Positions 1 to 64,000 of a stretch of 64,000 bases of DNA are shown piece by piece. Below the pieces are notes generated by a model that searched no databases, was not told the origin of the DNA, and saw only the letters and a list, made by a program, of their open reading frames with translations. The stretch comes from Muricea muricata (lineage: Eukaryota > Cnidaria > Anthozoa > Malacalcyonacea > Plexauridae). A program made the translations under genes and the position numbers. The stretch spans positions 15,830,430 to 15,894,429 of the forward strand of contig OY979720.1 of NCBI GenBank assembly GCA_963855995.1, in the 5' to 3' direction. Every line of letters begins with the position of its first letter. The stretch's first letter is position 1.

Positions 1-527
1 GCCTACGATAGGTGCGTGATTAAATTATATGTCGACTTACATATATGTGATGTTGGTGTAGGAATGGGTGATGATGTTGTGGCGGTGATGATGCTAATAG
101 ATACATGCAGAGCCTGAAATAAATTGGATTTTTTTGCTTCAGTTTTATTCCCTGTTGGTTAAATCCCATCATGGATAGTTGAAGAAACTATCCAGGATCT
201 TATAAATGATGATTTTATTGTTGACATTAGAAAGACGGATTGCACTTTTATTTGTTGGAAAACCATCTGCCATTATCTCAGGCTTTGACATGTTATCAAT
301 AAATGATGGCAAATGTATGATCATAGTTATTTATAGTAGACTTTATGGTAGTGTTATTGGTGATGATTGTATATTAGGGAACTTTAGGCGAGTTCTGCGT
401 GGCAAATGGGTAGTTTAAAACCTAAAACAGGCAGTTCTGAAATTTAACTTGTGGAGAAAAATGTTGAATATGAGTGTGGTAGCATTCAATATATTGATTG
501 CCAAGTAGGTCATACATTATCCACGTG

Positions 528-905
528 TGCCCTAGGGATCTCACACCTACGGGCAGGCTTTTAGCCAGAAGTGCGTCCGGGCATCCTAGGACACCTTTTA
601 ATGAGAAATCGGACTCCTTTGGACGCCCAAAATTTTAAAGGAAAGACAATAACGTAGCGTAGACTCTTAGTATTATCACACAATTACACAAAATCTAACG
701 TAAACATAAGATCTAACTCACTCAAACTTCAAATTTCATGTCAAAACCCACATAATACATACATACTTGGATTGACCTTCTTCAATGAACGAGAAACCTA
801 ACCCCCCCCTGTGACCGTATTTGTCCGTAGATTAAGGGCATCATTGTTCCTGGAATTGGACGCCCACTTTCAGAATTCTGGCTAAAAGTCTGCCTACGGG
901 ACAGG
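528..905. mobile_element. Fold-back element
   Basis: The arm around 547-590 (CTACGGGCAGGCTTTTAGCC) recurs inverted at about 850-900 (GGCTAAAAGTCTGCCTACGG). No coding sequence lies inside. Ends are approximate and no target duplication was seen. Confidence 0.5.
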
Positions 906-942
906 CCGACAGAGCAGCTACACTTATTGTAGTCAATGCAGA

Positions 943-1077
943 CATGGTCTGGAACCTGGCGAACGTCAAAACGTTTATAATAAGTTAAGATTTTATGTTG
1001 AGTTGTCTTCACAGTGCACAAGTCAGCATAGATGCGAACATAAAGATCAAACAGAGACGTTGGCCGAGTCTCAGACC
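943..1077. mobile_element. Palindromic MITE, family A, copy 1
   Basis: It begins CATGGTCTGGAACCTGGCGA and ends with GGCCGAGTCTCAGACC. The same pieces recur in inverse order at 6263-6519, including CGTTTATAATAAG and GTGCAC. Two copies sharing ends and interior support a non-autonomous element. Confidence 0.6.
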
Positions 1078-1563
1078 TTATCTAGTAGATTGACGTTGCA
1101 CATATGAAATGTGTAGTTCTAGATTTTTCTTAGGTTCCGTACAATATCCAAAAGCATAGACTCCCAAATCCTTTCCACAGACTTGTTTTATAGAAAACTC
1201 AATAGAATATTGCGTCAAATATTGCATACAACCAGCATCCTTAAGAATATTCTCTAGGACATTCATAGAATATTTAATATGAGGGATTATGGTGGTGGAA
1301 TTTTCATCCCCCCCTCCTGTGTGACAATGTTGACTGTTGTATCTTACACATATGGGACAAAATTGGACTAATTTCTTGTGTATTTAGTGATGCTAATGAC
1401 AGGATAAGAGTGTTATCTGTGAAGGCATCACTTTCTATGCTATGCTCTGGAAGACAAGTGGACAAGTTGAGATGTGAGTTTGTAAAACTGTAAAAGTATT
1501 TAACCAATTTGACCAATTCTCAAACACGCAGTTAATTTTTCATCGTAAAATTTTCAAATTCAG

Positions 1564-4500
1564 ACGTGTTTTCTCAAGTGTCCGAACAAAATGGCAAGCT
1601 AAATTTCACCAAGTTTGAAGGCTATTTAAAAGAAATCCTGAAGGTATGCTCAGTTTGTTTTAACTTTGCTTGAAATTGAACTCAGTTAATGGGCTGACTT
1701 TTCTTAACTTTCAGCTACCGGAAGCTGTTGGCGAATCCCCTACATTTGGATTCAATGAAGATGTCGTGAACTCGTTCTTTAGGCCTACTGGGGTTAGTTA
1801 TGTTTGAATGCTTTTGTATGGAATATGCAAAATGAATCTATGGGATATACAAATGTTACTGCTAACTTCTTAATAACCGAGTGCGATATCTGTTCATAAA
1901 AATATCTGTCTGTACAGACCGAACGAATGAGCTCAAGAATCAGTTTATTATAAATATGTGGCATTGGGACTTCAAATCAAGCGTTTCTTTAGTAACCTCT
2001 GATCCATATAATATAACAATAGAGTTGACGTTCGCGGGCATAAATATGTTTTTGGCCCGACTCAGAATCTCTGAGGAGCTGTGAGGAGGGCCAAAAACAT
2101 ATTTATGCCCAAGAACTTCAACTCTATTACTATTATTAATAATTACTTTAAAGCCCTTTTAACGTTGAAGTTTAACTTTGTTTTTCAAAAAAACAGCTAC
2201 ATTTAAATGGCCTCCGACTATTTATACATTGGCTATTACGTCAGCGGGCTAAAATGTATTTTAGCCCGCTGATTTGTTTATTTTAGCCCGCAAAATACGT
2301 CACAATGCTCGCTAAAGTTATTATAATAAACGTTTTATACGTTTAAACTCTTTATAAGTCACAAAATTTGTATTCCTTTGATAATGAACTCGACTCGTTT
2401 TCGCACAGTTTCAACTTCATATGGTTTATATGGAAAATGAGCCGTTTCTTAATTTTACACGAAAGGTTTACAGTACGTTCTTTTGTTATACCTGAAGCGA
2501 TAAATTGAAAAGAGTGAATAGGCCCGGCTTCGTCACCGTGCCTTCGTCGGAAAGTTAGGACCTTCATCCGAAATATCGATTTTCACCTTACATTGTTTCA
2601 GGTAGTGACAAAAAACTATGACTTTGTTGCATTATTAATTGGGCCAGAACTTTCGTGTGTTGTAAATTGGGCCAAAAAATAATACCCAGGTTTCCTATTT
2701 CTTCTTGAAAAAACTTAAGGCCCTGTCACACGGTGCAATTTTTCTTGCAACTTGCAACGCAATTCTACTCTTAAGAGATGTAAATTTGTAAACTGTGATG
2801 GAAACTTGTATTTTACATCTCCCAAGGGTAGAATTGCATTGCAAGTTGCAAGAAAAATTGCATCGTATGACAGGGCCTTTAGGTAGGGTCGGTATTTCGT
2901 TTTTATGTCGCTTTTTTTAACGCCCGTACATGACAATGACACTAAAAAGCAGGAATCACGATTATACGTAAGTCTATTTTAAGAACGCTGCCGGGAGCGG
3001 TGGCTATGCTTGTATCCCAAGATGCGTCTGGCGTCACAAAGTCTTCGCCGGACTACAAACTGAGAACGAAAAGTAGTTCAAAGATTTTTGCAGACTTCCA
3101 AAAAATATTCGTAGGCCAAAAAATACGTAGGGTTGGGAAACCGGAAACACGGGTATTTTTTTTCTTGGCCTTGCACTACCTTAACGTTAGTTTGCTGTTT
3201 CTTTACTTTCCCTTGATTCTCAAGTGAAGTACAATTCTACTTTATCCTTTCTAGCCTCTAAGACAAGACTCGACAACCTTAGAACATTTTCTTGACTGTA
3301 TACTGGCAAGTGATCCTCCGCCTTCTTTACTATGGCTGACAGCTTTTCATAAAATTGTATATGCATCACGAAGTATGTTCTTTTCAACTACATCGTACTT
3401 TTACCGCATCTCTTATTCCAGCAATTGTTGCTGCTGTTATTGTGTGAAGGTTCTGGGGTCGGTTGAAAGAAAAGTAGATAACGCCATCCTCCGGCCAGTG
3501 ATTTTTTTCAACTGCTGCAAAACGGCATCAAAACCAGGGACACCAGGGATATTCCGCAAGAAACAAAAAGGGCCTTCAACTCCAAAATGCTGGACTTTAA
3601 TATGGGTTTTACCAGTTACTGAACATGTTTGGAGAGTTTGAAATAATCTCTATGAAATGGATGGCGCTATATTTACCTTTCGTGTACAACCGACCCCCGA
3701 AAATGCTTCAAAAATATCGTCCGTATTATTTCCCTGGAGCTTAAACCAGTTTTTTATACATGCTTAAATACGAGCCTAAAAACATTGTACCATGTACAAG
3801 TAATGTAACACCATTACAACTTGAATATTCTTCTTATATACCAAATTGAGATCCTGTCCACCCTAATTATTTTTTTGTTGTTTGAAAACGCAAACTGCGG
3901 TTCGTTTTCTCTTCCCGTTCATATCTAAACCGGCAGCCTAGGGCCGTTACGTGGCAGCTAGCGATCGAAAGTACATAAAGGAGGCCCTACACCTGTAGAA
4001 GTCTTTGCTGTTGATTTAGATTACTAAACACGTTTTCCTGGGCGAATTATTGCGCGAAACGAGCAAAAAATTTGGCAAATTGATTATGGTGAAAAAGGAG
4101 ATGAATCACACCAAAAAAATACCATGGTGCTGTAATGTCCATGTACTGCGTTGTAGTTCGTCTTGCGTGATACGTGTACAGTACATGTGCGCCAAACTGT
4201 TTCAGCGCACTACATCGTAATTATATCGTACGTTTGTAGGCCCACATTGGTTTACCTCGGCTTCGTTATCTAGGTGATCTGAAAACACGAAAAAAGTATT
4301 GGCACTAGTTGTCAAATAGAAAACCATTTTTCGAGCCAAACCAGCAAATTTCTCATTCAGTATAATTTACTTCTGTTCCCATTTCGAGGCCTTTTACTCG
4401 CGGTCGGATCAGCTGGATATTCTAAATGATCCATTAGTTGAATGTACTGTATGTGTATTTCCTATTTGTGTATTGTAATAATTTATATTAAAGCTTAAAA

Positions 4501-7500
4501 TGTAACCTTTGTTTGATTTAGCCAAGCACGATATCGCTTGCAAAGTGTGCAAGAAGTCTTCGTTCAAAGGTCTGCGCTATAAATGCCTTCGCTGTGTTGG
4601 GTATACCTTATGTCAGGTAGAGCTAAACTCAGGTTAATTTTGATTCTGGTTTGTATACATGAATGTAATATAAGCATAGCAAACCAAAAAAAGTGTTAGA
4701 TATTCTGTTACTATACATGTTTTACAAATCTTGTATTTCAAAAACGAGATTCATATTAATCTGACACTGTAGAGAACAACGAAAAATTCGCTGTCTTAAG
4801 CGGCATTCGATCTCGCATCTTCGGGTTTCTAGACCGCCGCTCTACCAATTAAGCTATCGAGTCAACTGGAATTTGTGGCGAGTCTTATCCAATTTAAGTG
4901 CACGAAATATTTCCGTGACGACCTAACGCTTGTCGTTGAGGACGCGCGGTGTTTCAATTCTATTTCAGAAGATCGAATCCCGCTCGAGACAACGAATTTT
5001 TCGTTGTTCTCTGCAGTGTCAAATTAATATGAATCTAGTTTTTCATATCTCTGAAAATGGTTCTAAAATGGACTTATATTTCGAAATGTAAGCATCTTGT
5101 TTCCTTAGCAGAGTCAACAGTATCTTCATTGTAAAAAAATCATGACATTTATAGTCAAAAGGAAAAACCAGGAGAAGTAAAAATTGTCTTTTAGGAATGC
5201 TTTTGGAGAGGAAGAGTGGCTGGCAGTCACGCTACAGACCATGATACGAGAGAATATTCAACATGGGTATGAAACAGTAGTCGTACAGTAATGCTATATG
5301 ATTTTCGCCTAATAGATATGTACTCGTGTTCAGTATTTATTTTCGATATTTTGGGCTGCTTTGAGGACAACAAATATTTTAACGGCAAATATTTTTGTAG
5401 AATGAAGGTGAAAAGGGAACTCGACTATCAGCCGGCAAGATAGCGGACCCTTTACCACCTAAAGTACCTGATTATCCCGAGGAACCAAATCCTGATCAGA
5501 CAATGGACATGACGAATATTGTGTAAGATCATGGGACATTTGGGGTTTTTCGCACTTTATACAAAGCTCTGTGAAATAAATCTTTGAGTTTTGAAATAAA
5601 TTTGACCTTGGGTCTTTCAACTGATTTACTGTAGAAAGGCTAGCATGGACTATCGAAAACTATTTATAGCGAGGTTAACTTAAATTTTGTTTTTATCAGC
5701 CCATCAATCCAGAATGACTACTCCGTTATGAATGGTGGTGTTTTTCACTCCACACCCAGCTCATCAAGCAAGCTGAGTGATCCAGATAGTTCAGACTCAA
5801 GGTTAGTGGAGCCATATGCATACTTGCAGAAAGGCTAACCAGGATTACTTCCACAGTTCCCAAAATTCCTATCACGTTTACCTATATGATAATGGACCTT
5901 TAACCTTTTTGACGAAATTTTAGAAAAATTCGAAACAGGCAAAAATATTACCGCATCTTGAAAGAGCAACCTAAACTTAGTAAAATTACAATAATACCCA
6001 TCAATACTCATTTGAAAATAATACCCATTTGATACCCTTGGGTATTCATTTCTGACGGGTAATACAAAACTGCAGAAATTTGCCAACTTCGCAAGGCTAT
6101 ATTTTCTATAGTTTACAACATTCTACAACCAAACTTTGCAATTTTACTAAGTTTAGGATGCTCTTTCAAGCTGTGGTAATATTTTTTCCTATTTCGATTT
6201 TTTTCAAAATTTCGTCTGAAAGGTTATAGGTCCATTCAAGTTTTCATCAAAGTCAATCTAGATATGGTCTGGAGACTCGGCCACCGTCTTTGTTCTATCT
6301 TTTTGTTCGTGTTTATGCTGAATTGTGCACGGTGAAGACAATGAATTTTTGGTATAATGAAGCAATCGTCCAATAGCGTTGCGTCGCCGAAGCATTCAAC
6401 CGTACTATTAAGATATTAATAAGCAAAATTTCAAAAGATTTGTGCACGGTGAAGCCAGCTCAACATAAAATGATAGCTCATTATAAACGCTTTGAAGTTC
6501 GCCGGGTTTCCAGACCATGTCGGGATTGACTATGTTTTCATTTTGTTTTTTAGGATGGATGATGAGCACAAACTTATTGCTCGTTATGCTGCTAGGTAAT
6601 TAAGCTGTTTGTCAGTATTTGTGAAATGCCCGTCCAGTACTCTGCTTAGGTCGAGCCTACAGTGCGTGATCGCGTTCTGTAGCTCTGTTGACAGAGCATG
6701 ACGCTAGCATTCCAACGGTCGTGGGGCCAATGGACCCTTAACCTTTTAGACGAAATTTTGAAAAAAAATCGAAACAGGCAAAAATATTACCACATCTTGA
6801 AAGAGCTTCCTAAACTTAGTAAAATTGTAAAGTTTGGTTTGATATGTTCTAAAGTATGGAAAATATAGCCTTGCGAATTTGGTAAATTTTGTATACATTT
6901 GTATTACGAGTGGAAAATAATACCCAGTTGATACCCTTGGTTATTCATCTCTCACGGATAATAGAAAAATTAGAGAAAATTTGCCAACTTTGCAAGGCTT
7001 TATTTTCTATAGTTTACAACATTTTACAACCAAACTTTGCAATTTTACTAAGTTTAGGATATTCCTTCAAGCTGTGGTAATATTTTTTCCTATTTCGATT
7101 TTTTTCCAAATTTCGTCTAAAAGGTTAAAGGCGTGAATGTAGACTCAGAGTAACACCGCAAACATCACTAGGCTAGGTGCATAATAAGACTCATCAAGTT
7201 TTTCACGTAAAAAATATAATGTACAATAGTACATTATCCTACTGCGATGAAAGTTAGTGCATGGAATTAGATATTTCAATGTTTTGAATTGATGGTTATT
7301 CATAAATTTTCAATTTTATATCTTCTACAGTAAATACAGATGGTAAAGTAAATCTTCTAAACACAGATCAAATCTGTCACATACAATTATAATGAAATGT
7401 ACAAAAGTACGCTATCCTAGCGGAATGAAAATTGGTCGATGGAATTAGATCTTTCTATGTCTTGAATTTGATGGATTGCTAATGCAATTTGCATTTTATA

Positions 7501-10500
7501 TCTTTTAGATACAGATCAATGTCTTTAAATATACATTTTTAGATTGGCCGAAAGTACTGATGGTGCACCAAATACGAAGAAGACACCAGCCGAGCTTAAA
7601 GAAGATCTAGAAAAGAATAAAGCAAAACGAAAAATCATCAACGATTTACAATCGAAGAACAGGTACGACTGATTTTAGATGAGGAAGTAGATTTTAGTTC
7701 TTTGTAAATAACTGTATTGAATAATATTGTGCCTGATATTGAACCTAGATCTGGGTTTGGGTTGCATTCATCCAGGAGAACTTGAAATACACTAGCTGCA
7801 GCCTTGATGGGTTATGAGTAAATTAGAAGCTTCATACTTTTATGGGGCGTCACGCGTTCACGCAAACTTGCAAATGGTTGATGGTCAATGAGAGATAGAG
7901 AGAGATCGACCAGGACAAGAATTTGAGCAAGCAATACCAAAAAAGTTGCTGGCGTTCATTGATGCTGACGCAACATAATCTCTTAAAACCGCTAAAATTA
8001 AAGTGCAACTAACACCTTATATGATTTTTTGTATGTGATATGTTCGGATCATTCTAAGAAAAAATGTAATATATCTTTATAGTCAAAATCTTCATCGTCA
8101 TCAACTTTTCACTGATAAAGTTTCCGGATATGATGTCATTAGGTGAATTGCAAATAAGTTTTCCTTTGTTTTTTTTGCTCCAAAAATTCACCTTGTGACA
8201 TCATATCCACAATCTTTATTGGTGAAAAGTTGATGAAGATGAGGATTTTGACTATAAAGATATATTCTATTTCTTCTTAGAATGATCCAAACATATCACA
8301 TACAAAAATCATATAAGGTGTTAGTTCCACTTTAAGACATAGCCTTAATTTTAATGCATCATAATAATCAGACAACCCTGCAAAACATAAATGAAAGCTT
8401 TGCTGTAAAGGGGTGGAAGGCTTAAGATTAATATTAATATTAGGATTAGGGTTGGCGCACCTTTTAAATTAGGACTGTATCTTAATTACAGAGGCTTTTT
8501 CACAATTAAGACACAGCCTTAATTTGAGTAAGAGACTTTGCTGGTTTATAAAAACCATTATTTTACATTTTTGCTGTGCCCGCTTTAGTCATTCGTTAAT
8601 TCCCTGCCTCAGAATTCAATAAGTTGTGTCGTTGATTTTGATATGACGTTAATGATTTTATTTCTTTTACTTCAGGGAGTTGCTTGAGGAAATTCGCAAT
8701 CTTCGCGAAGTACGCGTGGCTGCCGCTGACCAACCAAATGCGCCATCGGCAGACCCTGCTCAGATGGAGGAATTGAAAGGATTACGTCAGAAGAAAGATG
8801 AACTCGAGCTTCGAATGAGCTCGCTTCAGGAGACTAGAAAGGAGTTAATGTCGCAGTTGGAAGGACTCATGAGTATATTGAAGGTTAGTTTCTCGTGAAT
8901 TTTCTATTGTCCATCTATTACACAGCAAAAAACGCACAACCTGTTCTGGCCTGATGAAAACAGCATTGAACAATGTTTTGCTGCCCACATTGTTCAAGGT
9001 TGTCAACAACATTGAACAAGTTGATGAGCCTGAATTAGCCTGCAATCAGGTGTAACAATGTTGAACAATATTGTTGACAACCTTGAGCAATGTGGGCAGC
9101 ACAACATTGTTCAATGCTGTTTTCATCAGGCCAGAACAGGTTGTGCGTTTTTTGCTGTGTAGGGGACCGGGTAACTTCATGTTTGGTACACACCATTTGT
9201 AGAGTACACACGTAAAAACGCACAAGTTGCTACAGACTTGCAAACAAGTTGTAGCAAGTCTGTTCACAAGTTGTTGACAAGGTGTATTCGCACTGCTTGT
9301 TCCGAATTTGTTGGAACAAGTTTGCAACAAGCTGTTGACAAATTGTAACAAGCTTGATGGGACTATCAGACCTGTTACAAGATTGTTCCAACAAGACTGA
9401 TACAGCATGATATAACAATATTGTTACAGCCTTGTGTTGTCAATCTTGTAACAAACTTGCTACAACAGGATTGTATCAGAGTTGTTAGAACAACCTTGTA
9501 ACAAGTCTGATATTTTCGTCAAGCTTGTTACAAGTTGTCAACAAGTTTGGAACAACTTGTTGACAACTTGGTACAAGCAGTGCGAACACATCTTGTTGAC
9601 GGCTTGTCTGCAGACTTGTTACAAGTTGTGAGATTTTTACGTGTGTAAGGGGAACCCATAGATCATTAAGGGAATGGACTGGGAACGCGAGCTAAAGCGC
9701 TAATGGAGACTGCGAGCAGTCGCTAAAGGAAACGCTTCGGAAAGAAATGAAATACGCGCTGCCCACATTACGCAAAATTCCCCTCCGTTAAAATCGATGT
9801 GTCCGTTCGAAAAATCATGTAGGTTATACAAGCCGTCCCTAAAGGAAAGGGATTCGTAGTATTACGTATCTGATTTCTTCCTGTGTTGTCTGCAGTCCCT
9901 CCTTTCATTAACATCTTACCTTGAGGGATTGCTCGCAGTCTGACGCTAATAGGGACCTTAAGATGCAAGGACGGCAACGCGATGACGACGGCTAGCAATA
10001 CAATGAACTTAAAATTATTCAACCAAAGATATCAATAATGAAAGTCCCAGGGGAGATAAAGATGTAGTCTTTGCTTAAGCTACAACGCTAGAACACACAG
10101 TTTTAAGTCGTGTTTACAACGTCGGCATTCCAAACCGCAAGAATGCTAGAGTATGAGCAAAACTACACTGGAACTTTTGACTTTTCTTAACAGTAAAACA
10201 TCAATTTTATTATCTCAAACGCTATTCTGTAAAATCGATAACAAACGATATGCTTTTAAAATTGTACAACAATTTATTTGAGTCAGTTTGTATTTGCCGT
10301 CGTCGTCGTGTTCCCGTCCTACATCTTAAGGTCTCTAATATTGCTGACGCGACACCGGTGATACGGCCTGATAGCTTCATATCTGAGCACTTTAATTTCA
10401 CTTTAAATATACATGTATTCAGGTTTACATATTTTAAACAAGAACAGCAATTTCTTTATCAGGTTGAAAACAACCTCAGCGGCGATATTTCTTGGCAATT

Positions 10501-13500
10501 AAAAAGTTGGTTTTTAGCTTTTTCCACCCAAAAGAAGTCTTAAAAATAGATAGTTCGACTGAAGTTAGTGCTGTGCAAACTCCGGTTTTTTCACCTCCGG
10601 CTCCAGCTCCAGCTCCGGCAAAAAAAAACTCCGGCTCCGGGAATAAAACTCCGGCTCCGGCAGAAAATTTTATGCTTGTGCAAATTTGTCAAAATTGGAA
10701 ATTTTTGCAGTTTAAATTGGAAACACCATCTTTGTTTTTTGTTTAACACTTCGCATTAACATTTTGTGATATGCACGATGCACGGTATTGTATTTGCAAA
10801 ACAAGACGCATGGTCAATGTGGTTAAAACTTTTTATTATTAAACTTAATGAAAGCAAGTTTACCAATGTTTCCTGTTACAATGTTGCCCGCGAAAGAAAA
10901 GACTCTCCCAGACGTTGCTGATGAGGGTAATGTTTCAGTTATTCTTGAAAACACATATTCGACCTCTCATGTTGACAATTGTAAGCATAGCGTCGCAGCG
11001 TTTGATGAAATTTTTAGATAAAATTTTCACGCGCTTTACCGTGTTGTAGACGTCACAGTTATACAAAAATAAAATAAAATGCCATGATTATAATTTGTAT
11101 GTTTGTGGCAAGCAATAGTAGGCTGTATTTACTTTTTCGTCGATGGAGTTAGTTTTTTCGTTGATCTATGATAGAAGTTTGCAGCACAAATAAGTGCTGC
11201 CGGAGTTTCGCCGGAGGTGAACAAACTCCGGCTCCGGCAAAATAGGTCAAAACTCCGGCTCCGGCCCTCCGGCTCCGGTGCACAGCACTAACAGAAGTGG
11301 TCGTTCTTGTTTAAAATATGTAAATATATACCAAGTCCTGATTACAGGGTTCCAAAGTAAAGCGTATCAGGCCGTATAACGTATGTCATCAGCGCTTCGG
11401 CTTGCGTTTCCGTTTTATTTCTTTGTCTATGCGCAACCTCACTACTTTTCAAAGGTTCTTTATATGAATGAGATACAGTAGATTAGTTAAGTAGCAGTAG
11501 AGGTGAATATTGGAAGAATATCCCTGCACAATTAGTGATAGTGAAGTTAATATAATAGCATATACAGTTTGTAATTAAACAATAGACCAAAAAAAGCGAA
11601 AATATTTTACAGTTCTATTGTGTGGTAAGTAGCCAATCAGAAGAAAAAGCACTACATTATATTATTGTATTGTACAAGATCGTTTAACGGTAGATCTTCA
11701 AACACAGAGAACAAAGTGGATTAATGGTGTTCAAATTGTTTCTGCACTTCGTTTCATGGCATAGTCTAGGCGCACAGTTTGTTGGAAATTTGTATTTACA
11801 TGACTTTACTTTGGGTTATGCACTTGAATTGGATTTCTATTTACCAGCGATATGATTCATTCCGGTCTGTGGCAAACGTTTAATACACCCCTTGTTCGTT
11901 TTGTACCTATTTTGTTCAACTCCAGCCACTGTAGTGCATATAGTTAACAGTCAATAGTCTTCAAAAAGGTATCCACCGAATAGGATAGAAATTCAGACAT
12001 AAAAACGACGTCCAAGATGAAAAAAGTAGTGTAATACACAACTTCATGTTGCCAACTGATGTCAGTGGCGCCACGAAGAATTACAAATTGCTGCTTCAAT
12101 ATCGACATTTTATGCATTAAATAACGTACGTATTTCGCTTAAATCGATATGGGTGTAACTTTGAAGATCTTTTCCCTCAAAAAGCTTAATAAACCATGCA
12201 TTAATTGTGGTAGAGTCGAAAAATATTGTTATAAATAGACACAAGTGTTACACGTTCACTTTGTCGTTCATGTTTGACCAATCACAGCGAAGCACAAAAG
12301 TTCTAAACATTTGCCACAGACCAGTTCATTGCAATACCTTGCAATCAATTGCAATCTTTTATCTCTGGCTACGTCACCTATAACTTATATGCCATCACAA
12401 TAATGGTGCATGGAATTGTTTTCAGTATCAAAAAACTCTTATGTGATCTGAGCACTAGAATATATATTGTCACATAATTCTTACACCACGAAATTAATCG
12501 TGTTATTTGTCACCATTAATCTGCACTGTTCGTTGTGTTTCAGTCGAAGCTATACTAGGCATAAAACTTGTTTGAAAACCACCATTGATCCACTGTGTTC
12601 TCTGTGTTCTAGGCAGAGCATCTTTGAGTCTTGGGAAAGATGGACTCATATTTTGGGAGCTTTCTCTCCTCCTAATTCCCGTGGATATTCTGGAAACTAT
12701 TTTAACCACGAGCCTCGGGGAAGATCTAATAAATATATAGGAAAATTGTCGATCTATTCGGTCGCATATGGAACTGTATTTTAATGTGATGTAATGCTCA
12801 TGAGCTGTAGATTGTTTAAATTGCCACTAATAGTTCTCTAGCCATAGTTAAGTACAATGCAGTTGGACTAAGTTTTATTACGTAAATTCGTTTTTTAGTC
12901 GCACTCTGACAATAGACGACTTGCATGATTAAAGTACTAATATACAGTAACTATAGTTTTTATTAGGAAATGATGGTTAAAACCTGTGAATTCAAGGTTA
13001 ATAATAGACTAGACAGTCAAAGAAATTTCCTTTGGTTGCCCATGATGATAAGCAATGGTTTCTTTGGAGATTCCATCAACATTAAAAAAATGCTAATAAG
13101 GCCTAGATACAAACTGGGTTTTTTACAAACCTTCTCAAAAACGCTAACAACAAATTGTAACAAGTTGGCAACAAGCTGTTATCAAACTTTGTTGAGGTTC
13201 TAACAAGTCCAACGCAGTCATGACATAGCTTGTTGGAAGTTTATGGACAGATTTGCAATAAGATGTTTTCTTATCATTTTGGTCAACTGCATTACCAACT
13301 ACGTAACCGTGATACTCTGTGATACTCCTAATGGTACTCTAATACTCCTACTGATACTCTGATACTCCTAGTGATACCCTATGATACTCCTAGTCACACT
13401 CTATGTTACTCCTAGTAATACTCCTAGTGATACTCCTAGTGATACTCTATGATACTCCTAGTGATACTCCTTGTGACACTCCCAGTGATACTCCTGGTAA

Positions 13501-16500
13501 TACTCTATGATACTCCTAATCCCCCAGAACATGAAGCTATAATAGCATATATTCTCTTTATAAAATTCTGTTTTGATATGGCAAAATTTTACGCATCTTG
13601 TACGTTTTAGATTGTAACACTTTCAATTATAATAATGCCCATGTGGAAGTTACTAATAATAGATATTTAGATTATTTTATATATAAAGAAGATTTTAGAT
13701 GCTTAAATTTGTGTTAGTCTTTTTGAGTCGTTAAAGTTCTATGTGCAAAGCGCACTTGGCTATTTTAAAAAAGATGGCAGCATGTCGTGATCCTTTGCTG
13801 ACCTAAATTGTTTTGATACCATTAACATGAAGTTTGACTTGTCAACGTTAGTTTTTATTAGTGCAGAATACTTTTCTCCGGTAACTTGATGTCATAAATA
13901 TGAATCTTCTGAGTGTTTTCGGACATTTCGGACACAAGGTCTACGTGTAGTTCTCGCAAAGGTAACGTTTTTTATTATGGTCAATTGTCAGAGCAAGCTT
14001 CTTTCACGTTTAGTTGGTTGGTCTTTGCTTTCTTTGGAATCTTGACACTTGTGTAAAGAAGTTTAGTTTATGCTCTGTGAAGATAGCATGCTTTCATGGG
14101 GTACACCCTGTTTTTTTTTCTACGAAGAATGGTTCATCGGCTTACTCGTCACTCTTCTCTATCTAGTAGGAACATATAGCACGAATTTGGTATATAACTT
14201 AGCATATAGCAGGAACTTACAAAATCGTCGACTTGAGCAGATCCGACGGTCATCAATTTTTGTTCGTTTTAGCTTTCAACTGTAATACGCATAATCTTTC
14301 TACCTTATGTTTGTTCCAGTAGGGACGGTATTAGAAACCTGAATGAAACGTAATATTTAAGTGGAACAAACTTCCAAAAAGCTTGCCCCGAAACTTAAAA
14401 ACAGAAATAGAAACCTTGTCTGCTTAAAGCCATTTTGCAGGGAAATTTTTTTCGCAGTACACAATGATGACGACAGCAAAACATTTCACGTTGATCGATA
14501 ATGTCAAACACTTCGCCTATGAATCAAAATTCGTCAGTGTTTTGTTCGCAACTGTTCATTTTGTGGGCGATTTGCCCCAATCACAGTCGGTCATCAAAAT
14601 TTTTGTGCTATCGAAGACACAGTTGCGTTGCCAGAGTGAGATCAATTGATGAAAAGGACGTAAATACATATAAACTAAAACATTAGGTTACATAATCCAG
14701 CTCTGGGTATTTGGTTTAATTAAGTGTATTTAAAATGCTATGTAAGCTTCACAAGTTAAAATGAAGTGTCCTCTAATCTTTATTATCAGGCTGGTTCACC
14801 AAGAACTCGTTCAACGCCAAGTTCACCGTCAACTCTCCCCAGGAATCCCGACTATAAAATGCGTTCGCCATCGGATCAGTCTCCAGGCCGCTCGTCCGTT
14901 CACGGTGTCGGCAAAGGTAACCCAAGTCATCCAGGGAGAAATCTTCGAAACGATTTGCTGCATGCCGCCGACAATGTCACAAATGCAATGTCGTCGCTTG
15001 TCAATGAACTCACTTCAGGTAAATATATTGGCCAGTTCGTTCGACTTGGGGGGGGGGGGGGGGGGCTTCAGAATAATCCGATTATATCTCCTGTGTAATC
15101 AATTTCATACAGTCCACTATACTTAGGAATCGTTATTTTCTCTATTCCTACCCCCGTCTTCTAATTGACAGCTACACAGAAAAAAGTGCAACCTGTTCAG
15201 GGTCAGCATAGGCTCTTACTCAAAGAAGAGCTATGTCTTAACTGCCAAAAGGCCTCTCAAACTAACTCGTCGGGGAGGCAGAGGTACAGAAATATATGTT
15301 TACTTACCATACCGAGGGGCAAGTTCATTTTATGTTTATATTGTACCTTGAGGTCTAATAAATATATTTTTGCATGTTGAACGCGATAAAATTTCTTGTG
15401 GGCTCCAGCCAACACGTTTTTCCCGAAATTTTCTATAAAACTATATTATTGTGAAGAAAGGCGAAATTTCAGATTTATTTCTGAGAAAAACCACTTACGT
15501 TATCAAAAAGGTAATAAAAAATTACATATAACACATTATTATGGTTACTTTTATTTTTCACATTTTTGTTGAGTTATGAGCGTTTGAAAACTTATTTTCC
15601 GACTAGTGCCTAGGAAATTAGCGCCATTTTAGGACACTTTCCCATTTTGAAGCAGCAATAACTCAAAAACGGCTTGAAAAATAAGGATACCCGTAATGAT
15701 GTCTTATATGCTGTTTTTTATAAGCTTTCTTATGATACAAGTTATTTTTCAAATGAGCGAATTAGAAAGTTTACTATTTTTGACCACATAATAGTTTTAC
15801 AATAAAACTGAAGAAAAACGTGTTGACCGAAGACCACAAGATAAATCGGGCCAAACAACATTCAGAATTGTGATATTAGGCACCCAACGGACAATTTAAG
15901 AGCAAAATTGATTTGCCCCTCGAGAAGGTAGGTAAAATTACCTCTGCCTCCCTGCCTAAAGATACGATAGTCTTAATTTAAAAGGCGCCCTAATCCCTAC
16001 CCTAATCCCCCGATCACCCGCCTCTTTATAGCTTCCGTTTATGTCTTACAAGCTTGTCTGATTATTAGGGTGCATTAAGATTAAGGCTATGTCTTATTTT
16101 TAGCCGTTTTTGCGATTAAATCATAGCCTTAATATTAGGAAGAGATTGTAGTACTAATAGATCATTTTACTATTTATTTGTTCTTCCAGATTTACAAAAA
16201 GTTTAAATACTTTTGTCTAACGTTTCGGTCTCCTCTACGGAAACCATTATCAAAGACTATGAAATTAAACGAAACGTTTAATTTATCGAAAAGTATTTAA
16301 ACTTGTTGTAAATCTGGAAGAACAAATAAATAGTAAAATGTTTCAACCTGGATTCAAACCCTTCAATGAACTAATAGATCATGTTGCCTGGGTTGATGGA
16401 AACAGCATGGAACATTGTTTTGACGCCAAACATTGTTTTGTTCAACATGTCAACAATATCTTCAGCATTGTTGAACTGGAATTAGCCTGCAAGCAGGTGT

Positions 16501-17137
16501 GACAATCTGGGGCCGGTTCACTGGGACGGTTGCACTGAAGGTGTATAGCACTATCGACAGGATAGAGGTTTTCAAAATCGCTAGAGAGAAAAAGTAACTT
16601 TAACTAAAAAATGTTTTACTTTAAAATGGGTTGTGCAAGTTACTAAACACGCTTAGAAAGTTTAAAACAAATAACTATCCGTTGGAAAGCCCTATTTATC
16701 GACCCTTGCACAATATTGTTGACAACATTGAACAATGTTTGCTGCAGAACATTGTTCGTTGCTGTTTTCCTTCAATCGTGCATGAACAGGTTTCGCGTTT
16801 TACCCGCGTGATCGCAGTTCTTTTCTGCTCATATTTTCCATACATTTGGCACAAATACCGCCAGTAGAAAAATATACGAGAGGAGGTACTGTTTGTTTGT
16901 ACACGTGTCGTTGCTTTCAATCCAAGGGAGGGGGGGGGGGGGGTATATAAGAAGAAAGAGAGAAAGAAGTTTTGAAAATCTTGTACAGTGTAATTCGTTG
17001 AAATGGTTTATGATTGCTTGACATTTTTAGAAGATGATGACGATGATGATGATGTGAACAACAACCTGAGGTCAAACGGGATGCCCCCGTTGATAACCGC
17101 TGACCACACTAGTCGTCCTATCCCTGCCGAAGGATGA
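1564..17137 (+). CDS. DTNA/DTNB-like: Dystrobrevin, C-terminal part (12 exons, 5' end outside window)
   Basis: Dystrobrevins are cytoplasmic scaffolds of the dystrophin-glycoprotein complex that bind dystrophin through a coiled coil. Exons I read: 1564-1643, 1715-1792, 3255-3372, 4522-4616, 5195-5266, 5401-5522, 5700-5801, 6554-6595, 7543-7662, 8676-8883, 14790-15018, 17031-17137. All junctions are AG/GT and every phase matches, giving 456 residues plus stop. Order of parts: EF-hand-like region ([17 protein letters not shown] in exon 3), ZZ zinc finger across exons 4-5 (CKVC, KCLRC, LCQECFW, then two His), a linker, the hallmark [12 protein letters not shown] (exon 8), a two-part coiled coil ending [10 protein letters not shown] (exon 10), and [19 protein letters not shown] (exon 11). 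The last exon encodes a run of seven Asp and a short tail. DTNA versus DTNB cannot be told apart, since those names are vertebrate duplicates. No clear AATAAA follows the stop. Confidence 0.93.
2018..2128. mobile_element. 111-bp fold-back element
   Basis: The left arm (AATAGAGTTGACGTTCGCGG, then GCATAAATATGTTTTTGGCC) is repeated inverted at the right end (GGCCAAAAACATATTTATGC through CAACTCTATT). The loop is about 25 bp and there is no coding capacity. Confidence 0.6.
2242..2271. repeat. Perfect 30-bp palindrome
   Basis: CAGCGGGCTAAAAT is followed by GT and then its exact reverse complement. A third GCCCGC-type half site follows at about 2285. It is probably part of a degraded fold-back element like the one just upstream. 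Confidence 0.6.
2719..2877. mobile_element. MITE with GGCCCTGTCACAC ends, copy 1
   Basis: Terminal inverted repeats of about 45 bp run from GGCCCTGTCACACGGTGCAA to TTGCATCGTATGACAGGGCC. TTAA precedes the left end and TTTA follows the right, so a TTAA target (piggyBac-like) is possible but not proven. Further copies lie at 19655-19851 and 62947-63373. Confidence 0.7.
4741..5044 (-). mobile_element. tRNA-related element with long inverted ends
   Basis: The outer 50 bp or so are inverted repeats (GATTCATATTAATCTGACAC on the left, its near complement on the right). Inside, on the minus strand at 4791-4863, is a tRNA-like unit. It has a perfect A box TAGCTTAATTGG (4845-4856) and a B-box-like GATCGAATGC (4803-4812). 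A second B-box-like GATCGAATCC lies at about 4973. The stems do not form a convincing functional tRNA, so I read it as a SINE-derived or composite repeat. Confidence 0.6.
5891..6236. mobile_element. Palindromic MITE, family C, copy 1
   Basis: It starts AATGGACCTTTAACC and ends GGTTATAGGTCCATT. The arms are roughly 150 bp each, with internal motifs CTAAACTTAGTAAAATT and its inverse. Two more copies lie at 6729-7130 and 27304-27690. Confidence 0.75.
6263..6519. mobile_element. Palindromic MITE, family A, copy 2
   Basis: The ends are TATGGTCTGGAGACTCGGCC and GCCGGGTTTCCAGACCAT. Two internal GTGCACGGTGAAG motifs are seen. It is related to 943-1077 in inverted order. Confidence 0.6.
6729..7130. 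mobile_element. Palindromic MITE, family C, copy 2
   Basis: It starts AATGGACCCTTAACC. The right end has lost the final TCCATT but keeps the AAAGGTTAAAGG arm. It sits in the same dystrobrevin intron (between the exons at 6554 and 7543). Confidence 0.72.
8000..8333. mobile_element. 334-bp fold-back element
   Basis: AAAGTGCAACTAACACCTTA at the left is mirrored by TAAGGTGTTAGTTCCACTTT at the right. The arms are about 150 bp and include GGATCATTCTAAG and its inverse. No coding sequence. It lies in the intron between the exons at 7543 and 8676. Confidence 0.72.
8334..8496 (+). mobile_element. Short dispersed repeat, copy 1 (inverse copy at 15968-16103)
   Basis: It begins AAGACATAGCCTTAATTTTA and ends near CACCTTTTAAATTAGGACTG. 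The reverse complement of 15968-16103 follows the same order: AAGACATAGCCTTAATC, TAATAATCAGACAAGC, GGATTAGGG, GCGCCTTTTAAATTA. Confidence 0.62.
8921..9159. mobile_element. TA-flanked MITE with ~100-bp inverted repeats
   Basis: The ends are CACAGCAAAAAACGCACAAC and GTTGTGCGTTTTTTGCTGTG, each flanked by TA. The arms carry the CATTGAACAATG, GTTGTCAACAA theme. TA target use suggests a Tc1/mariner-like transposase acting in trans. Diverged copies lie at 16385-16815 and 24461-24695. Confidence 0.75.
9205..9647. mobile_element. TA-flanked MITE rich in ACAAGTTGT words
   Basis: The ends are TACACACGTAAAAACGC and TTTTTACGTGTGTA. The interior is a dense run of short, partly self-complementary words (AACAAGTTG, TTGTAACAAG) on both strands. 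It shares AAAAACGCACAA with the neighbour at 8921-9159. The minus-strand open frames of up to 120 codons here follow from the repeat composition and are not genes. Confidence 0.68.
10566..11290. mobile_element. Non-autonomous hAT-like element with CTCCGG repeats
   Basis: The ends TAGTGCTGTGCA and TGCACAGCACTA are perfect 12-bp inverted repeats. The flanks are ACTGAAGT (10558-10565) and ACAGAAGT (11291-11298), an 8-bp duplication with one mismatch, as hAT transposition gives. Inside each end are clustered CTCCGG / CCGGAG hexamers, GC-rich against an AT-rich core. No transposase is encoded in 725 bp. Confidence 0.8.
11690..12620. mobile_element. Degenerate ~930-bp inverted-repeat element
   Basis: The left arm (AACACAGAGAACAAAGTGGA; GGTCTGTGGCAAACGTTTA) reappears inverted in the right arm (TCCACTGTGTTCTCTGTGTT; TAAACATTTGCCACAGACC). 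The arms are imperfect, which suggests an old insertion. Ends are approximate. Confidence 0.5.
13311..13519 (+). repeat. Minisatellite, GATACTCCTAGT-type unit
   Basis: About 18 imperfect tandem copies of a 10-12 bp unit alternate GATACTCCTAGT and GATACTCTAT. It lies within the 5.9-kb dystrobrevin intron. Confidence 0.85.
15277..15958. mobile_element. ~680-bp element with inverted ends
   Basis: The left end (GGGGAGGCAGAGGTA, later ACCGAGGGGCAA) matches the inverted right end (TTGCCCCTCGAGAAGG, then TACCTCTGCCTCCC). An inner pair, CCAACACGTTTTTC and GAAAAACGTGTTG, gives a second tier of symmetry. No long open frame. Confidence 0.6.
15968..16103 (-). mobile_element. Short dispersed repeat, copy 2 (inverse of 8334-8496)
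   Basis: On the minus strand it reads AAGACATAGCCTTAATC at the start and GCGCCTTTTAAATTAAGAC at the end, collinear with the copy at 8334. Confidence 0.62.
16163..16340. mobile_element. 178-bp fold-back element
   Basis: CATTTTACTATTTATTTGTT at the left and its exact complement at the right start arms of about 60 bp. Both arms include AGTTTAAATACTTTT-like and AACGTTTCG words. Confidence 0.7.
16385..16815. mobile_element. Diverged, interrupted relative of the 8921-9159 MITE
   Basis: It shares the CATTGTT, GTCAACAAT, GAATTAGCCTGCAA and CAGGTGTGACAAT order with 8921-9159. About 190 bp of unrelated sequence (roughly 16505-16700) splits it. The right end retains ACAGGTTTCGCGTTTTAC. Confidence 0.5.
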
Positions 17138-17711
17138 AAACCCCTGTGACATATTTTGATTATGTGAGCTTTTTTGTATGTATGTTCAGGTTCAGTTTTA
17201 CATATGTTGTCTTTTTTCCTGTTCCACGTTTGCACACGTTCGCATTAATTTAGAATGTATCCTTTTGTGGCAAATAACTGGGAAGATAACGAGCACTCAG
17301 TGTACTTTAGCCTGTGCTCTTAAAGACAGAAGTATTTCATTGCATGCGTTGCCTGTTTTTCGTCTTAACTTTGCCAGTAAATTATTAATGACGCACCATT
17401 ATGGCCGCGTTTAATTATCCCGTGCTCTGAAACTCATTACAAGAGGTGTATGAATCGATCTTTTTCGGCCCATTCAAAGGGAATGCGTTCATTTTCGGAG
17501 CAAGAAATTTTCACATCGAACTTCAAACGTTGCCTCGTTGATTCCATACCGCTGTATATTCAGCAAGTTAAAGCTGGACTATTACATTGTCCTTGTACAG
17601 ATGTGGGTAGTGTTTTTGGACGAGACAATGAACGACAAAATGTTTGTTTGTATAATTTCGCTGTCATGACTTCTTCCTTTCGGCAAAATCATCAGCCTAG
17701 CTAAATTTACA

Positions 17712-17988
17712 GTACTGTAATGTCTATAAATTTTATATAGCAACTGTCTCTGCAGTACAATGTATATAAATTTTATATGACAACTGTCTCTACAGTACAA
17801 TGTCTATAAATTTTATATAGCAACTGTCTCTACAGTACAATGTCTATGAATTTTATATGACAACTGTCTCTACAGTACAATGTCTATAAATTTTATATAG
17901 CAACTGTCTCTACAGTACAATGTCTATGAATTTTATATGACAACTGTCTCTACAGTACAATGTCTATAAATTTTATATAACAACTCAT
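17712..17988 (+). repeat. 40-bp minisatellite with alternating unit types
   Basis: About seven copies of a 40-bp unit combine an AT palindrome (TATAAATTTTATA) with CAACTGTCTCTACAGTACAA. Units alternate between CTATAAATTTTATATAG and CTATGAATTTTATATGA, giving an 80-bp higher-order period. It starts about 570 bp after the dystrobrevin stop. Confidence 0.92.
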
Positions 17989-19347
17989 TTTAGCCCAGAC
18001 TGTTTCCTTCCTCTAAATCAGTCTGTATATTTTGCGAAAAATTTTGAGTCATTAAAATGTCTAATATTAAAGGCAAGCCACATTTAGGTACTTAACCTTG
18101 CATGTCGTTGAAACACGAACTTTGACCTCAAAATATGTTAAGTTTAATAAGTGGGGCACTAAATTATGTAGCATGCAAAAATGTAAACATTTTTTGCCTA
18201 GGACATTTATTCGCCCGGGCTGTTGTAAACAGTTGTCTAAAATTTAGTCTTTCATTATTGTGCAAGTATTGCATGCCTGTCGATTTTTTGCTTTAAAACC
18301 ATTGATAGAAAATGAGTCAGGCAATTAAAAGGCTGCATGCTGATATGTTAAAAAACGTCGCAAACCTTTTGTTGTCTATAGTCAAAACTCGTACCCTGAA
18401 TCTCAATGCTTAACGTTCATTTTTAGTTTAAGAATAGTTCTGACGGGCGATTTTCAGCGCAATTTTCTCTTTTGGAGGATGCAAAAGAGTGGATTTAGTA
18501 GGGCACTAGGGCTCTTTATTGGCGTCAATTATCAACGGCGTGCACTTCATGCAAATATCCACTCTTTCCAATCCGTCAGGTGTCGGTTACACGCAAGCTA
18601 TCCACCTGATAGTGAAAAGAATAAGATGCAATGCCACCAGGATCGGGATATTGTACTCGCGAGCGATGAACTTTAACTCGAAAATGCTGAACTTTGATAT
18701 GGGTTTTACTACAGGTAGCTGTTAATTAAGAAAGTTTAGAAAATTTACTAGCCGCGGTGTTTAGCGCTATCTATACCGAGTCCAAAAGTGAAAAATCTTA
18801 AGTATTGATTACGGAGAGATCTTGGACGTTTCATGTCAAGTCTTCTAGTTTCAAAGTAGTAGCGTTAGTCCAAGAGACGTAGTCAGTTGATATAACACAA
18901 CTGATGATAATCAGTTGTTCTCGTCATATATAGTGCTATATAATCACTTTTATTTTACTGCGCTACTGTCTGTTCCAATAATGAGCTATTGCCGAACAAA
19001 ACTGTATACATTCTATCTTATTGGACCTGTGTAAACGTGATTATGCATGCTTCTAAGAATATATTCGATTGTTTGAGTTGTATAAAATGTCTTGTATACA
19101 GTACACAGTGTATATTATCATTATAAATACACATATTTTCGAAGCGTTTGGTTTTCTGGTTTTCGACAACTTCGCATTCAAATGCAACCACCACGGATTA
19201 TTCTGAGAAGCTGAGTAGGAAATCTTTTTCAAGAGTTGAGAGTTTTGACTGTTATGTAATGTTTACCGTACGAGCGGTGTCCTTGTGTATTGAACATATC
19301 CGAGCAGAAGACGAGAGATTGCATTTTTAACACAACAGGACCGCTCA

Positions 19348-19568
19348 GAAACTACGACAAGCAGACAACTTAAGGAAGTACAAAATAAAACAAATTCCGA
19401 AAATAGACATCTTGTATCCTGATATTCAAGAAAAAATAAGAAAACGACGGAGTCGGTGATATTTTGACGATTTCATAAAGACGAAATATCACTGACTCCG
19501 CGTTTTCCTGTCTTTTTTTCTTGAATATCAGGAATACGAGATGTCTATTTTCGGAATTTGTTTCATTT
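19348..19568. mobile_element. Fold-back element flanked by 11-bp direct repeats
   Basis: The arms contain ACAAATTCCGAAAATAGACA and CCTGATATTCAAG and their inverses. A central hairpin pairs CGGAGTCGGTGATATTT with AAATATCACTGACTCCG. AGGACCGCTCA occurs on both sides (19337-19347 and 19569-19579). A second copy is at 53201-53367. Confidence 0.75.
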
Positions 19569-19654
19569 AGGACCGCTCATGTTAAGTTAACATTGCATAC
19601 ATAAACTCATAACTCTTAAATCTATATAGAAACTATATTTTCTATTCAAACAAA

Positions 19655-19851
19655 GGCCCTGTCACACGGTGTAATTTTTCATGCAACTTGCAATGCAATT
19701 CTACTCTTGGGATATGTAAAATTGGCAAATACGTGTTTCCATCACAAGCCAAAATATTTTTAACATACCAAGCATTTGTCACAAATTTACATGTCGTGAG
19801 AGTGGAATTGCGTTGAAAGTTGCAAGAAAAATTGCACAGTGTGACAGGGCC
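19655..19851. mobile_element. MITE with GGCCCTGTCACAC ends, copy 2
   Basis: The ends are GGCCCTGTCACACGGTGTAA and CACAGTGTGACAGGGCC. The inner order is as in 2719-2877 but with about 40 bp more in the middle. Confidence 0.72.
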
Positions 19852-21694
19852 TTTAGATCATTAGAATAATCCCTAGAGACGATATGTTCATTTATAATTT
19901 ATACAATATTTTTCAACACGACTACGTGCGGGAAACTGATTTTGTATAGGCCCTGAGTTGGTCTTTTATAGGCGTTCATATCACTTCAGTAATTCCTTGT
20001 TTCATGCAATAGCTTATAAACCATGGTGTACGTTGTTGAAAATTATTTTACCGTTAACGACTTGTTGATTTCGCGTTTGTTCGCGCTCTGGTTTACTGCC
20101 TTGTTCTGTTTTAGACTTACTGAAAAATGTTTAATATTGATCTCTGGTTTGGCACTTCGCCAAGTTAATATCTAAAAGTAGCTCAAATATAGTTAAGCAT
20201 TTTTTTTTCTCGTCCGTAAAGCATTTCTCTGCATTGTATGAGAGATTTGTACATTATAACTTTTATGTTTGAGTTCATTGACGGATATTTTTTATTTCGG
20301 TTTAAAAGGGTTGCCGACTTACAGTGCATGAAAATTAATTCATGACACTATGCAGTGTTTTGTAAATTAACAGCGCGTGGTCTCTATGCACTCGATGTGT
20401 TGCTATACTACTTCAGATGAAAAAAACCCCACTATTGATAAATGTGAAGTCTGTGTGCTGCTTTAATGCAGGGATATATCTACACTGGGTCAGTGCTGAA
20501 ATGGCTTTTTGTCCATGAATATATTAGTAAGATTAACCGATGGCAAGTCAAACTAATGAAGAAGGTACTCGAATTTAGGCAATTTATTTAAAAGCTCGTT
20601 TGAGTAAAGATTTGCTTTGGTCGCAAAACTGAGTAAATTTGCTCATCGATTGAAGTAATTGCATTCAATTTGTTGACTCCGACGCAGTGTGGGTGTGTAA
20701 TTACATTTTCTTATGCAAGGTCGAGCTAGGCTATTCAGGTTTTGCTGTCCTTAGCTTATATTACACATATACATTTCAAATCATTAAACCAACGCTCAGA
20801 TAAGACGTCAAGGTATCGATCTCGCTCAACAGAAAACAGACTAAGCTTTATTCAAACACCGTCGGATATACTGTGTTTGAAGTTTCAGAGGTACTCAAAG
20901 ATCCTATATTTCAGGGTGCTTTTGACTGTACTAGCGACATGCACTGGCAATATTATATAGTTCGAGATAATATAGCAGACGTTTTCAAAGTTTTGAAGTC
21001 GTGAATTGCAAGGAGAAACTCGTTTTACTGCATTCACTAAAATAATTAAAAATTAAACTATTTTGGAGGCATTTAAAATGATTTTTTGTGCTTTTGTTTA
21101 AGATAACAGCGTTCAGTCATTTTAAACGAACATGCTTTTATATGCTGTACATCCATATTGCGAATGAAAATTTGAACGCTTAGCGTCTGTAAGAAACTAC
21201 TTGGGACCATAGTTAATTGGATCGGATAAAAAATTAATGAATTCATCTTAGGCAGACATCTATGGAGGCTTGTAGTCGCACTCAGTTGCAGTTAACATGA
21301 AGTATAGTGTCTTCAGTTTGACATCAATGTCGGTTTAACTGTTTAAGGGCAGATTTTACTGTAGTATGTCCATGGACATCGTTGCGTGCGATGTCAAAGA
21401 TTTTTTGAGTTTGCATTAGGGAGGTTAATTTTGAAGCGTAATTAACTCATCATCCTAATGACCCAAGTCGTTTTCTTAATTGCTGTCGGTGCAAAAATTA
21501 GGTTTGTTTACAAACCATTAAACTTTAAATAAGACATTTTGTATTCATCGATGGAAATTATTTTCCCCACACGCAATTGGTTCTGTGCACTAATTGTATG
21601 TTCTCGCATTATTGTCGCATGACGAATGCACGACGTCTAACATTAAAGTGACTAATCAGCCAAGCTTCTGGTAGCACCTGTCCTAAATGAAGTG

Positions 21695-21702
21695 TATTTA
21701 AG
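21695..21702 (+). promoter_or_regulatory. Possible TATA-like box of the neuropeptide gene
   Basis: TATTTAAG stands about 100 bp before the likely start codon. Transcription could begin near 21725. No other promoter element is clear. Confidence 0.35.
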
Positions 21703-21795
21703 CTCGTTCATTTTAGTCTGTTGGCGTCATATTGCTTTTGAAGTTTGAAATTAAGACACAGGCACGGGAACGACCTGTATTGCCAAAAAGCTTTA

Positions 21796-22587
21796 ATGAT
21801 GCTTTTGAAGCGACTGAGGCATTCCATGCTTCTGTTCTGCGTTATCTTCTCTTTCAACGGAGCCTATGGCAAGCCAGTGGAAGGGATAGAAAGCGTTGAT
21901 GGAGAAGTCGTTGAGCAACCATACCATGGCAAAAGAGAGCTTGCTGAACAGCCCTACCACGGTAAAAGAGAACTCGAAGATGAACAACCGTATCACGGAA
22001 GAAGAGAGTTTGAAAAAGAACAACCATACCACGGTAAAAGAGGTATGAAAGACGAACAACCGTACCACGGCAAAAGAGAAATGAAAGACGAACAACCATA
22101 CCACGGTAAAAGAGAGATGGTAGACGAACAACCGTACCACGGCAAAAGAGAAATGAAAGACGAACAACCGTACCACGGCAAAAGAGAAATGAAAGACGAA
22201 CAACCATACCACGGTAAAAGAGAGATGGAAGACGAACAACCGTACCACGGTAAAAGAGATATGAAAGACGAACAACCATACCACGGTAAAAGAGAGATGG
22301 AAGACGAACAACCGTACCACGGCAAAAGAGAAATGAAAGACGAACAACCATACCACGGTAAAAGAGAGATGGAAGACGAACAACCGTACCACGGCAAAAG
22401 AGAAATGGAAGACGAACAACCATACCACGGCAAAAGAGAAATGGAAGACGAACAACCATACCACGGCAAAAGAGAAGAGGAAGACGAACAACCATACCAC
22501 GGCAAAAGAGAAGAGGAAGACGAACAACCTTACCATGGTAAAAGAGAATTTGCTGAGTTCGGTGTTGAACAACCTTATCATGGATAG
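21796..22587 (+). CDS. Neuropeptide precursor, 19 copies of QPYHG
   Basis: This is a secreted prepropeptide of 263 residues in one exon. I chose the ATG at 21796 because the open frame further upstream has no ATG. Residues 1 to about 25 (MMLLKRLRHSMLLFCVIFSF, then NGAYG) form a signal peptide. After a short acidic stretch come 19 copies of EQPYHG. Eighteen are followed by a dibasic site (KR; RR in copy 3); the last Gly is the C-terminus. Family knowledge: dibasic cleavage plus Gly gives an alpha-amide, and N-terminal Gln cyclises. Cnidarian precursors are often trimmed at acidic residues, and each copy is preceded by Glu. The predicted product is therefore pGlu-Pro-Tyr-His-amide, 19 per precursor. 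Spacers are short and acidic (EMKD, EMED). Receptor and role are unknown; I do not recognise a named family. Confidence 0.9.
   Translation: MMLLKRLRHSMLLFCVIFSFNGAYGKPVEGIESVDGEVVEQPYHGKRELAEQPYHGKRELEDEQPYHGRREFEKEQPYHGKRGMKDEQPYHGKREMKDEQPYHGKREMVDEQPYHGKREMKDEQPYHGKREMKDEQPYHGKREMEDEQPYHGKRDMKDEQPYHGKREMEDEQPYHGKREMKDEQPYHGKREMEDEQPYHGKREMEDEQPYHGKREMEDEQPYHGKREEEDEQPYHGKREEEDEQPYHGKREFAEFGVEQPYHG
21913..22580 (+). repeat. 36-bp coding repeat of the neuropeptide gene
   Basis: Most units are 12 codons. CCA/CCG and GGT/GGC at the Pro and Gly codons often alternate from unit to unit, which gives a partial 72-bp higher-order period. The long minus-strand open frames opposite it are by-products of the repeat. 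Confidence 0.85.
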
Positions 22588-22796
22588 TAAGACTATATAA
22601 TTATAAAGAAACTTCAATTCAAAGATATAGTGTAAGATAAGTGTAGATATCGTGAACATTATGTAGAAAAGTACATTTTTGCAATGCATTGTTGAATAGA
22701 TATTCTATTCACCCTACAATCTGTATGACATTGGCAATAGAATATGTACAGTTTGATTTGCGAGATATCGGCATACTAATTACTTTTAGTTCCTTC

Positions 22797-22802
22797 AATA
22801 AA
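22797..22802 (+). terminator. Polyadenylation signal AATAAA of the neuropeptide gene
   Basis: AATAAA lies 210 bp after the stop codon, in a plausible 3' UTR. Confidence 0.55.
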
Positions 22803-23449
22803 TTATCCAGACGTTCATGTTATTTCAATGTTTGACCATCTGCTTTTTCGTTGCCATAGGAAGGCTGCGTTGCCTAGCTAAGATGCTTTGCTCAAAATCG
22901 CTAGATTTTCTTTATTAGAAATTCTTTTTGTAAATAAGTTTAGGTTGGCAAAATCTTGCAAGAATGACATTTTCCATCGACTAATATCATTTTTTGCGTG
23001 CTTGTGCAATTTTAGTTTGACTGAACAGGCAAACTGTTGTCAATTTGGTAAGAAGCTCACTGAACTCATTATTTGAACTCATTATTTGTAAGACAAAAGG
23101 AAAAGAGAAACTTCAGAGCGAAAATTCAAAACATATTGTCATTGATATATTTATACAGTTTCTCTGTCGGTTTTCGATGAAATTTCTTCAAAATTTGCCT
23201 CAAATAATTTTCCCTTAGAGTGTCAGTGGACGGATCATGAATTAATTGCATATTGGGAGTTTGCTTTTTGATAATGTGAAACAATGCATGAAATTTGCTT
23301 ATCCAAGTTCAGCACTTGTGTGCTTAAATTCTTCATGTGTCAGGGTTTCATTCACATTTTTGTTCAAGGTATAAATTATTGGCTTCTTTCTTTCAAGCGA
23401 AGGTCCTTCGTCGGAGTCAAGTTTTTGACAAAGGCTCGTGATACTAAAA

Positions 23450-23610
23450 ACCACGGCCAGCCGACAATTTAAGAAAATATGAAAAGAAACAAATTCCGAA
23501 AAATAAAGTCATCTTGCAATTCAAGATATGAATAAAAACAAGACAAAAAATTGAAACTGTGAATTTCGACTTTATTTCAAAGTCATCGTCAGACAGAATG
23601 AAACATAATA
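23450..23610. mobile_element. Diverged relative of the 19348 fold-back family
   Basis: It shares GACAATTTAAG-type and ACAAATTCCGAAAA words, followed by a CATCTTG segment. At 23564-23592 the minus strand has CTGACGATGACTTTG, then AAATAAAGTCGAAA, a stem-loop with a hammerhead-like frame. See findings. Confidence 0.45.
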
Positions 23611-24460
23611 CTTTACATACAGCATATATACAGAGCAAGAGAGGGAAAACACAGCTGCGTCACCGGAAGTGAGGGATTATTTAAGACTGTTTGTATCATT
23701 AGGTAGTAAATTCCTATGGTTTTGTCCATTTTTAACTGCAGTAACAGCATTTTCTCGACATGTTTGGTAATAGATTTTCGTAACGGCAAATATGGTGCCA
23801 TACTTGTTATGAAAGCCAAGCTACTGCCGGTATAAACGTTTTGAGAGGAATTCAAGTGAAAAATGGTTGTTTAGGCTTTTGAAATAAACATTGGCGTCTC
23901 TCATTAGCACGTAATTTAAAACAACACGCAGCAAGCGCAGCAATTATTGGCAAACATCATATTTTGCGTGCAATAAATTTTTAATAAAGTGATTGAAGTT
24001 ACTTGGGTTATTTTTGGGCTGTAAAAGAAGGAAGAAAATACAATGCTATTCTATACACCATTAATAATTCACTGCCTTTATTTTGAACTTTATTCTTTTG
24101 AGTACGTTATTTTTCCATTTTCAAGCGAAAACGAAATAAAATCCTTAATTAACCAAGTCATTGTACGCACGTACCTATTTTTCCCATGACATTTAGATTT
24201 ATGTAACACGACGTACTCGCTATGTATAAGTTAAATACGAATGTATTTTATCAAGAGACGTGAGGTATTGTATTGTTTGGTTTAAAAACTTCGAAAATGA
24301 GGACACAAACGAGTGAACTCGACAATTTAAAGAGCTATAACCGTAAGTACTGAATTCTTGTTGCTATATTGGTTAATAGAGTGGGAGATTTTTAAATCTG
24401 ATTAATTTACATTGGGTAACTATTGACAACCGAGAGGGCAACAGTGTGTTTACATATAAA

Positions 24461-24695
24461 ACACTTTATGGCAAAAAATAACCAACCTGTTCACGGCACG
24501 CTTGATGAAAATTGGCTTGAAATATTCGATATTGCCAGAAATTAAAACTGTCTTGAACAGTATTTCGAGCCTGAATTGGCTTAAACCATGCTGAAAAATG
24601 TTGGCAGCATTTGACAAATGTGAATTACAGACAGGACAGTCAACAAATCTTAACTATCTTGCCCTTATCAACCCTGAACAGGTTAATTGTTTGCA
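24461..24695. mobile_element. Diverged relative of the 8921-9159 MITE
   Basis: GGCAAAAAATAACCAACCTG and CCTGAACAGGTTAATTGTTT are inverted ends. GAGCCTGAATTGGCTTAAAC in the middle matches the GAGCCTGAATTAGCC centre of 8921-9159. Confidence 0.55.
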
Positions 24696-24765
24696 CGAGT
24701 GTAATCTTTGTCTTCTGTGAAATGCAGAAGAAAATACCGAATCTCCCATAAGTTTTTAATCTGAG

Positions 24766-24913
24766 CTGTAGCAAAGGCAGCCCGACAATTTGGTCATGCT
24801 ATGCGAATTTAAATCATCATTATTCATTTCATTTGAAATTGATCCTTATACAGTTTATGAACACATAAAAAATTGCATTTGCATGACCAGATGTCGGACT
24901 GGCTTTGCCACTG
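24766..24913. mobile_element. 148-bp hAT-like MITE with perfect 8-bp target duplication
   Basis: The ends CTGTAGCAAAGGCAGCCCGA and GTCGGACTGGCTTTGCCACTG are inverted repeats. AATCTGAG flanks both sides exactly (24758-24765, 24914-24921). A second copy is at 30925-31075. Confidence 0.85.
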
Positions 24914-25773
24914 AATCTGAGACAGAATTTTCATACGATTGTGTTCATATAAATTTTTAACAAACTGCTTTCAACTGAATATTCTGGACCAATTGGACTT
25001 TGCCCAAACTGCATGCATGATATATTATTTAAAGGATTATTGACCTAGCTCGGTTTGTTCGGTCTGTACCGTGAAATATTGGACTGAGGTTTTTTAAATA
25101 ACGTCGATCGTGGTTTCGTTAATTAGAATCTATGCAAGAATGTTGAACATGGTAAAACCTCATTTTTTTACACGTAAAGTTTTCAAGGATATCAGTAAAA
25201 CATTAATTTCATTAATAAGTATATTGCAAGCAGTGAAAAGTGTGATTAAAAGCCTTGGAAAAAAGCCCAGTCCGAACGTGGAAATTTACAGACCATGGTT
25301 ACATGCACAAGTGTTCCCTTGTCTGATCCTAGTCCCAAATTTGCAGTAAGTGCTGTATTGCAGGAATATATGCACTATACTTCACTAGTATACAGTGTAT
25401 GTGGGTTAGGGTTAATGTTAGCTAGGTGTAGGTTATATTTACACACAATGTAGAGGATGAAGAGATAAAATGTATTGACCGCAATACCAGGCCGTACTCC
25501 AAATTTGTGATCAGGTCAAAAGCAGTAGATTTGCAACTTGTAACATGAAAGATAAACCAGAAAACAAAGTAATTAAACACAAAGAAGTGAAGTCATGAAC
25601 GACATATACAGTACATGTAAGATGTGAACATATAGTAAAGCATAAGGTATGTGCTCCCACATTTATAAAATTTACTGTACCGGTACTGTAAGTTATTTAA
25701 ACAAATTGCTCAACAAATCCATTAAAGACATGTTTTTAGTCAATAGGGGGAGGCTTATTTGGGAGGGGACATA

Positions 25774-25975
25774 CCTGAGGGGGGGGGGGTGTGGTTAAAT
25801 AGAGACACAATATGGTAAGTGCTAGATAGCCTTAGATACTAATAACTGTTCAACATGGTACATATAAAATCATAGATTGAGGGGGGGGGGGGTCAGATAG
25901 AGACAATATGGTTAGTACCAGATAGCCTGAGATACTAACTGTTCAACATGGTACTGTAGATACAAAAGTATAGAC
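25774..25975 (+). repeat. Tandem duplication of a ~105-bp unit starting with a G-run
   Basis: Both units read G-run, then ATAGAGACA, CAATATGGT, AGATAGCCT, AGATACTAA, CTGTTCAACATGGTAC. A few substitutions and small indels separate them. Confidence 0.75.
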
Positions 25976-26390
25976 TGTTGGGAATTAAGACATATCAACA
26001 CATTAAATAACATGAAAAATGAAAAATGATACCATGTTAAAATCTTCACTCCCAGAAATCTTAGTGTAATCTACTTCATCCTTCTTCTCTTCAAACAAAT
26101 TTTAGTCGATCCTTTAAGAGCCTTTCAAACATTTTAAGGTCTTAAATTGAGAATCCATAAAATAATATTATGCATTTGAGACAATCAAAACACCATGTAA
26201 TTATCAAGCCTATGATAGATCCATAAAGATATTGTTATTAGCAACAACTTCACTTTCCCAATTGGGCAAAGATCTTCTCTAGAACAGACCATTCTCATTA
26301 TTGATTGGCCAAACGAAATTCAAATGGGCTAATGAAAATTCCTCTACCAAGCATGTACTATATACATATTAACTTAATATATATACTTTA

Positions 26391-26655
26391 GGTTATTTGC
26401 AGGTTAAGAGGTCCATATAGGGAAGTATTCCCCCAAAAATTTTGAGACTGAGGGAAATATTTCCCTAATATACGGACCGACCAAACCGGCAAATAATTGG
26501 TTTGTTTTTTTTCTTGCGGTCCGAATCTTTTTAAAAACAAAAACATTGTGGATTTAAAACTCGCGCGGTCTGTACGGCCTCATCAGACCACTCGTGTAGC
26601 CAATCAGATTGCAGAAAAGGCCAAAATACGATTTCAGACCGCAAGAAAAAAAAAT
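26391..26655. mobile_element. Two adjoining inverted repeats
   Basis: First: GGTTATTTGCAGGTTAAGAG versus ACCGACCAAACCGGCAAATA. Second: TTTTTTCTTGCGGTCCGAAT versus ATTTCAGACCGCAAGAAAAA. They may be one element with internal symmetry. Confidence 0.5.
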
Positions 26656-26956
26656 AATGATAATATCACCTTTTCATTACAATAACTAAGAACTGGTCAG
26701 ATAACGAGTTCCTTGTCATTATAAATAGAAATGCTTACTAGATATTACAGCAAGTTAATACACCTTTTAAGTCCTCACTATTCTGGAACAGTTATGTGTA
26801 TTGTAGTAACCTTAGCTAATGATCAATTATCTGTATCTACGGATATATTTTTAAACAGTCTAATAATTAGTAAACTAATATAAAATATTCTTACAAAATA
26901 ATATGAGTTCTTCTTAACAAAACATTCAAGTAAATTGTCTCATGCACTGATCACTG

Positions 26957-29900
26957 TTAAGGGCATTGTTGGCATCTGTTCTGGCAGAATTCTCCAAAGT
27001 CGTCACATTCATCGTCTAGAATATCTTCGCACCAAAATTCATCAACGCATTCTGCTTTGAAATATGAGAGAATATTTTGGTGAAGAAGTTACTAATTGAA
27101 ATTTTATTCAGTGTACAAAACTTGCTGGTTGAACTGTGGGTTTTACGCCATCGGGGGATATATTTCCTAGACATTATGTCCCCCTCATGTCTTCCCTTTT
27201 GGAAATCTGGCATAAGTACTTGCATGGATAAAAATACTTCCTTAAAATGGTTAAAAGGTGATGATTTTCCTTAGCCGCTGTGCTTCATGCTTTCCCCAAC
27301 ACTAATGGACCATTTCCCTTTTAGACAAACTTTTGAATTAGGAATATTCATTAGCACAGCGAGAAAGAGCATCCTAAATTTACTAAAATGGTGAAGTTTG
27401 GTTGCTAAACATTGTAAAATGTGGAAAATGTAGCCCTGTGAAGTTTGCAAATTTTGTATACCTCTGTATTAAGCGCGGAAAAGTGTAATCACATTTCGAA
27501 TTCTGATTACACTTTTCCACGCCTAGTACAAAAGTATACAAAAGTGCAAACGTCACAGGACCATATTTTCCACATTTTAAAATGTTTTGCAATCAAACTT
27601 CACAATTTTACTAAGTTTAGGATGCTCTTTTCAGGTGTGTTAATGAATATTCCTAATTCAAAAGTTTGTCTAAAAAGGGAATGGTCCATTGTGTATTTCA
27701 TTTTAAGAGAAAGCATCGAAATATTCTTTCTTTATGGGTTTTTTTCATATGAAGCTTAAGATAACCTAGAACAATCATGAATTTTCGTCGCCAATGTCAT
27801 TTAAGATGACTACACTTTAAGATTGTGGTGTCACATCCTTGTTTTTGTAATGAATAATGAAATATGATAAATGATATAATTTATTAACTAACCTGAGGTA
27901 TTTGAAGCTAGAGTAAAAAAGTTTAAAAAATAAATTGAAAACAAAATCATATTATTCTGTATAAATTAAAGGGAGAAGGGGTTAAGCTAAAGTCGCCGAA
28001 GATTTGCTTCTCAACGAGGTCTCATCCTAGCCTCATGTGAAAAGAGTAATCAAACAAAGAGTAAGAAAACTGGGTACTCCAGTTTTCTCCTGCAAAGAAC
28101 GTTGACGGGCTGATTCATAGTTGTAACTGGGCCACAGTAACTGGCATATGATGCCTGTGGTGACCTTCCCGTATGGCGAAGCTAAATAAGAAGTAACTAA
28201 TGGGGCAGTTGTTTTTAGCACGTTTAGCTTCAACGGTGAATCGGTGAACATTTACTAACATACTCTAATACATTTTACAAATGTAAAATTGAAATTTAGC
28301 TCGACAGTCAGACATGAAGTTTAATTTATAATTATTGATATATAATTATTTATATTTTTCCTCATTTATCTTAAACCAATTCTATGTTTATAAGTTCCTT
28401 GCAGGCCCGTGGCTAGAGCGTTAATTGGCGGGGGAGGGTGTATATTCATATATTCGTGTTATGACCAACTTCAGTTTCTTTTGAAATTAGCTGCCATTAG
28501 GGTTAATTTCAAAAGAAATTAGTTGGTCATAACACGAATATATGAATATACACCCCCCCCCCCCCAATTAACGCTCTAGCCACGGCCCTGGTTCCTTGTA
28601 TGTTTGCATGGTGAACATCAAATAAAATGTGGAAACACCACGTAAGATGGTTATAATCCGTGTTCTCATATAAATCTTAATCCAAGCCCTAACCCAAACC
28701 CTAATCCTAACCAGCGTTTTATTTGTTATATTTTAACTTTGATAAATTGAAGGTTTGATTAGATTTAGGGCTTGGATTAAAATTTAGTTTCGCGTACTGA
28801 GAACACGGAATTATTACCCGTAAGTTTATCATCGCAAAGCTTTCGATCTGTAAGCTCGGACCTTCATCAGTGCTAATGAAGATCCGGGCTTTCGGATCTA
28901 ATGCTATGCAGTAATAGGTTCACGAAAAATACTGCGCGAAAACGAGGCTACTGGGAATTAAAGGGATGGCATTGCGAAGTCTTGACAACAGTGATCATCA
29001 ATTGATCACATTGTTATACTATAAGGCACATCAGTATATACGGACGCACACATTTAATTGATTTGACCGAGCGAATTCCCATATCTATGACAATTTGTTT
29101 AGTTATAATACTTTTACTAGGTCCATGTAAGAAAGTATGATAATATTGGTTTTCTACAAGTTTTGTAAAAGCATAGTATAGTTTTATACTAGCTTCAGGC
29201 CTGTATCAAAGTTTTCATCACCACCATTATATTGTGATTACTGATTACTGCGACTAAAATTGTTCCCGGAGGCTGTGCTTGCCCTGTTAATTGCTACTAA
29301 ATTTTGGTTAAAAATCTGACTAATGTAATCGTGAGCCTAATATATACCTATATATACGTGTATATAAAATGTGATCAGTGGTGGATCCAGGGTAAGTCAG
29401 AATAAATTATAGCAGCTCAAAATAACTTTATAACAATGTCTTAGGTTATGAATTTCAAAAGAATAAAATCTAACCAATGAAGTTCCTTTGAAGGTATTTT
29501 AAAATGTAAATATATCCTAGAATGAGCTGTGGTAATTTATTTTGACTTACGCTAGATCCGCCACTGGTGATATAATGTTACTTACGATAAAGATAGTTGA
29601 TTCCATTGATGTCGTCTTGAGCGAGAGCAAAATTGGCGCTGTATGGCTGGTACTGGGCATGCATAACAGAGTCGGATTGCGCGGAGTGTCCCAAGCCAAG
29701 GGCATGACCTATTTCGTGGGCAGCAATCGACAACAGGTTCACTTTATTAGGGTCACCGCCAGTTGTGAACTCTTCATCCGAGTCGAAATGGATTCGGCCA
29801 TCTTCTGGGTAGAACGCGTGTGCGACCACAAGACCTGGACCATCGAATGGTGTCGCATCGCCGTGAGAGCCAGAAACAAACCTAAATTTATTGTAATTGG

Positions 29901-32900
29901 TGTTTATGATTTCACAGTGTGTTGATGAATTGTAGTGAAGAATTGTCAGGAGCAAAAATCAGACCTCCCAGGAAAATGCGAAATTAGCAAGAATAAGGTG
30001 ATATTGATGTTATGAGTACAGGAGAACCGGCCAACGATATTATGAAATGGAGGTGTTTCTATGATTTCCCTATGGTTTTAGTGTGTTTACGGTAGTAGTG
30101 AAGAATTGTTATGAGCAAAAATCAGACCTCCCAGGAAAATGCGAGTTTAGCAAGAATAAGGTGATATTGATGTTGTGAATACAGGAGAACCGGCCAGCGA
30201 TATTATGAAGTAGAATGTTTCTATGACTTCACAATGGTCCAGTAGTGCTTAACTGTAGTAGTGAAGAATTGCCATCAGACCCCCTAGGAAATGGGAGATT
30301 AGCAAGAAGGTGATGGTATTGATGGTAGAAATATACAAGAAAATCGGTCAGTGATATTATGGAATGGAGGTGTGCCCCTGTTTTGCATAGTATTGGCCTT
30401 TCTGAATCAGTTTAATTTCCCAATCTGAATCGACCCGATTTCTTACTTCTACCTTTAATTCAAGTATGCGAAAAATGGATATGTTATAGGCCTATTTCAG
30501 ACGTCGAACTTTTCATGTGTCGAACCTAATGTAAATGAGCTAAAACAAAGAGTTTAGTTCATTTCATTAGATTCGGTGCATGAAACTTCGACGTCTGAAA
30601 TAGGCCTAACATGCATATAACTTGATTTCTGACCAAAGAAAACCCCGAAGAGTACGACCCCGTTGCTTTGAATCTTATCGGAATCCGATCAGAATAATCG
30701 GATTAGCAAATCAGAATTATTGAAATTAGCAGATCGCTGTTTTGAATGGAGAGATCACAGGAAATATGAAAGAAACAAACCATTAAGTGGAATGTCTGGA
30801 TAGATACAGTCATCATATTATGTTATGAAGAAAACATATAAACTTTCTAAGGGATAATTGCCATAATTTTATAACTGAAATAATGGATTTCCTATACAAA
30901 ATTGGAATTTAATATATGTGAAAGCAGTAGCGAAGCCAGCCAGACAATTTGGTCATGCTATGCAAATTTAAATTATTATCATTATTCATTTCTTTAGAAA
31001 TGGATTCCTTATATTCTATAAACACAGAAAAACTACAAATGCGGATGACCAAATGTCGGGCTGGCTTCGCCACTGTGTAAACTTCGGATACTAATTACTA
31101 TAATTAATGACGACCATAAGGGCTTAAAATAAAAAACTTTATTCTTCACAACGTTTCGGAGCATTACTCCATCCTCAGGTAATATAAACAATTGGAAGAT
31201 CGACTAATGTTCCGAAACGTAAAGATTAAAGTTGTTTTACTTCAAGCCTTTGTGGTCGTTTTTAATTTCAATACTTAATTATTATGTGAAATCCAGTCAT
31301 GTACAAATCCAAATCCAAATCTACAAATCCAGTCATGTACAATCCGAATCCACAAATACAAATCCAAGTCCAGTCTTGTACCAAGAAGTACTTTAGTAAA
31401 CATATATAAATCTCTTATTCTCCCGCATTTGTCGTATGGTATTGTAGTATGGGGACAGGCAGCTAAGATCCATTTAGAAAAAGTCTTAAAGCTTCAAAAA
31501 CGTGTTCTTCGGTTAATATTTTTTGAAGATCACGCGTCTCATGCGATACCTCTTTTTCTCTCTTCTGATTTCACAACTTTTTTAATACTTATTCCAAAGA
31601 CATAGATAATTATAACACAAGATCTTCATCTAACGTTAACTTCTATGTAAAACATTCTCATCTGAATATACTAAATAATTCATTTTCAAGAATTGGAGCC
31701 AGGATATGGAATAGCATTCCTGGGGATTTATGCAATTTAGCGAAAAATAAATTTAAGAAACGCGTACATTAAATAGTACTTCAAATACTTTCTGAGAAGG
31801 ATGATTATGTTGACCTTATAACATTAATAAAACAAGTCAAAATTTTCAACCACGCAAAATAAGTAAGTTGGAGAATCGCACTACTGTTTTTTGAATTTTG
31901 TGAATTGTTTGTCTGTATTGCTGCCGCTTTCTATTTGCGTGCAATTAAGAATTGTATTGTTCATTATTCTATATTAGTCCTTATTCGAAATTATAATCTG
32001 TTTTGTATTAACCACTTAATGTTATATTCGACTAAAATTGTTTTGTAATTGATTTGATTTAAAGCTGTCCGCCTCGATTAGCCTATGCTATTTGCGGGCA
32101 GCTAATAATTCTGTAATTTCTTGATTTGAATTTGAATAAAAAGTTATTACTAAAAAAAGTTATTATTAAAGAAAAAGTTACATATAATTATGATGTATCT
32201 AGAATCAATTATGAAATTCCAAAATGTGAAAAAAATCGTGGTCATATCTAATTATCAACCCACATTTCTATATACAGAAACATTTCTATACATATGAAAT
32301 ACTAACTTATTTTTTTATAATTTTCTCACACTATATTTCCTAAAATAAATATCCTCGCACTGGTAATATCCGAACTAATTCCCGCATGCACAGTCTACGG
32401 CGCATGCACAGTCTGCTTGACATTCGTACTTAGCAGGGGTAGGTAAAAACGCGTTATCACAAATTATTGTCAAACAACAAGGGAGACCGACGAAGCGGGA
32501 AGTCAATCTGACTCTAAAACCGTATCTTCGCTTTCTTTTGTGTTTGCATCACGCTGTTGTAATCTAAAGGCTTGTTCAAACGAAGCCAACATCATGCAAC
32601 ATTGTTGGGCCAACACACAATTTGGAACTCTGTTTATATGCCATGAAATCGAGAACTTTGTAGAGATAAATGCAGCTGTGTCCAGAGACAGAAGGCGCGG
32701 TAAGAATAGAGAGGAGAATCGGGGAGGAGACATGAATTTGGGCGAGGATAGTCGCATCAAACAGATGGTCCACAGACTTAAAATAAAAAGATGAATGGAT
32801 TTCGAGGAGATGATCGGAATATCTAAATTGAAAGTGAATATACGACCCTGGCGAAGAAGCAATGGGTGGACTAAAATGACCTAAATATCTGGCCAAGAAA

Positions 32901-33587
32901 TAGATCTGAGCTAATGCACGTAACAAGGGAGAAACAGAGTTGGGCGGACTAGATCATCGAAAGAATGACCTGAGCTGACGGTGGATAAGAGGGCCAAGCA
33001 ATAGCGTCGACTAGGTACTAGATACCTTAATTGTTAAGCAATAGACAGTGGGAATGGGAAGGGAGAATACGAAATAGAGAAGAAGAGGATGTTCCCGGGA
33101 GAAGAAATGGTGTTTCCAAATGCATAAATAAAAATCTTTATGTATACTGTAATTATACTTACTTTATATTTATGTCAGCAGGCGTACTGCCTTGCACTTC
33201 GCTGGCTGTGAGCACCGATGCGTCAGTCCATAATTTAAACGCCTTCGCAATCTCTTGTCTTTGTTGCTCCGCTGGCAAGTCATTGTCGAAACTCTCAATT
33301 TTGTATGTCAGTGCGGTCTTGCCCCACGGCGCATGTGGAACATATCTTTTCTTGCGTTCACGCTTGTTTTGGAATGTTCCTGTACCTATGTCGGGATCAC
33401 CACATCGAGGCTTTTTTAAAATCCTGGCCAAAGTTCGTTCAAATGTTGGCACAGCCTTATTCATGAATCGTTTTTTCCCAATCTTTACTCCGTTCCACGT
33501 TGCGAATCTCCATAAGGCGTTTACAAGTTGGCTTGTAGTATATGTCCTTAATGCTGGCGCAGTGTAACCGTAAGATTTCAGGAAATT
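26957..33587 (-). CDS. Matrix metalloproteinase with C-terminal ShKT domain
   Basis: A secreted zinc endopeptidase of the matrixin family. Exons on the minus strand: 33587-33163, 29881-29586, 27051-26957; phases 0, 2 and 1 join cleanly and all borders are AG/GT. Exon one holds the propeptide core (FLKSYGYT), the cysteine switch PRCGDPD, a furin site RERKKR and the start of the catalytic domain ([16 protein letters not shown]). Exon two holds PFDGPG, the zinc site [11 protein letters not shown] and the Met-turn SVM. The last exon encodes six cysteines spaced as a ShKT domain (C-x5-C-x7-C-x6-C-x3-C-x2-C) and then stops. There is no hemopexin domain and almost no hinge: YLYQ runs straight into the first Cys. 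ShKT domains occur on some metalloproteases and channel-blocking peptides; here it may place or modulate the enzyme. Another small exon between 29.5 and 27.1 kb cannot be ruled out. Confidence 0.85.
27304..27690. mobile_element. Palindromic MITE, family C, copy 3
   Basis: It starts AATGGACCATTTCCC and ends GGGAATGGTCCATT, with CTAAATTTACTAAAATGG and its inverse inside. It is diverged from 5891-6236 but has the same order of motifs. Confidence 0.72.
28402..28590. mobile_element. 189-bp hAT-like MITE with perfect 8-bp target duplication
   Basis: The ends CAGGCCCGTGGCTAGAGCGT and its near complement CGCTCTAGCCACGGCCCTG open arms of about 80 bp. GTTCCTTG flanks both sides (28394-28401, 28591-28598). 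A half copy is seen at about 46790-46855. Confidence 0.88.
28658..28808. mobile_element. Inverted-repeat element with CCCTAA-like interior
   Basis: CCGTGTTCTCATATAAATCT on the left and GCGTACTGAGAACACGG on the right, with AATCCAAGCCCTAA and its inverse inside. Confidence 0.6.
29376..29566. mobile_element. CAGTGG-ended MITE beside the MMP splice donor
   Basis: The ends CAGTGGTGGATCCAGGGTAA and TTACGCTAGATCCGCCACTG are inverted repeats, flanked by GTGAT on both sides. The right end lies 19 bp from the donor at 29585. A partial relative is at 46290-46445. Confidence 0.72.
29905..30365 (+). repeat. ~163-bp tandem repeat, nearly three units
   Basis: GTAGTGAAGAATTG recurs at 29932, 30095 and 30258, followed each time by CAGACC and a GATATTATG-containing segment. 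The array begins within 25 bp of the MMP acceptor at 29882. Confidence 0.85.
30487..30608. mobile_element. 122-bp palindromic element
   Basis: TAGGCCTATTTCAGACGTCG at the left and its complement at the right; a loop of under 50 bp with further symmetry. Confidence 0.7.
30925..31075. mobile_element. hAT-like MITE, second copy of the 24766 family
   Basis: The ends CAGTAGCGAAGCCAGCCAGA and GTCGGGCTGGCTTCGCCACTG. The interior is collinear with 24766-24913 (TTTGGTCATGCTATGC, ATTATTCATTTC). The flanking 8-mers TGTGAAAG and TGTAAACT agree at 5 of 8 sites, a decayed duplication. Confidence 0.75.
31387..32175 (+). pseudogene. LINE fragment, 3' end of the reverse-transcriptase ORF plus tail
   Basis: The plus strand encodes [20 protein letters not shown], then [20 protein letters not shown], typical of the region after the reverse-transcriptase core in non-LTR elements. 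A frameshift near 31600 leads into a second frame ending [20 protein letters not shown] at about 31770. A 3' UTR and an A-rich tail with GTTATTA repeats follow. 5' truncated and dead. It lies in the MMP intron. Confidence 0.75.
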
Positions 33588-33692
33588 CTATATGATAGAT
33601 GAGCTATTAGAGAAAACTATGGTCTGGAATATGGGTGTAGCAGGTGATTTCTTTGTGTCAATTTTGTTCAGTGAGTATCCCACTAACATTGT

Positions 33693-33872
<180 letters not shown>

Positions 33873-34059
33873 TTTATACATATTTATTATTTTCAAGCGG
33901 ATTTTACACAGACTTTTCTACTGTGTTATTGACAGGAGCTGTACAATTTTAACCTCTCTTTCTGCAAGAGGCTCGACTGCCTGACCCATTTACTGATGTC
34001 GACTTCAAGCAGCATTTTTTCTTGAGTATAATTATAAAGGTCCGTCCAACGTTTGGCAC

Positions 34060-34290
34060 CAGGGCCCAGCCCCTCGTTTGGCGTTAACCCTGGTTTAAAA
34101 TTTAACCCACTCAGTTTTTGTATTACTATGTGTCACATTCTTTTAAAACTCGAGACAAGAAAACTTCGATCGATCAAGGGAAGATTTATGAACAAAATAT
34201 TTTCAAGTTTACAAATAAGTTGTTGGGAAAATTTGATTTGAATTTTGAATTTATCCATGGTTAAGCCCACCCACTTTTGAACGACCGGAC
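34060..34290. mobile_element. MITE-like repeat with GTTAACCC / GGTTAAGCC ends
   Basis: GCACCAGGGCCCAGCCCCTC, then GGCGTTAACCCTGG, at the left; CCATGGTTAAGCCCACCCAC, then GAACGACCGGACCC, at the right. A relative lies at 45995-46230 (CTTGGTTCGCGCTAACC, AAGTTCAACCCA). Confidence 0.5.
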
Positions 34291-34660
34291 CCATATCTCT
34301 CAGCTTTCATGAAAAACAAGCTTTGCGTTGAAAATTAACGCCAAACATGTTCGCACAAACTAAATAATATATGCCTAGCCCATGAACTACAGTAGCTCTG
34401 CTGGGTGCGGGTATTTACTCTGTGGATACAAGATTATAATTATCTGAGGTACGGTTGTATCAAAGGCGTTTAACGTAATGATTTTGACCAATTCTTGACT
34501 TGCAACCAATCTCTTGGGACACACGAGACAATGTTTCTCACCCACGTTGGCTGGTGCCCACAACAGAACTGATAAAATATTCTTTTGTACTTCACCACCA
34601 ACATGGCGGACGTGCAAGTCAAGAATACCGAGAGCGTGGGTACCATCCGACTTAATGCAC

Positions 34661-35246
34661 ATTCTCATTGTTTTGAATAGGTTATTATCTTTAAGAAACG
34701 TTCACTTATTACGTTTACTCAATGCAACAGGTTATCATTTAGGTAAAGGAGGTCATTATTCAATAATAACCTGTTACATTGAATAAACGTAATAAGACTA
34801 CGTTTACACTACTCCGGAGCGAAATAATGCCGATAAAATTTACTTGCGTTTACACTACGCCGTTACAGTTTTGTAACTTGTTTACAAGCACTCATATAAA
34901 CCAAAAATATTTTTAACAAAGCAAAGAAATTTAAACGAAAAGCATTCAAGTTTGCTGTTTTGAGACCAGAGATGTTTCATTTACAAGCGGCACCAAAAAT
35001 TAACGGCGTTTGTGTTTACACAACGCCGCGTAGCGCTCCGTTTTCGTTCGACCACGTTTAGAAAGCGTGGTCGTGTCGCTACGGCAAAAGTGACGTTTTC
35101 AAACATATCCGCTCCGGTGCTGTGTAAACGGAACGCCGTTTTGTTACTTTTTTCCGCCGTTTTCAGACCGATCCGGAGTAGTGTAAACGTAGTCTAATAA
35201 GCGAACGTTTCTTAAAGATAATAACCTACTCAAAACAATGAGAATT
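34661..35246. mobile_element. Fold-back element in the loop of the large inverted repeat
   Basis: The arm ATTCTCATTGTTTTGAATAG with TCTTTAAGAAACGTTC at the left appears inverted at 35200-35246. It encloses the element at 34796-35194. Confidence 0.7.
34796..35194. mobile_element. 399-bp element with GACTACGTTTACACTACTCC ends
   Basis: Perfect terminal inverted repeats of at least 23 bp (GACTACGTTTACACTACTCC, then GGA). TAATAA flanks both sides (34790-34795, 35195-35200); the target could be a shorter TTA/TAA within it. The interior is CpG-rich around CGCCG words. No transposase. Confidence 0.82.
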
Positions 35247-35594
35247 ATTTATAAGCCGTATTATGAGCCAATTCCTTTCTACTTTCGGCATGCCCACGCT
35301 CCGCCCACTTTTTATTATGCTGCATGCGTCAGGCATGAGAAATTGTGAATGAAAGTGGTGCTTTTGTGGTCACAGATTCCTTGCACATTTATGCTGTGAT
35401 ACAGTATCGTTTGCGATTCGCAAAGTCCCACTCGTTGTCCTTCGGAGCAATGATTTTGATATGACAAACATCGTAACACCGATTGCACAACTCCACAGTG
35501 GAAATTTGCGATTTCATATAAACCTTGCTTTATTCTTTTCTTGGAGGTCGGCCATGTTGGTGGTGAAGTACAAAAGAATATTTTATTAGTTCTA

Positions 35595-36081
35595 CAGGGT
35601 GTCCCAAAAAACCGCAAAAACTATTGAAATCACCTATTGTTAACATTTGAATGCCCTAGCACTTGTTAAAAAATTAAAATATCTTTGTAAAGTACGTTTG
35701 TTTTGCTCATGGGAATTTACATTTGTAAATTGTTTTCTTTAAACCCCAAAAGCAAATCAGGTTTAGAAAAAATGAAAACAATACTATTGATGTCGGGAAA
35801 ATCCCGGCTGAAACAACTGATACGTGTAGGTAATATTGATAAAAACCAAATTGAATAGGCTAAAATAACCCATGCATAAAATTTGATTGCATTTTTAATA
35901 TGCACTCGTAGGTTTAGTTTTTTTGTCTGGCATAAAAATGGTTAATTACACTTAGTATTACTATTAATTATGACGGTTATGTCAATAGTTTATCCACTCG
36001 TGGGTTCAATTTAGTGCTAGGCATTGAAATTCTAACAATAGATCATTTTCAATAGTTTTTGGGTTTTTTTGGAACACCCTG
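35595..36081. mobile_element. 487-bp TA-flanked element with CAGGGTGT ends, copy 1
   Basis: It starts CAGGGTGTCCCAAAAAACCG and ends TTTTTTTGGAACACCCTG, with TA on each side. The uninterrupted opposite arm at about 34556-34575 shows the empty site, which confirms both borders. Similar ends occur at 53467-53953. Confidence 0.85.
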
Positions 36082-36244
36082 TATTGTGGGCAACAGCCAA
36101 CGTGGGTGAGAAACATTGTGAGGTGTGTCCCGAGAGATTAGTCGCAAGTCAAGAATAGCGCCAAACGGGCTTCATACAACGCAATTTCTCGAGCGTAAAT
36201 TTTATACGGTGGTTAGCGATTTATACGGTGGATCGTGACTTAAA

Positions 36245-36495
36245 GGTAATGGCTATAGGGGATGGACGAGAGGTAGGTTTTCAAGATGGCGGCTGTTTTT
36301 CAAGATTCTTAAAACGAGAACGAATCAACAACCTTTACAGCATTCCTAAAGCTTACCCTAACCCTTACTCTAAACCTAACCACAATTTACGAATGCTATA
36401 AATGTCTGGTTGTTGATTCGTTTTCGTTTTAAGAATCTTGAAAAACAGCCACCATCTTGAAAACCTACCTCTTGTCCATCCCCTTTAGCCATGAC
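36245..36495. mobile_element. 251-bp fold-back element flanked by 11-bp direct repeats
   Basis: GGTAATGGCTATAGGGGATG at the left and CATCCCCTTTAGCCATGAC at the right lead into arms of about 90 bp. CGTGACTTAAA occurs exactly on both sides (36234-36244, 36496-36506). The centre has CCTAAC-like words. Confidence 0.82.
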
Positions 36496-36519
36496 CGTGA
36501 CTTAAACGCCTTTGATACA

Positions 36520-36660
36520 ACCGGCCCCAGATCTCTCAGCTTTCATGAAAACAAGCTTGGTGTTGAAAATTAACGCCAAACATGTTCGCACAAACTAAAT
36601 GATATATGCCTAGCCCATGAACTGTACAGTAGCACCCAGCGGGTGCGGGTATTTGCTACA
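36520..36660 (+). repeat. Direct repeat of 34283-34440
   Basis: Both segments run ACCGG, ATCTCTCAGCTTTCATGAAA, TTAACGCCAAACATGTTCGC, GGGTGCGGGTATTT in the same orientation with few differences. Confidence 0.75.
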
Positions 36661-37187
36661 AGATTATACTTGTCTGTACTCGTTTTAATTGTTTCCCATA
36701 TGGGAATTTAGAGCACGCCCACAACCTTGGTTCACGACCACAGAGGCGAGTCGTTCTCCGTGAGAAATGATTTTGTACAATCGTTATGTTAAAACTAACC
36801 TCTCTGAAAGTCCAAAAATGCACTAAGATGTCACTTGGTTTCTAGGACTACATTATAACAGGTGATATTAAATTCTATAGATGTTTGTATGCCTCCTGAA
36901 GAGTGCGCAATACTTTACGTGCTGTTCAAGTGCAGGCGGCAACATGTGTTTGCCAAATTAAGCAACATTATTCCGGTAAAGTGTTAATATTTTACCATCT
37001 TGATGTTCTGATATATGCGTGCGACTCAAATCAAGTTTCTGATACACTGTAAACTAAACTTGTCTTAAATAACACACAATCATGTGTGTTGATTTGACTC
37101 CTATTCAAATTTGTTCCTCAATTTAGCTTTTCACTCATATTTTCCCCGATTTCGTGACCTTTTGATGACATTAGTCTTGACACTTAC

Positions 37188-37361
37188 TTTAATGCGAGCG
37201 ATACAAGCAGCTTGTCTTGTGTTTTTATGATTAAGTCGGCGTTTTAACAACGCGTAACATTTATGAATTTTTAATTTGTCGTCTTCTGTTTGGTCATTTA
37301 TTGGTAGGGCCAACGTGCTACCCAAGAGCACTAGAACGCCAGCTATCACAGCAAATCTCAT
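37188..37361 (-). CDS. Signal-peptide first exon, probably of the MMP gene
   Basis: The exon runs from an ATG at 37361 to a perfect donor (AAA then GTAAGT at 37187). It encodes 58 residues: a signal peptide (MRFAVIAGVLVLLGSTLA), an acidic stretch (NDQTEDD) and a basic helical segment with two Cys (HKCYALLKRR; AACIARIK). It ends in phase 0, matching the phase-0 start of the propeptide exon at 33587. The join would give one 329-residue MMP reading [12 protein letters not shown], a sensible propeptide helix. The ATG 42 bp upstream is less likely because the signal peptide starts best at MRFAV. If not part of the MMP, it begins an unknown secreted protein. Confidence 0.55.
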
Positions 37362-37445
37362 CTTGTTTGTTCTACGTTTCCAGCCGCGTGTGCCTTCGGT
37401 CATTCAGCTACCTTGCCTTCTGGCCTTCTCGTTTTCTGCACAAGG

Positions 37446-37453
37446 TTTTTATA
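37446..37453 (-). promoter_or_regulatory. TATA box upstream of the signal-peptide exon
   Basis: On the minus strand GAGTATAAAAACC lies about 85 bp before the start codon at 37361, which fits transcription starting near 37420. Confidence 0.6.
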
Positions 37454-38280
37454 CTCTTGAGTGGTCATTGAATTAAGCTGTTTGCTTTTCAAAAGCTTGT
37501 ACAAACAATCTTTTGTGTAAAGCTTTTCAAATAAACCTACGCGTTTTGCTTCAGAGGAATTGACCTCTTTGTGGCGTGGAAAAGGAAAAGAATTTGGCCT
37601 CTGCTATTTGTGCCGCAATCGAGAAGAAAGTTTTTCTATTTTTACAACACTTCGAATATTTGCTGATTTATTTCATGCAAATCGGTCGTTATGCAAGGTG
37701 GCAAAGAATACCTTGACTGCGCATTTTTATGTTTTAAAGACATGTAACATACCTATTTATAGATTTTTTATGTGAACTATTATACCTTGTGTACTTGCTT
37801 AATAATTATATGACATATGATGTCAACAATGCTTGTATAAAAAGCACGCGAATGTACTGTGTAGTGCATGTTTAGTAGCATTAATTACTTTGCATAAGAG
37901 CTACACATATATAGAACGATAAAAAATATTGATTTAAACTGATATTTTGTTTTACTTCCCCATTAATAAAAACATTATTGTCATAATATTTACCAGCCTA
38001 ATGGATCTAATACACCGACTATATATTGCTACATACCGACTGTGGGAATCGTTTTGCAATGCATTGCAATCGACTGCATGAGTAGATTTGTTAATATATT
38101 CTGCATGTAGTTATTGTTAGTGGAATCATACTAATGCTGTAATTTGATTGGCTCCTCTTCTCACTATCTATTCCTCGATAGATAGCGAGTAGCAAAACAA
38201 TAATTTTCCTGGTGCATTTTTTCAATTCAAAGATAATTTGCAATATTATTTAATATTGTTTTTATCTTAGATTCTACTGA

Positions 38281-38387
38281 AACAATTAGATCACTCGCTC
38301 TCAATTTCTACGCGGTGATAGTTGATTTGGGCTTCGCCCTCATTAACTGTCAACGCATAGAAATCTCGAGCTCGTAATCTAATTGTT
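38281..38387. repeat. 107-bp inverted repeat with GGGCTTCGCCC centre
   Basis: AACAATTAGATCACTCGC and CGAGCTCGTAATCTAATTGTT are the outer arms; TTTCTACGCGGTGATAGTTG is mirrored by CAACGCATAGAAA. Confidence 0.65.
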
Positions 38388-40596
38388 AACTACAGTTTGT
38401 AACATTCGTTTAGATTGTTTTTCATTGTAATGATATGGGAGGCACTTTCTAATTATTCATGCAGACAACGGAAAAGTATTTATTCGTTAAAGTTTATGCA
38501 TTCGATAAAATGATGGTGACATTTGTGAACTTGGTACACCTTGATTAACATAGTGTGAAAATTGGTGTTGATCAGACTGAGCTGTTAGTATAAGTGCTCC
38601 TCCTACTAGATTAATTATCCTGTCCTGACGCAGCGTGAGAACAATCAATTTCCATCTTTGAACTGCAAATGTTTAGATATGCAAACATTATGTTGTCAGG
38701 TGTCTGTTTAAACGCTTAGGAACCTTCAGGAAACAATCCAAATAACCTGTTTTTCACTTTCAGCGAGAGAATAATAAAACTTCCTTAGATGGTCATATAG
38801 ATGGTCTTCGACCAAATTCTTATAGCAGCGTCGTATAGTGACGGGAAAATGTACCTACACGAACCTTTCGGTACATTCAAAACTGCTTTTCCTCCATATT
38901 TTCATTATAAATTAAGAAGTCTCCGTCTTACCTTAAACCCAATAATTTCTTCACTCGTTATTTTAACTCAGATTTCAAGGAAATCATTGGCGCGAAAAAG
39001 CCAAGCTAGTTTTTGCTCGCTGAAATATGCACTCAAAACATTCGTTTCTTGTTTAAAGCTTGGTTTAGGACTTTAGGTCGCAGTTTGCCTTTAGGTAACA
39101 AGTTGGTTTTGGTAACAGATTGCAGTGATCATGTAACCTCTTAAAAATTGCTAAACTTTGAACATTTACCCGTTGCTACGGACTTTGGGGTTGAAGGCCT
39201 GTAAGGCGCGATGCGAAACGGTACATTATGTAATGTCAATCTATAGCAAAGTTTTGACTACCTTTTTTGACTCATCCTGTATAAATACGGTATGATTGCA
39301 TAACAGTGAAAAATAGAGAGAAAACGTGAAGGGTTTTTAGTAAACAAAGACACCTTACTCTACAACATTTCTTGCTCTACAGTATTTCACACGTACACTA
39401 CAAACATTTTGGCATGTCGATATTGACAGGCTGGTTTCCTTTAAAGGAACATGTAACCCACTTAAGATGTCTGGATATTATCGGAGAAAGTTCTTTGAGT
39501 GCCTGTAAAGTTTTCTGTTTTTGTCGACGACCCTCCCACCACAGAAAGCTGTTACGATATGGTCAATTACCTGTTATTAATGTACCATTTTTGGAGACTA
39601 TTGCATGGGTGCGTCTGAGTGTTCATTTTGCTGAGTAACTATAACTGCACTATTTATATATCTTATACAATAGTTATACGTGCAGTCATTGCGTCTTAGT
39701 TCGCGTGCTCTTGAAGGACCGGTATTTTTGTGAAATTACGTACTCATTCCAAAAAAAAAATGAGGAAAACATGTGTGGAAAAACATGTGTGGGAAACGTT
39801 TGGCAACTTTTTTGCTGACTAACCGAATTTAGCATTTTAGTATAGTATATATTTCGTAACCATGCATCTAAGTTTTTAATTGTAGGGAGCGTCTCGACTC
39901 TTGTCTCTGACTAAACCTGCTGCTAATCTATATGATGATGTTAAACAAAGAAAGGGGAAGATATTTTTCTGCATTGAATGAAACCTCCTACGTCAAAGAA
40001 GGCACATTCAATCTGTTTGGAAGTTTTTCGTCGTTGCTAATTCCGTCGATTCATAAACGTTTAGATCCTATTAATTCTGACATGCTTCACTACAACCACT
40101 GGAAACATCCTGTAAATAGGCGAAGCAATTGCCCATACCATCGGGCAGAAATTGGAAATGCAATAGATAAGGTGCTTTTGTGTCGTTTTATCGATGAGAT
40201 TCTGTTCTATCATTTGGCAGCTGAGCTTAACACCCCACGCCCAATTCTGTGTATCTATTTGGGAAAATAGTAACATACTCTTGTCGCTAAATTAGTGTGC
40301 GCATAAGAGCTAACCGTCTCAGAGCTTCGAACAGATGTCTAAAAAGCCTTTGTCTTACAGCCTAAACGGGATAAAAAAAACACGCATACATAAACTATAC
40401 TTTGCAAAACAATGAGAGGATTTGTTTTGTGAGCAGCTGATGATTAGTTGTGAGCTATGCTTTTCGTTATTTTATTTTTCATTACCTCAATATACTTGCC
40501 AAATGAATAGAGTTCCTGTAATAGTCCCTTTGTCTCTCCCTTACGTTTTTTATGTATTTGAGCAGCGAGAGCACGATTATAAGATTTAAAAAACTT

Positions 40597-40960
40597 ATAG
40601 TGCAGATAGATAGATAAATAGTTTATTAACATCACCTTGCAGTCTAAAGACTGAATTACATGAGTATAGTTACAATATTTTTTAAAAGATAAACAAGAAT
40701 ATATTTACAATATATAATTATATCTATATAAAATTACATCAAACACTCCATAAAATATTACTAGACTGAGTATCTATAAATATAACTGTAAAAAAGCATG
40801 CTTAAATACAGTGTTTCTTCGCATAGTGCGGGATAAAAGTGTTCTCATAGCGCAACGTATTTGCCAGGGGGACTTCAAAGGTTCTTTTATTTCGTAAGTC
40901 TCTACTGGCTGCTTTTGGTGGTAGAAGTTTTGCATAATCTGTTTACTTACTTACATCGGC
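40597..40960 (-). pseudogene. LINE remnant, C-terminal coding tail and 3' UTR
   Basis: On the minus strand about 40800-40930 encodes LPPKAASRDLRNKRTFEVPL and then NTFIPHYAKKHC, the style of a non-LTR ORF2 C-terminus. AATAAA and a (TATC)n tail follow near 40620-40600. The reverse-transcriptase core is absent. Confidence 0.6.
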
Positions 40961-43925
40961 TTATATAGATTATACCGGTACATAATTTTATATGTATTGA
41001 TCGAGTTACCGAAATTTAACAAAACTTTATGAATGTATGCACGTGCATGCGTCTTTAGCGAACATGAGTATATAAGCTATTTTTTAAAGCCATGGGTAAT
41101 AGACCTTTTTCCTCATGACGTCAAATGCTGAAAAAATAATCTTACATAAAATTAGATTGGCTCAACATTTTCCCCGCGAGCCAATCATGTCTCGTATAAC
41201 ATACCGCATCACTGAAATGTCTATATTAGGTAAATTTTCATCCTGGCTTCAATATATGTTTGGATTCTTCACTGCAATGTGCGAAACTGTCAATTTGCCA
41301 GTGCTTATCATGATAGCGGTGTATAGAGAAGTAACTTTTATAGCGTCATCCATCAAAAAAATGAGAAGACCCTCAACAGCATGGAGACGCTTTTCCTCAA
41401 TGCTGCCGATTACGTTTGTACTGTACTGTACTGTAAATTGTATACATGTATGGGTTAAAAATTACCTTCCAAACTATTTTGTGTATATTATGTGATTTGA
41501 AAGCTCCACATGTTGAAGCAAACAACGGGCCCGCTAGTTCTTAACAAACAGTTTCGAAGAAGTACTTTTAGAGAAAGTATAAAACTACCTGCTGGTATAA
41601 AATAATTATATGAATAAGTAAGTATAAGAGAACTTTTTTATCCATAGTAGACTCAACAGGATTTACAATAAAGTGAACAAGATGATAATCATAGATTACA
41701 AAAAGCAAAATTATATACAAACACATTGTTAAGATAATATGTAATAACATCACTTGAAATTGTTGGTTGCTTGGTTCTGTGGCGCCATACGTATTATGTA
41801 ACATCATCGGAAGCTCTTGCAGTACGATCAAAAAGACGGTTTCAGGGCGATCGAGGTGAAATCTTTCTTGAAGGGCATGTTCACTACGTGTCTTTCCGTA
41901 CTGGCTCGAAGTCAAAACAGTTCGCCATCATGAAAATATTACGTCATGTGGTGTTATAAGCTAGCGTAAATTTAAACCATGTTGCGATATGGATTCAAAA
42001 AAGTTCTCAACGTGTTATAAAGGTGCATGTGAATTTGCCTTGTTTGAAATCGCATGTCAAGGCGAGGGTATGCACGAGTGTTCGTTGTCTAAGCATAGAA
42101 ACAAGACACAATGTAATACGAAAAGTCTGCGCGCGATGTTGTCGCCTATCACGCAGGCTAGGATACCACGATTTACTATAGAAAGCCGTGCTCTTGTTCA
42201 CGAGAATGCGGAGAATCTCATTTTCAACAATGTTTTGTTCTTCTTTTAGTTTATTCCAAGTATTTCACTCCAGACAGCTTGAATTTTTGCCTTTTGTGCA
42301 CTACAGCATGTACATTCAATTGCCTACTTAGCGGAACACTCGTCATGTACAATTTCAAATTTTCCACGCCACTGTGCAAACTAATGGTATAATTATAGAG
42401 AACTTTTCAACTTTGCGGGTGATGTCTAGACCAGCAGTCTGTTGCCAAAGACAACACACAGTCTATCCTTAGGTATATAGAGCTATAGCTTTTCGAGGGG
42501 TTTTTGTAAAGTTAAGATCGATTAGACTGATAAAGAAACGACTGGAAATTTATACGCAATAGTTAACGCTAATGTTCACTTGCCAGTGATCATGATGTGA
42601 AACAGTTTCCTTGATTCTCATCACCAATTTTCAAAAACGCCCACGAGGCAGGATATGTTTATAATTATTCAGATACTTAAAAGAAATTTAAACACTCACA
42701 GAACACCTGCGCAAACTTGCTTAATCATGCACTTCTTTAAGTGTAGCATGTTATGTTCTAAACTATATGTAAAAGGATATAAACTAGAAAAATACAAACT
42801 TACACTATATAGTTACACCAGGAACGAAGTTAGGTCTGACGCCAGACGTGTTTATATTCCAACCCTTCACGCCTGTATTGTATTAACTTCGAATCGACCA
42901 ATAGTGCTAATTGTCTAGTTTGGCCAAGTGTTCCCGGTATGCATGAACAGCCGAGTCTAACATTCAGCTATTGGTTGTTTACCCAAGAATACAATAGACA
43001 CGTGATGAGATAAGTACCGATCAAAAAAACCTGTACGATAACAGCAATAAAAATTGAGTTCTACTGCTTTGTAAGTATATAAGACTCGAAATGATGTATG
43101 ATTCTATTTGCCATCGATAATGATTATTAAGTTGGCAAATTATGTTCACGTGATTACATGCATGACCGTGCAATCAATCACGTGCATGTAGTTTTTATTT
43201 GAAATAGATTCAATTACTCAAGATTGTTACCGTCTTATGATCGTACTATGGATTTACTGAGTTGCTTAAAAATTGCGCATAAGAGTTTTAAAGCTACCGC
43301 AGCGAACGAGCCTTATATGGCACTGGCAAAATTCTCTAATTTTGTTTGAAAGTTATGGGCCTGAAATGCAATTCTTTAGAATCAGCATGAGTTTAATTCA
43401 TCCTTTTCTCTTAGAAAAATGTTTGTTTCGTAGATAAATCAAATGATTCAAATGAATAACAGGGATTTATTTTGGTGTCAAGTGAAACATTTAGAAATTG
43501 TTTTCATTCCTATTGAATTTTAAAAATATTCTGATTTAGTCAAAAGCAAAGTTTTCTTGCCCTAATACACTTTGCAAATGTTGTAGCAGGGACGCCGAAA
43601 AAGGCCAGAGGAGGGGGGGGGGGCAACTTTTGTTGAAGGGCACCGATAAAATTTTAAACAAGTTAAAGTCCTTGTACTATTCGGGAATTTAGAGAGTCAG
43701 TTGCGTTCCGATTTCGTCAATTTGCAGTGTCACAGCGGCTTTTGTTATCACTATAAGGCATGCTGTTCAAAAACGAAGCGAAAAAGAACTCAAGCCCTGC
43801 TTTCAGTGTCTTATATAATATTTTTTATACTTGAAGGGAACTTTTGCTCCCCTTGCTCCTCCCAGGGAGTGCCCCCCGTTTCCACTCCGCTGTGTTCTAG
43901 CATTTAAAAACACCCTTACGTGAGC

Positions 43926-44700
43926 TACTGTTATTATTATTATTATTATTACAATGATATTTAAACAGGGTGCCCATATCTCCGAAGAGTTTTTCAATGG
44001 GGCCCTGAATAAAATACACATTAACAATACAAACTATAGATAGATAAAATACAAATAGAATAGAAAAATCTACCTATAAACTACATATTAACATATCTAT
44101 TTAAAATGTAATTTGAAAGTGCCTATAGGGAGTCAGTATCCTTTATGGCAGATGGCAGAGTGTTAAAATAATTAAAAGCTAAATAACTAAAAGTTTGTTT
44201 ACCCCAATTATTAGTTTAAACTTTCTTAAGATGAAAATCATTTTTCCTTCTAGTGTTATACTGGTGAACGTCACTGTTAGTTGTTAAATCAAATTTATAA
44301 TCAATTTGTTTATTCTTTATCTTGTGTACTAACAGACAACGATGATAGAATCTTCTTTCATCAAGTGGCTTAGATTTCAATGCTCTGAGAGCGTCGGTAG
44401 ACGACGCATACATAGGCAAATCTAGTATGATTTTAGCCGCTTTATTCTGAACTATTTGCAGCATTTTCATTAATGTTATGTTATCTTTATCGCCCCAGAC
44501 AATGTCTGCATAGTCTAGAATTGGTAATATCAGGGTATTATATAAGGTAATCCTGGCATGACGTGGTAAAAGATGTTTAACACGCTTCAAAAGGCCAATG
44601 CGCTGGTTTGCCATTGCCACTACAGATTCAATATGATTACTCCTTGTCATATTTTGGTTAACTGTAATTCCAAGATATTTATTCGAAGATATCTACTATA
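43926..44700 (-). pseudogene. LINE remnant, 3' part of reverse-transcriptase ORF with (TAA)n tail
   Basis: Minus-strand coding from about 44700 to 44216 gives KYLGITVNQNMTRSNH, LLKRVKHLLPRHARITLYNT, LILPILDYADIVWG and VQNKAAKIILDLP, typical of the segment after the polymerase core in CR1/jockey-type elements. 148 codons at the end are open. The 3' UTR contains GGGCACCCTGTTTAAATA and ends in (TAA)n at 43930-43950. 5' truncated; not a host gene. Confidence 0.85.
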
Positions 44701-45994
44701 GTTTCGTGTTTGTGATGTTAGGCCTGTGCGAGAATTTTAAGTATGAATAAACACGACTAGAAATAAAAAGTGTCCTGTATATGACTTATGCAGGTGACTT
44801 AAACATGAACAGCTGATCTCTGTCTGATTTAATGCTTTTCTCGTAATTGTGAAATCCCTGCATGAAAACGTTCGTATTTTTCCGTATACTTGAAAAAATG
44901 AAATTTTATTTGGAAAGTCGAACTTACAGTTTATGTAAATCAGGGCAAATCCGATTTACAGAATAATGATATTGATTAAATATGTATTTCTTTTGTGTTG
45001 TGTTCGTGAATTTATGCGTTTCACAATATGTAATATAAAGATAAGTTTTTTTCGAGATAAAGCTACATCACGGGAGTTATGTTGGGAAATTTCTACAAAT
45101 TTTCTGGTATGCATGCATGAGTGCCTATCATGATAAGCTCTGAAATGTGAGAATCTGCATATGGAATCAAGGAATCTTTAAATTTTCATTCCAGATTTCA
45201 TGTTTTACGGCTCATTTGTCCACCATAAAAGAATTCTTTTTATTCATACTAGCAAGCTTGAGCGTTATTTTCTGCAAAAAGTGTTATTCGATATATCGGA
45301 TTAAAACCACTTCTTGCGTGGCAAAACAAGACGAAGCAATGTAAACAGCCACAGGGCAATCTCCGTAATGACATTCTCATCAAAAAATGGGAGAACGACA
45401 ATGAAACTATTGGAAACTGCATGATGATTCTTAGAAATGAGCTTTGAAACAAATGTAATCCCTAAAAAGAGTTTTTCATGATAGATGCATGTAAGTACAC
45501 GATATTAAGTGTCCGAAGTTCAAAAGTTCATTTCAGAATTGGCAAGCCGGTTTGTGAACTAAACATTTCATTGGCTTCGTTAAGTTTGGGGGCCAAACAC
45601 AGCCTTTGCCTGCATGCAAACCGAATTGAAATGTTAGCTGGAATTGATGCAGTCCAATCAACGCAAAGAATTGCAATGGTGCAATAGCTTGCCGGACCGA
45701 ACAAAAAAACAATTGATTTAAATTCTTCCGGCACAATACCAAATATCCACCTACCTCTCCAGTTGAAGCGCAAATTATGGCAGTGTGAACAGTTTTGAAG
45801 ATGGACGATTGCGAAATACATATGCAAATTACTATTCTTCATCTCATATTTCTTCATTTTCTTGAGATTTTATATTAGATATGTATTCAAAGAGACTGAA
45901 GACTTTGCGTCTAAGCCATGTACAATTGCACGACACATTTTAAAAGGTCCGAACACATCCCAGCATAACAGTGGCTGCAAGTGTCTATAAAAAC

Positions 45995-46230
45995 CTTGCA
46001 AGGTTGGGACCAGTTCTTCAAAGCTTGGTTCGCGCTAACCTTCGGTTAAAGTTCAACCCATTGTTTTTTGTTTCTGTACTTCTGCGCGTCCGTTTATTTC
46101 AAAACTCCAGATACCAAAACTACTATTGGTCCAGACAATATTTGTGCCTAAATAGGTCTAAACTTAGAAACAACCTGCTATCAGTGAAATCAAGCTAACC
46201 CACGATTAAGTTGACTGACTTTCGAGTAAA
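45995..46230. mobile_element. MITE-like repeat related to 34060-34290
   Basis: It begins TTGGGACCAGTTCTTCAAAG, then GCGCTAACCTTCGGTTAAAG, and ends near AGCTAACCCACGATTAAGTT. Confidence 0.45.
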
Positions 46231-46289
46231 TAGAATCATTTGATAAGTTTGCTCATGTTAATATATGTATCATACAGTATATTTAAAAA

Positions 46290-46933
46290 ATATTAATATA
46301 ATAATATTTATCAAAATAAATTACCACAGCTCATTCTAGGATATATTTATATTTTAAAATACCTTCAAAGCAACTTCATTGGTTAGATTTTATTCTTTTG
46401 AAATTCATAACCTATGACATTGTTATAAAGTTATTTTGAATTTGTACAGAATTGATTTGAATAATGCTATCAGGTTAATATATTTATGTATTGTATACAC
46501 TTTTAGTAAAATCTTCTTTACTTGTAACGGCCCAAAAATAAAACTGCCATATGTTGGTGGTATTATGATAAAAGAATCTTGTTTAAATAATTATGTTTTA
46601 TGAAAGTCTTTAATTTAAATTAAATTCTAAAAAATGCAATCTTACCAGGACTCTGGGCAGAGTGCATGCCTGGCAAGTCACTCAGACATTGATTTTTGGT
46701 TATCTTAGTGATTACATAAGATGTGTAGCAATGTCTTAAAATGCCTTGGAAGGTATCCTAATAATAACTGATTTAAAAAGGAGTTCGTTGGGCAGAACAG
46801 AAATAAGTGAATATACCCCACCCCCAATGAACGCCCCAGTAACAGCCTTGTGCCAAATTTTGTTTTGGCAGGCGGAGTGAACGCCTTAGCAGGCGTTTTG
46901 TTTATTTTGACTTGCCCTGGATCCGCCACTGGC
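46290..46933. mobile_element. Mosaic of MITE fragments
   Basis: 46298-46445 is the inverse of the interior of 29376-29566 (TTACCACAGCTCATTCTAGG onward). 46790-46855 matches half of the 28402-28590 family. 46904-46933 is a CAGTGG-family end (CTGGATCCGCCACTG). Confidence 0.55.
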
Positions 46934-47772
46934 CACTCGTGCTATGTCAGCAAAAACAATTTCAAAATTGAATACCTCATTAAAATGCTGTATGATGTAA
47001 CAATCGCATGTAGCCCTCGGGTGGTCTTTTATGAGGAAAAAACCCATTATCGTTTTAAGCAGTAATTATTATAAGTATTACATAATCGGGTAGATGTAGA
47101 ATATATATGAACACTCAGTCGCTGGTGATTAGAGCAATGAATCAGGCGTTATATTGCGGTACCCTTCTAAAGAATCTATTCATATACTTAAAATTCTTTT
47201 GTTCTTCCACGCCAATTAAGATGGCGATTTCGCTCACCCGGTAAAATTACACATTATTTTACTATAACTTTCGGTATCTTAGTTTTTTAACAGTTATTTG
47301 GGATTAATGTCTAACTAGATGTATATGCGTGCTATTTTTAATGTTTTAACCTGAGACAAGTATTTTTGCAATCCAGTGAACGAAATCCATTACAACAATT
47401 ATCTATTTTGGTGTCAAATAAAATAAAATGTTAGCATTTATGCTGGATTTTAAAAATATTTTCATTTAGTACAAAATGGATCTCTCTTGCAGTAATATAA
47501 ACATTTCGAAGCTACCATTGCACTATATGCCCCCAAATTCTCAGTTATTCTGCTAATACATTTAAAATACATCAATGCATTTAATATACATTTTCTGTTA
47601 AATTTATTTTAAGAATACGTTACCGTGTGCGCGTTTGTGTGCAGCGCCTACAGACCATATCAAGCGCGACAATCCATTTCAAAAAGGGAGGGGTCAGATT
47701 CTGAAGTAAGAAGGCCTGGGGATATGCTTCCTGATGTTTTTAAAACTTTGATAAATGCACTGAGTTGCTTAA

Positions 47773-48294
47773 AGGAAAATGGCAATAAAAATTTTTATCG
47801 TCTCATTTGAAAGTGACTCCAAAACAATACATAGAGGTCTATTACAGAATTTTTATATCTTACCTTATTTGGTGAGATATTTTGATTTGAAATATTTACT
47901 TGTCCGCCATCTTGAATGTTTGTGGATATGCAGGATACGTCACAACTGGGGTCATGCAATTTGTTTTTCTTACGACACAATGATTAATTCTCTCTAATAA
48001 CCATTCACATGGTAAGTGTTTCGGATTTCAGCACGGATTGAAAAGGTTTCAAAAATATTTTATTTGGGGGTAAGTATTTAGGAGAAGCTTTGAATGACTT
48101 ATCCCTGTTGTGACGTCACCAAAACATTGTTAATGAGGTAAAAAAAAATGATCCAAGATGGCGGACAGTTCGATGATTTAGGTGACAATATCTCCCGAAG
48201 TAAAACAGATATAAAAATTTTGTAGTAGACTTCTATATATTATTTTAGAGTCTCTTTCAAATAAGACAACAAAAATTTTTGTTGCCATTTCCCT
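47773..48294. mobile_element. 522-bp MITE flanked by TTAA
   Basis: It starts AGGAAAATGGCAATAAAAAT and ends TTTTTGTTGCCATTTCCCT, with TTAA exactly on both sides (47769-47772, 48295-48298). The arms are about 150 bp and include the CCGCCATCTTG / CAAGATGGCGG pair. TTAA targets are the mark of piggyBac-like transposases. Confidence 0.8.
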
Positions 48295-48726
48295 TTAATT
48301 GCACTTTACTACGGTATAAATTTCTATGCCATATTACTCTTATTGTTAATGCTATAAATTAATTTATGGAGCATATCTCCATATTAGAAAAAGATTATGT
48401 TTGAATGTGAATAAATTTCAATATAAGATGGGTGTGCCTCCTCCCCCACCCCCAGAAAACACACGCGTTTTTCACGCGTTACATATTGCTTCATATCTTC
48501 ACTAGTGAAAATATGGGAAATACGAGTGTTTTAGTTTACGGTAAAACACCCATAACTATATAATAAAGACTAATAATAAGTGTTTCTCGAGTATTTCTCT
48601 GATCACAGATTATCGCCTTGCAATCCACATTCTTTGCTGTTTTCTCACCAGGTACAATATCATCTGTATTAGAAACTCCTTTTAGAAAGTCTTCCTTGTG
48701 TATCAAGGCCCTAACGTCCTAAGAGT

Positions 48727-51399
48727 TTATAAATCTAGCCAGGAAATAAGTTCACCGCTATAGTCACTGCTCTGACTCGGCGGGGTTGTTGGTCCATCAA
48801 AAGACAAAACAGCTTTGGGAATATCATTTCCCTGATAGGCCCAGGAAGGAAAAAAGTCCTGTTGTTCTTCTTCAAACGACGACGTTCTTAGCGTTGTGTT
48901 TTGTGTGAGTTCATTGTGGTTGCGTATTTCTGGCTTCTGAAATCCAGATTGAAGGTCTGACCATGTACTACTACTGTACTGTCCAGTAACGATATCGTCC
49001 TGGTTCATATTCACCCCAAAAAATACTTCGTCATCGCTCGGCGTGGGCGAAATTATTCCCTATAGAGAAAACAGGTGTGACGTGTACACAAACATAGGAT
49101 TTTTCACTGGACAAACAGAATTCGGCACTTCCTGCAAAGGGCCTTCGTCGCGAAGTTAATAGTGAGTTTTGGCAATATATAGTTGATTAACTACTATCTT
49201 TCCGACGAAGAGTTTTGCTCGAAACGTCGACTTCGGTTCATGTCATTTCAGGCTGTGGTATTCTGTATGTTTGTGTGCTTTGACTGCACTGTATCGACAC
49301 TGGCAACGTCATTGAGTGATTGGTTTTAGATCAGCCATAGTGAAATAAACATCGAGAATCTACATGGAGTTTTTTACATTGAAAAGTTCCAGTAAGCTTA
49401 TTACAATATTACATTATTACTCGAGCATCATATTTGTTCAGCGCGTTATAACTGGATACTCATTTCCCGGTATAACACGTCACTTAGCGTGGAAGCCTCA
49501 TTCTCGTGGTGTTTTAGCCAATCACATTATGCATGTGGGAAATGGTAACAGGGCTACTATTGCCCTAGAAAGTATTCTTAACGAATATATTATTAAAAAG
49601 TGTAATTTTTTTAGCATGCCCATTCAGACCATTCTTCACAAGTCTCGTCATCACAAGCATTAAGAAATACCATATCACTATTATCATCTAAGGATGAACA
49701 ATTATTGATAAAAGCTAGAAAATATTGTCGTTGCTCACGCGAGTCCTCACGTGAATGCCGAGGGCAAACAATGTGTACTATGTAAATGTTTAAACTTCAG
49801 TTTAGGTAGCGTTTTGGCACAAAATTCTTTGACGCGTTTTTTGTATTTCTATATTTGTAATGATCACAAAATTCCCTAAACAAAATATTCAGCTAGGAAG
49901 CCCTTTAAGTTTCACTGACATGCTACCAAACTCCGTGTTTCGTTTTGGAGCAACAGATCGATTTGTTTATACTGTTTACTAACCGAAAGTATTGCATACA
50001 GATAAATTTGATACACAAGCGATGTTTTGATTTTTCGTAGCCGCAATTAGGAGTGGCTAATTTCCCCCGAGAATTTTTGCTGCGTCTATACATTGCTACA
50101 CAATACGATTTCATCTACAGAAAACGACCTGTCTGGGATTCCACTGATAGCCCGATAACGAGAATTAGATTTGCTAATAGAGAAGCTTATAGGCAGCCGA
50201 CATTTTGACAATAATTATGATAGACATAACCCGGAATCTAGATATCATGTGGTTATAAATAACATCAGCCACTCGGCTTTTCTAGAACAGCGGCCAGTGT
50301 AAAACCAAAACCGGTTGTCGTCATCGTTGACTAACACTTTGACTTTTGGCTGGCTTGCGCCAATCTAAAAAGGTCGCTCAGGCCCAGCCATGTACGCTAC
50401 TCACGCGTTCATTAGGGTCAATTTGCCTGCGCTGGCTTAGCGGGGGTGACGATTTCCAAAAACAATGCGACGGAAAATGGCGCCTTTACGAAAATGAATT
50501 TTATCGTAGTTTGTCAGACTAATCGTATCGTGTCGTCCAAGAAATAAGTCAAAGCATCATTTTCTGCATTCTCTCTAGGTTTTGTTTACGTGTATTTAGA
50601 CAGAAACGTTGATAACGCAAATTAATATAATTTACCTGTTCGAGCAAAGTGCATGATAACATGCATATATGCTTTTGATTCGTGAACCTTGGCTGTTGTA
50701 AAAGCGGTTTCAAATAGATCTAAAAATGCTTTAACATCACTTTGGTCAATGAAAGTATTGTAGTACTGTTAAGCGAAAGCTAAATTGAATCTAACTTTTG
50801 AGTGGCCTGCTTATGTTATGAAAAGAAATTATATTTTTGTAACTCCTTGTTAAAATAGTTTACACTTCGATTAACTATAGTTTGTTCGAATAAACTATGA
50901 AACAGTAAAAATCTAATGTTGTACAAAGCGATCGACTTCGATAATGCGCATACAACACTTGATCCAAGTATGCAATTTTTTATGCTGTTTACTTAATAGA
51001 AATTCTGCTTACCAATTGCGAATTTTGATCACCAAAAGGAAACGCATTTGCTCTCTCAAGACCTTCAGGAAACATTTCATTCGATGTTCTTGGACTTTCG
51101 CTTGTACTTGTTCCTGCGCTCAACTTAAAAGCCGTGCTCTTTTCCAATTGCGTCATTTTCAAAAGCGCCGTTGCTTCGCTCTGCGACACCATTTTGGTCA
51201 AAATTTGTATGTAATCAATAGCGAACTTAAGTACGTCAAGTTTTGTACGTATACGCCCCGAGTCGCAGTATGGAATGTGCGTCTTTAAGATCTCGAACGC
51301 CTCGTTGATCTTTCTGACGCGTTCTCGCTCGCACTTGTTCGCAAGAAGGCGCTTGATGGTTGGTTTATTCTTCATCCGTGCTCTTGTTGTAGTTTCCAT
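48727..51399 (-). CDS. bHLH transcription factor, two exons
   Basis: A nuclear DNA-binding protein of 239 residues. The minus-strand exons are 51399-51013 (129 codons, donor GTAAGC) and 49059-48727 (110 codons plus stop, acceptor CTCTATAG), joined in phase 0. The bHLH lies at about residues 16-70: basic region KRLLANKCERERVRKI, helix 1 NEAFEILKTHIP, helix 2 TKLDVLKFAIDYIQILTKMV. The Glu and Arg of the ERERVRK core are the usual E-box contacts. Exon 2 has SPTPSDDE and ends SDYSGELISWLDL, which recalls the short acidic-aromatic C-terminus of achaete-scute proteins. The basic region is not a close match to that family, so I call it group-A-like bHLH, achaete-scute-like possible. The start METTTRARMK is the only ATG before the domain in this exon. 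Confidence 0.85.
49060..51012 (-). other. bHLH gene intron, 1.95 kb
   Basis: No exon or nested gene is supported. About 49070-49275 has weak inverted ends (ACAAACATA / TATGTTTGT) around a CCGACGA..GAAACG stem-loop motif at 49204-49227. The rest shows nothing recognisable. Confidence 0.6.
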
Positions 51400-52331
51400 T
51401 TTGTCTTATGACGCAGGAGGTATTGCTCTAGTCCCGGCTTCAAGAAAATGCTGAGTACCGAGTTATTCTTCGTTTTTATGAGACAATTATGGATTCCTCT
51501 TCCTGCTCTGTGATTGGTGAAATGCCACGTAAACTTGACCTAGCGCGCGTACGAGTGGCTTTGTCACACGCAGACAGTTGTTTTGTCGGTTGTTGAACCA
51601 AAACATCTCGTTGTTTTTGCACTTTGCATCGCTAATGATAAAAAACAATTCAACAGTTTGATAAAATGCCATAGTTTCGATTGATCCAAAGTTTATAATT
51701 ATATACATACAGCTATTATTTTCTGTCATCAACTCAATTTATACGTGTAAACATTTTTACACGGCAAAGTAATGGCTCGACTGTAATGTAACGCGTCTTT
51801 ATTAATGTGATTTGTTATTCCCACGGGTTGCAGCTCACACCATAAACCTTATTTGCGTGAGATTAAAAGAGTTGTTTTGAAAGGTTATATCGCGTTGATT
51901 TTTGCAAATCAATTTGAAACTTGCACGTAGATTTGCAATGCGCGCCTTTCCATTGGAGAAATATACCAAAGTAATAGCTTCATTTGACAATTCTTTGAAT
52001 ATTCCATGAATTAAATTGGATCAAATGAAGTCCACGGGACTTAAACTGTCAAGCAGAAACACGGGGAACGGTACTTATGAACAACCTTTGATCATCGGGG
52101 GGGGGGGGGAGGTTGCAATTCGCGCTTATTTAGCGCGCGCTACAAGGGCATATCGTACGCACTTGGTTTAATAATACGAAGGAAAGGTTATATTTTGGCG
52201 AAATTGGCTCATTCAGTAACTATGTACGGGGGGGGGGCTCTACTCTGACATTTGCGTATAAGGATAAGGCCTGCGGAAATTTATAAAATTTATTTCCATT
52301 ATTGCAGTGATATGATCTGTGTAGAGGTGTT
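51400..52331. other. Divergent spacer between bHLH and UBX genes
   Basis: Both genes point away from this 930-bp spacer, so it should hold both promoters. Minus-strand CATAAAAA (51473-51480) is a weak TATA candidate for the bHLH gene. Two G-runs lie at about 52099 and 52228. No coding exon. Confidence 0.5.
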
Positions 52332-53021
52332 ATGGAACAACCGCATCCAACTAAGATACCAACTCCGCCATCGTCAAGACCAACATCCTTACGAAGAGCT
52401 CGGGGGAAGTATGTGGACAGATTACTCAACGAAAACGTAAACCAAAGTCCTATCTTGTATCAAGAACCTTCTGTCAGGAAGGCTCAATGTGAGCAGGAGG
52501 AAATCCGCCTACAAAAGTATAAAATTTTGCCGGCCATTGGTTCCTCCAGTGATTTAAGGAGTCGCATTACCGACAGTGTCAATGGAAAGTTCGAAAAGTC
52601 GACTGTCGGGGACACCAGATCCGGTAATTATTCTAGTACGTACCATCGGGCTGGTGGTTCTGGGACAAAAATTGAGACTGTGATCGATAAGCAAAACAAC
52701 AACCATTCTACGAATAATGAAACTATGTCTAAAATACGTTCATCTTCCCAGTGTGATGTTTATGAACAGCTGGAAATTGCAATAAGGCTACCAGACGGCA
52801 GCCGGCGTCAAAGCTCTTTCAGTAGCTCCAGTTCATTCATGCATTTGCTTGAATATCTGATAAATTCTTCTGTAAACGTCGAGATTATTCCTAGAAATTG
52901 TGAGTTTGTGACTTCGGACGTGCCACGGCAAGTTTTCTCAGACTTTAATGTTACTTTGCGTCAAGCAAAACTAAAGACAAGAACGTTACTCTATCTTCGA
53001 GAGGTGGACCCTGCAGACTGA
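52332..53021 (+). CDS. UBXN10-like: UBX-domain protein, UBXN10-like
   Basis: An intronless gene of 229 residues. The C-terminal 85 or so residues form a UBX (ubiquitin-like) domain: LEIAIRLPDGSRRQSSF opens it and EFVTSDVPRQVFSDFNVTL carries the turn that in UBX proteins contacts p97/VCP. The usual F-P-R is V-P-R here. The N-terminal part is low-complexity, Ser- and charge-rich, with a short KYKILPAI motif before the domain. From memory, vertebrate UBXN10 is also a short protein with a similar KYxxLP motif and V-P-R turn; it links p97 to intraflagellar transport in cilia. The domain call is firm, orthology is inference. The start follows a G-run-rich 5' flank. Confidence 0.82.
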   Translation: MEQPHPTKIPTPPSSRPTSLRRARGKYVDRLLNENVNQSPILYQEPSVRKAQCEQEEIRLQKYKILPAIGSSSDLRSRITDSVNGKFEKSTVGDTRSGNYSSTYHRAGGSGTKIETVIDKQNNNHSTNNETMSKIRSSSQCDVYEQLEIAIRLPDGSRRQSSFSSSSSFMHLLEYLINSSVNVEIIPRNCEFVTSDVPRQVFSDFNVTLRQAKLKTRTLLYLREVDPAD

Positions 53022-53200
53022 TGTAAGGCGTACTGAGCATAGCTAGAATTGAACGATATGGATTGCAAAAATTGACGCCACATTTGAAATTAGTGGAGAT
53101 ATATAAGGACAACACGTATTCAGTATTTTTCCTGGCTTTCTTAGGATCCGCATAAGAATCTTGAATCTTATTACATTTTCCCAGAGAATATCTGTTTCTT

Positions 53201-53367
53201 CAAGCAGACAACTTAAGGAAATACAAAATAAAACAAATTCCGAAAATAGACATCTTGTATTCCTGATATTCAAGAAAGAACAAGAAAGCGACGGAGTCGG
53301 TGATATTTCGTCTTTATTGAATATCAGGAATACAAGATGTCTATTTTCGGAATTTGTTTTATTTTGT
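53201..53367. mobile_element. Fold-back element, 19348 family, flanked by 13-bp direct repeats
   Basis: The arms contain ACAAATTCCGAAAATAGACA and CCTGATATTCAAG and their inverses, as at 19348-19568. ATATCTGTTTCTT occurs exactly on both sides (53188-53200, 53368-53380). Confidence 0.8.
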
Positions 53368-53466
53368 ATATCTGTTTCTTATTTCAGCAAAACCGACCTT
53401 TCTTCTCGTTTATTACCATAGCAGGGATTTTTCGCACTTCTGGTCAAATCCAGTATGGCGGAACTA

Positions 53467-53953
53467 CAGGGTGTATCAAAAGGGCGATAGAACTTTGAAA
53501 GTGCTCAAGGGTGCTTAATTATTTAATAAAAATTATGCAGAAATAATTCTTTCGCAGCTGGAAAGACAAGGGGCCGGTTGTATAAAAAAGTGATTAGTGT
53601 TAACTATGATTAGTGGAAACGTCGACCAATCAGAACCACGTATTTTGTTTTTAAGCACCATTTAACTACAAAACACTGATTAAATGAAAAAAGTTTAGCT
53701 TTCGAACGTTATTGGCCTCGTTAATTGTTTCTCACGACAGATCAATGGAACTTTTTCTTATTTGCCTTCTTGATAATGCTCAGAGGTGGAAATATGCAGT
53801 TTGAGCGGCTATTTTTCAATTTTTCTCCACATTTCGCAAGAATGGCGACAATCGAAAGCTAACAGCCTGGTCTTTTCAACTGTGAAAGAATAATTTCTGT
53901 AGGTTTAATAAACGGGCCAGAGCACTTTAAAGTACCTTTTTTGATACACCCTG
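53467..53953. mobile_element. 487-bp TA-flanked element with CAGGGTGT ends, copy 2
   Basis: It starts CAGGGTGTATCAAAAGGGCG and ends CCTTTTTTGATACACCCTG, TA on each side. CAGAAATAATTCTTTCGCAG and CTGTGAAAGAATAATTTCTG form inner symmetry. Same length as 35595-36081. Confidence 0.75.
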
Positions 53954-54639
53954 TATGGAGACACAATCTGTTTTCAATTTTGGGCACAAATATATCTATA
54001 GTATTTCTAGGATACTGACGTCGCATGTTTTGAACTGTTTACAGTAAGTTAAATAGAACTTTGTTACTCCCAATAATTTGTATTTTTTTTTATTTTGTTA
54101 CTCGCGCCCATTGAGTTTTTAGTCTGGTGGCCATTGTTTATCTGTGTCAGCCATTTTTCTACTTTTGAGTAGAATTTAATCCACTTTTCCTTGAACAATA
54201 TGTTTATTGTGAAATCGACATTGTTTTTCCGCTACGCTGATTGGTCAACGTGCCATTTTGAGCGATTTTCTATTTTCGTTTTTCGATGTGATTGGTTAGT
54301 GTTGTCTAATTTTTTCCTGCTGTGAAACGTAATCCACCCCCCCCCCCCCACCCCCTTTATAACAGCATGTGCCTGGGTAATCCTTCAAAAACATTAACTA
54401 TTTAGGCTATTACATTGGACAGTTTTCCCATTTGTTTACCACCATATATGCAACCCCCCCCCTGGGTTTTTCCTGTGCTCTCTTTCCCTTTCGGGATTTA
54501 TCGACTTGCTTGCGCACAGCGTCGGATTGCATATCGTCGGAAGTCGGAAATTCGCAAGTTCAAAATTATTCTCGGCAAGGCAATGGCGGCAAGAATAAGA
54601 CGAAGAAATCTTGAAGATGTTTGAAACATCCTGCCTGTA

Positions 54640-55740
54640 TTTCAAGGTAATATGCTTTATTTCCATCAGCAGTTGTAGCAGAGCATCTAGGTCTATGATA
54701 TGCATGAATTTTGTGCACAATTGGGCTCAGTTTAGCGAAATATTTGAACAGACAAAACCTGGGTCTTCGCTATATGGTCGGTTGCTGAATTAAAAACTGC
54801 AGTTTAAACGAAATGTACTGTTAGTAAGAAAGTTAATAAGAAGTAGATATGAAAGTTCCATATAAAAAATTAACAGTAAAAAATTATTATAAAGCAGCAA
54901 ATTTGAGCAGTAATATATAAGTTTATACAATCTCAATATCAGTATTTAAATCATCAACAGATGTATCCGTCTACTGTAATAAAATTTCATTAAAATGTAC
55001 GAAAACAATTGCAAAAATTTCAACGTGAACGTGCATAACATACCTGATGAAAGTTTGTTCGACATATCTTATAGAAAATGGTCTTTGTTGTGATAGTGAC
55101 TGGAAAAAAATGGGCGGGTCACAAAATAAATCCTACCTATTGCCTATCTTTGATGGGTCACCAAAATTATTGAAAAAAAATAGTGAAATACCTCCAGCCC
55201 ACCCTAGCAGATACTTTATGACTGGTCCCTAATATGTACAGTATATCTGCCTCTATGAATGAAATTCAGGCATCTGGTCAAACTTTTGTTTGCAAATTTT
55301 ATATTTTCCCTATTTATTACATGTACAGGTACAGTGTATGGAAAGTTCCATGAATTCTTAACCATCTGGTCCATCATGTGAAAGTGAAAACTGTTGATGA
55401 AAAGTGCACAGGTCTTAATATTTTCATATTTTATTTTATATTATATTAAAGTGCTTCAAATATTGTATATGATTTTCCACAAAAAGTAGCTATGTTTGTG
55501 CTTTAAAAAATTATTTTATCTATCACCAGCAATATCACAAAAAATACAATTTTGAATGATGGTATCTGCATTGTTTCATTATTGGACAACAATTTGGGTG
55601 ATACCATTTTGAAAATAAAAGTTTCATTCAAACTCGATTTGATCATTATTTTGTAATTTGTATGGCCTGTTATTACAGAAAGTCCCATACATTTGAAGCA
55701 TTTTAATCTCAGAAAAAGTCAAATAATGATGAACTGTTTT
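54640..55740 (+). repeat. Block related to 62450-63990
   Basis: AAGGTAATATGCTTTATTT at 54645 recurs at 62454. GCATTTTAATCTCAGAAAAA with GTCAAATAATGATGAACTGT (about 55699-55738) recurs at about 63929-63970. The order is the same, so this may be an old tandem duplication with a diverged middle. Confidence 0.5.
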
Positions 55741-58700
55741 TTGCATAAGTTAAAATCTTGTCTTGTGATTTGAATCAGTCTATACAATATTTCTGTGTGG
55801 TCTAATACTTAATATGGAAACACATGAAAAAGCCTTTAAAATGTTTAAACCAATAAATTATGGTGTCTTTTTTGAATATCAAATTCAGACTCTTGCAACT
55901 TGAATCAATTGTAGTTAATAGCTCCATTTAGTTTAAAAACATTTGTGCAGGCTTGCCATTACAATTTTTGTATTTTGAAAACATATTTTAAGACAATGAT
56001 CACTTATTGTTCACATGTTTAAAATTTCATCCAGATGAAAAATCAATTGTGAGCATGCTCCGCAAGTTCAAGTTCATGTTCTGCTGTTTTTGATCATCAA
56101 CTAAAATGCAATCAAATTGAAATTCACATGTAAAAATTGGTCAAAAACCAGACAGTGCAACATAGTAACCACTAACTGTTGCTTTACAGTATGTGAATGT
56201 TTCTAAAAAAATTTCCCAGAGGAAACTTTTTTACTAGGCCTAAATACAGGATTATCTCAATTCTGACAAATTTATTTTTTAAAAAAGACTGCTTCAAAAT
56301 TTGTTTTAAAATTATAATTATGAAACAGTTAAGTTTGTCATTATTTGACTTGTAATGTACTGCTATTTTTTGTGTTAGTGTATAAAGAAGATGAGGTGGT
56401 TTTATCAGAAACAAGAACATTTTATTACCATACCAAAATTTCAATGTGTCCATCAAATATAATTTTGTTTCTAGATTAACCATTTCAATCTTCTTTCCTT
56501 CAAGTTGACTTTGAGTGTTCAGTTGAAAGTTTGGAAAGTTCAATTTTAAAATCACAACAATTCTAAATGTTATTTAAATATACGTAGTTAGAATATTTCA
56601 GAATCCCTTGAATTGCAAAAACCCCAAAAGTTAAATTAAAAAAATTAATTCATATTACTATATCTTTGAAACGGAGCTTAAGGTTTTGTAACTGAACTTT
56701 CCTCCTTTCAAATGAGCTAGTCGAGGTCAAAAAAACTTAGCACATGTCTTAACATAATTGCAAAGTGGAACTCGTTTGGAATGGTGTTGAACTGAAGTAA
56801 TAGAACATACTTCGATTTTGTGGGAAGTGTGGATTGATGAAAGTAAATTACTTGTTACCACAACTAGGCAACTAATTTTCTTGGCTATGTTTTACAACGT
56901 AGCAATATATTGAAAAGATTTTAAGAATTTAGATTAAAGTAGAAATTCGGTACTATGGCATGGGAGTTGCAACCGTATTTCAACAAAATAACAGTTATCC
57001 CAAATTTTCGCAGATAAGCAAGAAGGATGGAAGTGTAATGTCAATGTTTAGTTAATGATTTTTATAACATTTTGCATTAATGCTCAAGATGAACTGAGAC
57101 CTGTATTGGGGTTCTTCTTTATATAACACAGACTTGAGACAGTTATTAATCATTTCCATATTTGCATTGCATTAAGCAAATTCAGATTTTATTGACTTCA
57201 TGACATGAACATGTAAATGTTGGGTCTTTCATATCAACAAATAAAATGGTTTGTTTTAGGTGGAAAAAAAATATACATTATTTCCAGACTGATATAATAA
57301 CAGTTTGATATTTATGATTACAGCATATTTTCCTTAGCCTTCAAAACATTTTTGCTTGAACTTCATGTTGTCAGATTGTGGTGAATTTGTATTTTATCTA
57401 CCCATTCCCTTTGCTTCAGTTTAAGTTTGCTTTTCAAATAGTTCCACTTTGTAACTGTACTGTATAGTAGTAATAATATAAGAAAACAGGTTTGCATGGC
57501 TTGTAAACATGGTCTTTTCAACAAGTAAGTAAAGATAAACTTATACTACAAAGATATAATTATGTTTTTGACCTGACAATGACACCTTCCAAAACTGACT
57601 AAATTTGGTCATGAAGTTATTTTCTTCATAAACATTTCATTTTTTATAAGACCCATTATATATGTTTCGACTTTTTGTGTCGTTTCCTTCAATGTTAAAA
57701 CTATAAGTTGATAGAAGGAAACATGTTTTGTTCTGTAAGTCATATTATAATTTTGATTATTAAAAACTGCAGTCCATTTTTGAACTTGCGGCAAATCCTA
57801 AAAAACTGGTCCACTATTCAGTAAATTCAGTAGTAGCAAGGCCTCCAAGGCTGTTCTTCAGCTTTTTTTAAGAATTAGAAAGCTTTTCCACTATAAAAAG
57901 TAGCAAAAAATACAAAATTATGATAATTCATAATTTGCGCAGTCTATTGTTAAAGAAACGAGATTTCTTGAGTTTCTTATCATTTTGTTTAAAAAAAGAT
58001 CGTATGAACTGTGATATAGGAAGACTTTTCATCCTAAGTCAAAATTGCTATCAGATTTGCTTTTTGAAAAAAGATGGTGCTCTGCACAAAATCCTAAAAC
58101 AGTTTAACTTTTCTTCTGTGTATTTTTTGGATTTTTTGTTGAGAAAAATTAAGTTGGCGATATGTAATGATTTCAACATTGTCAGGTTAAAAACACTTCA
58201 GAAAATATATGGCTCTGAAATTTGAAATTTCTACCCAAATTTTTTTCATATAAAATTAATCATTTCTTTGTGATTTTTCGTCGTTTTGAAAAGTTTTTTA
58301 GTTACAAAAAGTGTTTTCGTTACATGCCACAAAGGCCTCGAATTAATCCGTCATTTGTGCATTTTTTTGTCTGAACGACAGCAAAACAAGCTCAATCAAA
58401 CCATATCTTTTTATTGACAAAAACGCCTTCCACCTCTTAGATTTATATCGCTAATGTGAAAACAGTACTTGTTGCTGATTTTCCACCGGGTACTCCGGTG
58501 ATTTACCACATGTAATATACTATGTACCTTTGGTAAGATCATAAAAATATGGCTAAGCCTGAAACCTTTCTGTAATTGAACCTGTTATGTTGTTACCGCC
58601 CACTAAAAAGAGTATTTAAAAAATTAACTCTCATTGAAAATATCTCTTCGACGAAATAATTTGCATGAATGAGCCATATATGTTCTTTATAATCGTGAAA

Positions 58701-58805
58701 CAACTTTGTGTGTAACATGGGCGATTTCCGTGAAAGTTGTTTGACAATTATTTATATCTTGAAGTATATACAATTATCTTGAAAAGGCCAAGTTTATTCT
58801 AACAT

Positions 58806-58944
58806 TGTGTCTATTCACTTGTGTCTATTCACTTGTGTCTATTCACTTGTGTCTATTCACTTGTGTCTATTCACTTGTGTTTGTTCACTTGTGTTTGTTC
58901 ACTTGTGTTTGTTCACTTGTGTTTGTTCACTTGTGTTTATTCAC
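58806..58944 (+). repeat. 14-bp minisatellite, ten copies
   Basis: Five units of GTGTCTATTCACTT are followed by four of GTGTTTGTTCACTT and a last partial GTGTTTATTCAC. The open frames across it in two registers are artefacts of a 14-bp period. Confidence 0.92.
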
Positions 58945-59160
58945 GGTGTTAAGCGCAATTGTCAATTTTCTCTTTCTGCCATGTTCGGTTTTCTTCTGTT
59001 ATTATTAATTGAATGCGTACAATGTCTGATAGTTCGTATATTATTATTGTAATCTTTACAAATTCTTTTCAATAAATTGTTTACAAAATTTACATGTGGA
59101 CCTTTTAAATTAAAAATTCAATTCCCATGGGAATTGAGAAATTGAATAAAAAAAATCCCC

Positions 59161-59280
59161 CTACCCCGGCCAGCTCCCTAAGTGCTACTTCCACCTAAGT
59201 AGAAGTACTTGTGCATAAGTCCAACAAGTACTTCTACTTAATTGCGGTGGAAGTAGCACTCGGAGAGCTGGCCGGGGTAG
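59161..59280. mobile_element. 120-bp palindromic element
   Basis: CTACCCCGGCCAGCTCC and GGAGAGCTGGCCGGGGTAG are the ends. AGTGCTACTTCCACC and TAGAAGTACTTGT continue the arms to a loop of a few bases. Confidence 0.75.
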
Positions 59281-59460
59281 CCGGCGAAGAGAAGACCAAC
59301 CTTGCAAATGCCAATGCAAATTGCTATGTTGATCTTCCCTAGAGAGCAGCCGCGCATACCTAACAAATTAAAACAACAAACGTTAGTAACTTAGCATGCA
59401 AATTTGATTCCCAAAGCCAAAATGACAAGTGCCCCCCGCTGATCCTATCAACTGCCTACC

Positions 59461-59516
59461 TTCCTCAGTTCTAAGCTGTCTTCCTCAGTTCTAAGCTGTC
59501 TTCCTCGGTCCTAAGC
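59461..59516 (+). repeat. Three tandem 20-bp units
   Basis: TTCCTCAGTTCTAAGCTGTC is repeated twice exactly and a third time with two changes. Confidence 0.85.
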
Positions 59517-59686
59517 TCCTGCATTCCATTCGTTACCCTCACTTTTCTCACCATCGCACAGTCACTCACAGCTGATAAACCCGCATGCACCCCCACCACC
59601 CCGACAGCCACCCAAATCCGAAAATTAAAGGAGTTAAAATTTTGGTAAAGTATGCACAGTGAATGTTGTTTGTTTCGATATTTTAG

Positions 59687-59728
59687 GCCAAACGTAAAGA
59701 AAAAATCGAAGGTCCTATGTACAAACAG
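59687..59728 (+). other. Candidate 42-bp internal exon
   Basis: It is bounded by an acceptor (ATATTTTAG) and a donor (GTGAGC). Two frames are open: AKRKEKIEGPMYKQ or, one base later, PNVKKKSKVLCTN. Basic and plausible, but I cannot tie it to a family or to partner exons. Confidence 0.25.
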
Positions 59729-60545
59729 GTGAGCTTGTTGTCTTTGTTCTAAATTTCACAAATTCCAAATGTTGAAAAAATCGTATTGTGGCATTTACCA
59801 AAATAAAAATATATGAAGTAATGATAAACAATACCGAAAATTTAGTCGTGTTGTTTTTCGAAAGCGACAGTATATTTTTAGTGGAAGCATACTTTTAAAA
59901 ATTTTAATTCCTTTAATAACTTAAACCCCATGCAACTTACACACAGCGCACACCCTCGCATTCCATACGTTTAGCTAATAAATTACGTTATAAACAAAAA
60001 AGGAAAATAAAAGGATAAATTACGTTATCTCTAGCTACTTAACCCACTTAGACTGAGTATTTGATCGAGTTTTCGAACGTAAAACCTTAGCTGAAAGGGC
60101 ATGGGCATTTCGTTGTGTTAACCGGTCCGAAGTAAATAAAAAGCTTATACTTACAAAAGTCTAAGGCTGGGTCAAACAAGCATGAGAATGCAAATAGTAT
60201 AAATCATTTAGAAATGTGAAATGCAACTCAATATACTCTTCTATAGACTGTCCTAAACCTTAGTTGCCATGCAACTTTAGGTCCTTTAGCCGCCAGTACA
60301 GTTATACTCTATATATTTCAAAAGGATCGAAATATTTTAAAATTTTACCGCAATTCTCATACTTATTGAACCGAAACACCTTTTGCATGGTACGTCGCAG
60401 CTGCTCTCAAACCCACTTTCGCAATTTGCTTTAGTGCACACAAACAATGGCTTAATTCCTTCATTATTTCTGCTTACCAAAGCAAACCAGAAAGCAACAA
60501 GATACTTATTATATACATAATCGAAGAGGATTTCATTGTAAAATT

Positions 60546-61475
60546 AAGACCCCAATAGCAGCTGGGAAATTTGCCCCCGCTGTGCAAAAATATTGTTGGC
60601 GGCTGAACACAAAATGTAATTAGCATAATATTTGCGAAATACAGATTGGTTTCAGAGGTGCTCGGAATTTAGTTTCTTTGACGAGCCAGTTATAATTTTG
60701 TTCACAATTTTTCATTGATTTCAGTAAAGGACTGATAAAGCTGTCAGTTAATCATATTTTGAAGTGATGACATCGTCTGTTGAAGCAAATTTCCAAACTT
60801 TGACATGTAAGTGGGTTGCCAAGAATTAAGCGCGATGTTGAATTTACGTTTGACTTAATACCGAAAAATTTAGCTTTTGCTCCAAAAAGATATTTGTTTC
60901 CTGTTACTTCCAATATGTTTATGTTTCTTTCGAAACCAATTTTTTTGTTTTATAAATTCCGCTAATGGCCAATTGTTTGTTGTGAAACTCGCTACTGGAA
61001 AAGTACTTTAAATTACGGTTGTTGTTGAAATGGTCGTGAAAGTGATAAAACATCCACAATCACGTGGGCCGTCAGTGCAATGATGTCTTTGATACTGTAT
61101 AAATGTTTTCGTACAAATGGTAAAGATATTTTTCAATTGACTAATGCGTTTAGTCGATCGATTTCAGTGACATTTTTGTATTGATGTTCGAGTACGAGCG
61201 TTGACTAGTTTGAGTCGAATTTTAAAAAATCAGCCTTTTGCTCCAACATGATTTTAGCTGGAACTTGGCCTTCATGTTTATATCTACTCACCTGATTTGT
61301 TAGCTTGTTCTTAAAAATTACGCTAAAAGGTCGTTTAGTCCACTGAAAATGCTTGTGATCCATGTTTGTTATATGATTTTTAAATACCACGCGTAAATCA
61401 CGCAATTTCCACGCGTTCACGCAGGCTTATCTGGCGCATGCTCAGACAAATTTCCCAGCTGCTGACCCCAATATG
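60546..61475. mobile_element. Possible ~930-bp inverted-ended element
   Basis: GACCCCAATAGCAGCTGGGA with AATTTG at the left and CAAATTTCCCAGCTGCTGAC with CCCAATA at the right. Only the terminal 25-30 bp clearly pair. Confidence 0.4.
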
Positions 61476-61641
61476 AATTGACATATTACCATAAAAACTA
61501 AGCAAACACTATTCCCATGGGAATTTAAAATGCGCATTGAAATATAAGAATCCTACTGATTCTAGTGCATTTACAACTTAAATTAACAAAAAACCAAAAA
61601 TGGGATTAGAATAAAAATTTTCACGTTGTTTTAAACTCATT

Positions 61642-61669
61642 ACTCCGCCTGCCGTAGGCGAGGCGGAGT
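61642..61669. repeat. GC-rich hairpin
   Basis: ACTCCGCCTGCC, GTA, GGCGAGGCGGAGT: a near-perfect stem in AT-rich surroundings, flanked by TTTTAAA-like arms and followed by a T-run at about 61691. Confidence 0.6.
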
Positions 61670-62946
61670 TTTAAATTCGCCCCGTTTCTGTTTTTTTTTT
61701 TTTTTTATTTTTTTTCGGTGTCAGAAGTCGGTGCAGCGCTCATGGGTGATACCGCTGGCACAAACCGCGTGAGCCGACCTAAACACGGCGTTTAAACTCA
61801 ATTTCTAGCGAAATGTGTCAACAAAACACGCATTTAAACGTGCATGCTAGAACATCTAAACCGCAAGAAGGTTTTACGTGCAAAGATTCTCATGCAAAAT
61901 GCTTTAAAACGACAAATTCCAGCGATGTGTCGCGGTGAAGTTTTGAGAGCGTGTTTCCGTCATTTTCTGGTTTATTCCTACTTTTAAGGAAATTTAGAAA
62001 TTTCTACACAAGAATCAAACGCAAATTCTACTGAAATATCTACATACATACAAAATGAAGATCGGTGAAGGAACTTCGCAAAAATATTCATTTTTGTACT
62101 TTCGAACGGCGTTTTTCCTATGCTTTTGACTGAAAACACGACGAACGACACTTGCCAGAGCAATTTGCGTGGCGCGTGGAATGACGTGGGACACAAAAAT
62201 TGAGGTTATTGAGTGCGAGTTCCCTATCTGTATATATCTGATCTGTAATACAGCTTCTTCTGAATCAGGAACAAGGAACTTGCTCGGAGCATGTCGACAC
62301 AAAGTGGTAGTTTCGGCGTTCCTCGGAATTCGTCGGTTTCCGACGCTGCTCGAAGATTTTCCGAATACTATTTTTTCAAAATTTTTCTCTAGCTCGAAGA
62401 TTTTGCTCTTTGAAAGTCCTCTAAATTTTCATGCATCCTAACTTTGTTTTAAGGTAATATGCTTTATTTTCTATCATTATTTGTAGCAAAGTACTTAGAT
62501 TGTGCATAGAGATCGATTTTTGAGAGATTAGACTGGAAATAAGTACAATTTTCGAGTATTGTAAGTTTGTGCTTTCCAAGCATGGCTATGGTCGCATGTA
62601 AGATTAAGGCTACCGTTTTCAGTTGAAGTTGGTTCGATAATAATACCATGAAATCCGCTATAGAAACTGAATGAGGTCTTGAATTGTTGAGATTGTCGAA
62701 GAAAGTATGCTGAGACAGTTCTATGTATAGAGTTGGTTCTGGTTCAAATTTATTGAAAAAAGGCAATTTAATTTTAATTTTGTGAATTTCGATTACAAAA
62801 CATGCCTTGGACTGTCGACCAATTGATTTCGTCAGGCGATTACAGACTTGTAAGAGGAGGGGGGTAGCCTAATTACTAAAATGTAGTGAAAAAAGGACTT
62901 TCCATCTAATGGTGGGAGCAGGTTGGCGGGAACACTGGAGAATAAA

Positions 62947-63373
62947 GGTCCTGTCACAATGCAATTTTTCTTGCAACTTGAAATGCAATTCTACTATTGG
63001 GAGATGTAAAATTGGCAAATGCAAGTTTCCATCACAGTTTGCTGGGGTTTTTTAACGTACCAAACATTTGTCACAAATTTACTTAAGAGTAGATTTTCCC
63101 TGTAGCAAAAAAGATGGCAAATGTCGATTTTACCAGAGTGCATGGCAGTCTGAAATTGTTTAAAAAGGCAAATTAACGTCTTTTGAAGAACAGACAGAAG
63201 ACAATAGGTTATTTTCACACTTGTGTTAAAATTTCAATCCAGTAGCTTTGCTTCTTGTCATCTTTTCCCATGTATTCTTTCTTGATACCTGCAATGCATT
63301 CTGGTAAAATCGACATGTCGCCATCTTTTTTGCTACGGTGAATGCAAGGAAAAGTGCACCGTGTGACAGGGCC
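62947..63373. mobile_element. MITE with GGCCCTGTCACAC ends, copy 3, interrupted
   Basis: The left end GGTCCTGTCACAATGCAATT and right end GTGTGACAGGGCC, followed by TTAA (63374-63377). It is split by another element at 63101-63340. A tandem copy of the right end occurs at 63421-63449. Confidence 0.65.
63101..63340. mobile_element. Fold-back element nested in the MITE at 62947
   Basis: TGTAGCAAAAAAGATGGCAA and TCGATTTTACCAGAGTGCAT at the left are mirrored by ATGCATTCTGGTAAAATCGA and GCCATCTTTTTTGCTACGG at the right. Confidence 0.7.
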
Positions 63374-63377
63374 TTAA

Positions 63378-63490
63378 GGGTAAGAGGTGGATAGAGAAGG
63401 AGACGGAGCAGTTACAAGTGCAAGAAAAATTGCACCGTGTGACAGGGCCTTGAGGGTGGGAGGTGGATAGGAGGAGACGGAGCAGGATGT
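63378..63490 (+). repeat. Tandem duplication carrying a MITE end
   Basis: AGAGGTGGATAGAGAAGGAG with ACGGAGCAG, then the MITE right end, then GGAGGTGGATAGGAGGAGAC with GGAGCAGG: two units of about 75 bp. Confidence 0.65.
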
Positions 63491-64000
63491 GGGAGTCGTG
63501 CAAGGTCGGGAGGTTAAAAAAGAACAAGGAATGTTATGTTTTTAAATGCCTTTTAGACTTTTCTTGAGGCAATTAAAATTCAAACTGTCAAATCCAAACA
63601 CTGTACAGAATGGCCGACTTTACGTGGTCTTTAGTTTTTACACAACCACTTGCATTGTTATCTTTTGCAGTTTGTTTACCATTTCAGTTATCTATCTTCA
63701 ATAGAATTCTTTGAAATTTGTTTGTAGATCGACAAAATGCTTAACCTCCTCTCAACAACTGGCAGATTATGAAAAATGAAATTGTTAAAGGTATTGGAAT
63801 ATTGCATGTACAATATTGAATATGGGACAATTTGGGACAGTATAATTTTGGACATGACGGTTTCATTCTCACCTAATTTGACGATTATTTTGTGGGTACA
63901 CATACCGTGGAATCTCATGTGCTCCAGAAGCATTTTAATCTTAGAAAAAGTCAAATAATGATGAACTGTGTTTTAAAAGAAAGTTAGAATCTTATTTGGT

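Follow-up and report, generated by a model that had tools for sequence, protein, structure and literature searches.

A 19-copy precursor gene of Muricea muricata probably encodes pQPYHamide, a likely member of an octocoral His-amide neuropeptide family

Analysis of a 64,000-nucleotide stretch of the Muricea muricata genome (the window; C5:15830430-15894429 in a genome of 453,007,491 bases and 74 contigs) identified a gene that probably encodes an octocoral neuropeptide preprohormone, the local member of the anthozoan (pQ/P)P-aromatic-His-amide peptides (octocoral family #4), in the form pQPYHamide. Family #4, termed Octocorallia-specific, comprises PPFHamide and pQPFHamide, in which PP or pQP is regarded as protection, with RPFLamide occurring in Heliopora (PMC6909153, Koch & Grimmelikhuijzen 2019). 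Judged from sequence, membership of the Muricea gene in this family is likely but unproven. The exact peptide, a paralog of the gene, and the uniform Tyr of the peptide appear to be new, whereas the kind of peptide is already known.

The features of the gene are listed in Table 1, together with two other peptide precursors of the same genome. The precursor frame begins with two Met codons, and because it is open throughout, no intron is required in the coding part. Its N-terminus, MMLLKRLRHSMLLFCVIFSFNGAYG followed by KPVE, has a basic n-region, a hydrophobic core with a Kyte-Doolittle mean of up to 2.9 over a 9-residue span, and A-Y-G ahead of the likely cut; the signal peptide was called from hydropathy and the -3/-1 residues only. 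When the protein was cut at G[KR]R without reference to any motif, 19 units were obtained, and EQPYHG was terminal in 19/19. The copies are followed by KR in 17 cases and by RR in one, so that Gly plus a dibasic site is present at 18/19, and in the 19th copy the Gly abuts the stop codon. Glu stands immediately before Gln in all 19 copies. The original prediction had described a signal peptide, 19 EQPYHG copies, 18 dibasic sites, and a last bare Gly, and these coordinates and counts proved exact; likewise, its proposal that the precursor carries one short peptide many times over, predicted as pGlu-Pro-Tyr-His-amide, is supported by 19/19 units. In the remainder of the window, QP[YF]HG was found in none of the six frames.

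Table 1. Coordinates of the precursor gene, its parts, and two further peptide precursors of the genome (positions are those of the window unless a contig is given)
Feature	Position	Strand	Remarks
QPYH precursor ORF, 263 aa + stop	21796..22587	+	ATG at 21796, TAG stop at 22585-22587; intact, open along full length
Predicted signal peptide MMLLKRLRHSMLLFCVIFSFNGAYG	21796..21870	+	hydropathy; cut after AYG inferred
Short propeptide KPVEGIESVDGEVV	21871..21912	+	14 residues, ahead of first copy
19-copy EQPYHG array	21913..22584	+	16/18 spacings = 36 bp
TATA-like TATTTAA	21695..21701	+	~100 bp 5' of ATG; weak, inferred; outside block common with paralog
Poly(A) signal AATAAA	22797..22802	+	kept in paralog
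Block common to gene and paralog	21788..22836	+	8 bp 5' of ATG to 34 nt past AATAAA; gap in 3' UTR
Antho-RFamide precursor	around C6:14528304-14529227 (within C6:14527500-14531500)	minus	26 QGRFG copies in frame
GPRRamide precursor	C15 ~10216598-10216893	minus	15 GPRRG, 9 DEIT in frame

The repeat units were then compared by codon position. Eighteen copies have the 24-nt core E Q P Y H G K/R R; among them, bases departing from the majority occurred 0 times at first, once at second, and 23 times at third codon positions, against 11, 4, and 11 times in the spacers (12 nt) of 16 regular units. On this codon-position pattern, a pure DNA repeat was rejected. Within EQPYHG of the window gene alone, at least nine distinct codon changes were counted, all of them synonymous; nine out of nine would have a probability of ~2.5e-6 if changes were random (pooled synonymous fraction 0.24), a value that is approximate since the copies are related by duplication. 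Adding the paralog's 10 intact copies (29 in total) returned the same nine codon changes. As only intact copies were taken, the absence of amino-acid changes is built into the 29-copy count, whereas the count for the window gene alone is free of that fault. Only EQPYHG and the cleavage-site Arg were invariant, and the spacer varied. Repetitive secreted proteins exist, and the gene could on that ground encode an uncut structural, adhesive, or venom-related protein. Such a protein is highly improbable, however, considering that amidated peptide precursors are laid out in this way, with Gly plus a dibasic site after 18/19 copies and a terminal Gly before the stop in the last, that no residue beyond EQPYHG and this Arg is invariant, and that no Pfam family was matched at the cut-off by the precursor (three matches, all below it).

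The antisense strand carries three long open frames of 303, 248, and 178 codons. Over 15 units, 7/12 codons were amino-acid invariant in the sense frame, compared with 3, 4, 4, 6, and 4 of 12 in the five other frames; the frame with 6/12 is the antisense 178-codon stretch (window 21996-22529, minus strand). By itself, therefore, the codon-position pattern leaves the choice between the sense frame and this almost equally uniform antisense frame open. The antisense stretch, however, lacks any ATG and is already interrupted by a stop in unit 1 of the 15; in the paralog, stops break it in one unit after another, so it was rejected as coding. For this reason the sense frame is taken as the one that codes and is under selection, and the open antisense frame of 178 codons probably arises as a side effect of the sense repeat.

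A genome search with the precursor gave five matches, among which only one was a clear relative besides the gene itself; the three others were unrelated repeat proteins with DLAG(E/K)K and PVRGKK repeats. The paralog shares the strand of the window gene and lies 236 kb downstream of it (C5:16088367 onwards). It has an N-terminus as in the window gene, followed by 10 EQPYHG copies with RR after eight and KR after two. EQPYHG is kept in 10 of its 11 in-frame units, the 11th reading EQSYNG, and the 3' end is partly decayed, with a frame shift after the 11th unit and one more decayed unit out of frame. Between the two genes, codons 1-39, which include the signal peptide, differ by five amino-acid changes and one silent change. 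When the first five cores were paired in order, nine silent changes and two K/R swaps were found and none altered EQPYHG. In this pair of duplicates, four residues are thus held strictly constant, whereas the spacers, the cleavage sites, and the number of copies have drifted. Comparison of 10-kb stretches around each gene, from which the limits of the shared block were set, detected homology only within that block, and it stops abruptly on both sides. On the sequence, these limits resemble those of a transcript or an exon. Since the block does not end in a visible poly(A) tract, retroposition is only one reading of the paralog.

Other genes of the window were also annotated. At 50992-51399 (minus strand), a Twist-like bHLH gene with an HLH domain (Pfam) was found, and among the 16 database relatives of its protein the sole informatively named one was a Twist-related protein of Paramuricea clavata, with 77% identity. 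A further piece assigned to this gene, at 48730-49059 (minus), is without a Pfam match and by eye is like the C-terminal part of a Paramuricea protein. Matrix metalloproteinase exons (Pfam Peptidase_M10) lie at 29581-29955 and 33162-33587 (minus), a tandem repeat of 163 bp in 2.1 copies at 29932-30271, and an exon with a UBX domain match (Pfam) at 52311-53015 (plus). The pieces at 8656-15095 (plus), which we take to be like dystrophin/dystrobrevin C-terminal exons, gave no Pfam match for the two pieces tried. A small frame at 37134-37403 (minus), which has the signal-like stretch MRFAVIAGVLVLLGSTLALP, several dibasic sites, and no Pfam match, could encode another secreted peptide. Finally, a tRNA-like Rfam match of 35 bits occurs at 4792-4863 (minus) and is absent from the ARAGORN output.

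Elsewhere in the genome, two other peptide precursors were recovered by pattern scans. For the QGRFG-type pattern, 54 matches were obtained against 19 in the control, and 21 of the 54 cluster in the Antho-RFamide precursor. The ITGPRRGR pattern gave 10 matches, all in the one array of the GPRRamide precursor (control, 0); a DEIT-flanked arrangement has been described for the GPRRamides, which are specific to Octocorallia (PMC6909153). Together with the Paramuricea-like bHLH protein, the two precursors make it very probable, as far as sequence can tell, that the host is an octocoral, as family #4 requires.

The original prediction had recognized no named family with the C-terminus of the Muricea peptide. 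This did not hold, given PPFHamide and pQPFHamide of family #4 (PMC6909153) and PFHamide of Nematostella vectensis (PMC11087051, Thiel et al. 2024). The latter activates a single GPCR, R36, with an EC50 of 1.2E-8 (~12 nM), and its precursor was only partial in that study's transcriptome; nanomolar concentrations of a peptide of such kind can thus activate a GPCR. A C-terminal His-amide is not by itself diagnostic, as Nematostella also has VRHamide (PMC11087051; RHamide also in PMC6756747). To place the Muricea genes relative to these peptides, exact patterns were scanned through the genome. Of the 42 QP[YF]HG matches, the window gene accounts for 18 and the paralog for 10, and the other 14 are isolated, scattered hits (control, 6); PP[YF]HG gave 15 matches, likewise scattered (control, 13). 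Neither a QPFHG nor a PPFHG array turned up in these exact-pattern scans, whose patterns leave CGT and CGC Arg codons after the Gly outside. By this exclusion and by the likeness over four residues, the gene pair probably fills the place of family #4 in M. muricata.

In the protein database, none of 2007 candidates was related to the precursor at E<=1e-3, and a wider query found none related at E<=10 among the best 8000 candidates scored; mock QPFHG and PPFHG precursors used as a control scored E<1e-20 against the precursor under local scoring. QPYHamide, PYHamide, and QPYHG found no mention in the full-text literature, a scope that stops short of supplements, and a QPYH copy is possible in Supplementary Figure 13 of PMC6909153. 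Within the portions of text available, PYH, PFH, and Hamide had no occurrence in PMC7523074 and PMC8638164, PYH and PFH were absent from PMC9545775, and PFH was absent from PMC6756747; PMC11896702 gave a single hit, in its reference list. These results bear on whether the gene could be a genuine neuropeptide precursor of independent origin, its tetrapeptide having come to resemble PFHamide by convergence. Such an origin would fit a match of only three out of four residues, the commonness of pQ and Pro-2 as protective features among cnidarian peptides (PMC6909153), and a precursor with no database relative, for which the comparison covered the peptide only. Nevertheless, a peptide that is exactly pQPFHamide occurs in the same subclass (PMC6909153), and no QPFHG/PPFHG array was found in the genome, so we consider independent origin unlikely, albeit the most serious of the alternatives. 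Under the preferred assignment to family #4, we infer common descent with PFHamide precursors, and the octocoral and Nematostella peptides would form one family, even though PMC6909153 treats family #4 as confined to Octocorallia.

For the family #4 precursor, the following processing may be proposed. The signal peptide would route the precursor into the secretory pathway and then be removed; prohormone convertases would cut after KR/RR, a carboxypeptidase would strip the basic residues, and the exposed Gly would be converted to the amide. The N-terminal Gln would be freed by cutting or trimming within the acidic spacer and would then cyclise to pyroglutamate. Each precursor could in this way yield up to 19 pQPYHamide, with a calculated [M+H]+ of 526.241. 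The peptide would then act on a class A GPCR, for which one of the R36 kind is, by analogy, the likely target. We infer these processing steps, the expression in neurons, and the receptor from the gene and its published parallels. In Nematostella, mass spectrometry detected C-terminal dibasic cleavage and amide formation from the C-terminal Gly, as well as cuts on the N-terminal side of Q that lack a basic site and often lie beside D/E (PMC11087051). The latter is in line with the cnidarian-type trimming at acidic residues that had been proposed for this gene, in which E precedes Q in 19/19 copies, and the argument that Pro in position 2 serves as protection has been published in the same form for family #4 (PMC6909153). 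A search for the PAM domain PF03712 gave no genome match, which is uninformative since 14 control genomes likewise gave none.

Trimming might instead halt in the spacer and release a longer product, for example, EMKDEQPYHamide or DEQPYHamide. Dibasic cleavage alone would free the whole unit, and extended PRGamide and QGRFamide forms were seen in Nematostella mass spectrometry (PMC11087051). Yet the spacer varies while EQPYHG is constant, and longer PRGamides had a higher EC50, the authors holding the tetrapeptide to be the actual peptide (PMC11087051); a longer product is accordingly very unlikely, and the tetrapeptide pQPYHamide is retained as the predicted product.

The uniform Tyr at position 3 allows a further, tentative reading, which we regard as possible rather than probable. 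In this octocoral lineage, the whole peptide system may have switched from Phe to Tyr at this position, Tyr being present in each of the intact copies that the two genes contain; the gene would have been copied within transcript-like limits, and the arrays would have grown separately with the four residues fixed. If the switch is true, the receptor must have changed too, or accept both residues. pQPYHamide is a concrete, testable ligand for an anthozoan family for which the sole receptor met in the literature, as far as the available texts go, is that of Nematostella PFHamide. Its value lies in octocoral neurobiology, and it is not a new class of signal.

The precursor can finally be set beside known systems. 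Thyrotropin-releasing hormone (TRH) is pGlu-His-Pro-amide, and bilaterian TRH precursors likewise contain numerous copies of a short pGlu...amide bordered by dibasic sites. The peptide here reads QPYHG, however, and differs from TRH in residue order and length, with no sign of common descent; TRH membership was rejected on the peptide sequence and has almost no chance of being correct. The likeness to TRH precursors is thus one of form only, as had been originally stated, and according to PMC6909153, none of the peptides described there is significantly similar to known bilaterian neuropeptides. The Antho-RFamide precursor of the same genome is alike in its many pQ tetrapeptide amides and its many spacers with acidic residues, but differs in having mostly single Arg sites, a GRFamide C-terminus, and far more varied spacers. 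Nematostella PFHamide, compared by its C-terminus, shares Pro-aromatic-His-amide with the Muricea peptide, with Phe in the hexacoral and Tyr here. Closest is family #4, which is alike in octocoral host, tetrapeptide length, pQ plus Pro-2 protection, and an aromatic residue followed by His-amide; compared at the peptide level, three of the four residues match, and the difference lies at position 3, where all 29 intact copies of the two genes carry Tyr in place of the Phe of pQPFHamide.
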